Assembly (NCBI GenBank): GCA_015709595.1
Contig: CP054178.1
Span: 1,617,205-1,681,204 of the forward strand
Source of the DNA: Phycisphaeraceae bacterium
GTDB taxonomy: Bacteria > Planctomycetota > Phycisphaerae > Phycisphaerales > SM1A02
Length of the DNA: 64,000 bases
Direction of reading: 5' to 3'
Below are positions 1-64,000 of this stretch, one piece after another. The notes beneath the pieces are model-generated. The model saw only the letters and a list, made by a program, of their open reading frames with translations. It had not been told where the DNA came from and ran no database searches. How positions within the stretch are numbered: position 1 is the stretch's first letter; the number at the start of each line of letters is the position of its first letter. The translations under genes were made by a program, and so were the position numbers.

Positions 1-2
1 CC

Positions 3-593
3 GTGGACAACGTGGAGCACCTGTTCATCCGCGACCTGGCTCCGGGCGCCTACGTGCTGCGCGTCACCCGCGCCTCCGACGGGCTGGAGCCCTGGGACGC
101 CGCCCTCGCCTGGCTCACCGAGCCGGACAGCGTCGATCCCGCCGCCCTGACCGGGTTCACCATGATCCGCGGCACGCATACCGGCGGCGGGCTGACCGAC
201 CTGACCGCGTCGGACAATCAGTACCTGCGCACGCGCTCCGGGTTCGGCAACACCTTCACCGATCTGCACAGCATGGAGATCATCGTCAACGCCCAGACCG
301 CCTCCGCCAACCGGCGCATCCTGCAGCTCACCGTTGAGTCCAGCATCAGTCACGCCGCCGGCGGCACCGCGCGCATCCGTCTGCGCAACCGCAACACCAC
401 GCAGTTCGAGCAGGTTGGCATTCACGCGGTCGGACAGTCGGACTTCGTCTTCCGCACGCTGATCACGAACCCGGCCAACTACGTCGGGTCAGGCGGCGAG
501 GTGGACGTCTCCATCCGCCACATCGTGGTCGTGCCGATCTTCGCCTTCCAGTTCAACTCGTTCTTCGACGAGGTGAAGGTCGTCGTCAACTGA
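3..593 (+). CDS. Secreted/surface protein, C-terminal part (5' truncated)
   Basis: The frame is already open at the left edge, so the N-terminus lies outside the window and the GTG at the first codon is not a real start. The first 40 residues (NVEHLFIRDLAPGAYVLRV) resemble the end of extracellular peptidase or beta-sandwich modules common in planctomycete surface proteins. From about residue 56 a roughly 135-residue domain begins with RGTHTGGG and ends with VVVPIFAFQFNSFFDEVKV. The same domain closes the 945-residue protein at 14332-17169 (RGTHLGGG ... VVVPVFAFFFNCEFDQI). The domain has no catalytic motif I recognise; its terminal position in two secreted proteins suggests a surface-attachment or sorting role, which is inference. 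Coding is certain, the function is not. Confidence 0.75.
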   Translation: MDNVEHLFIRDLAPGAYVLRVTRASDGLEPWDAALAWLTEPDSVDPAALTGFTMIRGTHTGGGLTDLTASDNQYLRTRSGFGNTFTDLHSMEIIVNAQTASANRRILQLTVESSISHAAGGTARIRLRNRNTTQFEQVGIHAVGQSDFVFRTLITNPANYVGSGGEVDVSIRHIVVVPIFAFQFNSFFDEVKVVVN

Positions 594-649
594 CCGCGCC
601 GCGCCAGGCCGACCCGTCGGGAGAGCCGCGACTGCCAGGAAGCGGCTTC

Positions 650-1234
650 TCACCCGCGCGCCGGCGCGCCCGTTCCGCCCAGCGTCAGCACCGTCACGTG
701 CGCGTTGGTGTAGATGCAGATTTCACCTGCCACGCGCATGGCCTCGCGGCAGACGGACGGCGCATCGAGCGATGAATGCGCCAGAAGCGCCCGCGCCGCC
801 GCCAGTGCGAAAGGGCCCCCCGAGCCGATCGCCACGATTCCGTCCGACGGCTCGATCACGTCGCCCTGTCCGGAGATCAGGAGCGATCGCTCCGCGTCCG
901 CCACGGCCAGCAGCGACTCCAGACGCCGCAGCGCGCGGTCGGTGCGCCAGAGCTTGGCCAGTTCTATCGCCGCCCGCGTCAGGTTGGCGGGCGACTCCTT
1001 GAGCTTGGCTTCAAATCGCTCCAGCAGGGCGAAGGCGTCGGCGGCGGACCCGGCGAACCCCACCAGCACGCCGCGACCGCCCGCGCCCAGCCCATCCAGC
1101 CGCCGCACCTTGACGGCGTCGTGCTTGGCGACGGTGGGTCCGATGGTGACCTGCCCGTCGCCGGCGATCGCCACGTCGCTGTCGCGCCGCACGCAGAGAA
1201 TGGTCGTGCCGTGATACCCGTGTTCGCCGCTCAT
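650..1234 (-). CDS. hslV: ATP-dependent protease subunit HslV
   Basis: Threonine protease subunit of the HslUV (ClpQY) complex, a cytoplasmic proteasome-like peptidase. The 194-residue protein starts with a short leader MSGEHGYHG followed by TT; in this family the propeptide is removed to expose the N-terminal Thr nucleophile, here Thr10. [13 protein letters not shown] and the [14 protein letters not shown] block near the C-terminus are classic HslV signatures, and the length fits. An upstream in-frame extension to 1459 has no HslV similarity, so ATG at 1234 is chosen. The partner ATPase gene hslU is not adjacent: the neighbour downstream on this strand is the convergent surface-protein gene. 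hslU is presumably elsewhere in the genome. Confidence 0.93.
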
Positions 1235-1257
1235 GCGGGAGTGTAGAACCCTCTCAT

Positions 1258-1345
1258 CGCTCCCTCTCTCCGGGAGAGAGCCGGGGGTGAAGGCGCCAAT
1301 CTCCCTCTCCCTCCGGGAGCGGGCTGGGGTGGGGGAGCATTGTCC
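1258..1345. repeat. CTCTCCC/GGGAGAG-type dispersed repeat, two copies
   Basis: Two adjacent imperfect copies (1261-1290 and 1301-1338) of a C/T-rich then G-rich element, of the form CTCTCTCCGGGAGAGAG followed by CCGGGGGTGA. Each can fold into a short hairpin. The same element occurs in frame inside the binding-protein gene (9539-9572) and inside purL (57586-57634). It lies between hslV and the next gene and may shape the divergent promoter region. Confidence 0.6.
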
Positions 1346-1431
1346 GGGGAATACACCTTCGCGGCGTTTGTCCCTTCTCTGTCGGCCGACGCGTTCGTTT
1401 CCCACGCACTCTCTCACGAAAGGACGCCGAC

Positions 1432-1917
1432 ATGACACGCATCCGCACGCACGCCTCACGCGGGCTTTTCATCATCGCCCTGCTGGTCGGGGGGCTGGCC
1501 GCCCTGCCCGCCGCCGCCGACCACGATCGAGGCCGCGGCTCCGGCAGGGATCCCGTCTTCGCCCAGTGCAATACGCCTCCCGTTCACGTGATCATCCGCG
1601 ATCCGGTTCACCGCGCGCCCATCAGGACGCCCGCCCAGATCGACCGCGAGCGAGGCGAATGCGACGGCCAGCGGGCCGGCTACCGCGCCGGGTTTGACGA
1701 CGGCTACCGCGGCCTGGCGCGTCATTGCGAGTGCCGCATCGACCTGGGCTGCGTGTCGAAGGCCTACGAGCGCGGGTTCCGCGAGGGCTTCGAACGCGGC
1801 TACGAGGCCGGCTACTGCGCCGGACTGGCCCAGCGCGAACGTGAACGCGATCGCTTCCGCTGCGGTACGGTCATCGGTCACGGTCACGGTCATTTCCAGA
1901 TTCGCATCGGCTGGTGA
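1432..1917 (+). CDS. Secreted Gly/Tyr-repeat protein, unknown function
   Basis: A 161-residue protein with an apparent signal peptide (basic start, then [18 protein letters not shown], cleavage near residue 29). The mature part carries spaced Tyr-Gly units: [13 protein letters not shown] at about residues 83-95, then [18 protein letters not shown] after a small Cys cluster ([10 protein letters not shown]). The spacing resembles glycine-zipper or YxxG helical repeats seen in outer-membrane-associated proteins. Its tail is rich in His and Gly (HGHGH), which might bind metal. GAAAGGA about 10 bases before the ATG serves as ribosome binding site. It ends just before a strong bidirectional terminator. 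I do not recognise a named family. Confidence 0.7.
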
Positions 1918-1980
1918 CCAGCCCGACGCGCGCCCCGGCACATGCGTGAGCACCAGCGCTTCGGGGTGGGGCCCGAATGA

Positions 1981-2010
1981 CAAGCCCCCGGCCGCGCGGC
2001 CGGGGGCTTG
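1981..2010. terminator. Bidirectional terminator, perfect 30-base palindrome
   Basis: The whole 30 bases equal their own reverse complement, giving a GC-rich stem flanked by CAAG/CTTG. It lies between the convergent genes ending at 1917 and 2037, as expected for a shared terminator. Confidence 0.8.
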
Positions 2011-2036
2011 GTGCGTTGATCGAAACGAGGATCCGC

Positions 2037-2348
2037 TCAGACCTTGGCGGAGAGGAACTGCTCCACGCTGCGCAGGTCCGCCAGAATCTGGGGCGTGACG
2101 TCCAGCGTGAAGGTTTCACCCGCCGCCACGTTCACCAGCTTGGTGGCCTTGACGCGACTGGTCCATTCGCGCCCGGCGCGGGGGTGGGTGACGTTGAGGT
2201 CACGCTCGCGGCGCTTGCTCAGGCGGCGCAGTCCGTTCTGAATGGAGCGCTGCATGCGCATCAGGCGGGTCAGCGTCTTGCGCTGGGCCTGGCGGGCGGG
2301 CACCTTGGTGATGGTGAACGTGATCTTCCTGCCGGCTTCGATGGCCAT
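2037..2348 (-). CDS. Small conserved protein, unknown function
   Basis: A 103-residue, strongly basic protein beginning MAIEAGRKITFTITKVPARQ, with a Lys/Arg-rich centre (RLMRMQRSIQNGLRRLSKR) and a C-terminal part that reads like a small beta domain (GETFTLDVTPQILADLRSVE). A much longer frame runs upstream but overlaps the RidA-like gene and has no protein-like composition, so ATG at 2348 is chosen. It lies 61 bases behind the RidA-like gene and may be co-transcribed with it. I have the impression of a planctomycete-restricted protein but cannot name it. The basic centre could bind nucleic acid; that is inference only. Confidence 0.7.
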   Translation of the reverse strand: MAIEAGRKITFTITKVPARQAQRKTLTRLMRMQRSIQNGLRRLSKRRERDLNVTHPRAGREWTSRVKATKLVNVAAGETFTLDVTPQILADLRSVEQFLSAKV

Positions 2349-2409
2349 GACGGGGCTCCGCAGAATCTGGGGCGGGGATTGTAGCGGCCGCGAAAAGGCG
2401 ATCCAGTGG

Positions 2410-2874
2410 CTATCGAACCTCGGCCAGCAGCTCCACCTCCACGGTGGCGCCGAGGGGCAGGGCGATGGACCCCACCGCGGCCCGGGCGTGCCGACCTTGC
2501 TCGCCGAACACCTGCTGGAGCAGCTCGCTGGCCCCGTTGGCGACCTTGGGCTGATCGGTGAAGCCGGCGTCGCAGGCCACCCACACCCCAACGCGAACGA
2601 TGCGGACCACGCGCCCCAGATCGCCATCGAGCATGCCCGCCAGCACCGCCAGCCCGTTGATGGCGCACTGGCGGGCGGCCTGCTGGGCCTGTTCAATCGA
2701 TTGGGCCGAGGGGACGGGCCCGGACCACGCCAGAGCGCCGTCGCGGATGGGCACCTGGCCGCTCACGTAGATCAGGTTGCCGGTTCGCACGGCCGGGACA
2801 TAGGCCGCCACGGGCTTGGGGGGCTGGGGGAGTGTGATGCCAAGTTCCTGCAACCGCTGATGGGGGGTGGGCAC
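2410..2874 (-). CDS. RidA/YjgF-family protein (reactive imine deaminase-like)
   Basis: A 154-residue member of the RidA (YER057c/UK114) family, which in its best known form hydrolyses reactive enamine/imine intermediates released by PLP enzymes. Visible features: GNLIYVSGQVPIRDGAL near residue 32, the helix with AARQCAINGLAVLAG, and the C-terminal block HARAAVGSIALPLGATVEVEL, where the Arg of HARAAVG matches the carboxylate-binding Arg of active members. The N-terminal extension (RLQELGITLPQPPKPVAAYVP) is typical of the YjgF/RutC-like subgroup of about 150 residues. It is single-domain, cytoplasmic, and first in a probable two-gene unit with the small protein downstream. Confidence 0.88.
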   Translation of the reverse strand: MPTPHQRLQELGITLPQPPKPVAAYVPAVRTGNLIYVSGQVPIRDGALAWSGPVPSAQSIEQAQQAARQCAINGLAVLAGMLDGDLGRVVRIVRVGVWVACDAGFTDQPKVANGASELLQQVFGEQGRHARAAVGSIALPLGATVEVELLAEVR

Positions 2875-2955
2875 GGGGCGTGGCTCCAGAAGGGGGATGC
2901 GAGGGGTGTGGGTGAGAAGATGAAGAAATTTTCTGATTTCGTGGAACCCTGCATC

Positions 2956-2983
2956 TTGACAGGGGGTTCGTGCGGATTATCTT
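2956..2983 (+). promoter_or_regulatory. Possible sigma-70 promoter for an RNA
   Basis: TTGACA (2956-2961), a 16-base spacer and TATCTT (2978-2983). This is the best -35/-10 pair I see in the region. It sits directly upstream of the structured segment and no start codon follows in a protein-like frame. Confidence 0.3.
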
Positions 2984-2984
2984 G

Positions 2985-3190
2985 GTGGGTGGTGATGCGG
3001 TTTACCAGACGCACCACCTGACTGGCTCAGAAGGACTGAAGCGGCAGCATCATACGTCGGTATCAACGCTCTCATCCGCCGGACACGCCGGCCCTCATCA
3101 GCCGCCTCAGCCGACAACCCGAAGGCCACCTCTCGACGAAGGGTGGATCACCTGCCGGATGCACGGCGGGGTCCAGTGATCGAGAGGTCA
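2985..3190 (+). ncRNA. Candidate structured non-coding RNA, family unknown
   Basis: Four hairpins follow one another. H1: GGTGG...TGCG pairing with CGCA-CCACC (2988-3018). H2: GCTCAG-AAGGA-CTGaAGC (3025-3042). H3: GCCGG-ACACG-CCGGC (3078-3092). H4 is the strongest: ACCTCTCGA (3128-3136) pairs perfectly with TCGAGAGGT (3180-3188), and inside it TGGA/TCCA and CCTGCCG/CGGCGGG pair as well, giving a nested 61-base arm. I compared it by eye with SRP, tmRNA, RNase P and 6S signatures and found no convincing match. The conserved GGAA-type SRP loop is missing. Confidence 0.3.
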
Positions 3191-3787
3191 GGCAAGGCGG
3201 CCAACGTCGCACAATACGAAGAATCGGCATGGATTGCCGGGACCGGTCGGTCTGCGTGCCATTGTCACGCCCGTCCAGGGTGCCTCACGTCGCTCCAGCG
3301 TGGAGTGTCGTGATGCGTGCCGCGGACGTGCGAAGTGAGGTACGGGGTTCGCCGGGGGGCGGGTCGTGTGGGGTCGCTCGTGGGGGTGTCGCGTGGGTTC
3401 CTCGTGGGCGGGGAACGCGGATGAAGAGGTTCACATGAAGGCACGGGTCAGTTCCATCCAGGCAACCGCACGTGCGACGAACCTCGCCGGGCGGAGTGGG
3501 CGTGGGGTGGGTCTGACGGTCCATCATCCGCGGAGGGGTGTCGAGGGTGCCTCGTGTCAGGGGCATCGGCCCCTGGTCGGGCGTGCAATGGGCTTCCACT
3601 GCCGGTGGGGCGGATTGGAAGCGTCTTCGCGGGCCTCTCGATGGGCTGTCGGGGCACGGCGTGTCGGGGGAAAACCAGCGGCATCCCGGACTCGGGTGCC
3701 GTCGGCTTGGTCGGACGTGGCGGGGGAATCGTGGGGGGCGTCGTGTCGGGGTGTCGGCTGGTGTGGATGGTCTGTGGATTTCTGAGC

Positions 3788-3821
3788 CTGCGCGGGTCTC
3801 GCTTCCCGCGGGCCCGCGCAG
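3788..3821 (+). promoter_or_regulatory. Hairpin in leader of the prepilin-like gene
   Basis: CTGCGCGGG (3788-3796) pairs perfectly with CCCGCGCAG (3813-3821); a T-rich run with TTCGTTTTCATT follows about 10 bases later. It could terminate transcription arriving from the upstream region, or act as a leader element, since the gene start is only 60 bases away. Confidence 0.4.
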
Positions 3822-3880
3822 TTCGTCGGTTCGTTTTCATTCCCTTCATTCCCATTTTCTCGTTTCAAGGAGTCTGACAC

Positions 3881-4807
3881 ATGAGGAACGCACGACGGGG
3901 CTTCACGCTCATCGAGCTGCTGGTGGTGGTCGCCATCATCGCGCTGCTCGTCGGCCTGCTGCTTCCGGCCATCACCCAGGCGCGCCGCAACGCCGCCTCG
4001 ATGAAGGACGGGGCCCAGATCAAGCAGATCCACCAGTCCATGCTGGTGTTCGCCAACAACGATCGCGGCTACATGCCCACCCCGGGCCGCATCAACCGTC
4101 TCGCCACCGAACTGGGCCAGGTGCCCGGCTACGGCGACGAGGATCACACCCTCAACCACACCGCCTTCATCTACTCGGCCTGCATCGCGCAGAACTTCTT
4201 CAACACCGACATCGTGGTCGGCCCGACGGAAGTCAACCAGCGCATCCGCCAGAAGCTGGACTACAACTTCGCGGCGTACGCTCCGGCGGTGGATTCGTAC
4301 TGGGACACCACCTTCCGTGCCGGCATCAACGACGACACCAACGGCTCCAACACCTCCTACGCCCACGCCGGGCTGGCCGGTGACCGCCGCTCGGTGAAGT
4401 GGACCAACCGCACCGACGCGACCTACCCGGTCCTGGGCACCCGCGGCACGGGCGGCAACTACACCGGCGGCGCCTTCACCGGCCCCGGCGGTCAGCTGAC
4501 CGGCACCGAGTACGACCGCAGCCCCACCCTCGAGCTGCACGGCGCCAAGCGTCAGTGGAAGGGCAACATCTCCTTCGCCGACAACCACACCGAGCAGCTG
4601 GACACCTTCTTCCCCACCCTCACGGCGCACGACATGGGCGACGGCACGGGCAAGAAGAAGGACAACATCTTCTCCTGTGAGTTCCCCTCGGGCCCGGGCG
4701 GCAACACCCGGCACTCCGCGGGCGATGCGTTCCTCATGATCGGCCTCGCCGCCGGTCAGGGCGAACTCACCCTCGGCCCGATCTGGGATCCGCTGCTGAC
4801 CAACTGA
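3881..4807 (+). CDS. Prepilin-type N-terminal cleavage/methylation domain protein A
   Basis: A 308-residue type II pseudopilin-like protein. [20 protein letters not shown] at residues 5-24 is the prepilin leader: cleavage is expected after Gly7, with the conserved Glu at position 5 of the mature protein and a hydrophobic helix to about residue 30. The rest is a periplasmic/extracellular domain like the large planctomycete pseudopilin group. Near the C-terminal third, [14 protein letters not shown] resembles the G-x-x-xF-ADGH strand of that group. AAGGAG lies 9 bases before the ATG. The next gene is a paralogue sharing [16 protein letters not shown] and TSYAH, so the pair arose by tandem duplication. 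A secretion or surface-fibre role is inferred. Confidence 0.85.
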
Positions 4808-4988
4808 GCATGAGGATCGAGGAGCGCTCGGCTCCAGCGCGTGCCCGGCCCCAACCGGCCGGCCACGCCTTCCCAACGGAACAGGGGCACGGACACCCCT
4901 GCCATACAGAGTGTCACGAACCCGTCAGGCGCGTCGGCGCGTCCAACCGGCCAACGCCTGCACGAACTCGAATACGGAGCGAAGTACC

Positions 4989-5840
4989 ATGAAGAATCGC
5001 GGCTTCACCCTGATCGAGCTGCTGGTGGTCATCGCGATCATCACGCTGCTCATGGGCATCCTGCTTCCCGCACTGGCCAAGGCCCGCGCCGCCGCCGTGC
5101 AGGTGAAGGACGCCACCCAGCTCACCCAGGTCTACAAGGCCATGGCGACGTTCGCCCGCCAGTTCAACGGCGTGTTCCCCAAGCCGGGCCTGATCAACAC
5201 GATCGGCACCGAGCCGGGCGTGGGCGCTGAGCAGATGGCGCTCAATCACTCCGGACCGATGTACTCGGCCTGCATCGCGCAGAACTTCTTCACCCCGGCG
5301 ATCGTCGTCAGCCCGTCGGAGCCCAACGGCCGCATCCTGGCCAAGAACGACTACAACCAGGAGGCCTACCGGCCCATCAACGACGTGTACTGGGACACCA
5401 CCTTCCAGACCGTCCTCAACACCCTGTGCCACACCTCCTACGCCCACAGCCCGCTGACGGGTCAGCGCGGTCAGCAGAACTGGCGCGACAACCTCGACTC
5501 CGAGTGGACCATGTTCAGCAACCGCGGCGTCGAGAATGGCGTGTTGACTTCCACGGTCTACGAGGCGTCGCTGACCCTCCAGATCCACGGCGGGCGCAAG
5601 CAGTGGGTCGGCAACATCTGCTACGCCGACGGCCACGTCAACGTCGAGGACTCCTTCCGCATTGAGGGCATCAACTTCCTCAATTCCGCCAGTGCCATCA
5701 CCCCGGACAACATCTTCGATGAACAGACCATCGCCCAGTCCGGCGGCGGGGGACGCGGATCGGGGTATGACCGCTGGCTGGTCATTTACACGATCGCCAA
5801 TCCCAACGGCCAGAACCTCAACGGCCTGCAGTGGGATTGA
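4989..5840 (+). CDS. Prepilin-type N-terminal cleavage/methylation domain protein B
   Basis: A 283-residue paralogue of the preceding gene. The leader is [20 protein letters not shown], with cleavage expected after Gly5. It shares long blocks with its neighbour ([29 protein letters not shown]), and WVGNICYADGHVNVEDSF near residue 210 gives a cleaner ADGH motif than in copy A. An in-frame ATG at 4911 would hide the leader behind 26 residues, so ATG at 4989, with GGAGCGAAG upstream, is the start. The 181-base gap between the two genes holds no gene. The two copies differ mostly in the central loop, as expected for subunits that have diverged to pair or to bind different partners. Confidence 0.87.
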   Translation: MKNRGFTLIELLVVIAIITLLMGILLPALAKARAAAVQVKDATQLTQVYKAMATFARQFNGVFPKPGLINTIGTEPGVGAEQMALNHSGPMYSACIAQNFFTPAIVVSPSEPNGRILAKNDYNQEAYRPINDVYWDTTFQTVLNTLCHTSYAHSPLTGQRGQQNWRDNLDSEWTMFSNRGVENGVLTSTVYEASLTLQIHGGRKQWVGNICYADGHVNVEDSFRIEGINFLNSASAITPDNIFDEQTIAQSGGGGRGSGYDRWLVIYTIANPNGQNLNGLQWD

Positions 5841-5876
5841 TCGACGTCTCGGCGTCGTCGCAGCGCATGTCTCAAC

Positions 5877-5904
5877 AACAGGACCGGCTTGAGCCGGTCC
5901 TGTT
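5877..5904 (+). terminator. Rho-independent terminator after the pseudopilin pair
   Basis: AACAGGACCGGCT-TG-AGCCGGTCCTGTT is a perfect stem of 13 pairs followed by CGTTTGG. It lies between the convergent genes ending at 5840 and 5915 and probably serves both. Confidence 0.8.
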
Positions 5905-5914
5905 CGTTTGGTCC

Positions 5915-6952
5915 TCATGGGGCGTTCGCCGGGGTTGCGGGTGAACCGAGCACGCCGCGCAGCCGCCCGTCGTGCTCCGCCAGCAGCGTTCGGGCCGTGC
6001 CCAGGTCCACGCCCAGGCGCTCCATCACGAGCGCGGCCTTGAGTTCGCCCCGCGCCTCGTCGAGCGCGGCGGCGGCCTCGACGCGCGTCAGCCGCGGATT
6101 CAACTCGATCAGGATGCGCATCGCCCGGTCGCGCAGTTTGTCGTTGGTGGCCCGCAGGTCCACCATCAGGTTGCCCCACGTCTTGCCCAGATGCACGAAG
6201 CACGAGGTGGTGATGATGTTGAGCGCGATCTTGGTGGCGGTGCCCGCCTTGAGCCGCGTGGAGCCGGTGAGCAGCTCCGCCCCGGTGTCGAGCACGATCA
6301 GGTGGTCGCATGCCTGGGGCGCGGCTCGACGCACGCAGGTGAGCAGCCCGGTCATGGCGGTTGATGCGGGCGTCTGCATGTCGGGAGTCAGCGGCGCAGG
6401 CGTCTGTGGCACAGGCGTCAGTGGCGCAGGCGTCCCGCCTGTGGTCACATGGGCGTCCCCGCCCGCGGACAACCTCTTGGCCAGCGTCAGCGCCCCCAGC
6501 ACATAGGGCGTGGTGCCCCCCGCAGCGATGCCCAGCACGGTGTCACGGGGCGAGAGGGCCAGGATCTCCAGCTGCTCGCGCGCCCCATCCGGATCATCCT
6601 CGCGCGACTCGGACGACCGCCTCAGCGAGGCGTCGCCCCCGGCGATGATCCCGACGATCTGACCGGGGTCGGCGTTGAAGGTGGGGGGGCACTCGCTGGC
6701 GTCGAGCACGCCCAGCCGCCCGCTGGTGCCAGCGCCGACGTAGATGAGCCGCCCCCCCGCCCGAAGCCGCGGGACAAGGGCGTCGATGAATCGCTCCAGA
6801 TCCGCCGCCGCGTCGCGCAGGGCGTCCAGCGCGGCGTGCTGGTCGTCGATCATCAGGTTGATCATCGCTCTGGTGGGGAGCGCATCGAGGTCCGTCGAGG
6901 CATGATGACGGCGCTCGGTGGAAAGATGGCCGCGATCGGGCGGAAGCGCCAT
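5915..6952 (-). CDS. murQ: N-acetylmuramic acid 6-phosphate etherase
   Basis: MurQ cleaves the lactyl ether of N-acetylmuramic acid 6-phosphate to give GlcNAc-6-phosphate and D-lactate in cell-wall sugar recycling; it is cytoplasmic. The SIS fold is plain: LIYVGAGTSGRLGVLDASEC at about residues 68-87, then GIIAGGD and GIAAGGTTPYV, the conserved HLGKTWGNLMVDL block, and NDKLRDRA. The length is 345 residues against a usual 300. The surplus is a Thr/Pro-rich in-frame insert at about residues 168-197, encoded by a tandem CAGGCGTC repeat (6364-6450), in a loop between core strands. The start at 6952 keeps the usual N-terminal region (STERRHHASTDLDALPTRAM). Confidence 0.92.
   Translation of the reverse strand: MALPPDRGHLSTERRHHASTDLDALPTRAMINLMIDDQHAALDALRDAAADLERFIDALVPRLRAGGRLIYVGAGTSGRLGVLDASECPPTFNADPGQIVGIIAGGDASLRRSSESREDDPDGAREQLEILALSPRDTVLGIAAGGTTPYVLGALTLAKRLSAGGDAHVTTGGTPAPLTPVPQTPAPLTPDMQTPASTAMTGLLTCVRRAAPQACDHLIVLDTGAELLTGSTRLKAGTATKIALNIITTSCFVHLGKTWGNLMVDLRATNDKLRDRAMRILIELNPRLTRVEAAAALDEARGELKAALVMERLGVDLGTARTLLAEHDGRLRGVLGSPATPANAP
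6364..6450. repeat. CAGGCGTC repeat block inserted in murQ
   Basis: At least four CAGGCGTC or GGGCGTC units separated by GTGGC/TGTGGCA. The last forms CGCAGGCG-TCC-CGCCTGTG, an 8-pair hairpin (one wobble) with a TCC loop. The block is a multiple of three in effect and adds a Thr/Pro-rich stretch to MurQ. The same hairpin core recurs near 35590, 38760, 40090, 46565 and 47370. Confidence 0.75.
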
Positions 6953-7078
6953 GCGGGATGGTATGAAGCGTCCCGCCGCCCGCCACGTCGGTCGTGACGT
7001 GCGCCGCGAAGGCGTCGGCCTCGCGGGAGTCGCTCGGCGCGAGGGGTGACGGAAGCGCCATCGGCGGGACGGCGCGCG

Positions 7079-8047
7079 TTACGTCACCCGAATGCGCGGG
7101 TCGATCCACGCGTACAGCACATCCACCACCAGGTTGAACAGGATCAGCATCGTTGCGTACACGATCACCACGCCCATGATCATGGTCAAATCCTTGCCCA
7201 GCACGGCATCGACGAAGTGCGTGCCCACGCCCGGCACGGCGAAGACCTTCTCCACCACGAACGATCCCGTCATGGCCGCCGCCGCCGCGGGACCGAGGTA
7301 ACTGAGCACCGGCAGCAGGGCGTTCTTGAGGGCGTGGTGCAGGACGACGCGGTGCTCCGGCGCGCCCTTGGCCCGCGCGGTGCGGATGTAGTCCTGCCGC
7401 AACTGCTCGATCATGCCGAAGCGCGTCAGCCGCGCGATGTACGCGGCGGGGGGCAGGGCGAGGGTGATGGCCGGCAACACCAGGTGGCCCGGTGTGCCCC
7501 AGCCCGCCACGGGAAACCAGCCCAGCATGAAGGCGAAGACGATGAGCAGCACCGTGCCCGTGACGAACGCGGGCAGCGAGATGCCGATGAGCGCCACACC
7601 GAGCGTCACCGTGTCGGACCACGAGCCCGGTCTGACCGCCCCGATCACGCCCGCGGTGACGCCGATCACGCACGCCAGCAGGATCGCCGCCAGCCCCAGC
7701 GTGATCGAGACCGGCAGCGTGCCCGCGAGAATCTCGTTGACGGTCCAGTCCTGGTGCTGCAGCGACGGGCCAAGGTCGAACGGCCGCGCGTGCCCCGCGC
7801 CGAGGCCCGCCTTCCCCGCCAGCCACGACACGCCGGTGGCCTTGCCCAGGTAATCCCAGTAGAACGCCCACGGGCTGTTGAGGTTGTATTGGGCGAGCAT
7901 GGCCTCCGCAACTTCGGGAGGCGGGCGGCGGCCATCCTGCTCCAGCGGGTTGCCGGGAATCAGCCACGCCAGCGCGAACGTGACCGTGTAGATCACGAAC
8001 AGGAGCACGGGAAGGAGCAGCAGGCGTCGGAGGATGAGGGCGGTCAC
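7079..8047 (-). CDS. ABC transporter permease, DppB/OppB type
   Basis: A 322-residue inner-membrane permease for peptides or related solutes. Features: an N-terminal helix (ILRRLLLLPVLLFVIYTVTF), the family signature SPWAFYWDYLG, about six membrane segments, and the cytoplasmic EAA loop YIRTARAKGAPEHRVVLHHALKNALLPV that contacts the ATPase. It begins with GTG at 8047, overlapping the stop of the binding-protein gene in a GTGA junction, so the two are translationally coupled. No second permease (DppC) or ATPase gene follows; murQ comes next, 126 bases away. The rest of the transporter must be encoded elsewhere, or this pair uses shared components. Confidence 0.9.
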   Translation of the reverse strand: MTALILRRLLLLPVLLFVIYTVTFALAWLIPGNPLEQDGRRPPPEVAEAMLAQYNLNSPWAFYWDYLGKATGVSWLAGKAGLGAGHARPFDLGPSLQHQDWTVNEILAGTLPVSITLGLAAILLACVIGVTAGVIGAVRPGSWSDTVTLGVALIGISLPAFVTGTVLLIVFAFMLGWFPVAGWGTPGHLVLPAITLALPPAAYIARLTRFGMIEQLRQDYIRTARAKGAPEHRVVLHHALKNALLPVLSYLGPAAAAAMTGSFVVEKVFAVPGVGTHFVDAVLGKDLTMIMGVVIVYATMLILFNLVVDVLYAWIDPRIRVT

Positions 8048-10032
8048 TCGACCACCTCCACCTGCCACAGGTACTGGCTCAGCCGCGGGTGATGCGTCAG
8101 CCCGCGCACGCGGCCCGGCTCGTAGAGGTACAGCTGCACCAGGTTGCACAGCACGAGCATGGGCACTTCCTCGGCGAAGAGGTAACGCTCGCACTCGCGC
8201 AGAATGGCGAAGCGCTTCGCCGGGTCGGTCTCGCGGGCGGCCTGGTCGAGCAGGTCATCCACGCGCGGGTTGGAATAGCCGCGGTCGTTGTTGCCGTCGC
8301 CGGTGCGGCAGATGTCGAGGAACGTGGTCGGGTCGCCGTAGTCGCCGTACCACCGGCCGCGCCCGATCATGAACTGCCCGCTGCGAAGGTCTTCCTTGAA
8401 CGTCTTGTTCTCCTTGCCGCGCAGCTCGACCCGGACGCCCAGTTCGCGCTGCCACATGTCGCGCAGGGCGAGTGAAATGTCGCGGTAGCGCGAGGTGTTG
8501 GTGGAATAGAGCAGATCGACGATGGGGAACGGCTCGCCGCGTTCGTTTTCGATCAGGCCGTCGCCGTTGCGGTCCAACCACCCGGCCTGCTTCAGTTGCT
8601 CGCGAGCGTAGACCGGGTCGTAGCCCAGCCCGTCGGGCACGTCGTAGCCAGGGATGGAGCGGGGCGGCGTCAATGCGGTGGCGACCGGCTCGTTCAGCCG
8701 CGTCACCTGCGTGACGATGGCGTGACGGTCCACGCTGGCGACGAACGCGCGGCGGACGCGGGCGTCGTGGAACGGGTTGTTCCGACCGTCCGCCAGCAGC
8801 GGGCGGCAGTTGAAGGAGTAGAAGTCCGTGCCGAACGTGGGCAGGATGTGAATGTCGCGCCGCTCTCCCTGCCGCGCATCCGGCGGCGGCAACTGGGCGA
8901 GGGCCTCATCCATCGACATGCCGGTGCCGAGCAGTCGATCGAGTTCCGAGCGGTGTCGCGCCAAGTATCGCTCGAGCTGGTCGATCAGGTCCGGCTGATA
9001 GTCCACCGCGACTTCGCTCACCCAGTCCACGTCACCCCGCTTGAAGGCCAGGATCGCCGTGTTGGGGTCGCTGATCGACACCACCGCGACGGAGCCGCAC
9101 TTGACGCGCTCGGGCGAGTGGTAGTGCGGGTTGCGCTCCAGCCGGATGCCGCGCTTGTACCGCCAGTCGGTCAGGATCAGCGGTCCGTTGGTGACCAGGA
9201 CGCCCGGCTTGGTCCACTCGTGCTGTTGCTCGATTCGGCCGGAACTGGGATGCAGCGTCACAAAGGCGCGCCGGTCGAACGGCGGCGGCTCGATCGTGTG
9301 CCAGCCGCGATCGATGACCGCCTGCCTGGCCGCGTCGTCCATGCGCCACCCCTCCACGCACGGACGGTAGACGGGATTGAACGGACCGAAGCAGAGCAGG
9401 TCGAGGAAGTAGGGAGTGGGGCGTTCGAGCGTGAGGCGCAGGGTGTGATCGTCGATGATGTCGATGCCGACGGCGTCGCGGAAGCGCTGTTCGGTTTCGA
9501 GCCACAGCGCGAGGGCGGGGTCGAGCTGGTCGGCAGCACCCTCACCCCCGGCCCCTCTCCCAGGGGAAGCGGCGAGAAGGAAGGTGCGCAGGCGCTCGGC
9601 ACGCCACTCGAAGAACGCCCGCGCGCCTTCGATGTGAAAAAACATCATCGTGTAGTCGGCGGCGGTATCGGGCAGAATGGCTCGCATCCAGCTCCAGGCG
9701 AAGTCGTGGGCCGTCACCGGCGCGCCGTTGGACCATTTCGCATCCCGCCGCAGACGGAAGGTGTAGGTGCGGCGATCCTCGCTGACCTGGGGCATCGACT
9801 CGCACGCGGCGGGCACGATGGAGAAGTCGTCGTTCCGCCAGCGCACCAGCGGCTCGTAGAGCGCGTACGCCATGCGGAAGTCCTGCATCCACGACATCCG
9901 CTGCGGGTCGAGGGTGAAGACTTCATCGCGATCGACGAACACGAAGTCCGCGCGCGGCTGGGGGCGATCCAGCCAGACGGACATGCCCAGCAGCGCCAGC
10001 AGAACCAGGAACGGGGTGACGAGGCGGATCAC
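8044..10032 (-). CDS. ABC transporter substrate-binding protein, family 5 (peptide type)
   Basis: A 662-residue solute-binding protein of the OppA/DppA family. The N-terminus (MIRLVTPFLVLLALLGMSVW) is a membrane anchor or uncleaved signal rather than a lipobox. The family pattern is visible: LDPQRMSWMQDFRMAYALYEPL, TYTFRLRRDAKWSNGAPVTA, then DVDWVSEVAV and the C-terminal lobe YSTNTSRYRDISLALRDMWQ. Residues about 151-168 (LAASPGRGAGGEGAA) are foreign to the family and come from a CTCTCCC-type repeat inserted in frame. It is the first gene of a coupled pair with the permease. The substrate is unknown; oligopeptides are the default guess. Confidence 0.9.
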   Translation of the reverse strand: MIRLVTPFLVLLALLGMSVWLDRPQPRADFVFVDRDEVFTLDPQRMSWMQDFRMAYALYEPLVRWRNDDFSIVPAACESMPQVSEDRRTYTFRLRRDAKWSNGAPVTAHDFAWSWMRAILPDTAADYTMMFFHIEGARAFFEWRAERLRTFLLAASPGRGAGGEGAADQLDPALALWLETEQRFRDAVGIDIIDDHTLRLTLERPTPYFLDLLCFGPFNPVYRPCVEGWRMDDAARQAVIDRGWHTIEPPPFDRRAFVTLHPSSGRIEQQHEWTKPGVLVTNGPLILTDWRYKRGIRLERNPHYHSPERVKCGSVAVVSISDPNTAILAFKRGDVDWVSEVAVDYQPDLIDQLERYLARHRSELDRLLGTGMSMDEALAQLPPPDARQGERRDIHILPTFGTDFYSFNCRPLLADGRNNPFHDARVRRAFVASVDRHAIVTQVTRLNEPVATALTPPRSIPGYDVPDGLGYDPVYAREQLKQAGWLDRNGDGLIENERGEPFPIVDLLYSTNTSRYRDISLALRDMWQRELGVRVELRGKENKTFKEDLRSGQFMIGRGRWYGDYGDPTTFLDICRTGDGNNDRGYSNPRVDDLLDQAARETDPAKRFAILRECERYLFAEEVPMLVLCNLVQLYLYEPGRVRGLTHHPRLSQYLWQVEVVE
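9539..9572. repeat. CTCTCCC/GGGAGAG-type repeat inserted in binding-protein gene
   Basis: CCCTCACCCCCGGCCCCTCT followed by CCCAGGGGAAG. On the minus strand it reads GGGAGAGGGGCC then GGGGGTGAGGG, the same order as the copy in purL near 57590. It adds SPGRGAGGEG to the protein without a frame shift. Confidence 0.7.
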
Positions 10033-10047
10033 GGTGAGAGTGTATCG

Positions 10048-10716
10048 TCACCCCTCCAGCCCGAGCGTCGCCGGATCGAGTTCCAGCGCGCCCGGCCCCA
10101 TCGGCATTTCGAATCGCTGGCGCGTGGTGCAGTACCCCAGTCCGCCCATGCGACCGATGGCGCGAAGCGACGCCGGATCGATGTGCAGCCGCTCATTGAC
10201 GATCGAATCGTCGAGATGGACGTGAACCACCTGCCCGATGACCACGTTCCCCCCGGCGGGCGCGCCGGGGTTGGTGCGAACGACCGAGAGCGTCTCGCAC
10301 TCGAAGGCCCACGGCGAGCGGGCCACCCGGGGCGGCGCGACTTTCTCGCTGGGTGCGGCTTCCAGACCGGCCAGTTCCCACTCGCTCTGGTCCGGGGGCA
10401 GGTCGGCGGACGTGGCGGCCATCTCCCGCGCCAGGTGCTCGCTGGCCCCGCAGACCACGAACTGTCCCGTGCCGCCCTCGCTCCGCGGCTTGCAGTTGCG
10501 AAGCGTGTCCTTCTCCTGCCCGGCGCTGTTGTTGGCCGGGCAGATGATGATCGTCATGGGGTTCGACCCCACGCCGTTGAAGAACGAGAACGGCGCCAGG
10601 TTCCGCGCGCCGGCGGGCGACACGGTGGACACCCACGCGATGGGTCGCGGCACGATGCAGCCGATGAGCAGCTTGTAGCGTTCGCGCGGCGCGAGCGATT
10701 CGGGGTTGATCTCCAT
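10048..10716 (-). CDS. Flavin reductase-like FMN-binding protein
   Basis: A 222-residue split-barrel flavoprotein of the flavin reductase-like domain family. It begins in the family manner (LAPRERYKLLIGCIVPRPIAWVST), then NLAPFSFFNGVGSNPMTIII and RNCKPRSEGGTGQFVV, with VVIGQVVHVHLDD in the second half. Members bind FMN and reduce flavin or act on unknown electron acceptors. The Asn/Pro-rich loop after the first strand matches the FMN phosphate site of relatives. It stands alone, 15 bases downstream of the binding-protein gene stop on the opposite side of a short gap and 32 bases from the kinase gene. The substrate cannot be told from sequence. Confidence 0.85.
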   Translation of the reverse strand: MEINPESLAPRERYKLLIGCIVPRPIAWVSTVSPAGARNLAPFSFFNGVGSNPMTIIICPANNSAGQEKDTLRNCKPRSEGGTGQFVVCGASEHLAREMAATSADLPPDQSEWELAGLEAAPSEKVAPPRVARSPWAFECETLSVVRTNPGAPAGGNVVIGQVVHVHLDDSIVNERLHIDPASLRAIGRMGGLGYCTTRQRFEMPMGPGALELDPATLGLEG

Positions 10717-10747
10717 GAAGGAGTGTAGCGAACGATCGTCTCACGTT

Positions 10748-13591
10748 TCATCGTGAACCGCGCCAGCGGCCCAGTTCGGCGACCGCGGCGTCCCGTTCAG
10801 CGGTGTTGCCGACCGCCTCGTAGAGGCGGATGACGCGCTCCAGAGCTTCGAGGCGGCGCGCGTGCTGGTCTCCCAGCACTTCCCGAAGCCGGCGCTCGCC
10901 GTCGAGGATCAAGGGACGCGCTTCCTCCAACCGCCCCTGCGCCAGCAGGCATCCGCCCAATACGGTGGCGCTGTTGGCGGTGAGCCAGTGGGCCGCGTCC
11001 CATGCCTGGCGCAGGTCGTATGCCCGTCGAAGCAGCGATTCGGCCTCGGCGAGTTGTCCATCGTCCACCAGAACCGATCCGAGGATGGACAGCGTCTGCG
11101 TGATCCGCTGATCCCCCGCGGGGAGCACGGCCTCGTGGATGGTCAAGGCGTGCCGGCCCGCCGCTTCCGCCTCGTCCAGGTCGCCGCAGGCGCGGAGCGC
11201 CAGCGCCAGCATGGCATACCGTCCCGCGAGATTGGCGTCGTCAGCGTATCCGGCGTTGCGAAGCGCGATCGAATATACCTCCACCGACTCACGCAGCGCC
11301 TGCACGCCGCGCTCCGGTTCGCCCGCGTCCACCAGCATCGAGCCCAGTTGCATCAGCGCGGAGGAGACCTGGGGGTGGTAGTCGCCCAGAATGGCGCGTC
11401 GAAGGCGGATGACTTCGTTGAAACGCGCCTCCGCCGCGCGATAGTCGCCGCGCGCCTCCTCCGCCAGCGCCAGGTTGTGATTCAGGGTCACGAGGTCGGG
11501 ATGATCGGCTGGGAGAATGACTTGGAACATCGTCAGGGCCTCGTGCCACAGGGCGGCGGCCTCCGCGATCTCCCCGCTGCTGAACAAAGCGTTGGCCAGA
11601 CTGTTGATGCCCGTGGCCAGATCGGGGTGATTGGCGGGGAGCGTTGCACGCGCGATCTCCACGTGCCTTCGGTGCATGGCTGCGGCCTCGCGCCAGTTCC
11701 GCCGCGAGGCGTGCGAACGGGCGATGGCGTCCAGCACGGGAAGAACCTGCTCGCCGGCTTCGCCGAAATGCCGCTCCGCGATGCGACGGGCCTCGGCGAG
11801 GTCGGCATCCGCCTCGTCATGGCGACCAGCGGTCATCCGGAGCTCACCCAGCCAGAGATGCGCCCGTGCCGCGACGTCCGGTCGCTCCGCGGGAGCGCGG
11901 TTGCAGCGTTCCACGGCCTCAATCAGGTGGGCCTCCGCCTCGACGACGCGGCCAAGTCGGAACTCGCACCATCCGAGTTCCGACAGGATCATCGCCACGC
12001 GCAACGATCCGATCGCGTCGGTCGGCTCGGGGGCGACCGCCCGGGCGCGCTCGAGCAGCACCAGAGCGGCTCGGTACTCGCCCAGGGAGCGGTACGTCGT
12101 CCCCAGCGTCGCCAGCACTTCCGCCATCACGGCGGGCTGGTCCGCCAGTTCGATTTCGGCTCGCTCCGCCGCCCGCTGCGTCACTTCACGCATGGTGATC
12201 TCGCGGCCCAGGGCGACGTGCGGGCGGGCAGTGGCCAGCGTGTCGTGCAGAAACCGGGCGACGCGGGCCGCGATTCGCTGCTGCGTCTGGGCTTCCGTGG
12301 CGCTGCGCTGGGCCGCCTCCGCAGATAACTCGGCGAGATCACGCTGACGTGTGGCGTGCGCCGCGACGCTGGCGATCACCGCAATGGAGGCCACGAGGAT
12401 GAGAAACAGGGCCCCCATCGCGCCTACCAGCAGCCGGTTGCGCCGGATGAACAACCGTGCGTGATAGGTCACCGAAGCCGGATGCGCTCGGATGGGTTGA
12501 TGCGACAGGTATCGCCGCAGATCCTCGGACAGTTCGCCCACCGATTGGTAGCGCCGACCGCGCTCCTTCTCCAGGGCCTTCAGAATGACAGTCTCCAGGT
12601 CGCCGCGCAGCACAAGGGTGATCGTGGAAGGGCGCGTCGGCGGGGACTCCTGAATGATCCGCAGCGCTTCGGTGATCGGACGTTGTTCGACCTGGTAGGG
12701 AAGCCGCCCCGTGAGAAGTTCGTACAGGATCACCTCCAGCGAATAGACGTCGCAGCGCGGGTCGATCTCGCTTGCATCGCCTCGTGCCTGCTCCGGGGCC
12801 ATGTACTGAAGCGTGCCGATGATCTGGCCGACCCCCGTTCCCTGTGCAAGAGTGACGCCCGCGGCCTCAGCGCTGCGCGCGATCCCGAAGTCGATGATCT
12901 TCGGCTCACCGTCGGCGACGAGGATATTCCCCGGCTTCAGATCGCGGTGGATGACGCCGCACGAGTGGGCGTACCGGACCGCGTCGCACACCTTGAGGAA
13001 GAGCGACAGGATGCCCTTGAGGTCCAGCCCCGTCTCGGATGCGTGAACATTCAGCGGCCGCGCGTTGGGCAGAAACTCCATGGCGAACCACGGAATCGGC
13101 CCGGTGCCGTCATCGTGAAGCCCCGCGTCGTAGATGCGAGCCATGCCGGGATGCTGCAGGCGGCCCAGGGTCTCCTTCTCGAACTCGAAACGCCGCAGCG
13201 CGGATCTGGAGAACAGCACCGATCGAAGCAGCTTGACGGCCACGGTGCGTCGAGGCGACTCCTGCGTCGCCTCGTACACGGCCCCCATGCCGCCCACGGC
13301 GATCAGGCGCTGCAGCGTGAACGGACCAATGCGCCGGCCGACAAGCCGTTCGCCGGGCTCCGGATCGTGAACGCCCGGCAACGCGAGCTCGCCGGGTGGA
13401 ACGATGAAATCGACATCGGCGGCGTCATGACCGGTCAACAGGTCGGCGAGCGCGTCGTGAAGCGCTGCATTCTCAGCGCGCACCTGGTCCAGCATGGCGG
13501 CCCGCGCCGCACCATGCAGCAGGAGTGCTTCGTCAAAGAGCGTCTCAAGCTGCTGCCACGCATCCCGGTGAATCGCTGACTTCTGGTTCAT
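10748..13591 (-). CDS. Ser/Thr protein kinase with C-terminal TPR repeats
   Basis: A 947-residue membrane kinase. Residues about 88-365 are a Hanks-type kinase: Gly loop AVGGMGAVYEA, VAVK with Lys120, IHRDLKPGN (215-223), DFG at 234-236 and APEQ at 265-268. A membrane helix follows at about 387-410, and the outer half holds tetratricopeptide-like helical repeats (DYRAAEARFNEVIRLRR and similar). This is the PknB-TPR layout usual in planctomycetes. One oddity: subdomain IX reads DVYSLEVILYEL, with Glu where the Gly after DVxSL is nearly invariant. The ECF sigma gene lies 22 bases upstream on the same strand, so the two form an operon and probably a signalling pair. Confidence 0.92.
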   Translation of the reverse strand: MNQKSAIHRDAWQQLETLFDEALLLHGAARAAMLDQVRAENAALHDALADLLTGHDAADVDFIVPPGELALPGVHDPEPGERLVGRRIGPFTLQRLIAVGGMGAVYEATQESPRRTVAVKLLRSVLFSRSALRRFEFEKETLGRLQHPGMARIYDAGLHDDGTGPIPWFAMEFLPNARPLNVHASETGLDLKGILSLFLKVCDAVRYAHSCGVIHRDLKPGNILVADGEPKIIDFGIARSAEAAGVTLAQGTGVGQIIGTLQYMAPEQARGDASEIDPRCDVYSLEVILYELLTGRLPYQVEQRPITEALRIIQESPPTRPSTITLVLRGDLETVILKALEKERGRRYQSVGELSEDLRRYLSHQPIRAHPASVTYHARLFIRRNRLLVGAMGALFLILVASIAVIASVAAHATRQRDLAELSAEAAQRSATEAQTQQRIAARVARFLHDTLATARPHVALGREITMREVTQRAAERAEIELADQPAVMAEVLATLGTTYRSLGEYRAALVLLERARAVAPEPTDAIGSLRVAMILSELGWCEFRLGRVVEAEAHLIEAVERCNRAPAERPDVAARAHLWLGELRMTAGRHDEADADLAEARRIAERHFGEAGEQVLPVLDAIARSHASRRNWREAAAMHRRHVEIARATLPANHPDLATGINSLANALFSSGEIAEAAALWHEALTMFQVILPADHPDLVTLNHNLALAEEARGDYRAAEARFNEVIRLRRAILGDYHPQVSSALMQLGSMLVDAGEPERGVQALRESVEVYSIALRNAGYADDANLAGRYAMLALALRACGDLDEAEAAGRHALTIHEAVLPAGDQRITQTLSILGSVLVDDGQLAEAESLLRRAYDLRQAWDAAHWLTANSATVLGGCLLAQGRLEEARPLILDGERRLREVLGDQHARRLEALERVIRLYEAVGNTAERDAAVAELGRWRGSR

Positions 13592-13613
13592 GCGTGCGAT
13601 GGGAAGAGCCGGT

Positions 13614-14192
13614 TCAGGTTGAAGTCGCGCCGCCTGCGATACGACTGCGCAGAAACGCCCGCGCCATGGTCCACTGGCGTTCCACCGAGCGCAGGGGCAT
13701 CCCCATCAACTCCGCGACGGCGGCCATCTCCAGCCCGCCAAAAAAACGCAGTTCGATCAACCGGGCCTTGGTTTCATCCAGCCGCGCCAGTTCGTCCAGG
13801 GCCTCGTCCAGCTCGACCAGGTCGATGGCCCGCTGCTCCACGGCGGCGAGAGCGTCATCCAGCGGCTCGCCAACGACGCTGCCACCCCGTTTCAGTCGCC
13901 GCCGCGTCCGGGCGTGATCGACGAGAATCCGTCGCATGGCTCGGGACGCGACGCCGAAAAACTGAGCTCGATCGCGGAAGCCGATGCTGTCTTGACCGAC
14001 CAGCTTGATGTAAACCTCGTGAACCAAGGCGGTTGCGGAGAGCGTGTGCCCCTGTCGCTCACCGGCGACGTAGCCCTGAGCCAGCCGTCGCAGCTCGCCA
14101 TACACGATCGGAAAGAGGGACTGCACGGCCTCGCGGCTGCCGCCCGAGGCCAAGTTGAGCAGCCGAGTGACCTCGCCTGGCTCACCCTGCAT
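13614..14192 (-). CDS. ECF-type RNA polymerase sigma factor (planctomycete group)
   Basis: A 192-residue sigma factor of the TIGR02999-like ECF group that is abundant in planctomycetes and usually sits beside Ser/Thr kinases. Sigma region 2 is SLFPIVYGELRRLAQGYVAG through ATALVHEVYIKLV and FRDRAQFFGVASRAMRRILVDHARTRRRLKRGG; region 4 is the helix-turn-helix LIELRFFGGLEMAAVAELMGMPLRSVERQW. No anti-sigma gene is adjacent. The kinase gene follows 22 bases downstream, and in related ECF groups the kinase phosphorylates or otherwise controls the sigma factor. The start at 14192 is preceded by a purine-rich AAGGGGAAGGGAAA stretch. Confidence 0.93.
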   Translation of the reverse strand: MQGEPGEVTRLLNLASGGSREAVQSLFPIVYGELRRLAQGYVAGERQGHTLSATALVHEVYIKLVGQDSIGFRDRAQFFGVASRAMRRILVDHARTRRRLKRGGSVVGEPLDDALAAVEQRAIDLVELDEALDELARLDETKARLIELRFFGGLEMAAVAELMGMPLRSVERQWTMARAFLRSRIAGGATST

Positions 14193-14331
14193 GAAGATGG
14201 TTTCCCTTCCCCTTCAGAAAAGTGGCGGACAAGTCAGGTCGCTGTCGCGGCGTGGAGCAGGCCGTCCCGGGCCAATCACCATCTTGCCATGATTCCCGAT
14301 CGGTGCAAGCCGATTCGGGCGGAGAGAAGCC

Positions 14332-17169
14332 ATGAATCGGCGCCTGAAACCTCGTCTCATCGGATCGATAGCAACGCTGGCGTGCCTGGCGTCCGCCGCC
14401 AACGGGCAGACCATCATCTACACAGGTCCGTCAGGAGGCAGTTGGGGCGCGTCCGCATTCTGGGACCTCGGAGTTGTCCCCGACCAGGGATGGGGCGGTC
14501 CCAGCTACACCGTGCTGATCAACGGTGGAGGCATCCCGGTTGTGGTCATCATGAATGTCGGCATCCCCTACAACGTCCCGGCTGTCAATGTGGACAGGAT
14601 GATCGTCGACGCGGGCGACGAACTGCTGATCCCGGACGCCAGGTTGTTGCAGGTGAATCAATGGATCACCAACAACGGGCTGATTCGGCTTGAGGGCAAT
14701 GGCGACTTGGGCAACTTCGGTGCGCACCTTGCGCTCCACTGGTCGAGTGGTCCTTTCACGTTGGGTGGGTCGGGGGAAATCCTGATGGCCACAGCCGATG
14801 CGTCCGTGGAGGGCACATCAGGCGGGCCGACGAATGTCATTCATGAGGCGACGCACACCATCGAGGGCTTCGGACGCATCGGCGCCAACATGATGCAGCT
14901 CGACAACCGCGGGCTGATTGACGCCAACGTGAATGGCGAGACACTCCTGATCGATCTTCACCCGGTCGGCAACCTCAACAGCGGCGAATTCCGCGCCAGC
15001 AACGGCGGCATTCTGAGCTTCCTCGGCGGATTCGATGAAGCCATCGACAACACGGGCGGACTGATCGCCACGGATGCCGCCTCGCGCGTCGAGATGTGGA
15101 ACTACGCCTTCACGGGGGGGATGCTCGATGGGGAGTTTCACTCCCTCCCGGGAGGGTTGAACCGCTGGACTGACCTTGACTTCAACGGGGTGCTGCGCAT
15201 CCCCGATGCCGCGCTTCTGCTCCTGCGCGGGACGATTCGCAATGATGGCTCGATCGTGGTCGAATCGACCTCCGGCGACGCCCAGCTTGGCATTCTCGGC
15301 GACACGCTGCTCACGGGAACAGGGTCGATTCATCTCACGGGCACGGGCGTCAGCCGACTCGATTCGCCCTTCGGCATCGGCGATCGGCTGACCAATGATG
15401 CGCAGCACTTGATTCGCGGATCTGGCATCATCGGTGCGGTTCTGACGATCGAGAACCGGGGCGTCATCTCCGCCATGGACCCGAACGGGCCGCTCGTGCT
15501 CTCGCCGCGCGCCGGGCTGCCCAACTCCAACAGCGGGCAGATCCTTGCAGCGTCAGGGGCCACGCTTCGGATGACCAACGGAGTCCAGTGGGACAACACC
15601 GGCGGCATCATCGCCGCGACCGTCGGCTCACTGCTGGAGCTCGATGATGTCGGCATTCTCGGCGGCGTCGTGCAGGGGGATGGACCCGGCGGCGCCGGCC
15701 TGGGCGAAGTGCGCGTGGTCAGGACCGCGCGCCTCACCGACGTGACCGTGGAGGGATTCCTTCGAGTCACGGATCAGCCCTTCATCGTGGACACGATCCG
15801 GGCATCAGGCACGCTCACGAACAACGGTTCAATCCTGTACGACAACACCACCACCGCCGCGATGTACCTGGTGCTGGAGGACGCGCTCCTGATCGACGGC
15901 TCCGGCCAACTGCGGTTCGGCGACGGACCGGAGAACGTGGTGATCGGCACGTTTCCGTTCACCAACGGGCCGAATCACACGCTCCGGGGATCACTGGTGT
16001 TGGACAACAGGAATCCCGTCATCAACCACGGCGTCTTGATCGCGGATGGTTTCTATCCGCTGCGCCTGATGTCCGTGGACTCGTTCACCAATCATGGCGA
16101 ACTGCTGGTCAGAGCCGGTTCCGAGCTGCTCTCGCAACAGGTGACGGACGACTTCATCCTCAACGAAGGCCGCTTGGCGGTGGAGTCGGGTGGTCTGTTC
16201 AACATCGAGGGGCAGGATGACTACCGCCAGATCACCGGAGAGACAATCGTCAATGGCGAGATGCGGATTACGCTCCACTGGGGACGCATCCTGGACCTGC
16301 GCGGGGGTCATCTGCACGGCGAGGGTCTGATCGTCGGCGACGTCGTCAGCACGGGCGGTGTGGTCAGCCCCGGGCAGCCGATGGCCGGAACGGGTGACGT
16401 ATCAGGCACGCTGACGATCAGCCGGAACTACACGCAACTCTCCGGCGCCCGGCTCCACATTGATGTGGAAGGATCGACGAGCGGCGAGTTTGACGTGCTG
16501 CGGGTCACCCGCGACGCCATGCTCGGCGGCGTGCTCTCGCTGGGGCAGGGGCGATCCTCCTTCGTTCCATCGCCGGGGGACGCCTTCACCATCATCACCG
16601 CGGATGAAGTTGTCGGCACGTTCGCCTTGGTGGAAGTCCCGGCGGCCTGGTCAGCGCTCTGCGTGGAGGTGACCTACACCACCACGGAAGTCATCGTGTC
16701 CTTCACCGGCGCGGCGCCCGTCTCCACGCTGAGCATCGTGCGAGGCACGCACCTGGGCGGCGGCATCCCGGAGATCGAGCAATCCGACGATCAGCGCTAC
16801 CGCGTCCGGTCGGGAATCGGCAACACCTTCGTCAACCTGCACTCCATGATCCTGGAGGCCACGCTCGTGGCTTCGCAGAGCGCCCCGCTCACGCTCGACC
16901 TGCGTATCGAGTCGCGGCTGGTCACCAATCAGGGCGCCGGTACGGCGACGGTGCGCCTCTACAACTGGAACACCAATCAGTTCAATCAGATCGGCGTGCA
17001 TGCTCTGGGCAGCACGGACCAGACCCGCGACTTCAACGGATTGGATGCGACGAAATACGTGCGAGGCGACGGCCGAATCGTGGTGCAGATCGAGCACCGC
17101 GTCGTGGTTCCCGTCTTCGCGTTCTTCTTCAATTGCGAGTTTGACCAGATTCGCGCCTGCACGCACTGA
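14332..17169 (+). CDS. Large secreted beta-helix-like protein with shared C-terminal domain
   Basis: A 945-residue protein with a signal peptide (KPRLIGSIATLACLASAANG, cleavage near residue 25). The body is built from loose repeats with LTNNGSILYDN, FTNHGELLVRAG and similar strands, which suggests a long right-handed beta-helix of the autotransporter-passenger or pectate-lyase-like sort. From residue 804 (RGTHLGGG) it ends in the 135-residue domain also seen in the truncated gene at 3-593. GGAGAGAAG precedes the ATG. Before the shared domain, VSPGQPMAGTGDVSGTLTI and the AFTIITADEVVGTF segment resemble the passenger-to-translocation junctions of PEP/autotransporter-associated proteins. Likely exported and surface-attached; no enzymatic motif seen. 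Confidence 0.85.
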   Translation: MNRRLKPRLIGSIATLACLASAANGQTIIYTGPSGGSWGASAFWDLGVVPDQGWGGPSYTVLINGGGIPVVVIMNVGIPYNVPAVNVDRMIVDAGDELLIPDARLLQVNQWITNNGLIRLEGNGDLGNFGAHLALHWSSGPFTLGGSGEILMATADASVEGTSGGPTNVIHEATHTIEGFGRIGANMMQLDNRGLIDANVNGETLLIDLHPVGNLNSGEFRASNGGILSFLGGFDEAIDNTGGLIATDAASRVEMWNYAFTGGMLDGEFHSLPGGLNRWTDLDFNGVLRIPDAALLLLRGTIRNDGSIVVESTSGDAQLGILGDTLLTGTGSIHLTGTGVSRLDSPFGIGDRLTNDAQHLIRGSGIIGAVLTIENRGVISAMDPNGPLVLSPRAGLPNSNSGQILAASGATLRMTNGVQWDNTGGIIAATVGSLLELDDVGILGGVVQGDGPGGAGLGEVRVVRTARLTDVTVEGFLRVTDQPFIVDTIRASGTLTNNGSILYDNTTTAAMYLVLEDALLIDGSGQLRFGDGPENVVIGTFPFTNGPNHTLRGSLVLDNRNPVINHGVLIADGFYPLRLMSVDSFTNHGELLVRAGSELLSQQVTDDFILNEGRLAVESGGLFNIEGQDDYRQITGETIVNGEMRITLHWGRILDLRGGHLHGEGLIVGDVVSTGGVVSPGQPMAGTGDVSGTLTISRNYTQLSGARLHIDVEGSTSGEFDVLRVTRDAMLGGVLSLGQGRSSFVPSPGDAFTIITADEVVGTFALVEVPAAWSALCVEVTYTTTEVIVSFTGAAPVSTLSIVRGTHLGGGIPEIEQSDDQRYRVRSGIGNTFVNLHSMILEATLVASQSAPLTLDLRIESRLVTNQGAGTATVRLYNWNTNQFNQIGVHALGSTDQTRDFNGLDATKYVRGDGRIVVQIEHRVVVPVFAFFFNCEFDQIRACTH

Positions 17170-17189
17170 ATGATGAGTGGTTCAGGGGG

Positions 17190-17218
17190 CAACGGTCGGG
17201 CCGTCAGCCCGACCGTTG
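17190..17218 (+). terminator. Terminator after the 945-residue protein gene
   Basis: CAACGGTCGGGC-CGTCA-GCCCGACCGTTG, a perfect stem of 12 pairs followed by GTTTC. It lies in the gap between the convergent genes ending at 17169 and 17259. Confidence 0.8.
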
Positions 17219-17258
17219 GTTTCATGTCGCTGACGCACTCATTGCACGTCACTTTCTT

Positions 17259-17972
17259 TCAGGGGCCGCGCCACGCCGCCTTGACGGGTTCGATCGGACC
17301 CGGAGGCGGGTCGTCCATCGTTCCGCTCGGGTCGCCTTGCAGATGCAGCTCCCAGTACCCCACATCCCACCAGCGGCCGAACTTCCAGCCGACGCGTTCG
17401 AGGTGGGCCACCTTGCGAAAGCCGCATGCTTCGTGGAGTCTGACGCTGGCTTCATTGGGCTGGGTGATGCCGCCCAGCAGCGTGCGCCAGCCCTGGGCGC
17501 GCATCAGGTTGATGAGACGCGAGTAGAGCGCCCGTCCGAGGCCCCGGCCGTGCGCCTCGGGTCGGAGATACACGCTCGTCTCCGCCGTCCAGTTGTACGC
17601 GCAGCGTCCCTTCCACGGCGAGGCCTTGGCGAAGCCAAGAAGGGGGGAGGCGCGGAGGGCTGAGGGATCCGTGGATTGTGAGCTGAACGCCTCATCGGGG
17701 CGCGTCGTCGCAGAGGATGCCGGTCCGTGCGTGGACGATGGCGTCTCGACGGCGACCAGCCACGGGAACCTCTCATGCGTGGTCCGCCAGGATTCCCGCC
17801 ATGACTCCAGCGACTCGGGTTCGACCGCGAAGTTGGCGTGCGTGGTGAGCGCGTAGTGATTGCTGATGGCCACGATGGCGGGCAGATCGTCGAGCGTGGC
17901 GAGGCGGATGGTGACCGCGTCGCCCGGATGACCGGCCGCTTGAGCGGTCGTTGTCACGCCTGGCGAGGTCAT
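17259..17972 (-). CDS. GNAT N-acetyltransferase, phosphinothricin/YncA-like
   Basis: A 237-residue acetyl-CoA-dependent N-acyltransferase. The start is VTIRLATLDDLPAIVAISNH, followed by SLESWRESW and FPWLVAVE. The acetyl-CoA site is ETSVYLRPEAHGRGLGRALY (Q/RxxGxG/A type), with QPNEASVRLHEACGFRKVAH and WWDVGYWEL at the end; these last blocks are typical of the phosphinothricin acetyltransferase-like subgroup. Between VAVE and LLGFAKASPW there is a Ser/Ala/Pro-rich insert of about 35 residues that family members lack. ATG at 17972 overlaps the stop of the upstream deacetylase gene (ATGA), so the two are co-translated. The true substrate is unknown; many members act on methionine derivatives. 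Confidence 0.88.
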   Translation of the reverse strand: MTSPGVTTTAQAAGHPGDAVTIRLATLDDLPAIVAISNHYALTTHANFAVEPESLESWRESWRTTHERFPWLVAVETPSSTHGPASSATTRPDEAFSSQSTDPSALRASPLLGFAKASPWKGRCAYNWTAETSVYLRPEAHGRGLGRALYSRLINLMRAQGWRTLLGGITQPNEASVRLHEACGFRKVAHLERVGWKFGRWWDVGYWELHLQGDPSGTMDDPPPGPIEPVKAAWRGP

Positions 17973-18646
17973 GCCAGCCCCTCCAACCCCGTCAACCCGA
18001 TGGGCTCCTTGGTGAAGAACGGCTCGGCGGCGGTGGTTCCGATGCGGCTGCCGAAGTAGCGGTTGGAAGCTTCGATCCACTCCACCACCTTGCGATTCCT
18101 TTCCGGCAGCACGAACTGCGAGTGGTAGGCCACGATCGCCTCTGTCTTGCGGTTCTCGAAGCCGGAGATGTCGAGCAGGAAGCTCGGGTTGGCCACCCAG
18201 CGCAGGTGCGTGGCGTAGTAATAGAACAGCCACCGGGGATACGTCGGCTCGCCGGGCAGGTCGATCCTGGTGAGCTTGGCGTCAAAGCGCGCGTCCTCGA
18301 CGATGCGCGTGGTGGCGACGTGATCAGGATGGGCGTCCTCGAAGAATGGCGTGAAGACGATCTGCGAGCGGTGCTGCCGGATGATCGCCGCCACCTTGTG
18401 ACGGGCCGCCACCGAGTGCTCAACGAATCGATTGGGCAGATCGAGCGTGAGCCGCCGCACGCCGAGGATTCTCGCCGCCGCCGCCGCCTCGCGGGCGCGG
18501 GTGTCGGGGTCGCCGTGCGGCGTGGGCTCGCCGTTGGTCATGTCCAGCAGCAGCACATCGTGCCCCTGCTCGGCGAGCCGGGCGATGGAGCCGCCCATGC
18601 CGAGTTCCTGATCATCCGGATGCGGACCGACAATGAGAATGTTCAT
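17969..18646 (-). CDS. PIG-L family deacetylase, BshB1-like
   Basis: A 225-residue zinc-dependent LmbE/PIG-L deacetylase. NILIVGPHPDDQELGMGG at residues 2-19 holds the HPDD zinc motif; FFEDAHPDHVATTRIV supplies the second His, and AYHSQFVLPERN is characteristic. KEPIGLTGLEGL at the end resembles BshB1, which deacetylates GlcNAc-malate in bacillithiol biosynthesis. The presence of bshA and bshC would be needed to fix that role and neither is in the window. The start is ATG at 18646, close to the conserved strand; a longer frame to 18736 has no family similarity. It is coupled to the acetyltransferase gene by a 4-base overlap. Confidence 0.9.
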   Translation of the reverse strand: MNILIVGPHPDDQELGMGGSIARLAEQGHDVLLLDMTNGEPTPHGDPDTRAREAAAAARILGVRRLTLDLPNRFVEHSVAARHKVAAIIRQHRSQIVFTPFFEDAHPDHVATTRIVEDARFDAKLTRIDLPGEPTYPRWLFYYYATHLRWVANPSFLLDISGFENRKTEAIVAYHSQFVLPERNRKVVEWIEASNRYFGSRIGTTAAEPFFTKEPIGLTGLEGLA

Positions 18647-18776
18647 GGGATGCGGGAAATGGCGGGGTGCGAACGAATCAGCGTGACACGGTCGCCCCTT
18701 TGGCGCGTTGGGTTCGGCGGCCTGATCGTACGTCATTGACCACGGTCAGGCGGATGGCGGTGTTCAGCACACGCCG

Positions 18777-21053
18777 TTACGCCGGCTCGACCATCGCCAG
18801 CAGCCGCAGCACTTCCGCCACGCTCCAGGCCTGGGCGGGACAGCCGGAGGGCCGGTGAGGCGGGTCGCCGTCGTACACCTCGGCGATCTGGCCCAGGCAG
18901 GCGGCGCCGGTCGTGCGCATGGTCTCGTCAAGCAGGGGCTGAAGCAGTGACCGCACTTCGCGTTTCGCCTTGTCCGAGAAGTCGCTCACGCGCAGCACCG
19001 CCTCGCCGTACGGCCCGATGAGCCACGGCCAGACCGTACCGTTGTGGTAGGCGGCGTCGCGCTGAAAGAGCGTACCCTCGTAGCGCGGGTGGTAGTCTGG
19101 GTCGGCCCGGTCGAGCGTGCGCAGCCCGTAGGGGGTGAGGAAGCGACGCCGCACGCACTCGACCACCAGCCGCTGCTGCTCGCGCGTGAGCGGCGAGTAG
19201 GGCAGCGAGACCGCGAAGATCTGGTTGGGGCGCAGTTTGCCATCGGGCGTCCAGACCAGGTCCGAGGAGGCGGCGTTGTCAGTCGTGGGCTGTCGGGGGT
19301 CGTTGCTGATCGCTGACTTCTGACCTCTGACTTCGGTGCGCCTGTTCTCCTGTTCTCCTGTGCTCGCGCTCTCATTCGCCTGACGACTGACGGCTGATGG
19401 CTGACGGCTCTCCGCCCCCGCCAGAGCGGGAAACCGATACGACCCGTCCGGCACATACTCAGGCGCGGGCGGCCGGGGCGGGCGGAGCGACAGCACATCG
19501 TGCAGGCATGCCTTCTCACCCCACCAGAAGTGCATCTGAAAGGCGATCGCGGTCTGGCCCGCGTATTCAATGAGCCCCTCGCGCTCGCGATCGGTTTCAA
19601 CCATGTCGGCCAGGCAGCGGATGGCGTGATGCCAAAGGGCGTTGACTTCGACAGCCAGCCCGTACCGCGGGGTGAAGACCACGCCGTCGCGGGCCGCGTC
19701 CATCCAGGTCAGTTGCGTGGTCTCATCGCCTGCGCTGACCAGACCGTCGCGCGTGACGCCGATGTTGATGCGCGAGCCGTGATGACCCGCGCGGGGTTCC
19801 TCGAATCGGATGCCCGCACGGTAGGCGTGGATGACCGCGCGGCAGGCGGTGAGGAGTTCGGGGCTGATGGCTGACGGCTGATGGCTTCTGAGCATCCACA
19901 CCGCGTGCACGAACCACAGCGATGCATCCACGGTGTTGTAGTGCGGCTCGCCGCCGTCATCGTCGAAGCGGTTGGGGATCAGCCCGTGCTTCATGTGCTG
20001 CGCGAAGGTGAGCAGCACGTCGCGTGCTTCATCGAGGCGGCCTGTCGAAAGCAGCAGACCCGGCAGGGCGATCATGGCGTCGCGTCCCCAGTCGGCGAAC
20101 CAGGGGTATCCGGCGATGATGCTCGGCCGCGCCGCCTGTTCATTCACGCGCTGGACGACGAAATCGTCCGCCGCTGCGAGCAGCAGGTTCCGAGCGTTGG
20201 CCTGTCGCTCATCCTGCCGGGCGAACCGCCTTCGGTGAGGATGAGAGCGACTTCCGCCTGATGGGCTGCGGGCATCCAACGAGTCGATACGGAACCCCAG
20301 CGACACGGCTGGCCCCGGTTGGAGCCGTGTCTGCGCCGGCAGCACCGCCTCAAAGAAACCCGGGGAATACACATCCTCCACCCAGTCCTGGCCGCGATCC
20401 CGTTCGACAACGTACGCGAACCGATCCCACCAACAGGCGTCGTCCCGCCATGCCGCCGCCACGAACTGTTTCGGCACGGGGTTGAAAATCGAGAGCGACG
20501 TGTCTTCCAGTTCGATCCGCACGCTGCCGTCGCAGCGGCTTACGCCGAAGTCGCGGCGTGTCGTCATCAGTTGATGAAAGTCACGCAACGCGATCATCGG
20601 GCGCAGACGCAGTCGGCACGGCGGCAGGCGATATCCGATGTAGCTGATCCCGATCTCCTGATCCGGATGCCACCGCATCACACGCGTCAGCCGCCCTTCG
20701 CCGATCTGGTACGTCCATGTCGCGCCGGTCCACGCAAGCTCGAACCGCACCAGCCGCCTCCATCCCTGCGGATGCAGCATCGGCTCGCCGTCAGCGTCGA
20801 CGAACATCTGCGTCGAAAGGTCGATCACCTCCTCCGACCCATCCTCACGCGGGATCACCAGTTGCTCGATCATCGAATGAAGCGCGACCACGCGCTCGAC
20901 AGGCGGCTTCATCGACGCCACCAGCAGGCCGTGATAGCGCCGGGTGTTGACGCCCAGCACCGTGCCCATCGCGTAGCCGCCCAGCCCGTTGGTGAGCAGC
21001 CACTCGGTGTGCAGGTGGTCGGGTGGGTTGGGGTGGTCGATGAAGAACGTCAT
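18777..21053 (-). CDS. Glycogen debranching enzyme (amylo-1,6-glucosidase type)
   Basis: A 758-residue protein of the archaeal/bacterial GDE family. The N-terminal domain has EWLLTNGLGGYAMGTVLGVN and TRRYHGLLVAS, and the C-terminal (alpha/alpha)6 barrel contains YPWFADWGRDAMIALPGLLL, followed by GLIPNRFDDDG and YNTVDASLWFVHAVW, the usual catalytic region. Near residues 546-600 a long insert (SRQPSAVSRQ, GEQENRR, QKSAISN) interrupts the conserved run from PDGSYRFPAL to VWTPDGKLRPNQIFAVSLPY. It is encoded by CTGACGGCTGA and TTCTCCTG simple repeats at 19262-19440, and a small second one lies at 19861-19892. ATG overlaps the stop of the upstream gene (ATGA). Debranches glycogen in the cytoplasm. 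Confidence 0.92.
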   Translation of the reverse strand: MTFFIDHPNPPDHLHTEWLLTNGLGGYAMGTVLGVNTRRYHGLLVASMKPPVERVVALHSMIEQLVIPREDGSEEVIDLSTQMFVDADGEPMLHPQGWRRLVRFELAWTGATWTYQIGEGRLTRVMRWHPDQEIGISYIGYRLPPCRLRLRPMIALRDFHQLMTTRRDFGVSRCDGSVRIELEDTSLSIFNPVPKQFVAAAWRDDACWWDRFAYVVERDRGQDWVEDVYSPGFFEAVLPAQTRLQPGPAVSLGFRIDSLDARSPSGGSRSHPHRRRFARQDERQANARNLLLAAADDFVVQRVNEQAARPSIIAGYPWFADWGRDAMIALPGLLLSTGRLDEARDVLLTFAQHMKHGLIPNRFDDDGGEPHYNTVDASLWFVHAVWMLRSHQPSAISPELLTACRAVIHAYRAGIRFEEPRAGHHGSRINIGVTRDGLVSAGDETTQLTWMDAARDGVVFTPRYGLAVEVNALWHHAIRCLADMVETDREREGLIEYAGQTAIAFQMHFWWGEKACLHDVLSLRPPRPPAPEYVPDGSYRFPALAGAESRQPSAVSRQANESASTGEQENRRTEVRGQKSAISNDPRQPTTDNAASSDLVWTPDGKLRPNQIFAVSLPYSPLTREQQRLVVECVRRRFLTPYGLRTLDRADPDYHPRYEGTLFQRDAAYHNGTVWPWLIGPYGEAVLRVSDFSDKAKREVRSLLQPLLDETMRTTGAACLGQIAEVYDGDPPHRPSGCPAQAWSVAEVLRLLAMVEPA
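19262..19440. repeat. Low-complexity repeat insert inside the debranching-enzyme gene
   Basis: Tandem-like units: CTGACTTCTGACCTCTGACTT, CCTGTTCTCCTGTTCTCCTG and CTGACGGCTGATGGCTGACGG, all kept in frame on the minus strand without stops. The translated part does not belong to the family. Comparable units occur at 19861-19892, 50689-50740, 58757-58840 and 63536-63770. Confidence 0.8.
19861..19892. repeat. Short GGCTGATGGCTGACGG repeat in the debranching-enzyme gene
   Basis: Three GGCTGA(T/C)GG units in a row, reading as RSHQPSAISP in the protein, between the WFVHAVWML and LLTACRAVI blocks. It is the same unit as in the larger insert at 19262-19440. Confidence 0.65.
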
Positions 21054-22015
21054 GCCGTCGCCTGCCCGTCATCCATGCGCCCGAAGGCCATCACCGGTGC
21101 GCCGGGAAAGGCCACCGATGAATCCGCGTGGCCCAGCACCACGGCCTCGCTCGGCGCGTTGATGGTCTCCTGCAGTTTGCCGAAGGCGTTGTAGACGCGG
21201 GCCACCGGCTGGCCGGGCTTCACCACCGCGCCGGGTCGGACGAGAAACCGCAGCACGCCGCTCATGCTGGCGTAAGGACGCGCGGTGTAAGGCAGAACCC
21301 GGCCCATGGCGTGGGCCGGGCCGTCCCACACGAAGGGCGGCTGGGGTGGGTCGATCACGCCCAGATGTCCCAGCATCGACCACACCGATTGCACGCCGAA
21401 GTCCACGTTCTTCTCGTTGACAACGTAGGCCTCGCCCAGTTCGATGGTGATGGACGGCACGCCTCGCGTCATCAGCGCGAAAGGCAGCGTTCGACGCAGG
21501 TGGTCGTCATCGCGGATGATGAGGAATCCGCTCGACGAGGCCAGCCGCAGCGCCAGCGACGCCACCTCGGCCGGCGCCTCAGGCGGCAGGGGGTCCACCA
21601 CCGCGTAGGGGATCGAGTGAATCCAGTCGTTGTGCAGGTCGATCACCGCGGCGGGCCTGCTGGTCATGATGGTCGAGAAAATGCGATCCGCAATTCGTTC
21701 CGCCAGCGTGCCCGTCGGGCTGCCGGGAAAGGAGCGGTTGAGGTCCTCCTCGCTGGCGGCGATCTGGCGGGTGCCGACCTCGAAGCCCAGCGGATTCATC
21801 ATGGGAAAGGCATGGAGCGAGCCGCGCTGCAGCGGGTGCTTGCGCAGACGCTTGAAGATTTCCTGGATGACCACCAGCCCGCCGACCTCGTCGCCGTGGG
21901 CACAGGCGGTCAGCCACACGACGGGGCCGGGGGCGCCCGAGTGGGCCTCCATCACCGGAAGGCGGCGGCGCGACAGGTCTGACGCTGAGTGAATCTTGAG
22001 GAACGAATACCGCAT
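21050..22015 (-). CDS. Succinylglutamate desuccinylase/aspartoacylase-family protein
   Basis: A zinc carboxypeptidase-like amidohydrolase of about 321 residues. WLTACAHGDEVGGLVV contains the first zinc pair (H-x-x-E), LNRSFPGS is the typical Arg/Phe-Pro loop, and AAVIDLHNDWIHSIPY supplies the third zinc ligand; SITIELGEAYVVNEKNV has the catalytic Glu region. The C-terminal part (SGVLRFLVRPGAVVKPGQPVARVYN) is the beta-domain of AstE-like relatives. The start is uncertain: the frame continues to ATG at 22156, adding 47 Pro/Ser/Ala-rich residues. On the minus strand, TATGAT stands 8 bases before that upstream ATG. It overlaps the debranching gene by ATGA. The substrate is unknown. Confidence 0.86.
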   Translation of the reverse strand: MRYSFLKIHSASDLSRRRLPVMEAHSGAPGPVVWLTACAHGDEVGGLVVIQEIFKRLRKHPLQRGSLHAFPMMNPLGFEVGTRQIAASEEDLNRSFPGSPTGTLAERIADRIFSTIMTSRPAAVIDLHNDWIHSIPYAVVDPLPPEAPAEVASLALRLASSSGFLIIRDDDHLRRTLPFALMTRGVPSITIELGEAYVVNEKNVDFGVQSVWSMLGHLGVIDPPQPPFVWDGPAHAMGRVLPYTARPYASMSGVLRFLVRPGAVVKPGQPVARVYNAFGKLQETINAPSEAVVLGHADSSVAFPGAPVMAFGRMDDGQATA

Positions 22016-22164
22016 TGACGCCCGCGGCGCCGGACGCTTGGCTGGAGCGGCGGATGCCGCTGGTGACGGGGAGGATGACGTGGACGGGGACGCCGAGGGC
22101 GTGGTGGGGGGGTGGCCCGCACGTCGGGAGCCATGCTGGGGAGGCGGAGCAGCCATCGGAACGG

Positions 22165-22170
22165 ATCATA
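22165..22170 (-). promoter_or_regulatory. Possible -10 element (TATGAT), leaderless start
   Basis: TATGATCCG on the minus strand, 8 bases before ATG at 22156. The same TATGATCCG stands upstream of the tricorn-like gene (44996-45001). No good -35 is visible. If used, transcription would begin at or next to the ATG. Confidence 0.25.
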
Positions 22171-22241
22171 CGAGGTGGGAACGCATCCCATTGGCGTCAG
22201 TCCGGCTGGCGTTCCCCCAGGAACACCGATGAATCCCGAAC

Positions 22242-22275
22242 CGTGAACGGATAAAGTCTGATAACCATGTTCACG
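22242..22275. promoter_or_regulatory. Inverted repeat in front of the ECF sigma gene
   Basis: CGTGAAC (22242-22248) and GTTCACG (22269-22275) are perfect inverted halves with 20 bases between them, in the divergent 166-base gap before the sigma gene. A second small inverted repeat, GTTCC-CCCA-GGAAC, lies at 22211-22224. The arrangement suits an operator. Confidence 0.4.
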
Positions 22276-22322
22276 CGCACTTTCTGACGGATTCGCCCGC
22301 GGCGGGCGTACACAATTCCCGG

Positions 22323-22979
22323 ATGGCTGACACCGATCCCTTCCAGGGCGAGCCCCCGCAGATGGACGGGCACGCCACGCCGGCTCCAGCCGAAAGCCCC
22401 CGTGCCCCACGCATGGAGGCGCTGGTGCGGCTGTGGCACGCCCATCGCCGGTGGGTGGCGGCCGTGGTCTACGCCCACAAGCCCAGGGATGTGGAGGTGG
22501 ATGACCTGCTTCAGGATGTGGCCATGCGACTGGTTCGCAACATGCATCTGCTTCACGATCCCGACGCGGTGCGCCCCTGGCTGCGGACAGTGGCCATCAA
22601 CGTGGCCCGCAGCGCGGGGCGCCGCACGCGGGCGCGGTCGCGGGTGGTGACGTTCGTGGACGGCGAGAAGGCGCAGCAGATCGCGTCCGACGAGCCGCAG
22701 GAACGTCGCCCGCATGACCGCACGGCCAGCGAACGTGGTCGGCGTGCGCTGGAGCTGGCCTCGGGCCTGCCGCCGCACTATCGCGAGCCGTTGCTCCTGA
22801 GCATCCGCGGGCTGTCGCAGAAGCAGGTGGCGGACATCCTGGGCGAGCCGGTGACGACCATCGAGACGCGCCTGATCCGCGCCAGGCGAATGCTGCGCGA
22901 CGAACTGCTGGCGGAGGAGAAGGCGTCGGAACCTGGCGTGGCCGTGGTGAAACCGGGCGCCGCCGCCAGCGCCGCCTGA
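22323..22979 (+). CDS. ECF-like sigma-70 family RNA polymerase sigma factor
   Basis: A 218-residue sigma factor. Region 2 is LVRLWHAHRRWVAAVVYAHK with VEVDDLLQDVAMRLVRNMHLL and the -10-contacting helix DPDAVRPWLRTVAINVARSAG; region 4 is ALELASGLPPHYREPLLLSI followed by GLSQKQVADILGEPVTTIETRLIRARRML. The N-terminal 30 residues are Pro-rich and disordered. It starts a three-gene plus-strand unit with a membrane protein 31 bases downstream and a PDZ protein behind that, the usual form of an envelope-stress sigma/anti-sigma/sensor set. It differs from the sigma at 13614 in lacking that group's features. Confidence 0.9.
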   Translation: MADTDPFQGEPPQMDGHATPAPAESPRAPRMEALVRLWHAHRRWVAAVVYAHKPRDVEVDDLLQDVAMRLVRNMHLLHDPDAVRPWLRTVAINVARSAGRRTRARSRVVTFVDGEKAQQIASDEPQERRPHDRTASERGRRALELASGLPPHYREPLLLSIRGLSQKQVADILGEPVTTIETRLIRARRMLRDELLAEEKASEPGVAVVKPGAAASAA

Positions 22980-23010
22980 CGGAGGACGGATTGACGGAAG
23001 GAATCGACCC

Positions 23011-23655
23011 ATGACCCATGTCCACGAAGACAACCTGATCGGTCGAATCGCCGCCAACGAAGCCGACGGCGCGGAATGGAAGGCGCTGGAGCAGCATGCC
23101 TCGTCGCACCCCGGGGCGTGGGAGCGTCTGGCCCGCGCCTTGCGCGATGAGTTGCAGGTGCGCGGCGCCTTGGCCGAGGCGCTGGACGCTGCTGATGGAG
23201 TGGAACTGCCGGAGCACGTGCCCGCCGAGTCGCCTCGACTGGCGTTCGGACACCACGGTGTGAGCATGTGGGGGGGGTGGGCGATGGCGGCGATGGTGGC
23301 GCTGGCGTGGTTCGGACTGTCGTTCTTCGCGCCTGATCGACCGGGGCTTTCGCCCGCCGCGGGCGGCGGGCCGTCCATCACGCAGGCCGACCTGTCCGCC
23401 GACGACGCCCTGAGGCAGTACGTGGAGCGCGGCGCCCGTGAGGGCCGCGTGCTGCAGGAGCTTCCCATGATCATGGTCGAGATGCGTCAGGACGACGGAT
23501 CGGGCCGCATGGACGTGGTGTACATTCGTCCGTTGCTGGAGCGTGCGCCCATCGAATCGGCCTACGAGCTGCGCCGCGACGAGCTGGGACGCCCCGCCCC
23601 CGGACGCATCGACCTGGCCACGTTCCAGAACCGGTCGAAGGAATCCGACACGTAA
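23011..23655 (+). CDS. Anti-sigma factor-like single-pass membrane protein
   Basis: A 214-residue protein with an N-terminal cytoplasmic helical region (LIGRIAANEADGAEWKALEQHASSHPGAWERL), a single membrane helix around residues 88-107 (WAMAAMVALAWFGLSFFAPD), and an outer domain of about 100 residues. Its position directly behind an ECF sigma gene, and the layout of small soluble part, one helix and outer sensor, are those of an anti-sigma factor. The start of the protein lacks the zinc-finger HxxxCxxC motif, so if it is an anti-sigma factor it is a zinc-free type. Its outer domain holds a beta-strand pair VLQELPMIMVEMR / MDVVYIRPLLER of unknown family. Confidence 0.7.
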   Translation: MTHVHEDNLIGRIAANEADGAEWKALEQHASSHPGAWERLARALRDELQVRGALAEALDAADGVELPEHVPAESPRLAFGHHGVSMWGGWAMAAMVALAWFGLSFFAPDRPGLSPAAGGGPSITQADLSADDALRQYVERGAREGRVLQELPMIMVEMRQDDGSGRMDVVYIRPLLERAPIESAYELRRDELGRPAPGRIDLATFQNRSKESDT

Positions 23656-23753
23656 GCCATCACCCGCACGCCTGACCGGACGGCGCCGCTCAGAAACGCC
23701 GTCCGTGAACTTGACGCCGACGATTCACCAACGCATTCACGGAGAAGCAAGCC

Positions 23754-25463
23754 ATGTTCGCCATGTCCCATCTCTTGTTTGTTCCCTTGGCCGCCGCCGC
23801 GGTGGCGGTCACGTCCGACCCGGTGTCCCCGTGTCCGACTCAGTCGGGCGACGGCCCGCGGGTGATCCGCGTCTCGCCGGAGCAGGCGGCCCGCTGGATG
23901 GGGCTGGACTCCGAGTCGCGCCTGTTCGTCGCTTCCGCGGTGGCGGACGAGTTTCAGCCGGCGGTCTTCCGCCGGGCGATGCTCCCCGAGCCGATGGTCT
24001 GGCGTGCGGCGTCGCTCCGTCCCCAGGACGTGGTCGTCAAGCGCGACGGGCAGTCCGTCACCCGGTCGAAGCGCGTGATCGTCGTCACCGACGAGAGCGG
24101 CGAGCTCAAGGTGGTGGACGAAAACGGCCAGGTGCAGGCGTTCCGCGACGGCAAGCCCGTGCCCCCCGAGCGCATCAAGCGGCAGGACGGCAAGATCATC
24201 ATCATGGATGAGAACGGCCAGGTGCTGCGTGAAGTGAGCGTCGGAGCGGGCGGCACGAAGGTTCGGATGGGCGACGTGGGGGCCGTCCTGAAGATGGAGA
24301 ACATGCCCGAGGGCGCCGTTCTCGAAGGCGTGCTGAAGATGGAGAATCTTCCCGAGGGCGCGTTCAAGGTGCTGGGGCTGGGTGCGAATCCCAAGCCGCG
24401 CATCGGCGTGTCGATGGGTCCGGTCGATCCGGCGCTGGCGGAGCACCTTGGCATCGACGCACAGGGCTCGTTCGTCATCACCTCGGTGGAGGACGGGCTG
24501 CCCGCCGCCAAGGCCGGGTTGCAGAAGAACGACATCGTGGTGCGCGTGAACGAGGGGACGGCGGAGCCGGACCGTCTGCGCGAGATTGTGTCGGGCAGCG
24601 AGCAGGGCGATGAGATCCGCATCCGCGTTCTGCGCAAGGGCGAGCCGAAGGACGTGGTCGTCAGGGTGGAGAATGTCGCCGACACGAACCACCCCATCCT
24701 GCGGCTGGACGCGCTGGACGGCAAGCTGGGCGACATCGAGGGCCGCATCCTGCGACTGATGCCGGAAGGCGCGCAGAAACTCCGCGAGTTCCGCGTCAAG
24801 GTGGATGGCGACCGTGATGTCGACTTCGACTTTGATTTCGACGTGGATCTCGATCATGACGCGGACTTCGACGTGCAGTTCGATCAGGATTTCATGCGGC
24901 ACTTCGACGCGATGAAGGAGTTCGACATTCAGATCGAAGGCGTTCCGCAGGAAGCGCTTCAGAAGCTGCGTGAGCGGATGAAGGCGGGCGGCGCTCGCCT
25001 GAAGGACACCTTCGACCACGAAACGATCCTCGACCTGCAGAAGCAGATGCACGGCGCCCAGGAGCACATCCTGCGCTTCATGGGCGAGCAGGGCGACTGG
25101 CGCGAGCGCATCCACAAGTCGATTCAGGAGGCCCTTCAGAGCAACCTGGCCGACAAGGTGGATGACGCGACGCGACGGGCCATCGAGCAGAAGGTGCGCG
25201 AAGCCCTGGACCAGGCGGGCAAGGCCGGCGAGCGCTTCACCCACGAGTGGAGGCCCGTCGAGAGGGGCGTGATGACCTTCGAACTGGCGCCCAGCAAGGA
25301 AGGGGGCCAGGTGATGATTCTGCCCGAGGCGGCGACCCGCGTGGGGATCGCGGCTCGTCCCGCCGTGACCATCGAGCATCGGCTGGAGGCGCTGGAGGCG
25401 CGACTGGCCAAGCTTGAAGCCCTGCTGGAGAAACTCGGACGCGACAGGCAGCCCCTGCCCTGA
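23754..25463 (+). CDS. Secreted PDZ-domain protein with Asp-rich repeat and coiled coil
   Basis: A 569-residue protein. A signal-like hydrophobic start (LLFVPLAAAAVAV) comes first. The middle has two EGxLKMEN-(L/M)PEGA repeats, then a PDZ domain at about residues 215-305 (IGVSMGPVDPALAEHLGI, FVITSVEDGLPAAKAGLQKNDIVVRVN). Near residues 355-383 alternating acidic residues (DVDFDFDFDVDLDHDADFD) form a possible calcium-binding or strongly acidic strand. The C-terminal part (residues 390-510) is predicted coiled coil. No trypsin-like catalytic triad is present, so it is a binding or scaffold PDZ protein and not a DegP-type protease. Third in the unit with the sigma and anti-sigma-like genes; likely an envelope-stress output or sensor. 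Confidence 0.8.
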   Translation: MFAMSHLLFVPLAAAAVAVTSDPVSPCPTQSGDGPRVIRVSPEQAARWMGLDSESRLFVASAVADEFQPAVFRRAMLPEPMVWRAASLRPQDVVVKRDGQSVTRSKRVIVVTDESGELKVVDENGQVQAFRDGKPVPPERIKRQDGKIIIMDENGQVLREVSVGAGGTKVRMGDVGAVLKMENMPEGAVLEGVLKMENLPEGAFKVLGLGANPKPRIGVSMGPVDPALAEHLGIDAQGSFVITSVEDGLPAAKAGLQKNDIVVRVNEGTAEPDRLREIVSGSEQGDEIRIRVLRKGEPKDVVVRVENVADTNHPILRLDALDGKLGDIEGRILRLMPEGAQKLREFRVKVDGDRDVDFDFDFDVDLDHDADFDVQFDQDFMRHFDAMKEFDIQIEGVPQEALQKLRERMKAGGARLKDTFDHETILDLQKQMHGAQEHILRFMGEQGDWRERIHKSIQEALQSNLADKVDDATRRAIEQKVREALDQAGKAGERFTHEWRPVERGVMTFELAPSKEGGQVMILPEAATRVGIAARPAVTIEHRLEALEARLAKLEALLEKLGRDRQPLP

Positions 25464-25513
25464 GCCGGGGACCGGACCTTGCGACGCGCCGGTGGATGAC
25501 ACTCACTCCAGCG

Positions 25514-25542
25514 ACACGCCCGCGGCCTGCCCGCGGGCGTGT
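25514..25542 (+). terminator. Terminator after the PDZ gene
   Basis: ACACGCCCGCGG-CCTGC-CCGCGGGCGTGT: 12 perfect pairs, then TGTTCC. Closes the sigma/anti-sigma/PDZ unit. Confidence 0.8.
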
Positions 25543-25618
25543 TGTTCCTGGCGCTGACCGCGAGCCCGCTCCGAGATCGTCGGCTGAGTTCCTCGTCCCG
25601 TCGCCGGTAGAATCCGTC

Positions 25619-25888
25619 GTGCCAACCTTGCGCTTCACCGAGAACATTCAGCGGCATGTCCCCTGCCCGACCAGGCAGGTGAGTGGCGCGACCGTGCGGG
25701 CCGCGCTGGACGCCTACTTCGCCGACAACGTCCGTGCTCGCGGCTACGTGCTGGATGAGGTCGGCTCGCTCCGTCAGCACATGGTGATATTCGTCGATGG
25801 ACGCCTGATCGCGGATCGTCGGACCCAATCCGACCCGGTTGACCCCGCCAGCGTGATCGACGTGATGCAGGCGCTGTCGGGGGGGTAA
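25619..25888 (+). CDS. MoaD/ThiS-like ubiquitin-fold sulfur carrier
   Basis: A small protein of 89 residues from GTG at 25619. TLRFTENIQRHVPCPTRQVS, ATVRAALDAYFADN and MVIFVDGRLIADR follow the beta-grasp pattern of MoaD/ThiS, and the protein ends in LSGG, the terminal Gly-Gly that is adenylated and turned into a thiocarboxylate in sulfur carriers. The frame is open upstream to 25496, but those residues are not family-like and overlap the terminator hairpin. No MoaE, ThiG or E1-type (MoeB/ThiF) gene is nearby. It sits 106 bases before the Asp-box propeller gene on the same strand. Confidence 0.78.
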   Translation: MPTLRFTENIQRHVPCPTRQVSGATVRAALDAYFADNVRARGYVLDEVGSLRQHMVIFVDGRLIADRRTQSDPVDPASVIDVMQALSGG

Positions 25889-25994
25889 TGGGCGCATGGC
25901 GGGCGCGCCCGATGCCTCGGCGCCCCGATCCGGTATCATTCGCCGCTTCGCCTCCCGCACACGCCCCGCGGGCGGCCGCGGGAGATACGCCAAC

Positions 25995-27113
25995 ATGGCC
26001 ACGCGCCTGCTTGTCTCGACCCGCAAGGGTCTCTTCACCGTCGATCGGAGCGCATCGGGTTGGAAGGTAACCCGCGAGCGATTCTTCGGCGATCATGTCG
26101 TCATCGCCGCGCACGACCCGCGCGACGGCGCCATCTACGCCGCCCTCAATCACGGACACTTCGGCAACAAGCTGCACCGGTCGGATGATGCCGGCGAGAC
26201 GTTCATCGAGATCGCCACGCCCGCCTACCCGCCCATGCCCGAAGGCGAGCAGGAAGTCGCTCACCCCTTCACCGGCAAGGTTATTCCGTGGAAGCTGCGC
26301 ATGATCTGGTCGATCGAGCCCGGCGCGGCCTCGCAGCCCGGTCGGCTCTGGTGCGGCACGCTGCCCGGCGGACTGTTCATCTCCAACGACCACGGGCAGA
26401 CCTGGTCGCTGGTGGACGACCTCTGGCGCCGGCCCGAACGGAAGGAATGGTTCGGCGGCGGGTTCGACGAGGCCGGCATTCACTCCATCTGCATCGACCC
26501 GCGCAACCCGGCTCACGTGATCGTGGGCATCTCCTGCGGCGGGGCGTGGCGCACCGAGAACGATGGCGGAAACTGGACCATCTCCGCCAAGGGCATGCGC
26601 GCCGAGTACATGCCCCCGGAAAGGGCCTACGAGGAAAACTCGCAGGATCCGCACATCGTCGTGCGCTGTGCCGGTCAGCCCGACAAACTCTGGTCGCAGC
26701 ACCACAACGGCATCTTCCGCACCGTGGACAACGCACGCACGTGGACGGAGGTTACGGGCGTGCAGCCGTCGGTCTTCGGCTTCGCGTGTGCTGTCCATCC
26801 GACCAACGGCGACATCGCCTGGTTTGTGCCCGCGCAGAAGGATGAAAAGCGCGTGCCGGTGCGCGGGCAGGTGGTGGTGACGCGCACCACCGATGGCGGG
26901 AGATCGTTCGACACGCTGCGGAAAGGGCTGCCGCAGGAGTTCGCCTACGACCTGGTCTTCCGCCACGCGCTGGACGTGGATGAATCGGGCCAGCGGCTCG
27001 CCTTCGGCTCCACCACCGGCTCCCTGTGGACCAGCGAAGACGGCGGCGACTCGTGGCAGACCGTCTCCACGCATCTGCCGCCCATCTACGCCGTGCGGTT
27101 CATCAAGGAGTGA
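25995..27113 (+). CDS. Asp-box (BNR-repeat) beta-propeller protein, sialidase-like fold
   Basis: A 372-residue protein starting MATRLLVSTRKGLFTVDRS with no signal peptide, so probably cytoplasmic. It holds six Asp-box-like motifs spread along its length (RSDDAGETF, ISNDHGQTW, RTENDGGNW, RTVDNARTW, RTTDGGRSF, TSEDGGDSW), giving a six-bladed propeller of the exo-alpha-sialidase-like or photosystem-stability-factor type. A sialidase catalytic Arg triad is not obvious. ATG at 25995 is preferred to a 33-residue upstream extension. The MoaD/ThiS-like gene upstream is a recurrent partner of such propellers in my recollection of bacterial genomes, suggesting a sulfur-carrier-linked function. Confidence 0.82.
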   Translation: MATRLLVSTRKGLFTVDRSASGWKVTRERFFGDHVVIAAHDPRDGAIYAALNHGHFGNKLHRSDDAGETFIEIATPAYPPMPEGEQEVAHPFTGKVIPWKLRMIWSIEPGAASQPGRLWCGTLPGGLFISNDHGQTWSLVDDLWRRPERKEWFGGGFDEAGIHSICIDPRNPAHVIVGISCGGAWRTENDGGNWTISAKGMRAEYMPPERAYEENSQDPHIVVRCAGQPDKLWSQHHNGIFRTVDNARTWTEVTGVQPSVFGFACAVHPTNGDIAWFVPAQKDEKRVPVRGQVVVTRTTDGGRSFDTLRKGLPQEFAYDLVFRHALDVDESGQRLAFGSTTGSLWTSEDGGDSWQTVSTHLPPIYAVRFIKE

Positions 27114-27143
27114 CGCATCGCGCCGGATCGGGACAGGATTGCG

Positions 27144-28601
27144 TCAGGGGAGAGGCGACGGCATCAGCGCGACCCGACCGGCCCGTCTGTCCACCAGCAG
27201 AAAGCCCACCAGGGCGCCATCCGTGCGCGACAGCACGCATGCGCCATGCATCGAGGCGTCGAACCCCATCGCCTCGTCGATGCGCCAGCCGTCGTTCCGT
27301 GTGGTGAGCCGCGCCGCCGCCAGCGGTATCGGCGCCGCCGTGCTGTCCGCCACGATCAGGCAGTCCTCCGGCGCCTCCGGACGGCGCAGGGCGGATTTCG
27401 GCCACGGTCGTCCGATGACTGGCGATGAGAGCATCGCCAGTCCGCCCTGCTCCCACGTCGGGTTGGTGAGTGGAACGGATTGGCCCGCTACCTCCAGCGA
27501 CGCCGTGCCGGCGCGGGCGTCCGCCGCCGGCTTGAGCAGGTCCGCCGGGCCGATCAGTCCGCCCTCGATGGGAAGCACCCACCCCGTGCGCGATTCGTTC
27601 GATCGGAAGACCCTTCCCTCGCGCCACGCCAGTTGCGCTCGCTCCGGGGCAGGCAACGGCGCGCCGGGAGGCAGCAGCGCGGAGCCGATGGGCACCGCCG
27701 GATCCCACTCCAGCCATTCCTTCTGCGGCTCGGGCGCACAGGCGAAGCGGTGACCCGTGCGCACCGGCTGGCCGCCGTCGCGCGGGGTGGCCAGCGACAC
27801 GCCGCCGATCATCAGCGACGCCAGCGAGTCCATCTCCATCGAGACGCCGGTGATGCCCACGTTGAACTTCGCTCCGCCGCTGTCCCAGAAGCGCGTGCGC
27901 TCGCGGACCAGCGCGGCATAGGCCTGCTCGACGTGGACACGGGCCTCAACAGCGCTCCCATCGCTGGCCAGCCCCACCGAGAGCACCGTGCCGATGCGCA
28001 CCTGCCGATACATCACCGGCCCGCCCGGCTGCAGCGAGCCGCGGTTCTTCGCCTGCAGCACGATCTCGAGGTCGCCCGGGAAGACTTCCTCCACGACGGG
28101 CGGATCGGACAGCCCCACGAACTCGCGCCGCGGGTCGGCGGCGGGGTCGTCGCCGGGTTTCACCGCGACCCACCGCGGGCCGACGACTGTGTCCAGGCCG
28201 GTCACCCCGCTCGGGCCGACGCGAGGGCGCACGATCCAGAACTGCGTGCCCTGTCGGGCGATCCGCCCGGCGTGCGAGCGCAGCGTGACGGTGACCTGTA
28301 CGCCCTCGAGCGATGGAACAAGGTCGATGTGCTCCACGCGCCCGACCACGATCCCGCGATGGCGGACCTCATCGCCGATCTTCAGACCGTGCCCCTGGTC
28401 GAACAGCACCACGAGGCGCTCGCCGCGCATCGTCCACGCCTGCCAGCCCAGGTACCCGACGAAGAGCAGCGCCAGCAGCGGAACCACCCACGCCCACGAG
28501 GTGCGGCGCTCGACCGTCACGATGGCGCGCGGAAGCGATGGCGCCGCCGACCCCGCAGTCGCGGGCGAAGTGGACGGTGCTGGCGAAGCCGGCGTGCTCA
28601 C
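27144..28601 (-). CDS. MCE/PqiB-like membrane protein
   Basis: A 485-residue protein with one N-terminal membrane helix (SWAWVVPLLALLFVGYLGW) and at least two MCE (mammalian cell entry) domains: GLKIGDEVRHRGIVVGRVEHI and, later, GGPVMYRQVRIGTVLSVGL, each with the G-D-x-V-x-x-x-G-x-x-V-G-x-V pattern. This is the PqiB/YebT/MlaD fold, which forms hexameric tubes that carry lipids between membranes. It overlaps the PqiA-like gene upstream by 4 bases (ATGA). The C-terminal third (after about residue 300) is not MCE-like: it has WLEWDPAVPIG and repeated short beta segments and may be a separate domain unique to this lineage. Confidence 0.88.
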   Translation of the reverse strand: MSTPASPAPSTSPATAGSAAPSLPRAIVTVERRTSWAWVVPLLALLFVGYLGWQAWTMRGERLVVLFDQGHGLKIGDEVRHRGIVVGRVEHIDLVPSLEGVQVTVTLRSHAGRIARQGTQFWIVRPRVGPSGVTGLDTVVGPRWVAVKPGDDPAADPRREFVGLSDPPVVEEVFPGDLEIVLQAKNRGSLQPGGPVMYRQVRIGTVLSVGLASDGSAVEARVHVEQAYAALVRERTRFWDSGGAKFNVGITGVSMEMDSLASLMIGGVSLATPRDGGQPVRTGHRFACAPEPQKEWLEWDPAVPIGSALLPPGAPLPAPERAQLAWREGRVFRSNESRTGWVLPIEGGLIGPADLLKPAADARAGTASLEVAGQSVPLTNPTWEQGGLAMLSSPVIGRPWPKSALRRPEAPEDCLIVADSTAAPIPLAAARLTTRNDGWRIDEAMGFDASMHGACVLSRTDGALVGFLLVDRRAGRVALMPSPLP

Positions 28602-29266
28602 GTCCTCGTCTCCGGCAGGGTGGTTTCATTCGCTTGACCTTCCGCGACCGGAATGTCATCCCACAGCGTGTGCGGATCGAACGTCGCCGTCGCCAGCAGA
28701 CTGAGGATCACCACGCCGGTGAAGGCCAGCGCCCCCGGCCCGGCCGAGAGCTCGATGTTCGACCCCAGCTTCACCGCCGACACCAGAACCGCCACGGCGA
28801 GCACGTCCAGCATGCCCCAGCGGCCGGTCCACTCGACGAAGCGGTAGGTCCGGGCGCGATGACGGTCGCTCGTCACCACGCGCCCGGTGGAGAGGGCCAG
28901 CAGACCGGCGAGTTTGGCCAGGGGCAGAATGACCGAACAGAGCAGCACGATCACGCCCACCCAGAAGTGGCCCTCGGTCAGCAGCGTCGCCGTGCCGTCG
29001 AGGATGCTCGACTCGTTGGTTCTTCCCAGTTGCGCCAGCCGCATGATGGGCATGGTGACGGCGAAGGGGTAGAGAATGAGCGCCGCCAGCGCGATCGCCG
29101 CCGTGCGCGACCCGCTTCGAAGCCGATCCGTGGGGGCGTGAATGACGGTGCGGCATCGGGCGCAACGGGCCCGCTGACCCGGCGCGAGCACCGGCGACCA
29201 CTGCGCCAGCCCGCAGCAGGGGCAGCACCGGATCAGGTCGGATGGTTGGCGTTCGGGCGCGGGCAT
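28598..29266 (-). CDS. PqiA-like paraquat-inducible membrane protein, single-domain
   Basis: A 222-residue inner-membrane protein. The N-terminus has two zinc-type CxxC pairs (CCPCCG and RCARC), then four membrane helices (AIALAALILYPFAVTMPIM, VGVIVLLCSVILPLAKLAG, VLAVAVLVSAVKLG, FTGVVILSLLATATFDPHTL). E. coli PqiA carries this unit twice in a protein of about 417 residues; this one has a single copy, as in other half-size members. It is coupled to the PqiB-like gene downstream by ATGA, forming the usual PqiAB set for lipid transport across the envelope. Confidence 0.87.
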   Translation of the reverse strand: MPAPERQPSDLIRCCPCCGLAQWSPVLAPGQRARCARCRTVIHAPTDRLRSGSRTAAIALAALILYPFAVTMPIMRLAQLGRTNESSILDGTATLLTEGHFWVGVIVLLCSVILPLAKLAGLLALSTGRVVTSDRHRARTYRFVEWTGRWGMLDVLAVAVLVSAVKLGSNIELSAGPGALAFTGVVILSLLATATFDPHTLWDDIPVAEGQANETTLPETRT

Positions 29267-29373
29267 GACGACGGTCCCGGAATGATTGGGAACCTGCCTT
29301 CAAGCGTACCACAACCAGCCGTGTGGGGAGGCGGCCATCGATCCGTCACGGGCGTCGAAAACCCGACCGCGGT

Positions 29374-30291
29374 CTACATCGTGGAGTCGCCTGATGCTCC
29401 ACTGGCGGCGGCGGCGCCGGGGGGCGGGGCGTTCATCAGCTCCTCGATGATGCCCAGCCGGTCGATGACATGCTGCATGGTGGCGGGTCGCTTCTGGGGG
29501 TCCAGTTCCACACAGTCGAGAACCAGCTTTGACAGGACGGAGTGGACTCGCGGGTTCTTCTCGTGGGGGGGGACCGGCCGTTCGATCATCGATTCGTCGA
29601 CGGCTCCCTTCACCAGCGAGCCGTTGCTGCTGTCGCTGCCCTTGCCCTTGGGGGGCATGGCGGTGGGGACCACCTCGCGCACCAGCACCCAGTACATGGT
29701 GGCCCCCAGGTTGTAGATGTCGGTCTGCGGCGTGATCTCGCGCCGGAAGGCCTGCTCAGGAGCCATGTACCCGGGCGTGCCCTGGATTCGCTTCTTGATG
29801 GTGCCGACCGGGCATGACTGGCCCAGGTCGATGATCTTGGCCATGCCGCCTTCGGTCACCAGCACGTTGCTGGGCTTCATGTCAGCGTGGACCCAGTTCC
29901 GCTGGTGCATGTGAGCCAGCCCCTGGGCCATCTGTCTGAAGATGCGGACCGCCGCCAGCGACGTGCGCGGCAGGCGCTGATCCAGCGGCAACCCGTCCAC
30001 CAGCTCCATCAGCAGCACGTAGTCGGTCACGCGGAAGAACTTGCGGTGCTTGATGAGACGGACGACGCGCCGGATGTTGGGGTGATCCAGCTTGGAGCCG
30101 ATGATGTATTCCTGCTCGCACTGGTCGAGGAACCGCTGATCCTTGTCGGTGACCTTGTGGACCTGCTTCAGGGCCCAGACCTGCTTGGTCTTGAGATCCT
30201 GAACGGCGTACAGCTCAGACGCGGCACCCTTGCCGATCTCAGCCAAGACCCGATAACCGGCAATATGTCGTCCTGGAGCGACTGATGCCAT
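29374..30291 (-). CDS. Ser/Thr protein kinase with non-RD, DLG active site
   Basis: A kinase of 305 residues from ATG at 30291 (350 from the upstream GTG at 30426; ATG at 30360 is a third choice). Visible elements: YRVLAEIGKGAASELYAV loop, VWALKQV with Lys42, and APEQ. Two catalytic elements are unusual: the loop reads VHADMKPSNVL, with Ala where Arg stands in RD kinases, and the metal motif is DLG (residues 155-157) in place of DFG. The Asp and Asn of the catalytic loop are kept, so activity is possible. The end is Ala/Pro-rich with no membrane helix, so it is cytosolic. No partner gene is adjacent. Confidence 0.85.
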   Translation of the reverse strand: MASVAPGRHIAGYRVLAEIGKGAASELYAVQDLKTKQVWALKQVHKVTDKDQRFLDQCEQEYIIGSKLDHPNIRRVVRLIKHRKFFRVTDYVLLMELVDGLPLDQRLPRTSLAAVRIFRQMAQGLAHMHQRNWVHADMKPSNVLVTEGGMAKIIDLGQSCPVGTIKKRIQGTPGYMAPEQAFRREITPQTDIYNLGATMYWVLVREVVPTAMPPKGKGSDSSNGSLVKGAVDESMIERPVPPHEKNPRVHSVLSKLVLDCVELDPQKRPATMQHVIDRLGIIEELMNAPPPGAAAASGASGDSTM

Positions 30292-30597
30292 GGGAAAGGT
30301 CGGAACACTCGTGCCCGCGCCCGAAGAAGTGACCACGTGACATCGGGGAGGGCGGATCATGATGCGGATCGGCTCTCCTCGTCCGATCCGTTTGTCAAAT
30401 CGAGACTTACGTCCCCCTATACGCACGCCTTCGGGCGATGGTTGTACCTTCCTCCCGTGATGGCGAGAATGCCATCAGGTCGGATCGTCCATCGGGTTCG
30501 GCGACTTGAGGCAGATGGCGCAATGACATGCGGGCGTTCACAGCCCCAATCCGCTCGAACCATTCATCCCGTAGAGTACGGGAGATTGGACATTTGT
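30292..30597. other. Gap between kinase start and amidase end
   Basis: Contains possible alternative starts for the kinase (30360, 30426). A hairpin TCCCGTA-GAG-TACGGGA at 30567-30583, just behind the amidase stop on the minus strand, may be its terminator, although no T-run follows. No credible gene. Confidence 0.5.
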
Positions 30598-31290
30598 TCA
30601 ACGGGGCAGAGGCAGGAGCCGCTCACGAAACGCCGCCTCGGGAAAAAACCGACCCGGGCTGCGGACCGAGGCCACCTCGCGGTGGAGCCACACCCGCTCG
30701 GCGGGAATGCCGAAGCGTCGCTGCAGATCCCGCACCAGGCGCACCAGCGACTCGATCTGGTGATCGGTGAACGCGCGTGACTCGCCGTTGCCCACCAGGC
30801 AGATGGCGATGGAGTGCTGGTTGTGCCACGACGCGTCAGGCCCCAGCGCGTGGGCGCCGGGCAGTTGTTCCGCCCAGCGGTAACCGATCGCGACCTCGCC
30901 CTCGCTCATGCCCGACCCGTTGCCGATCACGAAGTGATAGCCCAGTCCGTCCAATCCGTGCGACACGTGCTGGCGATGAAGCGTGGTCGCGTCGCCCGCC
31001 GGTCCGCCCGAGTGGTGAATCACGATTCCGCCCCATCGACCCGAGTCGATCGGAACGCGCGTCTCGAACAGCGCGGAGTCGGACGATCCCCCGATCGCCA
31101 CGCCCGGCCCCAGCATCGGCAGCGCCACCTGCTCGCCTCGCGAGCCGTCCGCCAGCAGCAGCAGCCCGCACGCCCCCGTCATGGCGGCCAGAAACACGCC
31201 CCACACCGTGCGGGCGCGCCGATTGACCGACGCCGGGGCGGCGCTCCGTTTCGGGCGCGAGGAGCGCGACGCGGGACGACTTGGTTTCAT
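30598..31290 (-). CDS. N-acetylmuramoyl-L-alanine amidase/PGRP-like protein
   Basis: A 230-residue amidase_2-type protein that hydrolyses the bond between MurNAc and L-Ala in peptidoglycan. After a basic N-terminus and one membrane helix ([20 protein letters not shown]), the catalytic domain shows [20 protein letters not shown] with the first zinc His, [33 protein letters not shown] and [10 protein letters not shown] with a later zinc His. The Cys of a T7-lysozyme-type third ligand is not clear here. It is anchored or exported. Start choice: GTG at 31314 adds 8 residues; ATG at 31290 was taken. It stands alone between the kinase and metK. Confidence 0.85.
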
Positions 31291-31690
31291 GGACGTGCTG
31301 GTCGCTCGGCTCACCGGGGTCTCATCCGTGATGACGCGGTGCGGAATCGTAGCGATTGTTCGGACGCGTGACGCGCCGAGGGGTCCATCGACGCAGCGAC
31401 CGAAAACTCTTTCAAATCGGATCGCGCACGCTTCTCGGACGCAGCAGCCGATCGATGGCGCGGCTGATGCGCGTCACCTCACTGCGGCCGGTTCTCGCTC
31501 GACGCGAGTGGCGCGTGGAGAGATCACGCCACCTGTCGGGCGTCGCCAGCCAGCGCATCCCGCGGTATCATCCGCGCGTTGCCATCTTCACACGGACGGT
31601 CTACCATCGATGATTCATCCGATCATCCGGATGAACGAATGGATACGTCCGACCCCCTGCCTTTCTTCGACCCTGGATGGGAGACTTCGC
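31291..31690. other. Divergent region upstream of metK
   Basis: About 400 bases between the divergent amidase and metK. I see TATCAT at 31566, a possible -10 without a clear -35, and the hairpin TTCATCCG-ATCATC-CGGATGAA at 31614-31635, about 55 bases before the start. The ribosome binding site is GGGAGA. I looked for SAM-I (AGAGNNGGNGGAGGGA), SAM-II and SAH riboswitch cores and saw none. Confidence 0.5.
31614..31635 (+). promoter_or_regulatory. Hairpin in metK leader
   Basis: TTCATCCG pairs perfectly with CGGATGAA across a 6-base loop, 55 bases upstream of the metK ATG. Function not known; it could stabilise the leader or bind a regulator. Confidence 0.35.
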
Positions 31691-32896
31691 ATGCCCCTCG
31701 GCCAGCACCTGTTCACCTCTGAGTCCGTCTCCGTCGGTCACCCGGACAAGGTGGCGGATCAGATTTCCGATGCCGTGCTGGACGCCATGCTCGCCGAAGA
31801 CCCCCGCGCCCGCGTGGCCTGCGAGACGCTGGTGGCCACCGGCATGGCGGTGATCGCCGGCGAGGTGACCTGCGAGGGCTACGTGGACATCAACCACATC
31901 GTCCGCAACACCATCCGTGAGATCGGTTACACCGACGGGCGCATGGGCTTCGACGCCGATTCCTGCTCTGTGCTTGTCTGCCTCAACCAGCAGAGCCCTG
32001 ATATCGCCATGGGCGTCAACGAAGACCCCACCAAGGGCAAGGAGCAGGGCGCCGGCGACCAGGGGCTGATGTTCGGCTTCGCCTGCCGCGAGACCGATTC
32101 GCTCATGCCGCTGCCCATCGACCTGGCGCATCGGCTGGTGGCCCGTCAGGCGGACGTGCGCCGCAAGAACATCATCCCCAACCTGCGGCCGGACGCCAAG
32201 AGCCAGGTGACCGTGGAGTACGACGGGCTGACGCCCCAGCGCGTTCACACGCTGGTGCTGTCCACGCAGCACGGGCCGGAATGGAACGCCCGACAGAACC
32301 TGCTTCGCGACGCCGTCATCGAGCACATCCTCAAGCCCGTGCTGGGCGAGTGGTGGAACAACTCCATCAAGATTCACGTCAACCCCACCGGCAAGTTCGA
32401 GATTGGCGGTCCGCACGGCGACACCGGGCTGACCGGACGCAAGATCATCGTGGACACGTACGGCGGGCGCGGCCGACACGGCGGCGGAGCGTTCTCCGGC
32501 AAGGATCCCAGCAAGGTGGATCGCTCCGCCACCTACATGGCCCGCTACATCGCCAAGAACGTCGTCGCCGCCGGCCTGGCCGACGTGTGCGAGGTGCAGC
32601 TCTCCTACGCCATCGGCGTCGCCGAGCCGACCTCCATCTGCGTTGATTGCCAGGGCACGGCCCGCGTGGACGAGGACCGCATCGCCGACCTGATCCGCGA
32701 GCACTTCTCGCTCACGCCCCGCGGCATCATTCAGTCGCTCAACCTGCTGCGTCCCATCTATCGTCCCACCGCGGCGCACGGTCACTTCGGGCGCGCCCCA
32801 GGCGAAGGCGGCGAGGGCACGTTCACGTGGGAGAAGACCGACAAGGCCGACGCGCTCCGCGCCGCCGCGGGCCTGCGCGAGCCGGCCCGGGTGTGA
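31691..32896 (+). CDS. metK: S-adenosylmethionine synthetase
   Basis: MetK makes S-adenosylmethionine from methionine and ATP; cytoplasmic tetramer. The 401-residue protein matches family length. [20 protein letters not shown] holds the catalytic His and Asp; [20 protein letters not shown] is the ATP-loop signature, and [21 protein letters not shown] with [19 protein letters not shown] the second. Start at 31691 follows GGGAGA and directly precedes the conserved N-terminus ([13 protein letters not shown]); the longer open frame to 31181 is not family-like. It is monocistronic, facing away from the amidase gene and towards the end of the VWA-Exb operon. Confidence 0.96.
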
Positions 32897-32905
32897 CGAA
32901 TCCCC

Positions 32906-35671
32906 TCAGCGGTGCTTGTTGGCCAGGGAGTCGAACGTCGGCTTGAACCTGGGGCCCCCCAGCGACGGGTCTACCTGCCGCAGGCGGTCGATGCGCGGGC
33001 GGATCTGCTGCGTATTGCGATTCACGCGATCGAGAATCTCGAGCTGGCGCAGTTCCGCGTGCCAGTAGTAGCGATCCCGCGCTTCCTGCCGCGACGCGCT
33101 GATGCGGCGGAACTCGATCATCGCCTCCTCGTACCGCGCCAGCGCGAAGAGGCAATCCGCCCGACCGAACACCGCCTGGAGCACCCCCGGCTGGGCGCGA
33201 AGAGCGTCCTCGTACAATGACAGGGCGCGGTCGAAGACGCCCGCGGCGCGGAAGGCGTCGCCCAGGCGCACCCGCAGCGGGGGCAGGGTTTCCGCCTCCA
33301 GCGGAGCCGTCGCCAGCCACTCGCTCAGCGCCTCGGCGAGCGGCAGCAGGTCCGTCCGCGCGCGGCGGCGGGCCTCGTCCACGCGATCCTCGTCGAGCAG
33401 ACGCTCCACGTCGTCCTGCAGCGAGGCGAGCATCGACGGCGCCACCGAAACGGCCTGGTCCGGAATCGAGTCCAGGAACCGCGTCACTTCCCGCACCACG
33501 TCCGCCGAGCGGCCCAGCGCGTGATACGCCTTGATGCGCAGCGACATCGACTCGCCCAGCAGCCGGCGGTCCTCGAGCGCGCCCAGCGAGTCCAGCCGGG
33601 CGAGCGCCTCGACCGCCCGACCGCCCAGCAGGTGCATTTCGGCCTCGTGAAGCGTGAGCCGGTCGAGGGCGAGCGTCAGCGCTTCGCGTCGGACCGCCTC
33701 GGGCTCGCTCGACTGCGCGTCGCGGATCGCGGCCCGCGATTTCTCGATCTGCGCCAGGGCCGCCTCGAGGCGCGCCGCCCGACGCGATTCGTCCTGCTCC
33801 GCCAGCGCCTCGGCGCGGGCCACCGACGCCAGCATGAAGCGACTGTCGGCCCACGGGGCGCTGCCGGGCGCCACGGCGGCGAAGTGTTCGCGAGCCCCGG
33901 CCAGGTCGCCGCGCTCGTAATGCAGCCGCCCCGCCTCGAAGCGCCATCGCTCCACCGAACGCAGGTTCGGATACCGCTGCAGCAGCATGGACAGCGTGCT
34001 CTCGTACTGCGCGTTCACGTCGGCGGAATCGGGCGCGGCGGCGCGGGCCTCGGCCAGGATTGACGCCGCCAGTTCGATCGCCGTCTCCGCCTGCCGATCG
34101 GTAGGGAACTCACGGGCCACCTGCTCGAAGCGACGGGCGGCGTCGAGCCAGCGGCGTTCGGCGGCCAGGGCGCGGCCCAGCGCGAACGCCGCCATCGCCT
34201 TGGTGGGCTGATCGAGATCGGCGCGGCGAAGGGCCTCCTCCAGCATCTCGACGCCCCTCGCCCGCGTGGAAGCGTCCCGGGCCAGATTCTCCGCCCGCGC
34301 CACCGTGATGATGGGAGGAAGCGCCTCCAGCGGCGCATCCTCTCCCGCGGCATTGGCGAGTCTGGCGAACACCACCGCGCGGGTCGTTTCCACCGGTACG
34401 CCGAGGTCACGCGACAGCAGGTCGGTGTACGACGCGAACGCCTGCGACAGCAGCCGGGCGCGATCCGCGGGCGACGCCTGCGCGGCGAGCTGCCGCCGCA
34501 GCAGGAACCGACGATCCGCGATCAGCACGCGGAAGAAAAAGCCCTCGGCGCCGGTGTATCGCTCCTCGATGGAGTCCAGCGCTTCCAGTCCCGCCGCCGG
34601 TCCGCGCGTGACGGCCCGGTTGAGGGCCGCCCCCATGCGGGCCGCGAAGACATCCGACGGTGTGGCGTCACCATCGCCCGCCACGGCGCGGAAGGAGTCA
34701 TCCGCCTCGTCGAAGCGTCCGAGTCGCGCCAGCGCCAGCCCCGCGTAGAGCCGGGCGCGGGGCCGCAGGAAGCCCTCCAGTTCGCCCACGAGCGGCGCGA
34801 GCAGTTCCGAAGCCAGTTCAAACGCGGCCCGCTGTTCGAGCCGATCGTCAACGTTGAACATCGCGTGCAGATAGGCGCCCACGCCGCGCAGGTACGGCAC
34901 GCGCCGGTCGCGTTCTTCGCGCGACAGTCGCCTTCGCCTGAGCTGCTTCGACAGGTCGGCGGCGTAGCCCGGCTCGCCCTCGAGGTTGATGATGAGTTCC
35001 GCGATGGCCAGTTCCGCCTCCGCCGCGAGGTCGTTGACCTCACGCGCAACGGATCGGGCGCGATCCAGCTGCGCGGGCGTGGGCAGCCCGAACTCCGCGG
35101 TCAGCCACGTGGCCTCGTGCGGATAGAGCAGAAAGAGCAGATCCGCCGCCTGGTCCGCCAGCCACAGGGCGCGGCGTTCGTCGTGGGGATGCGCCGCCAG
35201 CAGCACGCGACGGGCTTCGAGCATCCGTTCGATGCGATCCAATCGCTCGGCGGGCGCGAGCGCCGGGTCGTTGGCGGCCAGACGAAGCGCGGCGATGCGG
35301 TACAGGGCGCTCTCCGACGGGTCGCCGCCGCCCTTCGAGGCGACATAGTGCTCCAGCACTTCCGGCAGCCGGTACTCGCCAAGCCCGCGAAGGAATCGCT
35401 CCTCGTCGAGCTGGTCTTCGAGCGACTGGGCCATGATGGGGTGGGTGAGCGGGACGTTCAGCGCGACGAGCGAGGTAATGATGACCCGCAGCAGGGCGGG
35501 TCGAATCCGCCAGCCCCACCAGTCCTTGTGCGGGTGCGGCGGAGTCGGCATCGTTCGGTTGACCGTTGAGGCCGACCGAACGATCGCAGGCGGGACGCCC
35601 GTGCCACTGATAGGAAGCGAAGGCGGAGCGCCTGCCTCACCAAGCATCGGAATGGTCGCTCGCTTCCTCAC
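32906..35671 (-). CDS. Large exported TPR-like protein, last gene of the VWA-ExbBD operon
   Basis: A 921-residue protein made almost wholly of helical TPR-like repeats (AAFALGRALAAERRWLDAARRFEQVA is one, in two pieces). GTG at 35671 overlaps the ExbD stop in a GTGA junction. Residues 1-40 then contain SGTGVPPAIVRSASTVN, encoded by a dispersed repeat, before the export signal LLRVIITSLVALNVPLTHPIMA at about residues 59-80. An alternative start is ATG at 35551, which would put the signal at the N-terminus of an 881-residue protein. The protein is probably periplasmic and may work as the scaffold or substrate-contacting part of the Exb system. No enzymatic motif. Confidence 0.85.
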   Translation of the reverse strand: MRKRATIPMLGEAGAPPSLPISGTGVPPAIVRSASTVNRTMPTPPHPHKDWWGWRIRPALLRVIITSLVALNVPLTHPIMAQSLEDQLDEERFLRGLGEYRLPEVLEHYVASKGGGDPSESALYRIAALRLAANDPALAPAERLDRIERMLEARRVLLAAHPHDERRALWLADQAADLLFLLYPHEATWLTAEFGLPTPAQLDRARSVAREVNDLAAEAELAIAELIINLEGEPGYAADLSKQLRRRRLSREERDRRVPYLRGVGAYLHAMFNVDDRLEQRAAFELASELLAPLVGELEGFLRPRARLYAGLALARLGRFDEADDSFRAVAGDGDATPSDVFAARMGAALNRAVTRGPAAGLEALDSIEERYTGAEGFFFRVLIADRRFLLRRQLAAQASPADRARLLSQAFASYTDLLSRDLGVPVETTRAVVFARLANAAGEDAPLEALPPIITVARAENLARDASTRARGVEMLEEALRRADLDQPTKAMAAFALGRALAAERRWLDAARRFEQVAREFPTDRQAETAIELAASILAEARAAAPDSADVNAQYESTLSMLLQRYPNLRSVERWRFEAGRLHYERGDLAGAREHFAAVAPGSAPWADSRFMLASVARAEALAEQDESRRAARLEAALAQIEKSRAAIRDAQSSEPEAVRREALTLALDRLTLHEAEMHLLGGRAVEALARLDSLGALEDRRLLGESMSLRIKAYHALGRSADVVREVTRFLDSIPDQAVSVAPSMLASLQDDVERLLDEDRVDEARRRARTDLLPLAEALSEWLATAPLEAETLPPLRVRLGDAFRAAGVFDRALSLYEDALRAQPGVLQAVFGRADCLFALARYEEAMIEFRRISASRQEARDRYYWHAELRQLEILDRVNRNTQQIRPRIDRLRQVDPSLGGPRFKPTFDSLANKHR
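35565..35620. repeat. GTGVPP-type repeat between ExbD and TPR signal peptide
   Basis: TTGAGGCCGACCGAACGATC followed by GCAGGCGGGACGCCCGTGCCACTGAT. The copy at 38738-38792 matches it almost base for base and has the same orientation relative to the operon. The core folds as CGGGCG-TCC-CGCCTG. Confidence 0.8.
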
Positions 35672-36225
35672 TTCGGCTCCGCGAAACGGATGTTGGTGTA
35701 CCGCGCCCGCGCCGCGGCGTTGAAGGCACCCACCGTGTGATCCCAGACGGCGGTGCGGGCCGGTTCAATGATGATCGGGTGGTCCGGCAGGAACAGTCCC
35801 GCGGGGTGGTCCGGGTTGATCTGCCGATCCAGCAGGAAGCGGTGCAGCTCGTCGAACGACGCGGGCTGCGCGAAGGGACCGTCGATGCCCAGCCGGTACT
35901 GGAACCGTCCCGGCCCGGTGGAGAGCACCTGGATGCGCAGCGGTTGTTCATCCAGCTGAAACGGATCACGCTCCGCCTGGCTCTGCAGGTTGCGCGGCAG
36001 GTCGAGTCGGTACACCTCCTCGCCGACGCGGAAATTCGTCGCCACCATGAAATAGATCAGCAGCAGAAACACCACGTCGATCATGGCGGTCAGGTTGAGC
36101 GTGAGGCGCGCCCGGCCTCGCCCGCGCCGCGATCGCGCCGAGCGATGCTCCACCACGTCCTCATCCGGCAGGAAGGCGCGGGCGGCGTCGTGCGGCGCAT
36201 CGGGTTCGAGCGGCGGATCGCTCAC
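35668..36225 (-). CDS. ExbD/TolR-family protein 2
   Basis: A 185-residue proton-channel partner. The basic cytoplasmic start (SARSRRGRGRARLTLNL) is followed by the single membrane helix TAMIDVVFLLLIYFMVAT at about residues 48-65; the Asp in MIDVVF is the proton-carrying Asp of ExbD/TolR. The rest is periplasmic. Both ends are coupled to neighbours: ATG overlaps the stop of ExbD 1 (ATGA), and its own stop overlaps the GTG of the large TPR gene. The periplasmic domain (PLRIQVLSTGPGRFQYRL) is longer than in TolR and less typical. Confidence 0.9.
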   Translation of the reverse strand: MSDPPLEPDAPHDAARAFLPDEDVVEHRSARSRRGRGRARLTLNLTAMIDVVFLLLIYFMVATNFRVGEEVYRLDLPRNLQSQAERDPFQLDEQPLRIQVLSTGPGRFQYRLGIDGPFAQPASFDELHRFLLDRQINPDHPAGLFLPDHPIIIEPARTAVWDHTVGAFNAAARARYTNIRFAEPK

Positions 36226-36704
36226 GAGCCGTCATCCTCCGGAATCACGACCAGGTTCACGCGCGGGCGGGTGTTCACCTGCCCGCTGCGCGACGCCGCC
36301 TCCACCACGGCGCGCATGGCCGGCTCCACCCACTCGTAGTGCGTGGCCCGGTCAGCGCGCAGGTTGACGTTCAGATTGGGGTTGGCGGCGTAGAGCGCCG
36401 CCAGGTGCGCGATCATTCCATCCACGCCGTCCTTCGTGGGCGGAAAGGCCCGGCCTCCAACGCGGTATGACTCGATCTCCGACGAGCCGCGCGACCGCGG
36501 AACCACGTTGATGACCACCCGTCGATCATCCTCCATGCGGGCCGTCAGCGGGCGCTCCGGCTGGGGCAGGTTGAGATCGACGTGCTCCACCTCCACGATC
36601 TGCGACACCAGCACGAAGAAGACGATAAGCAGAAACGTCACGTCGATCATCGGCGTGAGGTTGGCCTCCATCTCGGCTCGGCCGCGCCGGTAGACCGCGC
36701 TCAC
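36222..36704 (-). CDS. ExbD/TolR-family protein 1
   Basis: A 160-residue ExbD-like protein starting with GTG at 36704. The helix is MIDVTFLLIVFFVLVSQI, with the conserved Asp after PMI, preceded by MEANLTP, a common ExbD start. The periplasmic region ends ATHYEWVEPAMRAVVEAA and RVNLVVIPED in good family form. GTG overlaps the stop of the ExbB gene (GTGA) and its stop overlaps ExbD 2. Two ExbD proteins per ExbB is a recurrent planctomycete arrangement and fits a channel with a heterodimeric D-subunit pair. Confidence 0.92.
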   Translation of the reverse strand: MSAVYRRGRAEMEANLTPMIDVTFLLIVFFVLVSQIVEVEHVDLNLPQPERPLTARMEDDRRVVINVVPRSRGSSEIESYRVGGRAFPPTKDGVDGMIAHLAALYAANPNLNVNLRADRATHYEWVEPAMRAVVEAASRSGQVNTRPRVNLVVIPEDDGS

Positions 36705-37516
36705 GACCTTGGCTCCGAGGGGGGCTTGGCGCCGCGCGACCTGGGCCGGAACTGGTTGAGCAGGTGCTCGGCGGTGTGCGTGGCCTCGGTGGTCAAGGCG
36801 TCGATGCGGTTGCGCACCACGGCGTAGCCCGCCAGGGCGGGAATGGCCACGATCAGCCCCCAGAAGGTCGTCACCAGCGCGGTGCCGATGCCGCTGGCGA
36901 GCTGGATCGGGTCCGCCGCCCCGCCCGCGATGACGATGGCCCGGAAGGCCAGGATCATGCCATACACCGTGCCGAACAGCCCGATCATCGGGGCCACCTG
37001 GCCCAGCACGTTGAGGTACTCGATGCGCCGCAGGCGGATGGTGGTGTGCTCGTCGGAGGCCAGCTCCAGCCCGCGGATCATGGCGGAGTAGCCGTGGCTG
37101 GCTTCGTTCAGTCCCGCGTTGATGACAGTGCTGAAGTAGCTGGCGTCGCGCGCCGTGAGCGCGATGGCGTCCTTGAAGCGGCCTTCCTTCAGGTGGCGCG
37201 TCACCTCCTCCACCACGCCGTCGGGCACGATCGCCTTGCGCTGGTTGGTGAGCGCCATGTGACCGATCAGGCCGATCGAGACCATCGAGAGCGCCAGCAG
37301 AAACCAGATGATCATGCTGCCGAGCAGCTCGATGGAGCGTTCGCCGGTGCGTGCGTCGGTGTGGGCGGAGTAGAAGAACACGCTGGCGAAGCTCTGCGCC
37401 GACGGCGCGGCCCGGGCGGCGCCGCCTTCGCCGCCCTCCCCCTGCGCCAGGGCGGGCAGCATCAGCAGGCACACCACACCGACCAGCACTCCCAATCGCA
37501 CCACGGAACGAGTCAT
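36701..37516 (-). CDS. MotA/TolQ/ExbB-type proton channel protein
   Basis: A 271-residue membrane protein. After an N-terminal signal (VVRLGVLVGVVCLLMLPALA) and a short outer stretch come three channel helices: ELLGSMIIWFLLALSMVSIGL, then EYLNVLGQVAPMIGLFGTVYGMI and VTTFWGLIVAIPALAGYAVV. The APMIGLFGTVYGMI and TALVTTFWGL segments are the hallmark of ExbB/TolQ, with the Thr lining the proton path. It pairs with two ExbD proteins. Overlaps: its ATG with the TPR-protein stop (ATGA), its stop with ExbD 1 (GTGA). An N-terminal signal before the first channel helix is common in ExbB of the biopolymer-transport group. Confidence 0.92.
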   Translation of the reverse strand: MTRSVVRLGVLVGVVCLLMLPALAQGEGGEGGAARAAPSAQSFASVFFYSAHTDARTGERSIELLGSMIIWFLLALSMVSIGLIGHMALTNQRKAIVPDGVVEEVTRHLKEGRFKDAIALTARDASYFSTVINAGLNEASHGYSAMIRGLELASDEHTTIRLRRIEYLNVLGQVAPMIGLFGTVYGMILAFRAIVIAGGAADPIQLASGIGTALVTTFWGLIVAIPALAGYAVVRNRIDALTTEATHTAEHLLNQFRPRSRGAKPPSEPRS

Positions 37517-38823
37517 GCCATCTCCTGAGTGGAAAACTGACCAGAAACACTCATCGCGTTGGCGAGGAGCGATCGCGCCCGCTCAGCCAGCGCGGCGTCG
37601 CCGATCTGCTCGGCGATCCTGGCGGCCTCCTCGAACAGGCGCCGCGCCACGTCGGGGTTCTTGAGCGCATCGCGGTAGATCAGTCCGGTTTCGATCAGCC
37701 CCCGCGCCGCGGCCCGCCCGCCGGGGAAGTGGATCACCGCCTGCATGAACGCCACCGCCGCGTCCATCGGACGGCCAAGCCCGTTGAGCGCCAGCCCGCG
37801 GTGCACGAGCAACTGCCCCAGGTCGCGGTCCACCGGATTGCGGACCGCCCGCTCGCACGCCTTGAGGGCCTCGTCGAACTTCGAGGCGGCCAGCAACCGC
37901 TCGATGGATTCGGCGGAGTCGGGATCACCCGGCGTCGCGGGAGGCGAATCGCCCGGCGGCGTTGTGCCGGGGCGCGTGAGCGGGGGGGCGGGCGGCGTCG
38001 CACCTGGCGGCGTCACCACGCGACCCGTCCCGCTGCGCCCGGGTCTCGGCTTGCCCAGGTCGCGCATGGGAATGCCCGACACCGTCGAGCCGGCGCGGTA
38101 GCGCCGCTGCGCATTGTCCTGCTGCACGCGGTCGAACAACGGCCTGATGGCGGCATCCAGCCGGTCGAGCGTCTCACGCACCGTCACGTCACCATCGGGC
38201 GCCGCGGCCTTGCGCCTGGCGCGGTCGATATTCGTGATGGCCTCCGCCGCGCTGTTGAAGGTGGGTTCGTTCAGGCCGCAGGTGGGGACGAGGCGCGTCC
38301 AGACGGGCGAGGGGTCGAGTTCCAGCAGCGCCGCCAGGTTGGACGCCGCCTCGATGTAGTCGCCCGCCAGGTTGTGCGCCGTCGCCAGCCGCGCATGCAG
38401 CCACATGCGCTGCGGCTCGGTGGTCGCCCTGGCGTAGCCCGCCAGGAGTTTGTCCAGCGCGTCTTCGACCTCGCCGCGCGAGAGGAAGCGCTCGGCGTCG
38501 TCCAGCTCGACCAGACCGTCGAAGCGAATGGCGCTGATCGTCGCCGCGTCCACCTGCTTGAGATCACCGCCCGCGTCGGTGAAGAACACCTGTCCGCCTC
38601 GAACGGTCTGGACGCGGATGTCGGCCAGGCGCGTGCCGCCCGCGGTGATGACGTCGGCAAGGGCGCGCGGCGACGGGATGATGCACAGGAGCAGACCCGC
38701 GAGAACGGCGAGACGGATCGGCCTCGCGCGGTCGGCCATTGAGGCCGCCCGAGCGATCGCAGGCAGGACGCCTGCGCCACGGATGCCGGGGAACCGGAAT
38801 GTCATCCATCGTGCAGCGATCAT
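37513..38823 (-). CDS. Exported TPR-like protein, second gene of VWA-ExbBD operon
   Basis: A 436-residue protein from ATG at 38823, which overlaps the VWA stop (ATGA). Residues 10-28 (FRFPGIRGAGVLPAIARAA) come from a GTGVPP-type repeat; the export signal (IRLAVLAGLLLCIIPSPRALA) follows at about 33-53. An alternative start is ATG at 38739, giving 408 residues with a normal signal peptide. Then a region of helical repeats (GEVEDALDKLLAGYARAT, NLAALLEL), a Pro/Thr-rich linker (TPPGATPPAPPLTRPGTTPP), and a C-terminal pair of TPRs (KFDEALKACERAVRNP). Likely periplasmic, linking the VWA protein and the channel. No family name known to me. Confidence 0.8.
   Translation of the reverse strand: MIAARWMTFRFPGIRGAGVLPAIARAASMADRARPIRLAVLAGLLLCIIPSPRALADVITAGGTRLADIRVQTVRGGQVFFTDAGGDLKQVDAATISAIRFDGLVELDDAERFLSRGEVEDALDKLLAGYARATTEPQRMWLHARLATAHNLAGDYIEAASNLAALLELDPSPVWTRLVPTCGLNEPTFNSAAEAITNIDRARRKAAAPDGDVTVRETLDRLDAAIRPLFDRVQQDNAQRRYRAGSTVSGIPMRDLGKPRPGRSGTGRVVTPPGATPPAPPLTRPGTTPPGDSPPATPGDPDSAESIERLLAASKFDEALKACERAVRNPVDRDLGQLLVHRGLALNGLGRPMDAAVAFMQAVIHFPGGRAAARGLIETGLIYRDALKNPDVARRLFEEAARIAEQIGDAALAERARSLLANAMSVSGQFSTQEMA
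38738..38792. repeat. GTGVPP-type repeat at the VWA/TPR junction
   Basis: TTGAGGCCGCCCGAGCGATC followed by GCAGGCAGGACGCCTGCGCCACGGAT, the near twin of the copy at 35565-35620. The core hairpin is GCAGGCG-TCC-TGCCTGC on the minus strand. It lies in frame between the overlap start codon and the signal peptide of the TPR protein. Confidence 0.8.
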
Positions 38824-39953
38824 TGCAGTCCGATCCCCAGTTCGCGTCGGTCGAGAAACTTGTATCCGCGCGGGCCGCCGTGAATCTCCGCGATCTTGCG
38901 CAGCGTGTCCAGCGGATCGGGGTCGAGAAACTGCACGCATTGAATCTGCGTGCGTCGGCGACCCGTGGTCCGATCCACCGGGTTGAGCTGGTCCAGCAGG
39001 TCGAGCAGATCCTTCTGGTCGATCTCGAACACGCCCGCGCCGGTGATGTTGTTGCTCAGCAGAAAGATCACGTCGGGCTTGAACGACAGCCCCTTCTCGA
39101 TGGCCGCCACGGGGTTGGAGCGGCCCGCGGGAATCACCGTGTCCCGCGCCCACTGCAGCACGCGGAGTTTCTCCTCCGCCGTGGCCCGCATCAGTCGCGT
39201 TCCGGGCGGGGCCGTCAGTGCGTCGTTCCTCTGAAAGAACACCACCGCGAACTCCTGGTCCGCCGAGAGGGCCTCGATGGAGCGGGCCAGCTCCTCGATG
39301 ATGATGGGAAGCGTGCCGATCATCGAGCCGGAAGCGTCCACGATGTACACGATCTTGCGCGCGTTGGAGCCGGTCAGCCCCACGAACGACGCGGTGGCCT
39401 CGCGCGGCCTGGGGGCGAACTCCGCCAGCTCGCTGGGCGAGGCCGCGTCGGAGATGACGCTGAGCGGGTCGATCTCCAGCCGCCGCAACTGCTCGGTGAG
39501 CGTGGAGGCGACGGCGTCGGTGGGCCTCTGATCCTGCGCGGCCCGTTCGGTTTCGGGTGAGATGTTGGGGTTCATCAGCGCCAGCGGCTCGTACCGCGGC
39601 TGGTTGAAATCGGCGACGATGAGAACCGGGTCTTCCTCGCGCATCAGCCGAACCGCCGTCACCACCGCGAAGCCCAGCACGATCAGTCCGAGGTGGGCCA
39701 CGAACGAGGTCACCCAGGGCAGCACGCGCTTGAGCCGCCGCTCCGCTTCGGTTTCCGCGCCCAGCTCGCGCAAATGCTCGGCCAGCGCATCGATGGGTTC
39801 AGCCGGGTGCGGCTGGGTCTCCGCCCCGACCGCCGCCCCGTCCGCCCCCGCCTCCGCCGCCAGGTCGCGCTGGGCCTCGATGAGCGCGGCCAGACCCCCG
39901 TCGGCCTCGTCGGCCTCATCGGCCAGGACGGGATGAACATCACCCGCGGTCAC
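38820..39953 (-). CDS. Membrane-anchored VWA-domain protein (TonB-position protein)
   Basis: A 377-residue protein from GTG at 39953. About 75 cytoplasmic residues, rich in Ala, Glu and Asp, precede one membrane helix (WVTSFVAHLGLIVLGFAVVTA, residues 80-100). A periplasmic linker and then a von Willebrand factor A domain follow, beginning at KIVYIVDASGS with a complete MIDAS DxSxS motif (Asp206, Ser208, Ser210), then RSIEALSADQEFAVVFF and KPDVIFLLSNN. The single helix followed by a periplasmic domain is the TonB/TolA plan, but with a metal-dependent ligand-binding VWA domain in place of the TonB C-terminal fold. First gene of the six-gene operon. Upstream TATCCT is a weak -10 candidate. Confidence 0.85.
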   Translation of the reverse strand: MTAGDVHPVLADEADEADGGLAALIEAQRDLAAEAGADGAAVGAETQPHPAEPIDALAEHLRELGAETEAERRLKRVLPWVTSFVAHLGLIVLGFAVVTAVRLMREEDPVLIVADFNQPRYEPLALMNPNISPETERAAQDQRPTDAVASTLTEQLRRLEIDPLSVISDAASPSELAEFAPRPREATASFVGLTGSNARKIVYIVDASGSMIGTLPIIIEELARSIEALSADQEFAVVFFQRNDALTAPPGTRLMRATAEEKLRVLQWARDTVIPAGRSNPVAAIEKGLSFKPDVIFLLSNNITGAGVFEIDQKDLLDLLDQLNPVDRTTGRRRTQIQCVQFLDPDPLDTLRKIAEIHGGPRGYKFLDRRELGIGLQ

Positions 39954-40080
39954 GCTTCTCTAGGATAACCAGGACCGGCCAAGAGGGCACGAACGCGTGG
40001 TGGCGACCGCGGGGCTCACCGGCTCTCACCCTCCCACGCAGGTTCTGCATGGTGCCGTCAGTTTCATTGGGGCGGGGTGA

Positions 40081-40138
40081 ATGGTCACAGGCGGGACGCC
40101 TGTATCACTGACGCCTGCGCCGCTGACCCAGGCGGGTC
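40081..40138. repeat. GTGVPP-type repeat upstream of the DoxX-like gene end
   Basis: Perfect hairpin ACAGGCG-GGA-CGCCTGT, then a further GACGCCTGCGCC unit and ACCCAGGCGGGTC. It lies in the gap between the VWA gene start and the stop of the DoxX-like gene. Confidence 0.75.
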
Positions 40139-40916
40139 AGGACTCCGCCTCGGCCCCTTCGTCGCCGCCCTTGAACAGGAAGCGGTCCAGACTCGCCGCC
40201 CCCGGACCCGTCACGACGATGCCCAGCGACATCACCAGCAGCGACAACTGCAGGTACATGATGGCGTTCTGCACGCCCTTCTCCGGCGACGACGCGAGGG
40301 CGAAGATGTTGAACCCCGCCTCGGTGAGCATCGGCCACGAAGTCAGGTAGAACGCCACGCCCATCACGCCCACCAGCGACAGCGCCCAGAAGCGTGCGAA
40401 CAGCCCGACGAGCACCATCGCCCCGCCCACCAGTTCGGCGATGGTCGCCGCCCAGGCGAGGTACTTGGCGTACGGCTCGCCCGGCGTGCCCTTGAGCATG
40501 GTGGCGATGCCGTACAGCTTGTACGAACGCACCGTTTCACCGGCTGGCGGGGTGGGCGCCTGGCCCGCTCCTGCGTCGCCGCCGCCCTGCTGGGCGCCGG
40601 CATCGGTTCCGCCGCTGGTGGGGGGAACCGTGGGGGGCGTCGTAGGGGGGGTCTGTGTGCCGCCCTCATCCTGCCCGCCGCCGATCGGCTGGCCGCTGCC
40701 GCCCCCCGCGGGATCCTGCGGCGAGTACGAGGCGCGGTGCAGCGTCACGCCCGGCCCGGCCGCCAGCACGCCCAGCTCGCGCAGCGTCCTCAGGTCGTCG
40801 CCGGTGTAGTCCGTCTGCCCCAGTTTGCTCGCTCCGGCGGTGATGAACACCGCCCCCAGCACCAGCCGGGCCAGGAATGGAACGAAGTTGGCGGCGCAGG
40901 ATTGACTGAATGCCAT
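40137..40916 (-). CDS. DoxX-family membrane protein with Pro/Gly-rich loop
   Basis: A 259-residue inner-membrane protein. Helices: FLARLVLGAVFITAGASKL, then after a long outer loop LAWAATIAELVGGAMVLVGL, WALSLVGVMGVAFYLTSWPML and IMYLQLSLLVMSLGIVVTG. The GA(S)KL and AELVGG patterns are DoxX/SURF4-like; such proteins have been tied to redox and thiol metabolism in actinobacteria. The loop between helices 1 and 2 is about 100 residues, rich in Pro, Gly, Thr and Gln (GGGQDEGGTQTPPTTPP), which is far larger than usual. AGGAGG stands 7 bases before ATG 40916, so that start is chosen over ATG 40922 and the longer frame. Function not known. Confidence 0.82.
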   Translation of the reverse strand: MAFSQSCAANFVPFLARLVLGAVFITAGASKLGQTDYTGDDLRTLRELGVLAAGPGVTLHRASYSPQDPAGGGSGQPIGGGQDEGGTQTPPTTPPTVPPTSGGTDAGAQQGGGDAGAGQAPTPPAGETVRSYKLYGIATMLKGTPGEPYAKYLAWAATIAELVGGAMVLVGLFARFWALSLVGVMGVAFYLTSWPMLTEAGFNIFALASSPEKGVQNAIMYLQLSLLVMSLGIVVTGPGAASLDRFLFKGGDEGAEAES

Positions 40917-41063
40917 GACCATGCCTCCTGGAGCCCGATGGGCTACTTCCATGATCCTACCGACGTTCCGCCGCGGAGGAACCAGCGAACCTCGCGGGGG
41001 GAAGGTCGGCGACGGACTGGCCCGATCGGGTTTCCTGACGATAATCCTATCGGCTACTCTCCC

Positions 41064-41145
41064 GCGGGCGTGGCGAAACTGGCAGACGCGCCAGATTTAG
41101 GTTCTGGTGGGGCAACCCGTGGAGGTTCGAGTCCTCCCGCCCGCA
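41064..41145 (+). tRNA. tRNA-Leu (anticodon UAG)
   Basis: Full cloverleaf of 82 bases. Acceptor GCGGGCG (41064-41070) pairs with CGCCCGC (41138-41144), discriminator A. The anticodon arm CCAGA-TTTAGGT-TCTGG gives anticodon TAG. A long variable arm, as in Leu, follows, then T-arm GGAGG-TTCGAGT-CCTCC. CCA is not encoded. A small TCGGGC-TGC-GCCCGA hairpin at 41162-41176 follows. Confidence 0.96.
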
Positions 41146-41466
41146 TGATGCCGATCCCCGCTCGGGCTGCGCCCGACAAGCGCCCGCCTCGTCTGCGACG
41201 AACCGGGTTGCGATGTCCGTCGCGCCAGACCTCCACCTTGTTCGGCATTGGACGATGGCTCTTGCGCGATTTTCTGACTGGCACGCCCCCGCCGGGCGTC
41301 CGTGTGATCCGGCCAGCCCGCAGCCCTCGTGGGGACGGAGCATGGAGCGTCGTCTGACGCCACCTGGGGCCGGCCATGCTCAGAAAACGTCCCCGTCGCA
41401 CCGCAAGGCCTGGTAGGGCGTGCCAGACCTTGGCGGCGGGGTTTTTGGGGGGCGTGCGGCGCCCTG
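41146..41466. other. Gap between tRNA-Leu and the tricorn-like gene end
   Basis: About 320 bases. Contains hairpin TCGGGC-TGC-GCCCGA (41162-41176), a possible tRNA transcript terminator. I see no credible gene, and no clear terminator with a T-run for the tricorn-like gene, although its 3' flank on the minus strand does include CCCCCCAAAAACCCCGCCGCC. Confidence 0.5.
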
Positions 41467-44400
41467 TCACCCCCCGCCCCGCCTCGGCGGAAACGACAGG
41501 TCCGGGTGCGGCGGCGCGGGCGGCACCTCCACCGGCTGCTCGGCGATCTTGCGCTTCAGGAACTCGATGGCGGCCTTGAGCTGCGCATCCTCGCCCCGGA
41601 AGGTCGCGTGGGGCGGGTTGTCCACCACGATGTCCGGGTCGACGCCGTGGCCTTCGATGAGCCATTCGCCCTCCGGGCCGTACACGCCGAACTCGGCGGC
41701 GGTGGCGATGCCGCGGTCCACCAGCACGTTGCTGCTGGTGAGCCAGATTTCGCCGCCCCACGTGCGCGTGCCGATGATCGTGCCCAGCCCGAGGCGGCGG
41801 ATGCCTTCGGTGATGGCCTCGCCGTCCGAGGCGGTGCGCTCGTTGCACAGGATCACGATGTGCCCGCGGAAGGCGTACTGCATGTTCCAGTAGGGTTCGC
41901 CCGCGCGGCCCTGCCAGTAGAACCACGCCTTGCGCAGCAGTTCGGAGAGAATCCACGAGTCGATGTTGCCACCCCCGTTGTGGCGCACATCGATGACCAG
42001 CCCCTTGCGGTCGAAGACGGGGTAGAAGTCGCGCGTCCATTGCGCGATGTCGCCCGAGCCCATCGCCCGCAGGTGGACGTAGCCCATGTCGCCTTCGCCA
42101 TCGCGCTCGACGATGAGCCGGCGTTCGTACTCCCACTCGGTGTAGCGCAGCCCGTCCTCCGCGCCCGGCGAGATGGGCGTGACGATGACCTGTCGCTCCT
42201 CCTCCGTCTCGCCGTCGCGCAGGTGCAGCAGCACCTGCTTGCCGGCCTGGTTCATGAGTAACTCGCCGAGGTCGCGTGCTTCGAGCACGGCGCGGCCGTT
42301 GAGGCGGATGATGACGTCGCCCGGCGCGATGTCCAGCCCGGGTCTGGCGAGGGGGGATCGCTCGCCGGGGTACTCGGGGTCGGTCTGGTGGATGTGCTGG
42401 ATGACGTAGCCGCCCGCCGCCGGGTCGCGGACAAGCCGCGCGCCGAGGGCGGCGGGTTCGGCTCCGCGGGGGGCGGAGCGCTGGTCGCCCCCCCGCACGA
42501 AGGTGTGCAGGGCGGAGAGTTCGGCGACCATCTGGGCGATCACGTCGCTCAGCTCGGCGCGGGTGCGCACGCGATCGACGAGGGGTCGGTACTTCTCCAG
42601 CATGGCGGTCCAGTCCACGCCGTGCATGCCGCGGTCGTAGAAGTAATCACGCTCCAGGCGCCAGGCCTCGGTGAACATCTGCCGCCATTCATCGCGCGGG
42701 TCGACGGTGAAGCCCCAGCCGGAGAGGTTGACGCGGGAGTCGTTCATGTCCGCGGGTCCGCCGCCGATGTCGATGATGTGCATGGCGTCGCCCTTGCGGA
42801 CGAGGGCCTTCCTGCGGTCCATCGAGTACTCGCCGAAGGAAATGTCCGACGCGATGGTTTTCGTTTCGATCTTCTTGTTGTTGAAGTCGAGCGCCACGAG
42901 ATGGCGCGTCGATCCGCGGCCGGAGCCCTCGCGGGTGACGAAGAGCAGCCGCTTGTCGGTGGCGAAGAGGTTGGAGTAGTCGCCGTTGGGCACGGGCACT
43001 TCGTAGAGTCGATCGGCGAGCCCGTCGGCGTCGATGATGACGGGCCTGGCGGCGTCGGGCTTCTCGCTCTTCGCGGGCTTGTCGCCCGGCGGGGTTGTCG
43101 GCGCTTCCGCGCCGGCGGGGGCATCCGGTGCCGCGGGCGGCTCGCTCGGCGTCGGTTCGGTCGCGGGGGGGTTCGTCGTGGGCGGGGCCGACTTCTTCGG
43201 CTCGTCCTTCTTCGCCGCGTCGAGCTCGGTGTCGGGGTCGAAGGGGAACTTGAGTCCCTTCACGAGCGCCAGCGCGTAGATCTTCGTCGTTCGCTCGAAG
43301 TGCGGCTTGGGCGCACGGAAGCCCCATGGGCTGGGCACGCTCGATTGCAGGTGCCGCTCGCTGAGGAAGTAGAGCCACTGGCCGTCGGGCGTCCACGCGG
43401 GGGAGTGGCTGATCTGCCGGTCGGTGGTCAGCGCCAGCCGCGTGCCGTCCTCCACGTTCCGCACGATGATCTGGGGGTGCGAGTTCCTCGCGGGGCGCAC
43501 GTACGCCAGCCACGTGCTGTCGGGCGACCAGGTGAGATTGGAGAAGGCGTCATCCCATTCGAGCCGGTCAATCTCGGTGTTCTCGCGCGTCTCGACGTTG
43601 TGCAGAAAGAGCCGCAGGTTCTTGTCGTGGTGAGCGATCCACCTGCCGTCGGGCGAGGGGATTCCCTCCCAGCGCAGCACCACGCCGTCGCTGGAAATCT
43701 GCTGCTTCTCGCCCATGCCGTTGGCGGGATGGGTCCAGAACTCGACCTCGCCCGATTCATCGGAGAGGGTGAGCAGCGTGGCGCCATCCGGCAGGAAGCG
43801 TGCATCGCGGTGCCGGACGGTGCGGTCGCGCGTGACCTCGATGAGCCGGCCTTGCTTGGCGGGAGCGACATAGATCTGACCGCGCGCGGTCATCACCACG
43901 CGGTCGCCGTCCGGCGAGAGGTGCGAACTGGTCACCCAGGAGAGCGGGTCGCCGACCCACTTCTCGCGGGTCTGATCGAAGTCCGATCCCAGGGCGATGG
44001 TCAGCCGGGTGACGCCGTCCGCCGCGATGTCGTAGCGCCACAGGTCCGCGCCGACCTGGTAGGTGATGCGCCCGTTCGTGAGGTCGGGTGAGAAGATATC
44101 GAAGCCCTCGTGGCGCGTGTGCTGCCGCGGATCCGTGCCGTCGGGCTTCATGGACCAGAGGTTCATGACGCCATCGCGGTCGGAGGCGAAGTAGATGCGG
44201 CCGTTCCAGAGCATGGGATCCTTGCTGGTTCCCGCGTAGTCGGCGGTCAGGTTGACGGCCTCCTCGCCCTCCACGCCCGACCAGCGCCAGATCTGCTCGA
44301 CGGTGCCGCCCTTGTATCGCTTGGTGTGGCTGCCGTTGAAGGGAAGTCGGGTGAAGAACACGGCCCCGCTGTCGGGATCGATGACGCCGTCCGCCGCCTG

Positions 44401-44913
44401 GGCGAGCGGGAGGATGGTCTTCTCACCCGTGGCCGGGTCGAGCGTGAGGAGCTGCCAGTTGGGCAAGCCGGAGTGCGCCCGCGAGGCGTAGAGGATTCTG
44501 CCGTCCGCCGTCCACCCGCACACGCGGGCGGTGCGGCCTTCCCAGGTGCGCCGCTGAGGCGCCCCGCCGGTCAGCGGCATGGTGTAGACCTCGGTGGGTC
44601 CGTCGTACTGGGCGCTGAAGGCGACGGTGGCTCCATCGGGCGAGATGGCGGGGTGCGACTCCTCGCCCAGGTGCGTGGTGAGCCGCCGGGCCGTGTCCTC
44701 GCCGGCGCGCAGCACCCACAGGTCGCCCTCGGCGCAGAACACGGTCACATCGCCGCGGACGGCGGGCATGCGGTAGTAGCCCTGCGGGGTGGGCTGAGGC
44801 GCTGGCTGGGCCTGCCGGGCCACGGCGTGAACAGGCGCCGCGGTTGAGGTCAACCCAGCGAGGGCCAGCATGGTGAGCACGACGAACGAGAGAGCGGCGG
44901 AGCGGGTTCGCAC
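41467..44913 (-). CDS. Exported tricorn-like S41 peptidase
   Basis: A 1148-residue protein from GTG at 44913 (GGAGA six bases upstream), with a signal peptide VRTRSAALSFVVLTMLALAG and cleavage near ...PVHA. Then two beta-propellers with WD/Asp-like strands (SHPAISPDGATVAFSAQYDG, DPMLWNGRIYFASDRDG), a Pro/Ala/Lys-rich linker near 570-640, a tricorn core domain, a PDZ-like region (APGDVIIRLNGRAVLEARD), and the S41 catalytic domain with NERTASDGEAITEGIRRLGL, in which Ser is the nucleophile, and RHNGGGNIDSW. This is the domain order of tricorn protease homologues, but exported. A GCTCCGC-GGGGG-GCGGAGC repeat lies in frame at 42461-42479. Likely degrades peptides in the periplasm. Confidence 0.92.
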   Translation of the reverse strand: MRTRSAALSFVVLTMLALAGLTSTAAPVHAVARQAQPAPQPTPQGYYRMPAVRGDVTVFCAEGDLWVLRAGEDTARRLTTHLGEESHPAISPDGATVAFSAQYDGPTEVYTMPLTGGAPQRRTWEGRTARVCGWTADGRILYASRAHSGLPNWQLLTLDPATGEKTILPLAQAADGVIDPDSGAVFFTRLPFNGSHTKRYKGGTVEQIWRWSGVEGEEAVNLTADYAGTSKDPMLWNGRIYFASDRDGVMNLWSMKPDGTDPRQHTRHEGFDIFSPDLTNGRITYQVGADLWRYDIAADGVTRLTIALGSDFDQTREKWVGDPLSWVTSSHLSPDGDRVVMTARGQIYVAPAKQGRLIEVTRDRTVRHRDARFLPDGATLLTLSDESGEVEFWTHPANGMGEKQQISSDGVVLRWEGIPSPDGRWIAHHDKNLRLFLHNVETRENTEIDRLEWDDAFSNLTWSPDSTWLAYVRPARNSHPQIIVRNVEDGTRLALTTDRQISHSPAWTPDGQWLYFLSERHLQSSVPSPWGFRAPKPHFERTTKIYALALVKGLKFPFDPDTELDAAKKDEPKKSAPPTTNPPATEPTPSEPPAAPDAPAGAEAPTTPPGDKPAKSEKPDAARPVIIDADGLADRLYEVPVPNGDYSNLFATDKRLLFVTREGSGRGSTRHLVALDFNNKKIETKTIASDISFGEYSMDRRKALVRKGDAMHIIDIGGGPADMNDSRVNLSGWGFTVDPRDEWRQMFTEAWRLERDYFYDRGMHGVDWTAMLEKYRPLVDRVRTRAELSDVIAQMVAELSALHTFVRGGDQRSAPRGAEPAALGARLVRDPAAGGYVIQHIHQTDPEYPGERSPLARPGLDIAPGDVIIRLNGRAVLEARDLGELLMNQAGKQVLLHLRDGETEEERQVIVTPISPGAEDGLRYTEWEYERRLIVERDGEGDMGYVHLRAMGSGDIAQWTRDFYPVFDRKGLVIDVRHNGGGNIDSWILSELLRKAWFYWQGRAGEPYWNMQYAFRGHIVILCNERTASDGEAITEGIRRLGLGTIIGTRTWGGEIWLTSSNVLVDRGIATAAEFGVYGPEGEWLIEGHGVDPDIVVDNPPHATFRGEDAQLKAAIEFLKRKIAEQPVEVPPAPPHPDLSFPPRRGGG
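42461..42479. repeat. GCTCCGC hairpin in the tricorn-like gene
   Basis: GCTCCGC-GGGGG-GCGGAGC, a perfect 7-pair stem, encoding SAPRGAEP between the GDQR and ALGARL segments. It is related in form to the GGCTC hairpins at 45066 and 55113. Confidence 0.5.
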
Positions 44914-45276
44914 GGGCGTCTCCGAAGAAGGCGAAGGGTCGGGGGCGAAAGGCCGGGGGGGCGGACCACGACCCGCCAGCCGCGGTGAATGCGGATCATA
45001 CCGATTCACGGGCGCGGGGTGACGGCTTGCGGCCTGGGGTTGCGAGCCGAAAGCCCCTCACGTGCCACGGCTCTGGGAGCCGTGCGCGCGGTCCGTGGCC
45101 TTCGAGCGCGGGGACGCCCTGCGTGCCGCGTCCACTTCACGAGATTCCGCTTGCGCCGCCGGATGTCTCCCGCGCGCCTGTACGGCCGCACGGTCGTGGC
45201 ACACGATCGAATGACCGACGGCCTGCCCTCCGTCAGAGGGCTGGCTCCGCGTGCAGACGCCGTCACGCCAAGACCC
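44914..45276. other. Intergenic region upstream of the tricorn-like gene
   Basis: About 360 bases without a gene. Features: the inverted repeat GTGAAT (44985-44990) and ATTCAC (45004-45009) around TATGAT on the minus strand (44996-45001), which could be promoter plus operator for the tricorn-like gene; and the perfect hairpin CACGGCTC-TGG-GAGCCGTG at 45066-45084. Confidence 0.5.
45066..45084. repeat. GGCTC-type three-base-loop hairpin
   Basis: CACGGCTC-TGG-GAGCCGTG, an 8-pair perfect stem with a three-base loop. It has the same plan as CTCGGCTC-TCC-GAGCCGAG at 55113-55131. Confidence 0.65.
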
Positions 45277-46743
45277 TTACGCCAGGATGTCCCCCACCAC
45301 ATGCCCATGCACATCCGTCAGGCGCATGTCGCGGCCGCCGAAGCGGAAGGTCAGCTTGGTGTGGTCGATGCCCAGCAGGTGCAGCATGGTGGCGTGCAGG
45401 TCGTAGACCTCCACCTTCCGGTCCACGCTCTTGTAGCCGTACTCGTCGGTGGCGCCGTAGGTCATGCCGCCCCTGATGCCGCCGCCCGCCAGCCAGATAG
45501 AGTAGCCGAAGGGGTTGTGGTCGCGTCCGTTGCTGCCCTGGGCGAAGGGCGTGCGGCCGAACTCCGCGGCCCAGATGACGAGCGTCTCGTCGAGAAGCCC
45601 GCGGCGCTTGAGGTCGGTGAGCAGCCCCGCGATGGGCTGATCGACGGCGCGGGCGTTGTTCTCGTGGCCTTCCTTCAGGTTGCCGTGCTGGTCCCAGCGG
45701 TCGGCGCCGACGTTGGGGCAGGTGAGTTCGATGAAGCGCACGCCCCGCTCGATGAGCCGCCTGGCCAGCAGGCACTGGGCGGCGTAGATGCGCGTGGGCT
45801 CGTACGAGGCGTCGATGCCGTAGAGGGACTTCGTCTCGGCAGTCTCGTCCGACAGGTCCATCAGGTCGGGCACGGCCATCTGCATGCGAAACGCCAGCTC
45901 GTAGTTGGCGATGGCGGACTCGATGGCGTCGTGCGCCGGCGTCGTTCCCGGCGCGGAGAGATCATCGATCGCGCGGGCCAGGTCGAGTTTGTTCCGCTGC
46001 AGCGCGGCGGTCGCCTCGGTCGGCTTGATGTTCGCCACCGCCTGACCCGTGGGCTTGAAGATCGACCCCTGGTACGTGGCGGGCAGGAAGCCCGAGCCGA
46101 AGCAGTCCAGCCCGCCGGGCGGGATCAGCCCGCCGTTGAGCACCACGAACCCCGGCAGGTTGCGGCATTCGCTGCCCAGGCCGTAGTTCACCCACGCGCC
46201 CATGCTGGGCCGCCCCGCCAGCCCCAGCCCGGTGTGCAGGAAGTAGTTGGCGTTGGTGTGCTCGGAGAACTCGGAGACCATCGAGCGGATGATGCACAGG
46301 TCATCGGCGCAGCGCCCCACGTGCGGGAACAGGTCGCTCACCGGCAGGCCCGACTCGCCATAGCGGCGGAACTTCCACGGCGAGCCCAGCGTGGCGCCGT
46401 TGTTGTTGAACTGCGTGGGCTCCATCGTCATGCCGAAGGGCTGGCCGCTCTCGGCGCTCAGACGCGGCTTGGGGTCGAAGGTGTCCACCTGCGAGGGGCC
46501 GCCATCCATGTACAGAAAGATGATGTTGCGGGCGCGCGGGGTGTGGTGGGGGAAGGGCGCAGGCGAAACGCCTGGGACACTGTCCGATGGACGCGCGACG
46601 CGGAGCGTCGCGCCACCCGGCCCGCCGAACGCCTTGTCCGCCAGCAGCCCCGCCAGCGCCACCATGCCGAAGCCGCCGGCGCAGCGTCGCAGCATGTCGC
46701 GGCGAGAAACGGGGGGCGGAATGAAGCGGCCGCAGTGGTGCAT
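45277..46743 (-). CDS. DUF1501 sulfatase-like protein with Tat signal
   Basis: A 488-residue protein of the DUF1501 family (alkaline-phosphatase/sulfatase superfamily), one of the most frequent planctomycete families. A twin-arginine signal, PVSRRDMLRRCAGGFGMVAL, opens it. Family blocks: NIIFLYMDGGPSQVDTFDPK, GMTMEPTQFNNNG, NYGLGSECRNLPGFVVL, LLDETLVIWAAEFGRTP with DHNPFGYSIWLAGGG, and HATMLHLLGIDHTKLTFRFGGRDMRLTDVHG. Between signal and core, residues about 42-63 (TLRVARPSDSVPGVSPA) come from the repeat at 46553-46622. DUF1501 genes usually pair with a DUF1549/DUF1553 gene; none is adjacent here. Exact substrate unknown. Confidence 0.92.
   Translation of the reverse strand: MHHCGRFIPPPVSRRDMLRRCAGGFGMVALAGLLADKAFGGPGGATLRVARPSDSVPGVSPAPFPHHTPRARNIIFLYMDGGPSQVDTFDPKPRLSAESGQPFGMTMEPTQFNNNGATLGSPWKFRRYGESGLPVSDLFPHVGRCADDLCIIRSMVSEFSEHTNANYFLHTGLGLAGRPSMGAWVNYGLGSECRNLPGFVVLNGGLIPPGGLDCFGSGFLPATYQGSIFKPTGQAVANIKPTEATAALQRNKLDLARAIDDLSAPGTTPAHDAIESAIANYELAFRMQMAVPDLMDLSDETAETKSLYGIDASYEPTRIYAAQCLLARRLIERGVRFIELTCPNVGADRWDQHGNLKEGHENNARAVDQPIAGLLTDLKRRGLLDETLVIWAAEFGRTPFAQGSNGRDHNPFGYSIWLAGGGIRGGMTYGATDEYGYKSVDRKVEVYDLHATMLHLLGIDHTKLTFRFGGRDMRLTDVHGHVVGDILA
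46553..46622. repeat. CAGGCG and GCGACGC repeat pair inside the DUF1501 gene
   Basis: First CAGGCG-AAA-CGCCTG, then GCGCGACGC-GGA-GCGTCGCGC (46593-46613), a perfect 9-pair stem with loop GGA. The second element recurs at 55211-55231, both followed by CACC. Translated in frame just behind the Tat signal. Confidence 0.8.
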
Positions 46744-46986
46744 GGTGGGGCGGCGTGAGGTGATGAGGTGTGACGAAGTGCTGAGTTCCACAGTTGATCG
46801 GGCAGGACGAGTCCGAGTCGTCCGCGATCGAATCGGCATCCCATCCTACCGCGCCGGGACGGAGATGCACGCGCGAACTCGTGACCATCGACGGCGCCCG
46901 GTCGGCCGCGATTCTCCCCGGCCGGTCCGGTACTCCCATTCGCCCGCGGGCTCCCACATCCGCCCGCCGCCGCCCTATCCTGCATC

Positions 46987-47292
46987 ATGCCCTTCACGAT
47001 CGTCCGCTACGAGACCACGCCCAACCCCAACGCGCTCAAGTGCATTCTGGACCGGCCCATCAGCGCCGGGCCGCGCAGCTTTCTGAACGCGACGATGGCG
47101 GCGGGCGACCCGCTCGCGGCGGCGCTGTTCCGCGAGGCGCCCATCACCACCATCCTGATGAACGGCGGGTGGATGACGATCAACAAGAGGCCCGATGTGG
47201 AGTGGCGCTCGGTCAAGCCGAAGGTCGAGCGCGTGCTGGCCGCTGCTCCGGCGGCGACGCCGGATGCGCCGGTCGCCGCGTCGGAGCATTGA
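46987..47292 (+). CDS. NifU/Nfu N-terminal-domain protein
   Basis: A 101-residue protein equal to the Nfu N-terminal domain alone (the PF08712 type), without the CxxC iron-sulfur scaffold part. The start TIVRYETTPNPNALKCILDR is the family signature. PLAAALFREAPITTILMNGGWMTINKRP completes the fold. The C-terminus is a short Ala/Pro tail. Full-length Nfu proteins carry Fe-S clusters to apoenzymes; a lone N-domain could be a regulator or an adaptor. Its stop is one base before the ATG of mutY, which has an Fe-S cluster, so the pairing is suggestive. Coding confidence is high, role inferred. Confidence 0.88.
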   Translation: MPFTIVRYETTPNPNALKCILDRPISAGPRSFLNATMAAGDPLAAALFREAPITTILMNGGWMTINKRPDVEWRSVKPKVERVLAAAPAATPDAPVAASEH

Positions 47293-47293
47293 A

Positions 47294-48412
47294 ATGCCCC
47301 GGAAGTTGAAACGCGGAGAGCGCGGAGCGAAGAGGAGAGATTGCGGCGATGGTGTCAGTGGCACAGGCGTCCCGCCTGCGACACCAGCAGTCATCACCCG
47401 CGCCATCATTGGCTGGTTCCGCGCGAGCGCCCGCGACCTGCCGTGGCGTCGGAGGCGATCCGGCTACGCCGCCCTGGTCTCCGAGGCCATGCTTCAGCAG
47501 ACGCAGGTATCCCGCGTCGTTGAATCCTTCGAGCGGTTCATGCGGGCGTTTCCCACGGTCGAGCGCCTCGCCGACGCCGACGAGCAGCAGGTGCTGTCGC
47601 TGTGGCAGGGGCTCGGCTATTACCGACGCGCGAAGAATCTGCACGCCGCGGCGCGGATGATCCGCGATGAGTTCGGCGGTGTCGTGCCGCACGAGGTCGC
47701 CGAGCTTCGGCGTCTGCCCGGCGTGGGCCGTTACACCGCGGGGGCTATCGCCTCCATCGTCCACGGGCGGGCCGAGCCGATCGTGGATGGCAACGTGTCG
47801 CGCGTGCTGGCGCGGCTCCACGGCTGGCGGGATGAATCCACTTCAAAGGAGGCGGTGCGGCGCACGTGGGACGCCGCCGCCGCGCTGGTTCGGGAGGCGG
47901 ACGACCCCGGCGCATTCAACGAAGGCATGATGGAACTGGGGGCGACGGTCTGCACGCCCGCCGCGCCCGCGTGCGGCTCGTGCCCGGCGGCGACCTGGTG
48001 CGAAGCGCGTCGGCTGGGCATTCAGCGGGAGATTCCCCCCGCCAAGGCGCCCGCCAGGCAGCGCCCCTGGCACCACCACGTCGTCGTCGTGAAGCGCGGC
48101 GACATGATTCTGCTCGAGCAGCGACCGGATCACGGCATGTGGGCGGGCATGTGGCAGGCGCCCACCGTCGAGGCGGCGCGATTGCTCCACGCGACGGAGA
48201 TCGTTAAGTCACTCCGCCCGCGCGTGAGCCGGATCAGCTGGCTCGCCTCGTTCCCGCACCAGACCACCCATCGGCGCATCACGTTTCACGTCTTCGCGGC
48301 GACCACGCGCGTTCGCGCCGGCCAGTGGAGAGAGGCGAACAACCTGGCCGACCTGCCCATGAGCAACCCCCAGCGGCTGATTCTGAGCCAGTGGGGAAAC
48401 GCGGGGGTGTGA
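47294..48412 (+). CDS. mutY: A/G-specific adenine glycosylase
   Basis: MutY removes adenine mispaired with 8-oxoguanine. The 372-residue protein has EAMLQQTQVSRVV with the catalytic Glu, the helix-hairpin-helix LPGVGRYTAGAIASI, and the catalytic Asp in IVDGNVSRVL. The [4Fe-4S] ligands are C-x6-C-x2-C-x5-C in CTPAAPACGSCPAATWC. The C-terminal NUDIX-like 8-oxoG domain starts near HHHVVVVKRGDMILLEQRP. The extreme N-terminus (about residues 19-36, GVSGTGVPPATPAV) is a translated dispersed repeat, so MutY carries an unusual leader before VITRAIIGWF. It is coupled to the Nfu-like gene, one base apart. Confidence 0.95.
   Translation: MPRKLKRGERGAKRRDCGDGVSGTGVPPATPAVITRAIIGWFRASARDLPWRRRRSGYAALVSEAMLQQTQVSRVVESFERFMRAFPTVERLADADEQQVLSLWQGLGYYRRAKNLHAAARMIRDEFGGVVPHEVAELRRLPGVGRYTAGAIASIVHGRAEPIVDGNVSRVLARLHGWRDESTSKEAVRRTWDAAAALVREADDPGAFNEGMMELGATVCTPAAPACGSCPAATWCEARRLGIQREIPPAKAPARQRPWHHHVVVVKRGDMILLEQRPDHGMWAGMWQAPTVEAARLLHATEIVKSLRPRVSRISWLASFPHQTTHRRITFHVFAATTRVRAGQWREANNLADLPMSNPQRLILSQWGNAGV
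47350..47400. repeat. GTGVPP-type repeat at the start of mutY
   Basis: ATGGTGTCAGTGGCACAGGC followed by GTCCCGCCTGCGACACC; the core hairpin is CAGGCG-TCC-CGCCTG. It is read as SGTGVPPATPA in MutY. Confidence 0.8.
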
Positions 48413-48505
48413 TCTGTGGATGTGCGGCGCGAGCCGGTCTGATCGCAAGGCGCGATCGTCGGGATGCCGGTTACCAGGCGCTCATCGCTTGATACCTCTT
48501 CCCCG

Positions 48506-49054
48506 TCACTTCCACGCATCCAGGAAGCCCTCGATCCACAACCCCTGCCACCAGCCGCGGCGGATGAGCATGCGGTGGTCGGACATCATGAAGACCTGGC
48601 CGTTGGTGAGTTTCACGAGGCGCAGCCGGGCGTTGCCCGTGCCGTAGCTCCACGTGCCGTTGCGCCAGTCGTAGAGCGAGACGCGGCCGCGGGCGTTGGC
48701 CATCTGCACGATGCGGGTGTTGTCGATGGGGCGGTCGAGCGTGTAGTCGAGGTAATCCTCGATGCCGTTGTCGCCGTACGACCAGGTCCGCATGCGCCAC
48801 CCGTACAGCGAGACGCGCCCGCTGTCGAAGTAGTCGCCCGTGTCGCCGTAGTAGTCCCATGAACCGTTGAAGTCGTGGTCGTAGACGCCGGCGACGAACC
48901 TGGCGATGTCGGCCTGGGCCGGTCGGGTGAGCAGGGCCAGCAGCAGCGCCACGAACGCCAGGAAGCCCGCCTGCAGCACAGCGCGGCTGTCACCCGCGGA
49001 TCGGTGGTCGGAGGTGGTGTCGGCAGCGTCGGTGCGATGGGACGTGGTCTTCAT
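48506..49054 (-). CDS. Secreted Tyr/Trp-rich protein, unknown function
   Basis: A 182-residue protein with a signal or membrane anchor (VLQAGFLAFVALLLALLTRPAQA, ending near residue 47). The mature part repeats an aromatic motif: SWDYYGDTGDYFDSGRVSLYGW, MRTWSYGDNGIEDYL and RVSLYDWRNGTWSYGTGNA are related short segments with GRVSLY.W. The repeat spacing of about 50 residues suggests a small beta structure that could bind carbohydrate. ATG 49054 is chosen; earlier ATGs at 49081 and 49258 lengthen the N-terminus without signal-like quality. It faces away from the PEP-CTERM-like gene at 49298. I know no family name. Confidence 0.65.
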   Translation of the reverse strand: MKTTSHRTDAADTTSDHRSAGDSRAVLQAGFLAFVALLLALLTRPAQADIARFVAGVYDHDFNGSWDYYGDTGDYFDSGRVSLYGWRMRTWSYGDNGIEDYLDYTLDRPIDNTRIVQMANARGRVSLYDWRNGTWSYGTGNARLRLVKLTNGQVFMMSDHRMLIRRGWWQGLWIEGFLDAWK

Positions 49055-49297
49055 GGCTCGTTTCCCGCTGGGGGGTTTCATGAATGACCCGCACCGACGG
49101 TGGATCATCCATGATTTCGCCAGTTTTCCGGCAATGAACCATGCCGTCAGGCCAGGCGCGAACCCGGGTTCCGGGCGGGGGACCGCGAGAATCGTCGGGA
49201 AATCGCGTGGCGGACGATCCCGCACGAGGTACACTGACCTCAAGCGACCCGGCGCCATCGGATGGTCGGGTCGTCGCGTCGTCAGGAGGAGAGGATC

Positions 49298-50005
49298 ATG
49301 CGCGGGAACGGGAGAATGGTGGCCGGGGTGCTGGCGGGCTCGCTGACCGGGTTGGCTGCGGGGTTGGCGATGGCCGATAACTTCCGCGGTCCGGAGTGGG
49401 TGGAAGAGGGCGACGCCGGTTCGCTGCCGGGCGGCGCCCAGAACACCACGGGAGAAGGTCCGCTCGGCGCGCTGCGGGGCATGCTGGGAATCGGCTTCGG
49501 CCAGCCCGACGCCGAGGACATGTATTGGATTCGGATCGACAATCCCAGTCAGTTCTCCGCTCGCACGCTGTCGCCCGGCTTCGCCCAGTTCGACTCGCAG
49601 CTGTGGCTCTTCCGCGCCAATGGACTGGGCCTGCTGGCCAACGATGATGCTCCCGACTCCGAGAGCGGCGAATCGCTCCTGCTGCCGCTGGCCAACGACG
49701 GCACCAACGCGCGGGTTGATCGACCGGGGTTGTACCTGCTGGCGATCACGATCTTCAACAACGACCCCTTCAGCAAGGGCGGCCCGATCTTCACGCAGGA
49801 TCTGCGAACGGAGATCTCCGGTCCCGACGGGCCGGGCGGATCACTCCGCATCATCGGCTGGTCGGACAACCGGGGCGAAGGGTCGGGACAGTTGGAATAT
49901 CGGATCATGCTGACCGGCGCTTCGTTCGCCAACCTGCCGGCTCCCGGCGTGTTGGGGGTGTTCGCCCTGGCGGGGTTGATGAAGCGAAGGCGGCGCTCCG
50001 AGTGA
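49298..50005 (+). CDS. Secreted protein with PEP-CTERM-like tail
   Basis: A 235-residue exported protein. The signal peptide is GRMVAGVLAGSLTGLAAGLAMA. The middle (YWIRIDNPSQFSARTLSPG, FDSQLWLFRANGLGLLAND, LYLLAITIFNNDPFS) resembles planctomycete beta-sandwich secreted proteins with a PPC-like fold. The C-terminus LPAPGVLGVFALAGLMKRRRRSE is a PEP-CTERM-like sorting signal: short P-A-P-G, one helix, then basic residues; exosortase normally cleaves such tails. AGGAGGAGAGG just before ATG 49298 is a strong ribosome binding site. The nearest neighbour ends 9 bases beyond on the opposite strand. Function unknown. Confidence 0.82.
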   Translation: MRGNGRMVAGVLAGSLTGLAAGLAMADNFRGPEWVEEGDAGSLPGGAQNTTGEGPLGALRGMLGIGFGQPDAEDMYWIRIDNPSQFSARTLSPGFAQFDSQLWLFRANGLGLLANDDAPDSESGESLLLPLANDGTNARVDRPGLYLLAITIFNNDPFSKGGPIFTQDLRTEISGPDGPGGSLRIIGWSDNRGEGSGQLEYRIMLTGASFANLPAPGVLGVFALAGLMKRRRRSE

Positions 50006-50014
50006 ACTGGCGGC

Positions 50015-50638
50015 TCAGGGCCGCGTCGGTGCAGTTGGATTGCCGACATCTCCCGCACGCCGCACCACGTCCACCACGCCTTCCGTCTTTCCCACGCTGA
50101 CGAGCGCCTTGAGGGCCTCGCTCACGGGCATCGACACCGCGTGGACCTTGCTGGCCTCGATGACGACCAGCCGCCCGGCGGTGGGCGTGGGCGAACCGGG
50201 GATGAAGACCGTGAACATCCGCCTTCCCGCGTCGTCCACCAGGTCGTTGGTCACCAGTCCGATCTCGACGCCCTTGCTGTCGCGCCCCGGCACCAGCACC
50301 ACCTGCTGGAAGAGACCCTCACGACCCTCGCCGTAGCCCAGCACCTGCTTGAGCGTCTTGTACAGCGCGCCCAGGGCAGGCAGCGAATCGAACAGCCGGT
50401 CCAGCCGGTTCCATATCCACCGGCCCAGAAAGGTCGTCACCGTCAGTCCGATCAGGTAGATGATGATCGCCGCCGCCACCAGCCCGAGCCCGGGAAAGTA
50501 CCACCATTGCCTGCGGACCCAGTCATTGGCGATGGTCGTTTCGAGGTAAACCACCGTCAGCACCGTGCCGCCGATGGGCAGCAGGGCGACGATGCCCGCG
50601 ATGAAGACCCGTGCAAGATGGCGGCCGAGGGCGTGCAT
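50015..50638 (-). CDS. DUF502-family membrane protein
   Basis: A 207-residue protein with two membrane helices: ARVFIAGIVALLPIGGTVLTVVY and YFPGLGLVAAAIIIYLIGLTVT. After them comes the DUF502 pattern LDRLFDSLPALGALYKTLKQVLGY and FQQVVLVPGRDSKGVEIGLVT, with MFTVFIPGSPTPTAGRLVVI. Function unknown; members are widespread and predicted to sit in the inner membrane. ATG 50638 (MHALGRHLARVF) is chosen because the 12 residues before it lack conservation. The neighbouring region (50689-50740) has a dispersed repeat. Confidence 0.85.
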   Translation of the reverse strand: MHALGRHLARVFIAGIVALLPIGGTVLTVVYLETTIANDWVRRQWWYFPGLGLVAAAIIIYLIGLTVTTFLGRWIWNRLDRLFDSLPALGALYKTLKQVLGYGEGREGLFQQVVLVPGRDSKGVEIGLVTNDLVDDAGRRMFTVFIPGSPTPTAGRLVVIEASKVHAVSMPVSEALKALVSVGKTEGVVDVVRRAGDVGNPTAPTRP

Positions 50639-50688
50639 CGCCAGAGTGTGGCGGCCGGGACGCGGGTGTGTCAAGTTGGATGGGGAGA

Positions 50689-50740
50689 GAGGATCGCCGG
50701 CTCCCGGCTGTCGGCTTCCGACTTTCAGCCAGGCGCAGCC
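50689..50740. repeat. CCGGCTGTCGGCTTCCGACT low-complexity repeat
   Basis: GCTCCCGGCTGTCGGCTTCC then GACTTTCAGCC: an intergenic member of the simple-repeat class found inside genes at 19262, 58757 and 63536. Confidence 0.5.
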
Positions 50741-50747
50741 GGATCAC

Positions 50748-52103
50748 TCATTCCTCGAGGCGCATGGCCACGATGGTCTGGTCGTCGCTCAGGGCGGCGG
50801 CGCCCACGTGGGCATCGAGCGCGTTGTTGATCGACTCCACGGTGCATCGCGCGGCGCCGGAGCAGTGCGCCACCGCGCGCTCGATGCCCGCGATGCCGAA
50901 CATCTGGTGGCGGACGTCCATGGCCTCGGTGACGCCGTCCGTGTAGAGGATGATGGTCTCCCCCGGCTCAAAGCGGTCGGTGTGCTCGTCGAGTTTCTGC
51001 TCGGGGTCGATGCCCAGCGGATAGCCGCCCACGCGGTCGAGGCGGCGCATCGAATCGCCCTTCTTGACGAGCGGCGGGTTGTGCCCGGCGCGGGCGTAGG
51101 TGAACTCGCGCGTCTTCGCGTTGTACACGCCGTAGATCGCGGTGACGAAGGAGTTCTCGATGCGCTTCTGGCACAGGTGGTGGTTGGCGTGCTCCAGCAC
51201 CGCCGCGGGCGAGTGCGTGTGCCCCGCGAAGGTATGCACGATGGCGTGCAGCATGGCCATCACCACCGCCGCCGAAGGCCCGTGGCCCGAGGCGTCGGCG
51301 ATCAGGATGCCCCAGCGGCCCGACGGGTCGGGCGAACCATCCGGCAGGCGGTCGAGCGCGAAGAAGTCGTAGTAGTCGCCCCCCGCCTGTTCGCTGGTGC
51401 GGTAACTGGCGGCGAGCGACAGCCCGTGGATGGTCGGCAGCGGATCGGGCAGCAGGGCCCGCTGAATGCCGGCGATCTGCTCCACCTCGCGGCGGATGCG
51501 CGTGTTGGCTTCGCGCAGCTGTTGGGCCATCACCGCGTTCTTGGTCATTCCGCCCACCAGGTTGGCGCGCAGGATCGCGTCCTCCAGATCCTTCACGGTG
51601 AAGAAGTCCGGGTCGCGGTGCAGCGTGACCGACCAGTTGAGCGGCTCGCCGTTGTCGAAGATCGGCACCGCGATGAGCGACCCGTAGGGGGCCAGCAGGT
51701 CGCCGACGGCCGGGTCATCCTTGATGTCCAGGTGGTGGATCAGTTCCGGCCACGCCGAGCGGATCAGTTCACCGAAGAAGCCGCCCTTCATGGTGGGCAG
51801 CGTGTGCCACTGACGCCACGGGTCGTTGATGCGGGTCTCGGGCCGGTCGGGCACCTCGATGCGGGTGATCTTGTATTCCCCGGCGTTCAGCCCGCGCGTG
51901 GAGATGCCCACGTAGGCGTTGATGCCCAGCAGTTTCCCGATGCCTGAGCGGAAACGCTGGTAAATTTCCTGCGGCGTGGCGGCCCGGCTCACCGAACCAA
52001 CCATCTCCATGAGCAGCGGGATGCGCGGATTGGTGGATGTATCCACGCAGTACATGCGCCGGATTCGATCCGCACTCAGAACGCGCTCGATGATGGGCGG
52101 CAT
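50748..52103 (-). CDS. PP2C-type (SpoIIE/RsbU) phosphatase with N-terminal sensor domain
   Basis: A protein phosphatase of 451 residues from ATG at 52103; ATG 52187 adds 28 residues but overlaps the divergent gene start. The N-terminal half resembles a GAF-type sensor (FRSGIGKLLGINAYVGIS, LIAVPIFDNGEPLNWSVTL). A coiled linker (QQLREANTRIRREVEQIAG) leads to the PPM domain: SEQAGGDYYDFFALDR, GILIADASGHGPSAAVVMAML, AGHNPPL, ILYTDGVTEAMD and LSDDQTIVAM, with the metal-binding Asp residues in order. Such proteins act on phosphorylated STAS or other signalling proteins. Partner genes are not near. Confidence 0.9.
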   Translation of the reverse strand: MPPIIERVLSADRIRRMYCVDTSTNPRIPLLMEMVGSVSRAATPQEIYQRFRSGIGKLLGINAYVGISTRGLNAGEYKITRIEVPDRPETRINDPWRQWHTLPTMKGGFFGELIRSAWPELIHHLDIKDDPAVGDLLAPYGSLIAVPIFDNGEPLNWSVTLHRDPDFFTVKDLEDAILRANLVGGMTKNAVMAQQLREANTRIRREVEQIAGIQRALLPDPLPTIHGLSLAASYRTSEQAGGDYYDFFALDRLPDGSPDPSGRWGILIADASGHGPSAAVVMAMLHAIVHTFAGHTHSPAAVLEHANHHLCQKRIENSFVTAIYGVYNAKTREFTYARAGHNPPLVKKGDSMRRLDRVGGYPLGIDPEQKLDEHTDRFEPGETIILYTDGVTEAMDVRHQMFGIAGIERAVAHCSGAARCTVESINNALDAHVGAAALSDDQTIVAMRLEE

Positions 52104-52181
52104 GCTGCCGGTGGACACAATCACGCTCCTGGGCTTCCATGCCCCGGTTTCGATGCCCACATCCCGCGGGAGATACGTGCC

Positions 52182-52634
52182 ATGCATGATACGCGGTTCG
52201 GGGATTGGCTCCGTGAAGCCATCATTCAGGCCGAGAAATCATGGCGTGAAGGAGGCATCCCCATCGGATCGGTGCTGGTGCGGCACGAAACCGGCGACAT
52301 CGTCGCCCGCGGGCACAACCAGCGCGTCCAGACAGGCGACCCCACCGCCCACGCCGAGGTGGACTGCATCCGCAACGCCGGTCGCCGCCGGGACTGGCGT
52401 GAACTCACCCTCGTCTCCACGCTCAGCCCCTGCCCCATGTGCTCGGGCACGGCGATCCTCTTCCGCATCCCGCGCGTGGTGGTGGGCGAGCATCGCACGT
52501 TCATGGGCGCGGAGGACTGGATGAAGCGGAACGGCATCGACGTGACCGTGATGGACGACGAACGGTGCGTCGCCCTGATGGAGCGGCTGCAGCGTGAGAA
52601 ACCGGACCTGTGGGCGGAGGACATCGGGAAGTGA
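52182..52634 (+). CDS. Cytosine deaminase, yeast Fcy1-like
   Basis: A 150-residue zinc-dependent deaminase of the CDA fold. Zinc ligands: HAEVDC at about residue 63, and SPCPMC at about 88. The match is best to fungal cytosine deaminase: GGIPIGSVLV, RGHNQRVQTGDPTAHAE, ELTLVSTLSPCPMCSG, IPRVVVGEHRTFMG, and the C-terminal VMDDERCVALMERLQREKPD then DIGK. Yeast Fcy1 ends DDERC ... WFEDIGE in the same way. It deaminates cytosine to uracil in pyrimidine salvage. Bacteria mostly use the unrelated CodA enzyme. GGGAGAT precedes the ATG. Followed 42 bases later by a transporter gene. Confidence 0.88.
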   Translation: MHDTRFGDWLREAIIQAEKSWREGGIPIGSVLVRHETGDIVARGHNQRVQTGDPTAHAEVDCIRNAGRRRDWRELTLVSTLSPCPMCSGTAILFRIPRVVVGEHRTFMGAEDWMKRNGIDVTVMDDERCVALMERLQREKPDLWAEDIGK

Positions 52635-52676
52635 TTCTCGCCCACGACCCTGACGCGGCTCGCTACAGTCACCATC

Positions 52677-54263
52677 ATGGCATCCGAGTCCGATGGCTCC
52701 ACGAGGCGGGCGGTGCAGTGGGCGGGGCTGGCCCTGGGGCCGGCGCTGGCGCTGCTGGCCTACTGGCTGCTGCCCGCGACGTACGCCAACGCCGCCGGCG
52801 AGGTCGTGCCCTTCACTCCCGCCGGGCGGGCCACGCTGGCGATGATGATCTGGATGGGCACGTGGTGGCTGACGGAGGCGATCGACATCACCGCCACGGC
52901 GCTGCTGCCGCTGGCCGTGTTTCCGCTGCTTGGCATCGCGGGCATCAGGCAGGCCGCCGCTCCGTATGCGGATGAGACGATCTTTCTGTTCATGGGCGGG
53001 TTCATCCTGGCGCTCTCCATGCAGCGCTGGGGGCTGGACAAGCGCATCGCCCTGCTCACCCTGCGCGTGGTGGGCACGCACCCCATCAACATGGTGGGCG
53101 GGTTCATGCTGGCCACGGCGATGATCTCGGCGTTCGTGTCCAACACCGCCACGGCGGCGATGATGATGCCCATCGCGCTGTCGGTCATCAACCTCGTGCG
53201 CTCCCGTCTGGGCAAGCCGACCGTGGACGCCTCGAACCCCGGCGCCACGCCGCTGGGCCACTTCGGGCTGTGCCTGATGCTGGGCATCGCCTACGCCGCG
53301 TCGATCGGCGGGCTGGCGACGATCATCGGCTCGCCGCCCAACGTGATCGCGGTGGGGTTCCTGCGCGACCGCATCGCGCCGCAGCATCGGCTGGACATGA
53401 GTTTCGCGCAGTGGCTCGAGCTCGGGCTGCCGCTGACGCTGATCTTCCTGCCGCTCACCTGGCTGCTGCTGACGCGCGTGCTCTATCCCATCCGCATGGG
53501 CCGCATCGAAGGGGGCGGCGACATGATCCGGTCGGAGTTCCGCGCCCTGGGACGCGCGGGCCGGGGCGAGTGGATCACCTTCATCGTGTTCATCGTGACC
53601 GTGATGCTGTGGATCACGCGCCCGCTGCTGACCGCGGGCATCGGCGGATCGACCGATGCCGCCACGGGTGAGGCGTCGTGGGTCATTCCGCCCATTCCCG
53701 GGCTGACTGATGCGGTCATCGCCATGCTGGCGGCGCTCGTCCTGTTCATCCTGCCGGTGAACGCCAGGAAGCGCCAGTTCACCATGGACTGGCCCACGGC
53801 GTCGGGCCTGCCCTGGGGCATTCTGCTGCTCTTCGGCGGCGGGCTCTCGCTGGCCGGCGCGGTGCAGTCCAACGGCGTGGCGGAGTTTCTCGGCAGTCAC
53901 GCGGGCGGGCTGAGCGCCCTGCCGGACTTCCTCATCGTGCTGATGGTGGTGCTGGCGATCATCTTTCTGACCGAGCTCACGTCGAATACCGCCACCACCG
54001 CGGCGCTCATCCCGGTGCTGGCGGGGCTGGCGCCGGGGCTGGGCGTCAGCCCATACCTGCTGGTCATTCCCGCCACGTTCGCGGCGAGCTGCGCCTTCAT
54101 GCTGCCGGTGGCCACGCCCCCCAACGCCATCGTGTTCGGCACGGGGTTCGTGACGATCCCGCAGATGTGCAAGGCGGGGCTGTGGCTGAACCTGGTCGGC
54201 TCGGTGCTCATCACCATCGCGGCGTTCATCATTCTGCCGCACGCGCTGGGGGATCGGCTGTAG
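52677..54263 (+). CDS. DASS/SLC13-family sodium-coupled anion transporter
   Basis: A 528-residue inner-membrane transporter with about 12 predicted helices. The two clamshell motifs with SNT signatures are visible: AFVSNTATAAMMMPIALSVI and TELTSNTATTAALIPVLAGL, which bind the substrate carboxylates and sodium. GTWWLTEAIDITATALLPL is the family's first motif. The expected substrate is a dicarboxylate, citrate or sulfate; the sequence does not decide. Length and helix pattern match YfbS/SdcS-type transporters. It follows the deaminase gene by 42 bases, but no functional link is evident. Confidence 0.92.
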   Translation: MASESDGSTRRAVQWAGLALGPALALLAYWLLPATYANAAGEVVPFTPAGRATLAMMIWMGTWWLTEAIDITATALLPLAVFPLLGIAGIRQAAAPYADETIFLFMGGFILALSMQRWGLDKRIALLTLRVVGTHPINMVGGFMLATAMISAFVSNTATAAMMMPIALSVINLVRSRLGKPTVDASNPGATPLGHFGLCLMLGIAYAASIGGLATIIGSPPNVIAVGFLRDRIAPQHRLDMSFAQWLELGLPLTLIFLPLTWLLLTRVLYPIRMGRIEGGGDMIRSEFRALGRAGRGEWITFIVFIVTVMLWITRPLLTAGIGGSTDAATGEASWVIPPIPGLTDAVIAMLAALVLFILPVNARKRQFTMDWPTASGLPWGILLLFGGGLSLAGAVQSNGVAEFLGSHAGGLSALPDFLIVLMVVLAIIFLTELTSNTATTAALIPVLAGLAPGLGVSPYLLVIPATFAASCAFMLPVATPPNAIVFGTGFVTIPQMCKAGLWLNLVGSVLITIAAFIILPHALGDRL

Positions 54264-54336
54264 GCGCCGGGTTGATCGCGCCGCGCCATGCATCGCTTCC
54301 CCTATACTCATCGCCCGCCCCGGAGCACTCCTGCGC

Positions 54337-55572
54337 ATGCGAGCCGTCATCACCGGCCAGATCGGCATGGACAAGAAGGCCTACCTCAACGCCGTGGCCC
54401 GGCTGGCGGGTGAGCGGGGCGTGCGGCTGGAGCTCTTCCACCTGGGCGACATGATGTACCGCGAGGGGCCGGACGTGCGTCCCGGGCGGATCCTCGACCT
54501 GCCGCTGTCGCGCCTCAACTCGCTGCGCCGCGCGGCCATGAAGGACGTCATCGCCTCCACCAGCCCCGCGCACGAGCACCCCAACGTCATTCTCAACACC
54601 CACGCCACCTTCCGCTGGCGTCACGGGCTGTTCCCCGCCTTCGACTTCGACCAGATTCAACTGCTCAAACCCAACATGTTCATCTGCCTGGTGGACAACA
54701 TCGAGGTGGTCCACCACCGACTGCACGCCGAGCACGTGATCGACGCCACGCTGAAGGACTGCATGGTGTGGCGCGAGGAGGAGATTCTCGCCACCGAGCT
54801 GCTGGCCCAGTCGCTCGATTGCCGGGGCGAGTTCTACATTCTCTCGCGCGGCCGCCACGCCATGACCACCGAGACCTGTCTGCGTCTGGTGACGCGGCGC
54901 GACATGCGCAAGGTCTACCCCAGCTTCCCCATGAGCCACGTGGTGGACATGCCCGACATCCTGGCGGAGATCGATCACTTCCGCGCCGAGCTGGCGAAGC
55001 ACTTCATCGCCTTCGACCCCGGCGACGTGGACGAGAAGCTCCTGCTGGACCGGGCCATCGCCGCGGCGCGTGCAGGACAGGACTGGATCGAAGTCGGTGG
55101 TTCTTCCGGCGGCTCGGCTCTCCGAGCCGAGTCGGTTGGCTCCGTTCCGGGCGTCGATCCGGAGCAGTCATCGATGAGCAAGGTCAGCCCAGCCATCAGA
55201 GATGAACCACGCGCGACGCGGAGCGCCGCGCCACCCATGCGCGTCTCGGTGCGCGAGGTGCTCGACATCGCCGGCGACATCGACGGGCAGATCTACATGC
55301 GCGACTTCAAGCTCATCGACCAGAGCGACATGATCTGCTCGTACATTCCCGAACTGCCGGGCGGCATTCCAGGACTGTCCTCGGGCGTGGAGCGCGAGCT
55401 GCAGCACGCCTTCGAGCACACCAAGGAGGTCTACGTGGTCTGGAAGCCGAAGAAGACCCCCTCACCCTTCATCACCGAAACCGCCACCAGGATCTTCCCG
55501 TCCGTGGATGACGCCCTGGACTACTTCGAAAAGCGAGGCATGTTCCCGGAACGCGACCTGTTCGGAAACTGA
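54337..55572 (+). CDS. Adenylate-kinase-like P-loop protein with C-terminal extra domain
   Basis: A 411-residue protein I cannot name. Residues 1-250 look like archaeal-type adenylate kinases: MRAVITGQIGMDKKAYLNAV as P-loop region, LFHLGDMMYREG, VILNTHATFRWRHG and LLKPNMFICLVDN. The P-loop reads GQIGMDKKA, where the usual GxxGxGK(S/T) has lost its last Gly and its Ser/Thr. Residues 252-300 (GGSSGGSALRAESVG, PRATRSAAPP) are a repeat-derived insert. Then follows a region of about 110 residues with DQSDMICSYIPELPGG and SSGVERELQHAFEHTKEVYVVW, reminiscent of nucleoside 2-deoxyribosyltransferase-like folds. A nucleotide-binding function is inferred. Confidence 0.75.
   Translation: MRAVITGQIGMDKKAYLNAVARLAGERGVRLELFHLGDMMYREGPDVRPGRILDLPLSRLNSLRRAAMKDVIASTSPAHEHPNVILNTHATFRWRHGLFPAFDFDQIQLLKPNMFICLVDNIEVVHHRLHAEHVIDATLKDCMVWREEEILATELLAQSLDCRGEFYILSRGRHAMTTETCLRLVTRRDMRKVYPSFPMSHVVDMPDILAEIDHFRAELAKHFIAFDPGDVDEKLLLDRAIAAARAGQDWIEVGGSSGGSALRAESVGSVPGVDPEQSSMSKVSPAIRDEPRATRSAAPPMRVSVREVLDIAGDIDGQIYMRDFKLIDQSDMICSYIPELPGGIPGLSSGVERELQHAFEHTKEVYVVWKPKKTPSPFITETATRIFPSVDDALDYFEKRGMFPERDLFGN
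55105..55240. repeat. GGCTC and GCGACGC repeats inside the kinase-like gene
   Basis: CTCGGCTC-TCC-GAGCCGAG (55113-55131), perfect 8-pair stem, and GCGCGACGC-GGA-GCGCCGCGC (55211-55231), near-perfect 9-pair stem with GGA loop followed by CACC as at 46593. Both are translated in frame as a Ser/Ala/Pro-rich stretch joining two conserved regions. Confidence 0.8.
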
Positions 55573-55651
55573 TTCAGTTCTCGTGCGGCACACGCATCCG
55601 CGGTTCCAAACCCCCTGTGTCTTTCTCGTGCTCCTCTCGTGTTGAAGAACC

Positions 55652-56734
55652 ATGACGCGATACGCCATGATCATGGCCGGCGGGTCGGGGACGCGGCTGT
55701 GGCCGATGAGCCGCAAGGCCGCGCCCAAGCAGTTGATCCCCTTCATCGGGGGGCGTTCGCTGCTGCAGGTCGCCGCCGAGCGCATCGAGCGGCTGGTGCC
55801 GGTCGAGCGGCAGCTCATCTGCACGAGTGAGTCGTTCCGCGGGTCAATCCGCGACTCTCTGCCGCGCTTCACCGATGAGCACATTCTCGGCGAGCCGGAA
55901 GCCCGCGACACCGTGAACGCGGTGGGACTCACCGCCGCGGTGCTGGCGGCGCGCGACCCCGGCGCCATCTTCGCCGTGCTCACCGCCGACCACCTGATTT
56001 CGCCTGAAGGGCGGTTCCGCGACACCATGGACACCGGCTTCCGGCTGGTGGAGCAGGATCCATCCCGGCTCGTCACCTTCTCCATCCAGCCCACCTACCC
56101 GGCCACCGGGTACGGCTATGTCGAACGGGGCGAGCCGATCCGCGGCTTCGAAGACTGCTGGCGCGTGGCCCGCTTCGTCGAGAAGCCCGATGAGCCGACC
56201 GCCAGACGCTACGTCGAGTCCGGTCGTTTCGGCTGGAACAGCGGCATGTTCGTCTTTTCGGCGCGGGGTTTCCTGCGCGCGTTGGAGCGGTTCTTTCCCG
56301 GCTCGCGCTCCGGGCTCGATGAAATCGCGCGCGACTGGGATACGCCGCGCCGGATTGACACGCTCCGCCGGGTGTATCCCACGCTGCCGAAGAAGAGCGT
56401 GGACTTCGCGGTGATGGAGCCGGCTTCGACCTCCGCCGACTGCCCCGTCTGCACCGTGAAGATGGCCGTCGAGTGGATTGATGTGGGCTCGTGGCCCAGT
56501 TATGGCGAGACGCTGCCGGCCGACGCCTCGGGCAACCGGGCCAACACGCCCACGCTGCACCTGGGCTCATCGAACGTGCTGGCGGTGTCGGATGACCCTT
56601 CGCACACGATCGCCACCATCGGTTGCCGCGACCTGATCGTGGTTCACACGCAGGACGTGACGCTGATCTGCCCGGCGTCGGAAGCCCAGCGCGTGAAGGA
56701 CGCGGCCAACGCCGCCCCTCCCCTGTTGCAGTGA
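55652..56734 (+). CDS. manC: Mannose-1-phosphate guanylyltransferase
   Basis: A 360-residue nucleotidyltransferase making GDP-mannose for polysaccharide and glycoprotein synthesis. The pyrophosphorylase signature is AMIMAGGSGTRLWPMSRKAAPKQ in the first 25 residues, followed by GGRSLLQVAAERI, ILGEPEARDTVNAVGLTAAV (the family's PEP(A)xNTAPA region), ADHLISP, ATGYGYVERGEP, FVEKPDEPTARRYVESGRFGWNSGMFVF and VEWIDVGSWPSYGETL. It is the shorter type without the C-terminal isomerase domain. It is 77 bases upstream of purL but separate in pathway; shared transcription is possible. Confidence 0.93.
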   Translation: MTRYAMIMAGGSGTRLWPMSRKAAPKQLIPFIGGRSLLQVAAERIERLVPVERQLICTSESFRGSIRDSLPRFTDEHILGEPEARDTVNAVGLTAAVLAARDPGAIFAVLTADHLISPEGRFRDTMDTGFRLVEQDPSRLVTFSIQPTYPATGYGYVERGEPIRGFEDCWRVARFVEKPDEPTARRYVESGRFGWNSGMFVFSARGFLRALERFFPGSRSGLDEIARDWDTPRRIDTLRRVYPTLPKKSVDFAVMEPASTSADCPVCTVKMAVEWIDVGSWPSYGETLPADASGNRANTPTLHLGSSNVLAVSDDPSHTIATIGCRDLIVVHTQDVTLICPASEAQRVKDAANAAPPLLQ

Positions 56735-56811
56735 CCCGCCGGGCCGGGCGGATACACTCCGGTGCCATCCGCCGCGATCACCATGTCTCCCGACGGGGCT
56801 CCTCCACGATC

Positions 56812-59800
56812 ATGCTCCACAGAATCGAAGTCCGTCCCAAGCCCGGCCTCGCCAACCCCCGAGCCGAGAGCGTGCGGCGGGACGCGGCGGCGCTGGGGCT
56901 GAACGCCGCCCCCACGCGCGTCGAGCACGCGGACGTGTACCTGATCGAGGCGGACCTGCCCGCCGAGGACGTGCGTCGGTTGGCCGAGGAACTCCTCGCC
57001 GACCCGGTGACGCAGGCGCCGCTCATCGGCGCGGCCCCCCCCACGGGCGACGCCTACATCGAAGTGCAGCCCCTGCCCGGCGTGATGGACCCGGCGGCGG
57101 AGGCGGTGCAGACCGCGATCCGCGCCATGCTGGGCATCGACGCCCGCGTGCAGACGGGGCAGCGCTACGACCTGTTCGGCGTGGACGGCGCGGCGGCTCG
57201 CACCATCGCCGAGCGCGCCCTGGCCAACACCGTCATTCACGCCATCCACGAGGCGCCGTTCACGCCGGCGGCCCTGCCGCGCGGTGCGGCCCACGACTTC
57301 CGCATCGTGGAAGTGCCCCTGCGCGACCTGGACGACGCCGCGCTGGAGAAACTCTCGCGCGACGCCCACCTGTTCCTCTCGCTCGAGGAGATGCAGGCGA
57401 TCCGCGACGAGTACCGGCGGCTGGGACGCGAGCCGCGCGAGATCGAGCTGGAGACGCTGGCCCAGACCTGGAGCGAGCACTGCGTCCACAAGACGCTCAA
57501 GGCGACGATTCGGTATGTGGAGTGGGGGAAGGCATCAAGGAATCAAGGCATCGAGGCATCGAGCGGCGAGGGCTCCGATCTCCCCTCTCCCCCCGGGAGA
57601 GGGGCCCCCGGAATCGGGGGTGAGGGTTCCGGTGCATCAGGCATCATCGACTTCACCAACCGTCCCGGCCACGTCATCAACCCCGACGGTTCGGTCACCA
57701 TCCACAACCTGCTCAAGTCCACGGTGGCGGCGGCGACGCACGAACTCATCAGGGACGGCATCGACTGGTGCCTCTCGGTGTTCGTGGACAACGCAGGCGT
57801 CATCGCCTTTGACGACCAGTGGGCCGTGTGCTTCAAGTGTGAGACGCACAACCACCCCAGCGCCATCGAGCCGTACGGCGGGGCGGCGACGGGCATCGGC
57901 GGCTGCATCCGCGACATCATCGGCACCGGGCTGGCCGCCAAGCCCATCGCCGCGACGGATGTATTCTGCGTGGCGCACCCGGATCTTCAGGATGTTCCCA
58001 AGGGCTGCCTTCACCCGCGGCGCGTGCTGACGCAGGTTGTCGCGGGTGTGCGCGACTATGGCAACCGAATGGGAATTCCCACCGTCAACGGCGGCGTGTG
58101 GTTCGATGACCGCTATGTGGGCAACCCGCTGGTGTACTGCGGCGTGATCGGCGTCATGCCGCGCGACCTGATCGCGGGTTCGCCCGGCGCCGGCGACCGC
58201 ATCATCGCGCTGGGCGGACGCACGGGGCGCGACGGGATTCACGGGGCCACCTTCTCCAGCGCGGAGCTGACCGACACGCACGCCGACGAGTTCGCCCACG
58301 CGGTGCAGATCGGCAACGCGGTGACGGAGAAGATGCTGCTGGATGCGATCCTTGAGGCGCGCGACACCCAGACCGGGCCGCTCTTCAGCGCCATCACCGA
58401 TTGCGGCGCGGGCGGGTTCTCCAGCGCGGTGGGCGAGATGGGCAAGGAACTGGGCGCATTCGTGACGCTGGAGAACGCGCCGCTCAAGTACGAGGGTCTC
58501 TCGCCCACCGAGATCTGGATCAGCGAAGCGCAGGAGCGCATGGTCCTCGCCGTGCCGCCCGGCAACGTGGCGGCGCTGCGGGCCATCTGCAACAAGCACG
58601 GCGTGGAGATGTGCGATCTGGGTCACTTCGGCACGCCCGACGCCGACCTGATTCTGACCTACAAGGGCGTCGAGGTCGGGCGCATGCCCATGCATTTCCT
58701 GCACGAAGGCATTCCCAACGCCACGCGCGAGGCCGAGTGGATGGCGGACGAAGAGCAGGAGAACGGGGGAGCAGGAGAGCGGGAGGCGGCGGCCTCGAAA
58801 CCCGGAACCCGGAACCCTGAACTTGGGTATTCCCCAGCACTTCGGGACACTCTCCTCCGCCTCCTTGCTCACCCCAACATTGCCTCGAAGCGCTGGATCA
58901 TCCGCCAGTACGACCACGAGGTGCAGGGGGGCAGCGTGGTGAAGCCCATCGTGGGCGCGCCCGGAATCGACGGTCCGTCCGACGCCGCGGTCATTCGGCC
59001 AGTTGGAGATTCCGATCAGGGGCTCGCCATCGGCAACGGCCTGGCGACGGGTCTGGCCGCCGATCCATACCTGATGGCGCTGGCCGCGATCGACGAGTGC
59101 GTGCGCAACCTGGTGTGCGTCGGGGCCGACCCGTCGCGCATCGCCATTCTCGACAACTTCTGCTGGCCCTCGTGCAGGAAGCCGCGCAACCTCGGCTCGC
59201 TGGTGCGCGCCGCGGAGGGCTGCTACGACGGGGCCAAGGCGTACCGCACACCCTTCATTTCGGGCAAGGATTCGCTCAACAACCAGTTCACCACCGAGGA
59301 CGGGCGCACCATCGAGATTCCGCCCACGCTGCTCATCTCCGGCATCGGCATCGTGCCCGACGTGGCGAAGTGCGTGACCATGGACGCCAAGCGGGCGGGC
59401 CACGTGCTGGTGATCGTGGGCGAAACGACTGGAGCGATGGGCGGCTCGCACGTGGCGATGGTCGCGCCGGAACTGGTCGGCGACCGAACGCTGCCGCGCG
59501 TGGACCTGTCGCTGGGGCCGGCCATCGCCCGCGCGGTGCATGAACTCATCACCGCCGGGCTGGTGCGCAGCGCGCACGACTGCTCGGAGGGCGGCCTGCT
59601 CGTCGCCGCGGCGGAGATGGCCTTCTCAGGCGACCTGGGCCTGCGCCTGGACCTGGCCGGGCTGCCCGGCGCGAAGAATGGACCGGGTCCATGGTTCCGG
59701 TGTTTCGCCGAGACGCCGTCGCGGTACCTGTTGGAAGTCGCGACGGACGACCTGCCCGCCCTTCGCCGCATTGTCGGCAATCTGCCCGCGGGCGTGATCG

Positions 59801-59910
59801 GCTGGTTCGATGACACCCGGAGACTGCGCCTGGTTGAGGACGATGACACGCTGCTCGATGTCGGCATCGACGAGCTGCGCGAGACGTGGCTCAGCGAGTT
59901 GGACTGGTGA
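56812..59910 (+). CDS. purL: Phosphoribosylformylglycinamidine synthase, with tandem PurS-like domains
   Basis: The ATP-dependent step 4 of purine synthesis, cytoplasmic. The 1032-residue protein has a PurL core (PRDxxGD... SEHCVHKTL, CFKCETHNHPSAIEPYGGAATG, GGRTGRDGIHGATFSS, ISGKDSLNNQF). Before it lie two PurS-like units of about 75 residues: IEVRPKPGLANPRAESVRRD and EVQPLPGVMDPAAEAVQTAI, each with a similar beta-alpha-beta run. In many bacteria PurS is separate. Two in-frame repeat-derived inserts are present: residues about 240-276 (SPPGRGAPGIGG) and 647-676 (KPGTRNPELGYSP). ATG 56812 is chosen. The glutaminase PurQ is encoded separately at 60669. Confidence 0.93.
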   Translation: MLHRIEVRPKPGLANPRAESVRRDAAALGLNAAPTRVEHADVYLIEADLPAEDVRRLAEELLADPVTQAPLIGAAPPTGDAYIEVQPLPGVMDPAAEAVQTAIRAMLGIDARVQTGQRYDLFGVDGAAARTIAERALANTVIHAIHEAPFTPAALPRGAAHDFRIVEVPLRDLDDAALEKLSRDAHLFLSLEEMQAIRDEYRRLGREPREIELETLAQTWSEHCVHKTLKATIRYVEWGKASRNQGIEASSGEGSDLPSPPGRGAPGIGGEGSGASGIIDFTNRPGHVINPDGSVTIHNLLKSTVAAATHELIRDGIDWCLSVFVDNAGVIAFDDQWAVCFKCETHNHPSAIEPYGGAATGIGGCIRDIIGTGLAAKPIAATDVFCVAHPDLQDVPKGCLHPRRVLTQVVAGVRDYGNRMGIPTVNGGVWFDDRYVGNPLVYCGVIGVMPRDLIAGSPGAGDRIIALGGRTGRDGIHGATFSSAELTDTHADEFAHAVQIGNAVTEKMLLDAILEARDTQTGPLFSAITDCGAGGFSSAVGEMGKELGAFVTLENAPLKYEGLSPTEIWISEAQERMVLAVPPGNVAALRAICNKHGVEMCDLGHFGTPDADLILTYKGVEVGRMPMHFLHEGIPNATREAEWMADEEQENGGAGEREAAASKPGTRNPELGYSPALRDTLLRLLAHPNIASKRWIIRQYDHEVQGGSVVKPIVGAPGIDGPSDAAVIRPVGDSDQGLAIGNGLATGLAADPYLMALAAIDECVRNLVCVGADPSRIAILDNFCWPSCRKPRNLGSLVRAAEGCYDGAKAYRTPFISGKDSLNNQFTTEDGRTIEIPPTLLISGIGIVPDVAKCVTMDAKRAGHVLVIVGETTGAMGGSHVAMVAPELVGDRTLPRVDLSLGPAIARAVHELITAGLVRSAHDCSEGGLLVAAAEMAFSGDLGLRLDLAGLPGAKNGPGPWFRCFAETPSRYLLEVATDDLPALRRIVGNLPAGVIGWFDDTRRLRLVEDDDTLLDVGIDELRETWLSELDW
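57533..57634. repeat. CTCTCCC/GGGAGAG repeat inserted in purL
   Basis: GGCATCAAGGAATCAAGGCA units (a GCATCAAG tandem) followed by CCCTCTCCCCCCGGGAGAGG then GGCCCCCGGAATCGGGGGTG and AGGG. The 57586-57634 part is the reverse complement of the copy at 9539-9572. Confidence 0.8.
58757..58840. repeat. Simple-sequence insert in purL
   Basis: GAGCAGGAGAACGGGGGAGC, then AGGAGAGCGGGAGG, then ACCCGGAACCCGGAACCCTG. Read as EQENGGAGERE and KPGTRNPEL. The latter phrase is shared with the ctaA insert (EPGTRNPELGT). Confidence 0.8.
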
Positions 59911-60013
59911 TTCCGGTGAACAGGGAAGTTTCCCCGGCGGCGAGGCAATCCCGGCTCCGAAGAATCCCGTGGCTTTCGAGGGTGGGTGAATCGTCATTCA
60001 GGGAGGTGCGCAG

Positions 60014-60481
60014 ATGCGTCGCATCATTCGATGGGTGATCGCGATCATCGTGACGGCGACAATCGCCGTTCAGTTCGTCCCCGTCGATCGGAGCAATCCG
60101 CCCGTATCGCGTGATGTCGGCGCGGCGCCGGCCGTGGCTTCGATCCTCAGACGGTCGTGCTACGACTGCCACTCCAACGAAACGGCGTGGCCGTGGTACA
60201 GCTACGTCGCGCCAGTTTCATGGCTGGTGGCGCGCGACGTGCATGAGGGACGCGAGCACCTGAACTTCTCCACGTGGGACGCCTATTCCCCGGAGCAGCA
60301 GGCCAAGTTGATCCGCGAGGCGATCGAAGAGGTGGAAAGCGGCGAGATGCCCATGTCGATCTACCTGATCACGCATCGAAACGCCGCGCTCTCGAACTCG
60401 GATCTGGCGACGCTCCGGGCATGGGCGAATGCCGCCGCTCGATCGGAAGGCGGCCGCTCGGGCGATGGGGACGACGACTGA
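60014..60481 (+). CDS. Haem-binding-domain protein with one CxxCH motif
   Basis: A 155-residue exported or membrane-anchored protein. A membrane-signal segment (IIRWVIAIIVTATIAVQFVP) is followed by RRSCYDCHSNETAWPWYSY, in which CYDCH is a c-type haem site, and VSWLVARDVHEGREHLNFS, then MPMSIYLITHRNA. The motif row (CxxCHSNxTxWPWYS) is the haem_bd domain of small proteins common in Bacteroidetes and planctomycetes. It sits between purL and purQ on the same strand, so its transcription may be joined with theirs, though the function lies in respiration or redox. The ctaA and ctaB genes follow close by. Confidence 0.85.
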   Translation: MRRIIRWVIAIIVTATIAVQFVPVDRSNPPVSRDVGAAPAVASILRRSCYDCHSNETAWPWYSYVAPVSWLVARDVHEGREHLNFSTWDAYSPEQQAKLIREAIEEVESGEMPMSIYLITHRNAALSNSDLATLRAWANAAARSEGGRSGDGDDD

Positions 60482-60668
60482 TCTTCTGGCTCACGCGCGA
60501 GGCCTCAACGGATCGGTCTCGGCCCTCACCGGCGCGGGGAGCGGCTTTGCTTCCGTCGAAGTCGATCTACGATTGCGCCGAAGCGCTGCGGCGTCCGCCT
60601 TGGCCGATACGGCAGGGCGGTGGTCGATCGGCGATCCGGGCGTTCCTCCTCACGAACCTGCTCTCCCC

Positions 60669-61493
60669 ATGCCCACTGCACTTGTCATCACCGCCGCCGG
60701 CATCAACTGCGACCTGGAGCTGGCCCGCGCCTTCGCGCTGGCCGGGGCGCGGGTCGAGTCGATTCACCTGCACACGCTCGTCGAGAATCCCACCATTATC
60801 GACCGCTTCGACCTGATCGGGCTTCCGGGCGGGTTCTCGTACGGCGACGCGGTGGCGGCGGGGCGCATCATGGCGCACCTGATCCGGCAGCGGTTGTTCG
60901 CCTCGCTGGCAGGCGCGGTGGAGCGGGGCGTGCCGATCTTCGCGCCGTGCAATGGATTCCAGATCGCCGTGCAGGCGGGTCTGCTCCCCGGCCCGGCGCC
61001 GGGCGAGGCGTGGCCCAGCGAGGCGCCGACGCCCGTCGCCGCGCTGTCCGTCAACCAGACAGGCCGATTCGCCGACCGCTGGACGCGGGTGGAGATTCCC
61101 GACCAGACGCGATGCATCTGGACCAAGGGGCTGACCGGGCCGGAGTCGGGCTTCATGCTTCCCAACGCGCATGGCGAGGGCCGCTTCGTCGCCGAGAACG
61201 CCCTGCTCGACCAGCTCGAAGGCGAAGGTCAGGTCGCCATCCGCTACGCCGAGGGGGACAACTTCAACGGCTCGATGCGCCGCGTCGCGGGCATCTGCGA
61301 CGCCACGGGGCTGGTCTTCGGGCTCATGCCCCACCCGGAGCGGTTCACGCGCTGGACGCAGCATCCCTACTGGACTCGGCTGTCGGCGGATGAACGATCC
61401 GGCGAGACGATCGGACTGCAGATGTTCCGCAACGCGGTGCGATGGGTTGAGGCGAGGCAGGAAAGACGCGAAGTGCTGAGCATGGGACGCTGA
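60669..61493 (+). CDS. purQ: Phosphoribosylformylglycinamidine synthase, glutaminase subunit
   Basis: Provides ammonia from glutamine to PurL. A 274-residue class I glutamine amidotransferase: GLPGGFSYGDAVAAGRI (oxyanion loop), GVPIFAPCNGFQIAVQAGLL with nucleophile Cys, and MPHPERFTRW with the catalytic His/Glu. ATG 60669 directly precedes TALVITAAGINCDLELA, the expected start. The frame is open upstream but overlaps the haem-binding gene. It is longer than small bacterial PurQ (about 220-230) because of a loop around GPAPGEAWPSEAPTPVAAL and the C-terminal tail. It is separated from purL by the 60014 gene. Confidence 0.94.
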   Translation: MPTALVITAAGINCDLELARAFALAGARVESIHLHTLVENPTIIDRFDLIGLPGGFSYGDAVAAGRIMAHLIRQRLFASLAGAVERGVPIFAPCNGFQIAVQAGLLPGPAPGEAWPSEAPTPVAALSVNQTGRFADRWTRVEIPDQTRCIWTKGLTGPESGFMLPNAHGEGRFVAENALLDQLEGEGQVAIRYAEGDNFNGSMRRVAGICDATGLVFGLMPHPERFTRWTQHPYWTRLSADERSGETIGLQMFRNAVRWVEARQERREVLSMGR

Positions 61494-61602
61494 GCGGCGG
61501 CTTCGGCGCGTCACGGGTCCGGCGGTCCGCAACTGCCCCAATCATCGCGAGGCGCGCCGATGCACGCACCACGCACCGTCAAGCCGTGGATCGAGCCCGA
61601 CG

Positions 61603-62703
61603 CTATCGCGAGGCCGACATCTGCACGAAGGCCGCCTGCGCCGCGGCGGGCGGGCGGGGCTGGTCGAGCACCAGTACGAGCAGAACGAGCGGCAGGTACA
61701 GGATCGACGCAAGGAACACGCGGCGGGCATTGTCGCGCGAGCGCTCGCGGAACAGCCGCCACCCCTGCAGCAGGAAGTACATCGTCAGCCCCGTGCTGAC
61801 GATGGCGAAGACCAGGCCCCCCCAGCCGGTCAGCCCGGCGGAGATGCTCCATCCCTGCGCCGGCTGGGCTCGCAGCGCCATCATCATCATCAGCCCGAGG
61901 GGAAGCAGGAGCATGGTGGTGATCACCACGATGCGGCCGGTCAGTTCGCCCGACGGGTCCACAGCGGGCAACATGCGGAAGCCGCCCCGGGCGTAGTCGT
62001 CGCGGTACATCCATGCCAGGGCTAGGAAGTGCGGCAGCTGCCAGACGAACAGGATCGCCCCCAGCAGCCAGGCGCCGAGCGAGAGCGTGCCCGATGCGGC
62101 TGCCCAGCCGATCATCGGCGGCACCGCGCCGCACACCGCGCCCACCAGCGTGTTGAGCGTGCTGCGCGGCTTCATGGGCGTGTAGACCAGGATGTAGAGC
62201 GTGGCGGTGAAGAGCGTGAGGAACCCCGCCAGCGGGTTGACGGCGAAGAACAGCAGACCCGCCCCGACCAGCACCATCACGCTTCCGGAAAGGAACGCCT
62301 CGGAACGCTTCATCGCGCCGGAAGGCAGCGGACGATCCGCGGTGCGCGGCATGGCGGCGTCACGCTCCACCTCCAGCCACTGGTTCAGCGCGCTGGTGCC
62401 GCCCGCGGCCAGACCGGCGCCGATGAGCACCAGCGCGAAGGTCAGCCAGTTGATCGAGCCGAAGGAGACGCGCCCGAGGGCCTCCAGCGTGGACCAGTCA
62501 CCGGCGAAGAGCGCGATGAACGCCTCGCGCGAAGCGTCCAGCCAGTTCACGCCGCTGGGAAGCCCCAGCAGGTAGCCCACGGCGGTGGTGACCAGCACCA
62601 GGCCGCTCAGACGCGCCTTCGTCAGTTCCAGGTACATCGCCCGCCGGCCGGGAGACGCCGGCGACAGGGCCGTGGATGAGGGATGCTCCGCGGAAGGCGT
62701 CAT
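61603..62703 (-). CDS. ctaB: Protoheme IX farnesyltransferase (haem O synthase)
   Basis: UbiA-type prenyltransferase converting haem B to haem O, in the inner membrane. The 366-residue protein has YLELTKARLSGLVLVTTAVG, the Asp-rich prenyl site NQWLEVERDAAMPRTADRPLP (NxxxDxxxD-like) and YTPMKPRSTLNTLVGAVCGAVPPMIGW, then LFVWQLPHFLALAWMYRDDYARGG. About nine helices in total. ATG 62703 is used. An extra loop between helices 1 and 2 (SREAFIALFAGDWSTLEA) lengthens it compared with the usual 290-300 residues. The divergent ctaA at 62848 shares the 144-base promoter gap and provides the next step to haem A. Confidence 0.93.
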   Translation of the reverse strand: MTPSAEHPSSTALSPASPGRRAMYLELTKARLSGLVLVTTAVGYLLGLPSGVNWLDASREAFIALFAGDWSTLEALGRVSFGSINWLTFALVLIGAGLAAGGTSALNQWLEVERDAAMPRTADRPLPSGAMKRSEAFLSGSVMVLVGAGLLFFAVNPLAGFLTLFTATLYILVYTPMKPRSTLNTLVGAVCGAVPPMIGWAAASGTLSLGAWLLGAILFVWQLPHFLALAWMYRDDYARGGFRMLPAVDPSGELTGRIVVITTMLLLPLGLMMMMALRAQPAQGWSISAGLTGWGGLVFAIVSTGLTMYFLLQGWRLFRERSRDNARRVFLASILYLPLVLLVLVLDQPRPPAAAQAAFVQMSASR

Positions 62704-62847
62704 GGTTTGAAGACGGATCGGAAGTCGGATGAGGGCGGAAATGCGGCAGGAACGGGCGGGAATCTGGCCTTTGTGAAAAAAGGCACATATGGTAGGTCGC
62801 GGCCGCGTGACGGGCGAGGGACCACGCCGGACCGGAAGCATTCGACC

Positions 62848-64000
62848 ATGCGCCCCCCCACCACGCCACACCCTTCCACCGAGGTCCGGCCCGTCCAGAG
62901 GCGGCGTTCCTGCGACATCCCCGCCATCGCCTTCGGTACCGTGGTCATCATGTGGGCGGCGGGGTACCTCTGCCGCATGTCACCCGCGCTCGTTCCCGCC
63001 TGGGCGGTGCTGGCGCTGCTGGTGGTCATTCAAACCACGGGCGGCTGGGTGGTGGGCCGGTGGACGGCGCGCGGCATGGCCGGGGCGGCGATGACCGGGA
63101 TGCTCACCGGGGCGATCAACCTGCTGGTGCTCGGCGCGATCCTGGCGGAAGGGCACTCCCGCACCGAACAACTGATCGGCGTGGTCGGCTTCCTCGGCGT
63201 GACCGTCGCGCTCACGCTCGCCGGGTGGGTGCTGGGCGGACGCGGAGCCCGAGGGGGACCGCACGAGATGATCAACTGGCTCGGCTGGTTCGCCAAGATC
63301 GCGGTGCTGGCCACAGGCGTGCTCATCATCGCGGGCGGGCTTGTGACGGGCCACGAGGCGGGGCTGGCCGTGGTGGACTGGCCCAATACCGAGGGACAGC
63401 TCATGTTCCTCTACCCGCTCTCCAAGATGACGGGCGGCGTGTATTACGAACACGCCCACCGCTTATACGGCGCACTGGTCGGATTGACCACACTTGCATT
63501 GTTGATTGCGATCTGGCGGTGTGATGGGGCGGGGGGAGAGCCCTCAGCCGTCCGCCGTCAGCCGTCGGGCGGAGAAGAGCAGGAGAGCAGAAGAACAGGA
63601 GAGCAGGAGGGACTGAGGCGCGAGGCCGGAGATCGGGGGGCGGAGATCAGGGACCGTGGCGTCGAAGCAACAGAGCACCAGGATGCTAAACCCTCGGAAC
63701 CCGGAACTCGGAACCCGGAACTCGGAACCCCCCCCACAACTCGCCCCACAACTACCCCCCCTCTCGCTTCATCACTTCACTTCGCACGCCCCCGCCCCTG
63801 GCTCCGCGCCTTCGCCGTTGCGGCGTTCATCCTCGTCTGCATCCAGGGCGTGCTGGGCGGCCTGCGCGTGACGGGCAAAGTCACGCTTTCCACCGACCCC
63901 GCAGAGACGCAGCCGCAGGTGATTCTCGCCATCGTGCATGGCGTGACGGCGCAGGTCTTTCTGGCGATGATGGTTTCGATCGCCGCGTTCACCTCGCGGG
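62848..64000 (+). CDS. ctaA: Haem A synthase-like protein (3' truncated)
   Basis: COX15/CtaA-family inner-membrane protein, cut by the right edge (384 residues seen). Its conserved parts are AVLALLVVIQTTGGWVVGRW at the N-side, GLVTGHEAGLAVVDWPNTEG with the first helix-2 His, and EHAHRLYGALVGLTTLALL with the EHxHR signature; later IQGVLGGLRVTGK starts the second half and IVHGVTAQVFLAMMVS carries the next His pair. Between them, residues about 230-309 are a long repeat-derived insert (GEEQESRRTGEQEG, EPGTRNPELGTPP). ATG 62848 is chosen; the frame has no stop inside the window. It lies divergent to ctaB. Confidence 0.88.
   Translation, partial: MRPPTTPHPSTEVRPVQRRRSCDIPAIAFGTVVIMWAAGYLCRMSPALVPAWAVLALLVVIQTTGGWVVGRWTARGMAGAAMTGMLTGAINLLVLGAILAEGHSRTEQLIGVVGFLGVTVALTLAGWVLGGRGARGGPHEMINWLGWFAKIAVLATGVLIIAGGLVTGHEAGLAVVDWPNTEGQLMFLYPLSKMTGGVYYEHAHRLYGALVGLTTLALLIAIWRCDGAGGEPSAVRRQPSGGEEQESRRTGEQEGLRREAGDRGAEIRDRGVEATEHQDAKPSEPGTRNPELGTPPTTRPTTTPPLASSLHFARPRPWLRAFAVAAFILVCIQGVLGGLRVTGKVTLSTDPAETQPQVILAIVHGVTAQVFLAMMVSIAAFTSR
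63536..63770. repeat. Long simple-sequence insert in ctaA
   Basis: Blocks of CAGCCGTC, GGAGAGCAGGAGAGCAG, GGAGATCGGGGGGCGGAGAT and GGAACCCGGAACTCGGAACC in a row, all in frame (about 78 codons) and without stops. The largest insert in the window, between the conserved halves of a haem A synthase. Confidence 0.85.

What the first reader, a model, noticed from the sequence alone, without database searches (positions are those of the whole stretch)
2956..3190. Orphan structured RNA candidate with its own promoter
TTGACA-16-TATCTT followed by four stable hairpins, the last a nested arm with a perfect 9-pair base and two inner helices. No coding frame fits. It does not show the SRP GGAA loop, tmRNA or RNase P cores. 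It may be a lineage-specific small RNA.
Basis: partly seen in the sequence, partly recalled or inferred. Interest (0 to 1): 0.6.

Follow-up and report, generated by a model that had tools for sequence, protein, structure and literature searches.

The report
New RNA leader before pilin genes
Just in front of a pair of pilus-protein genes in a little-studied group of planctomycete bacteria lies a conserved folded RNA that no RNA family library describes, probably the start of the pilus gene's own message and a control point for surface proteins.

Summary
The promoter is real, and a real structured RNA lies downstream of it. It is neither orphan nor quite the shape proposed. The conserved core is window 3033-3121 (+): a long-range stem P2 enclosing hairpin P3, with conserved CUYAU and UCAU in the loop between them and an invariant GACA right after P2. 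A variable 5' hairpin (P1) precedes it. On 89 aligned copies all 14 pairs show two-sided changes, 93.4% of cells pair, and 0/500 shuffles match. The nine strongest covarying column pairs are all structure pairs. Rfam shows nothing at the element in the window or in 31 related loci. Of 77 copies with enough flank, 61 sit upstream of a prepilin gene, usually a tandem pair, even where the neighbour RidA is flipped or absent. Fourteen precede other exported proteins. Conserved intrinsic terminators are absent (6 of 61 leaders, 2.8 expected). Best reading: a new cis-acting 5'-leader RNA of prepilin and secreted-protein mRNAs in one order of Planctomycetota. Effector and direction of control are unknown.

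The parts
2956..2983 (+). Promoter TTGACA-16-TATCTT
   Evidence: 10 of 12 matches, 0.1 expected; same box upstream of 61 of 80 homologous copies, spacer 16 in 56 of 61
2988..3018 (+). P1, 5' hairpin close behind the expected start of transcription (2988-2993/3013-3018 and 2997-2999/3010-3012)
   Evidence: In the fold; hairpins of variable sequence in this place in relatives (mean z -1.1 over 78 copies, z below -1 in 42). Not tested for covariation. Low pair probability (0.05-0.17) when 2984-3130 is folded alone
3033..3121 (+). Conserved RNA core
   Evidence: CM hit 66.1 bits, E 5e-16 with R1, whose seed includes this sequence; all 14 modelled pairs covary over 89 copies
3033..3045 (+). 5' strand of long-range stem P2 (GGaCUGAaGCGGC)
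   Evidence: P2a and P2b pairs: 9 of 9 with two-sided changes; window pairs listed
3101..3112 (+). 3' strand of P2 (GCCGCcUCAGCC)
   Evidence: As above
3050..3055 (+). Single-stranded UCAUAC, recurrent in many relatives
   Evidence: listing
3071..3075 (+). Conserved CUCAU 5' of P3
   Evidence: Columns 78-82: C 0.85, T 1.00, A 0.95, T 0.98 of 65 non-redundant copies
3078..3092 (+). P3 hairpin GCCGG-ACACG-CCGGC
   Evidence: 5 of 5 pairs with two-sided changes, 96.4% of cells paired
3095..3098 (+). Conserved UCAU 3' of P3
   Evidence: Columns 155-158 (T 0.86, A 0.85, T 0.86)
3113..3116 (+). Near-invariant GACA directly after P2
   Evidence: G 1.00, A 0.98, C 1.00, A 1.00 of 65 copies
3128..3188 (+).
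   Evidence: no counterpart seen by eye in relatives
3122..3880 (+). Rest of the presumed leader, variable in length and sequence among relatives
   Evidence: Core-to-start distances; no terminator-like site on + between 2990 and 3800
3881..4807 (+). First prepilin-like gene of the tandem pair (308 aa)
   Evidence: PF07963 N_methyl, 34 bits against cut-off 21.2; TIGR02532 over its cut-off
4989..5840 (+). Second prepilin-like gene
   Evidence: PF07963, 34.2 bits; TIGR02532 over its cut-off

Best explanation
The element is the 5' end of a long untranslated leader of the tandem prepilin mRNA, a cis-acting regulatory RNA. Transcription starts a few bases after the TATCTT box. The RNA folds into P1 and then the P2/P3 core. 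The conserved unpaired bases on both sides of P3 and the GACA abutting P2 form a recognition site for a ligand or a protein that sets how much of the message is made, kept or translated. The same leader has been placed in front of other exported proteins in a few genomes, so it probably reports one signal tied to surface-protein production. Shown here: the promoter box, the structure by covariation, the place upstream of prepilin and exported-protein genes, and the lack of a conserved terminator. Inferred: co-transcription with the gene, that the conserved loop is a binding site, and that it regulates. Unknown: the effector and the direction of control.
For: Covariation: 14 of 14 pairs with two-sided changes, 162 such cells against 32.9 in shuffles, 0/500; the top 9 of all column pairs are structure pairs. 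Conserved bases lie in loops and next to P2, as in aptamers and protein sites. Genomic partner: of 80 copies examined, 3 have under 300 nt of flank; of the other 77, 61 have a prepilin motif 222-1041 nt downstream, 14 precede other genes (exported by eye), and 2 have neither. The partner holds where RidA is on the other strand (L109, L112, L152-L156, L158, L178, L180) or not found (L184-L186). In 8 of the 15 non-pilin copies listed the core lies 108-115 nt before the start codon. No conserved intrinsic terminator: 6 of 61 pilin leaders, 2.8 expected, one within 100 nt of the core.
Against: No transcript data. The core is 195-747 nt from the start codon in the pilin leaders where a start was found, far for a simple ribosome-site switch, and no shared expression platform was found. 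The motif GACAACCU can pair with the ribosome-binding site (AGGUUGUC) in one group of compact leaders, but own-pair duplexes are not stronger than swapped ones in the non-pilin set (1620 of 2000 permutations as strong). They are only slightly stronger in the pilin set (11 of 2000), where the strongest cases look like G+C effects.
Confidence: 0.65

Rival explanations
1. A free-standing trans-acting small RNA that happens to be encoded in front of the prepilin pair; its UCAU and CUYAU loops pair with target mRNAs.
For: Own promoter; variable distance to the gene; conserved unpaired C/U-rich loops.
Against: Extra copies also sit before exported-protein genes, at near-fixed 108-115 nt from the start codon in 8 of 15; no conserved terminator after the core; 75 of 77 copies precede prepilin or exported-protein genes.
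Confidence: 0.14
2. A 5' stabiliser: the P1 hairpin and core only protect an abundant, long-lived pilin mRNA from decay, without sensing anything, as the ompA leader does in E. coli (recalled).
For: Core sits at the very 5' end behind a strong promoter; hairpins at the P1 place; the genes served are surface proteins likely made in bulk (inference).
Against: A stabiliser need not keep particular bases in loops, yet T79, A81, T82 and GACA are 0.95-1.00 conserved over 65 copies.
Confidence: 0.2
3. Chance fold in a GC-rich spacer.
For: Modest folding z-score for the window alone (-2.06); the P2 pairs have probability of only about 0.2 when 2984-3130 is folded alone.
Against: Covariation 0/500.
Confidence: 0.01

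Closest known systems
Cyclic-di-GMP-I (GEMM) riboswitches upstream of pilin and adhesin genes
   Same: Structured RNA in the leader of pilin, adhesin or secreted-protein mRNAs (known association, recalled; titles and abstract starts seen in the listing)
   Different: No match to any c-di-GMP family in Rfam scans of window and relatives up to E 1 or 10; different helices and conserved bases (recalled comparison)
Rhodopirellula-1 motif (Weinberg et al. 2010, PMC2864571)
   Same: Candidate cis-regulatory motif listed for Planctomycetes (table passage seen)
   Different: Its alignment is in supplementary files that I could not open; listed taxa are Proteobacteria and Planctomycetes, whereas this core hits 2 of 294 genomes drawn across the phylum
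ompA-type 5' stabiliser leaders (recalled)
   Same: 5'-terminal hairpin at the head of the mRNA of a surface protein
   Different: Here a covarying core with near-invariant loop bases follows
Bacterial small SRP RNA RF00169
   Same: Superficial GGTTTACCAG and AGAAGGA letters near 3000-3035 suggested it
   Different: The genome has its SRP RNA elsewhere, G000:C1:161275-161371, 47.2 bits; no SRP hit here

Membership tests
Any Rfam 15 family | Score at or above a family's gathering cut-off at this locus | tested here: not met
   Only a tRNA at 41064 in the window; at E up to 10 only chance hits on 2800-3900; no hit at the element in 19 + 12 related loci at E up to 1
Signal recognition particle RNA | Match to RF00169 here, or no other copy in the genome | tested here: not met
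tmRNA | ARAGORN or Rfam match | tested here: not met
RNase P RNA and 6S RNA | Rfam match here | tested here: not met
   whether the genome has them elsewhere was not tested
cis-acting leader RNAs (as a kind) | Conserved place upstream of one kind of gene on the same strand | tested here: met
   75 of 77 copies with enough flank
cis-acting leader RNAs (as a kind) | Covarying secondary structure | tested here: met
cis-acting leader RNAs (as a kind) | Same transcript as the gene | not testable with these tools
   No RNA data; absence of a conserved terminator is consistent with it
Riboswitches | Binds a small ligand | not testable with these tools
   No binding data
Riboswitches | Expression platform: terminator or masked ribosome site | tested here: inconclusive
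   Terminator-like sites in 6 of 61 pilin leaders; ribosome-site pairing in one group of compact leaders, not general
Rhodopirellula-1 motif | Match to its published alignment | not testable with these tools
   Alignment not held; only the table line was seen

The most novel reading that the evidence does not exclude
A new riboswitch class of one planctomycete order whose P2/P3 inner loop binds a signal of the attached or dispersing state (for example a cyclic dinucleotide) and switches the tandem prepilin operon and, where copied, beta-helix and FG-GAP exported proteins.
Probability: 0.25. Interest if true: 0.8.

Novelty: new member of a known kind. Interest (0 to 1): 0.6.

Why it matters
Few regulatory RNAs have been described for Planctomycetota (8 distinct sRNAs for the whole PVC group in the table of PMC9029176, passage seen). 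A strongly covarying leader tied to pilus and exported proteins gives a concrete, testable handle on how these bacteria control their surface. If the core senses a small molecule, it would be a new aptamer class; if it binds a protein, that protein would be a new RNA-binding regulator. The covariance model also shows that such a leader can stand before unrelated exported-protein genes as well as pilin genes.

Tried and rejected
SRP RNA: suspected from letters near 3000-3035; rejected because the genome's SRP RNA lies elsewhere. DNA similarity in relatives: blastn of 2940-3250 over 61 genomes gave only chance-level short matches outside the own locus (best E 0.003 per genome), and plasmids gave none; homology was found instead through the neighbouring RidA gene.

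RidA as the partner: dropped, because the RNA keeps the prepilin pair when RidA is flipped or absent. RNAalifold on the gapped alignments predicted only fragments, four pairs each time, so the structure was named by hand from the paired segments and then tested. Intrinsic terminator as the switch: not conserved. Masking of the ribosome site by the GACAACCU segment: present in one group of compact leaders, not supported as a rule. A second pairing of GGCA with UGCC was considered by eye; the covariation scan gave no support for it.

Rows dropped before counts: L181 and L182 (weak hits, E 0.005, no promoter box, no prepilin) were left out but are counted in the 77 and the 80; L148, L150 and L163 lack flank. 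One search used 65 of 89 rows after an 85% redundancy cut. R1 and R2 seeds include many of the sequences later counted. A5 was fitted to the structure, so its counts lean towards it; the earlier MAFFT alignment A2 shows the same pairs by eye.

Full report
The observation. The window carries TTGACA-16-TATCTT at 2956-2983 on the + strand, 10 of 12 matches, one found against 0.1 expected in shuffles. The RNA that would start just after it folds at -82.1 kcal/mol over 2990-3195, z -2.06, with 4 of 200 shuffles as good. That alone is weak evidence. Rfam gives nothing there at gathering scores, nor at E up to 10 beyond chance hits. ARAGORN sees no tRNA or tmRNA there. The genome's SRP RNA lies elsewhere. 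The 9-pair base of the last arm (3128-3136/3180-3188) is real.

Finding relatives. Plain DNA similarity failed in 60 relatives (55 of 61 genomes including the own one had a match at E up to 1, but outside the own locus only short chance-level ones). The neighbour on the other strand (2410-2874) is a RidA-type protein (PF01042 and PF14588) found in 56 of 61 genomes. Taking the DNA in front of RidA in the 30 loci held (the own one included) showed the same order in most: RidA on -, TTGAC-16-TANNNT, a spacer, then a prepilin gene on +. By eye the spacer begins with a shared RNA.

The structure. Sixteen cores were aligned and made into model R1 with a hand-named structure. R1 then found the core in 72 of 151 genomes of the family, with up to 5 copies per genome (strict filters). 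On 56 aligned copies 14 of 14 pairs show changes on both sides, 93.1% of cells pair, 0/500 shuffles reach this. On 89 copies the figures are 14 of 14, 93.4%, and 162 two-sided cells against 32.9, 0/500. A scan of all column pairs on 65 non-redundant copies puts structure pairs in the first nine places, and 11 of the first 14. In the window, P2 is 3033-3034/3111-3112, 3036-3039/3107-3110 and 3041-3045/3101-3105; P3 is 3078-3082/3088-3092. Folded alone as 2984-3130, energy rules favour another fold (P2 pair probability about 0.2), while the fold of 2990-3195 shows P1, P2, P3 and the last arm. The comparative evidence decides for P2 and P3. Conserved unpaired bases are CUYAU before P3, UCAU after it, and GACA right behind P2.

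Where it occurs. With model R2 and laxer filters, 20 of 40 genomes have it: 17 of 25 of the own family (the own genome included) and 3 of 15 of other families in the order (my count of its table). Of 294 genomes drawn across the phylum only the own one and one of the same order match. A DNA pattern scan of 84,980 named species genomes gave 11 stretches: ten from contigs labelled Planctomycetota and one labelled Gemmatimonadetes on a 4.1-kb contig. The pattern was strict, so this is a lower bound. In family-f4 genomes (L184-L186) P2 has wholly different letters but pairs, GACA follows (read for L184), and a prepilin gene follows without RidA nearby.

What it precedes. I examined 80 copies. Three have under 300 nt of downstream sequence. 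Of the other 77, 61 have a prepilin motif 222-1041 nt downstream, usually followed by a second one about 1-1.4 kb further, as in the window (3881 and 4989). Fourteen (13 in L095-L107, plus L160) precede other genes whose products begin, by eye, with a signal peptide. Of ten such proteins scanned, seven have Pfam matches: beta-helix, FG-GAP repeats, beta-propeller or NHL repeats, Chlamydia-PMP repeats, or DUF7453, four of them with a dockerin domain; three have none. In 8 of the 15 non-pilin copies (L118 included) the core ends 108-115 nt before the start codon. For L101 the automatic choice was a spurious frame; the gene taken is the one about 527 nt downstream. The two remaining copies (L181, L182; E 0.005) have neither partner nor promoter box and may be false hits.

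The promoter travels with the RNA. TTGNNN-15..18-TANNNT is found within 170 nt upstream in 61 of 80 copies, spacer 16 in 56 of 61. Among the 19 without it are several whose listed sequence shows TTGAC with a longer spacer.

How it may work. The leader runs 195-747 nt from core to start codon in the pilin loci where a start was found; in the window it is about 760 nt. Terminator-like sites occur in 6 of 61 pilin leaders, 2.8 expected, one near the core, so there is no sign that transcription regularly ends after the RNA. In some compact leaders GACAACCU can mask the ribosome site, but a permutation test gives no general support. I therefore take the core as a cis-acting leader element with a recognition site in the P2/P3 loop. 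Whether it senses a ligand, binds a protein or only protects the mRNA cannot be settled from sequence.

Novelty. No Rfam family matches the element in the window or in 31 related loci. Literature searches for planctomycete RNA motifs, structured or noncoding RNAs and pilin leaders listed no paper describing it; for most I saw only the listing with titles and abstract starts. In PMC2864571 I saw found passages, and in PMC9029176 one passage. The one candidate for overlap, Rhodopirellula-1, could not be compared because its alignment is not held here. The library lacks most subscription papers, so this is no proof of absence in print.

Noticed in passing
window 3788-3830: GC-rich hairpin CTGCGCGGG...CCCGCGCAG shortly upstream of the prepilin start; a similar 'gagcctgtgcggg...' hairpin lies before the start in G011, G036 and G080 but not in most relatives.
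   Followed up: partly
L095, L098, L100, L104, L105 next to the promoter; L153-L156, L158, L163, L178, L180 further upstream: A TCGGAC element recurs, next to the -35 box in non-pilin copies and tens of bases further upstream in one pilin lineage; possibly an activator site.
   Followed up: no
promoters of pilin copies: GGAAC directly before TTGAC and CGRA before the -10 box are common, so a promoter for a specialised sigma factor cannot be excluded.
   Followed up: no
L118 (JAPULP010000336.1): A MAG contig labelled Gemmatimonadetes carries a copy with a gene much like the planctomycete one in L107; mis-binning or transfer.
   Followed up: no
L100 477-573 (-): Bacterial small SRP RNA at 37.2 bits, just below the gathering score, about 3.4 kb from a copy of the element.
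   Followed up: no

Follow-up and report, generated by a model that had tools for sequence, protein, structure and literature searches.

Six minus-strand ORFs located at positions 32906–39953 of the window (the whole 64 000-nucleotide stretch analysed, corresponding to positions 1617205–1681204 of a single-contig 3.84 Mb genome) most probably encode a proton-motive-force-driven envelope motor, in which a VWA protein would serve as the force transducer and act via a large TPR protein; we put the probability of this explanation as a whole at about 0.78. From the first gene to the last, all on the minus strand, the ORFs correspond to the 377-amino-acid VWA force-transducer candidate (38820..39953; recognized by its sequence, its AF2 model and a PDB fold match), the exported and accessory protein TPR1 (37513..38823; Pfam, relatives and AF2), an ExbB/TolQ-like proton channel subunit (36701..37516; PF01618, E 4e-25), the TolR-like proteins ExbD1 (36222..36704; PF02472, E 2.8e-15) and ExbD2 (35668..36225; PF02472, E 1.6e-13), and TPR2, a large exported TPR solenoid (32906..35671). 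The gene order and contents given in the initial annotation were confirmed from the ORFs together with the Pfam matches obtained in the operon, which comprised MotA_ExbB, two ExbD and TPR domains. As distant relatives repeat both the order and the class of every gene, this arrangement cannot be attributed to chance.

The VWA protein consists of a non-conserved cytoplasmic N-terminus of ∼78 amino acids, one TM helix, a disordered linker and a VWA domain spanning residues ∼187–377. The helix carries the pentapeptide SFVAH (residues 83–87; 39693..39707, minus strand), a Ser-x3-His of the TonB/TolA type, whose spacing we take to be that of the motor-contact pair of TonB and TolA (Ser16/His20 in E. 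coli TonB). In an alignment of 43 VWA proteins, this His was found in all 43 and was the one invariant residue of the TM helix, while the Ser four residues earlier was present in 39; Trp occupied position H+12 in 32 of the 43 sequences, and position H−7 likewise in 32. A hydrophobic stretch containing SxxxH was detected in 116 of 139 VWA homologues as opposed to 120 of 2403 other long ORFs. Of the published SHLS motif, neither the Leu nor the second Ser was conserved in the 43 sequences, position H+7 being mostly Ala or Gly and position H+11 mostly Val or Thr.

The linker following the helix (residues ∼61–135 of the AF2 model, ∼105–180 of the protein) was modelled mostly at low pLDDT with a few short helices, and at the site of the TonB ‘motor box’ it contains a hydrophobic, strand-like stretch, PVLIVADF (residues 109–116), to which the AF2 model assigns no strand. 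By sequence the VWA domain remained under the Pfam cut-off; the AF2 model of the protein (pLDDT 83.5) matched VWA folds in the PDB. The DxSxS of the MIDAS, described as intact in the initial annotation, is indeed so (DASGS, residues 206–210; 39324..39338, minus strand), with D206, S208 and S210 all present. According to a manual, alignment-based assignment, Ser279 lies at the MIDAS Thr position and Asn301, not Asp, at the fifth MIDAS position. Its layout, in which a single TM helix bearing S-x3-H is joined by a linker containing a hydrophobic stretch to a globular domain in the periplasm, puts the VWA protein in the position of TonB or TolA, as had been proposed for it from the DNA alone.

Both ExbD1 and ExbD2 possess the membrane Asp initially ascribed to them, as do all of the 80 ExbDs examined (74 by a strict motif and six more by eye from the printed sequences). 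The two proteins belong to separate orthologous classes across genomes, with only 8 label changes compared with 31.6 upon shuffling. GxxGT, which includes the channel Thr, was found in each of 60 ExbBs, and a second Thr motif, as written, matched 32 of these 60.

Signal-like N-termini were observed in 29 of 31 TPR1 and in 51 of 53 TPR2 proteins, and because of this N-terminal hydrophobic segment and the small number of lipoboxes, both proteins are probably exported and soluble. The AF2 model of TPR1 (pLDDT 87) predicted a small beta-barrel followed by a TPR-like solenoid, and its fold search returned generic TPR solenoids and nothing else. For TPR2, further information came from a sister family (f2), where eleven of the twelve ORFs looked at (L054, L070, L190–L197 and L105) combined SxxxH and a VWA domain with ∼520–625 further C-terminal residues, the twelfth (L198) being devoid of the C-terminal part. 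Since the genome behind the named contig L105 could be one already counted with the other ORFs, such fusions are present in at least 10 genomes. When used as an alignment, the C-terminal parts of the fusions matched TPR2 (hhalign 99.7%, E 8e-27) but gave no match to TPR1; in single-sequence searches the matches were weak. A gene fusion of VWA with TPR2 is evidence that both work together in one compartment, which lends support to the earlier proposal of a TPR partner for the VWA protein and, judged from these sequences, makes TPR2 its probable direct periplasmic partner. No ExbBD was found beside the VWA–TPR2 fusion at the fusion loci, and ExbB-ExbD-ExbD trios occur elsewhere in some of the fusion-bearing genomes (e.g. 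L208). We counted this lack of adjacency against the mechanism outlined below, as we did the unconserved Leu and second Ser of SHLS and the missing motor-box strand in the AF2 model.

As we infer the docking, the force transmission and the stoichiometry of the motor, ExbB pentamers together with an ExbD1/ExbD2 pair would constitute the inner-membrane motor, and the VWA protein would dock on the outer face of ExbB via its S-x3-H TM helix, like TonB and TolA. The motor would then pull or otherwise move the periplasmic VWA domain, which would hand the force on to TPR2, the exported solenoid, plus TPR1 where present. The TPR solenoid, in turn, is probably linked to peptidoglycan or to components of the outer membrane.

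When the VWA protein was used as a query, 338 of the 397 genomes searched in the class gave a match, a number that includes other VWA proteins picked up by the search and is hence not taken as an operon count. For closer inspection, 41 loci (the window and 40 elsewhere) were hand-picked from the match list for spread rather than at random. The complete order VWA-TPR1-ExbB-ExbD-ExbD-TPR2 was found in 14 of these 41 loci, TPR1 alone was missing in 15 (16 with L039, which reads VWA-ExbB-ExbD-ExbD-TPR2), and TPR2 was not recognizable in two; the remaining loci were partial, fused or unlinked, or carried other VWA proteins. VWA ORFs of this other kind, which have neither an SxxxH helix nor linked ExbBD, occur at L067, L114, L121, L133 and L138. 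In a named sample, which shares some genomes with the 41 loci and whose matches were mostly Phycisphaerae and Phycisphaerales assemblies, VWA, ExbB and two ExbDs were present in 42 of 59 classified loci, four of these 59 being too short to judge. Going by the assemblies named, the class is most probably Phycisphaerae. At several loci the VWA gene was present as a tandem pair or triplet, and on an Isosphaeraceae contig (L136) the order was ExbB-ExbD-ExbD-VWA, with VWA last. A conserved gene order, for which the initial annotation had itself called for a search of relatives, was thus upheld across the class in most of the sampled loci. The survey shows a predicted core composed of VWA, ExbB, two ExbDs and TPR2, with TPR1 as a putative accessory part. 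Carriage by plasmids was dismissed, since the only matches there were to distant, generic ExbBs, all of <60% identity.

The same genome contains a second operon with the same gene order at ∼1849384–1856061, comprising a VWA gene with S-x3-H, a TPR1-like gene, exbB, two exbD genes and a TPR2-like gene. Its large TPR2-like protein is related to TPR2 (99.6%), and its exported TPR1-like protein is related to TPR1 by position and layout, not by score. The ExbB of this paralogous operon falls outside the clade of the window operon and groups with ExbBs of the sister family, indicating that two such systems coexist in the host. In total, the host genome has six ExbB-family genes. An ExbB-ExbD-TonB locus is also present, and the one TonB_C match of the genome lies away from the operon studied here. 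A further locus with an ExbB and an OmpA-domain protein is probably MotAB. At 1.274 Mb, a TPR-ExbB-ExbD locus precedes a large ORF whose product may be a beta-propeller, judging from propeller-like repeats read by eye.

All five gene junctions read ATGA or GTGA, as the initial annotation had recorded; of the five 4-base overlaps claimed on this basis, those of VWA/TPR1 and ExbD2/TPR2 rest on doubtful start codons. A REP-like palindrome, present in 85 copies in the genome compared with one match for a reversed control pattern, occurs in the 5′ end of the TPR1 ORF (38760..38778), in the 5′ end of the TPR2 ORF (35587..35605) and upstream of the operon between a DoxX-like gene and the VWA gene (40088..40106), each on the minus strand. 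Within the TPR1 and TPR2 ORFs, the copies lie in the first 30–40 codons, ahead of the signal peptides, and in most relatives compared the TPR1 signal peptide directly follows the overlapping ATG. The two overlaps may for these reasons no longer represent current starts. The TPR1 start in present use is perhaps the ATG at 38736, and the simplest reading is that insertion of a repeat split the ancestral overlap from this start; the same repeat-driven shift is suspected for TPR2, judged from its late signal peptide.

With regard to the biological role, TolB_N was missing from all 31 sampled genomes of the host's family and from the host genome, TonB_C was detected in 14 of the 31, and OmpA-type domains were detected in all 31, although the OmpA matches include MotB-type proteins. 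In a different draw, each of the 32 family genomes listed had VWA homologues, 28 of them at E <1e-20. As the system is near-universal in the family and wide in the class, general envelope upkeep is suggested rather than a niche function, and the distribution of TolB, TonB and VWA in the family fits a putative housekeeping role in the envelope. The VWA motor might do the job of Tol-Pal, namely outer-membrane constriction and stability at division, with TPR1 and TPR2 as CpoB-like or scaffold partners. We consider this a tentative possibility; besides the counts for TolB_N, TonB_C, OmpA/Pal-type domains and VWA, it is favoured by a weak match of TPR2 to YbgF/CpoB, but the operon comprises no tolB or pal gene and the TPR-ExbB-ExbD locus at 1.274 Mb could itself be a Tol-like system. 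It is a statement on role and as such compatible with the motor mechanism. It appears rather doubtful that the VWA motor serves the class as its principal housekeeping force transducer in the envelope, replacing Tol-Pal and working via a TPR solenoid instead of a TolB-Pal cycle.

In Myxococcus, the Agl-Glt machinery combines a single TolQ-like subunit and two TolR-like ones with TPR proteins and the VWA adhesin CglB, an outer-membrane protein. A similar surface-contact or gliding machine powered by the present motor would agree with its one ExbB, two distinct ExbDs and TPR and VWA parts, yet it seems unlikely given that the VWA domain is carried here on an inner-membrane TM helix, that no Glt-type outer-membrane or FHA/TonB-like proteins were recognized in the operon, and that the operon is very widespread in the class; gliding has also been suggested for vWA force transducers by Williams-Jones et al. 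(2025). A TonB-like energizer driving the uptake of particular nutrients or polymers across the outer membrane would share its helix signature and motor with Ton, and is likewise improbable in view of the separate ExbB-ExbD-TonB locus kept by the host, the lack of a TonB_C domain and the fact that no TonB-dependent receptor was seen in the operon. VWA domains often act as assembly factors, but a role of the VWA protein as a motor chaperone or regulator (e.g. in motor assembly) instead of a force transducer is very unlikely, being favoured by no computed result and at odds with the invariant TM His and the helix-linker-globular layout, which are what a transducer needs.

Among known systems, the Zorya-type defence motor was rejected, as ExbB gave a weak ZorA match (E 0.002) and the other proteins nothing but a match to a generic TPR model. 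The TonB-ExbB-ExbD system has the motor and the helix signature in common with the operon; the VWA protein gave no TonB_C match, membership in Ton was rejected, and the TonB locus of the host is a separate one. Tol-Pal shares the channel and TolR-like subunits, the helix signature of the transducer and a TPR protein, whereas the operon has two TolR-like proteins and a VWA domain in place of the TolA C-terminal domain; a domain search of the operon found neither this TolA domain nor TolB or Pal, and membership in Tol-Pal was therefore dismissed. Agl-Glt with CglB agrees in its one TolQ-like and two TolR-like subunits, its TPR proteins and its VWA protein, and differs in that VWA is here part of an inner-membrane transducer and that no Glt or adhesion-complex genes were recognized in the operon.

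The operon belongs to a class of systems already reported by Williams-Jones et al. (2025, Mol Biol Evol msaf138; PMC12204202), so that the ‘undescribed’ system of the initial annotation is not upheld, although the mechanism surmised there agrees with the published one. In PVC bacteria, planctomycetes among them, Williams-Jones et al. described membrane-tethered vWA force transducers, with no function reported, which adjoin TPR, tolQ-like and two heterologous tolR-like genes; in their AF3 models, the vWA helix occupies the same motor site as TonB/TolA via the conserved His. Of five vWA force-transducer features examined here, four were found in the operon, one of these four, SHLS, in its S-x3-H half only; the fifth was the motor-box strand, for which the sequence looks strand-like but the AF2 model shows no strand. 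In common with their first family are the C-terminal vWA fold on a TonB/TolA-like helix with a conserved His, the disordered linker of ∼100 residues after the helix, and the synteny of TPR, one tolQ-like and two heterologous tolR-like genes. Their second family, TPH-vWA, has a helix with a proton Asp and no ExbD/TolR nearby, and was rejected on account of the SxxxH helix and the two ExbDs of the operon. In contrast to the published arrangement, where the vWA gene lies ‘downstream’ of the motor genes, the present operon opens with the VWA gene, and it is further set apart by its two TPR genes, by the paralogous operon in the same genome and by the VWA–TPR2 fusions of the sister family. To the published description, the present analysis adds this VWA-first order, the class-wide spread, the paralogous operon, the frequent absence of TPR1, the VWA–TPR2 fusions, and the absence of TolB and patchy occurrence of TonB in the family. 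vWA force transducers have so far been known from sequence and structure prediction alone, and a version that is widespread, duplicated and sometimes fused within one class separates the core from the accessory parts and names TPR2 as the probable partner.

Upstream of the operon, and likewise on the minus strand, lie a DoxX-family gene (40137-40952) and a homologue of the Tricorn-type protease (41467-45009). A REP-like palindrome, GGCRCAGGCGTCCYGCCTG, is dispersed through the host genome in 85 copies, as against a single match to the reversed control pattern, and occurs in the window at 6429, 35587-35605, 38760-38778, 40088-40106 and 47366. The copies at 38760-38778 and 35587-35605 fall within the annotated 5' ends of TPR1 and TPR2, respectively, where they would be expected to give rise to spurious N-terminal residues.

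A paralogous second operon with the order VWA-TPR-ExbB-ExbD-ExbD-TPR was detected in the same genome (L155, genome 1845000-1859000; locus positions 4385-11062), and has a further long ORF on its downstream side, which seems to have a counterpart in locus L207. Single-chain VWA-TPR2 fusions were observed in the sister family f2 (L054, L070, L190-L197 and L105) with no adjoining ExbBD, and two loci of family f5 (L040, L041) carry a VWA-TPR1 pair without adjacent ExbBD or TPR2.

A further region of the host genome (L153, genome 1267000-1281000; locus positions 1815-10925) encodes TPR-ExbB-ExbD and, after these, an ORF of 1521 residues in which a TM helix and propeller-like repeats can be seen; the locus possibly represents a Tol-like system.
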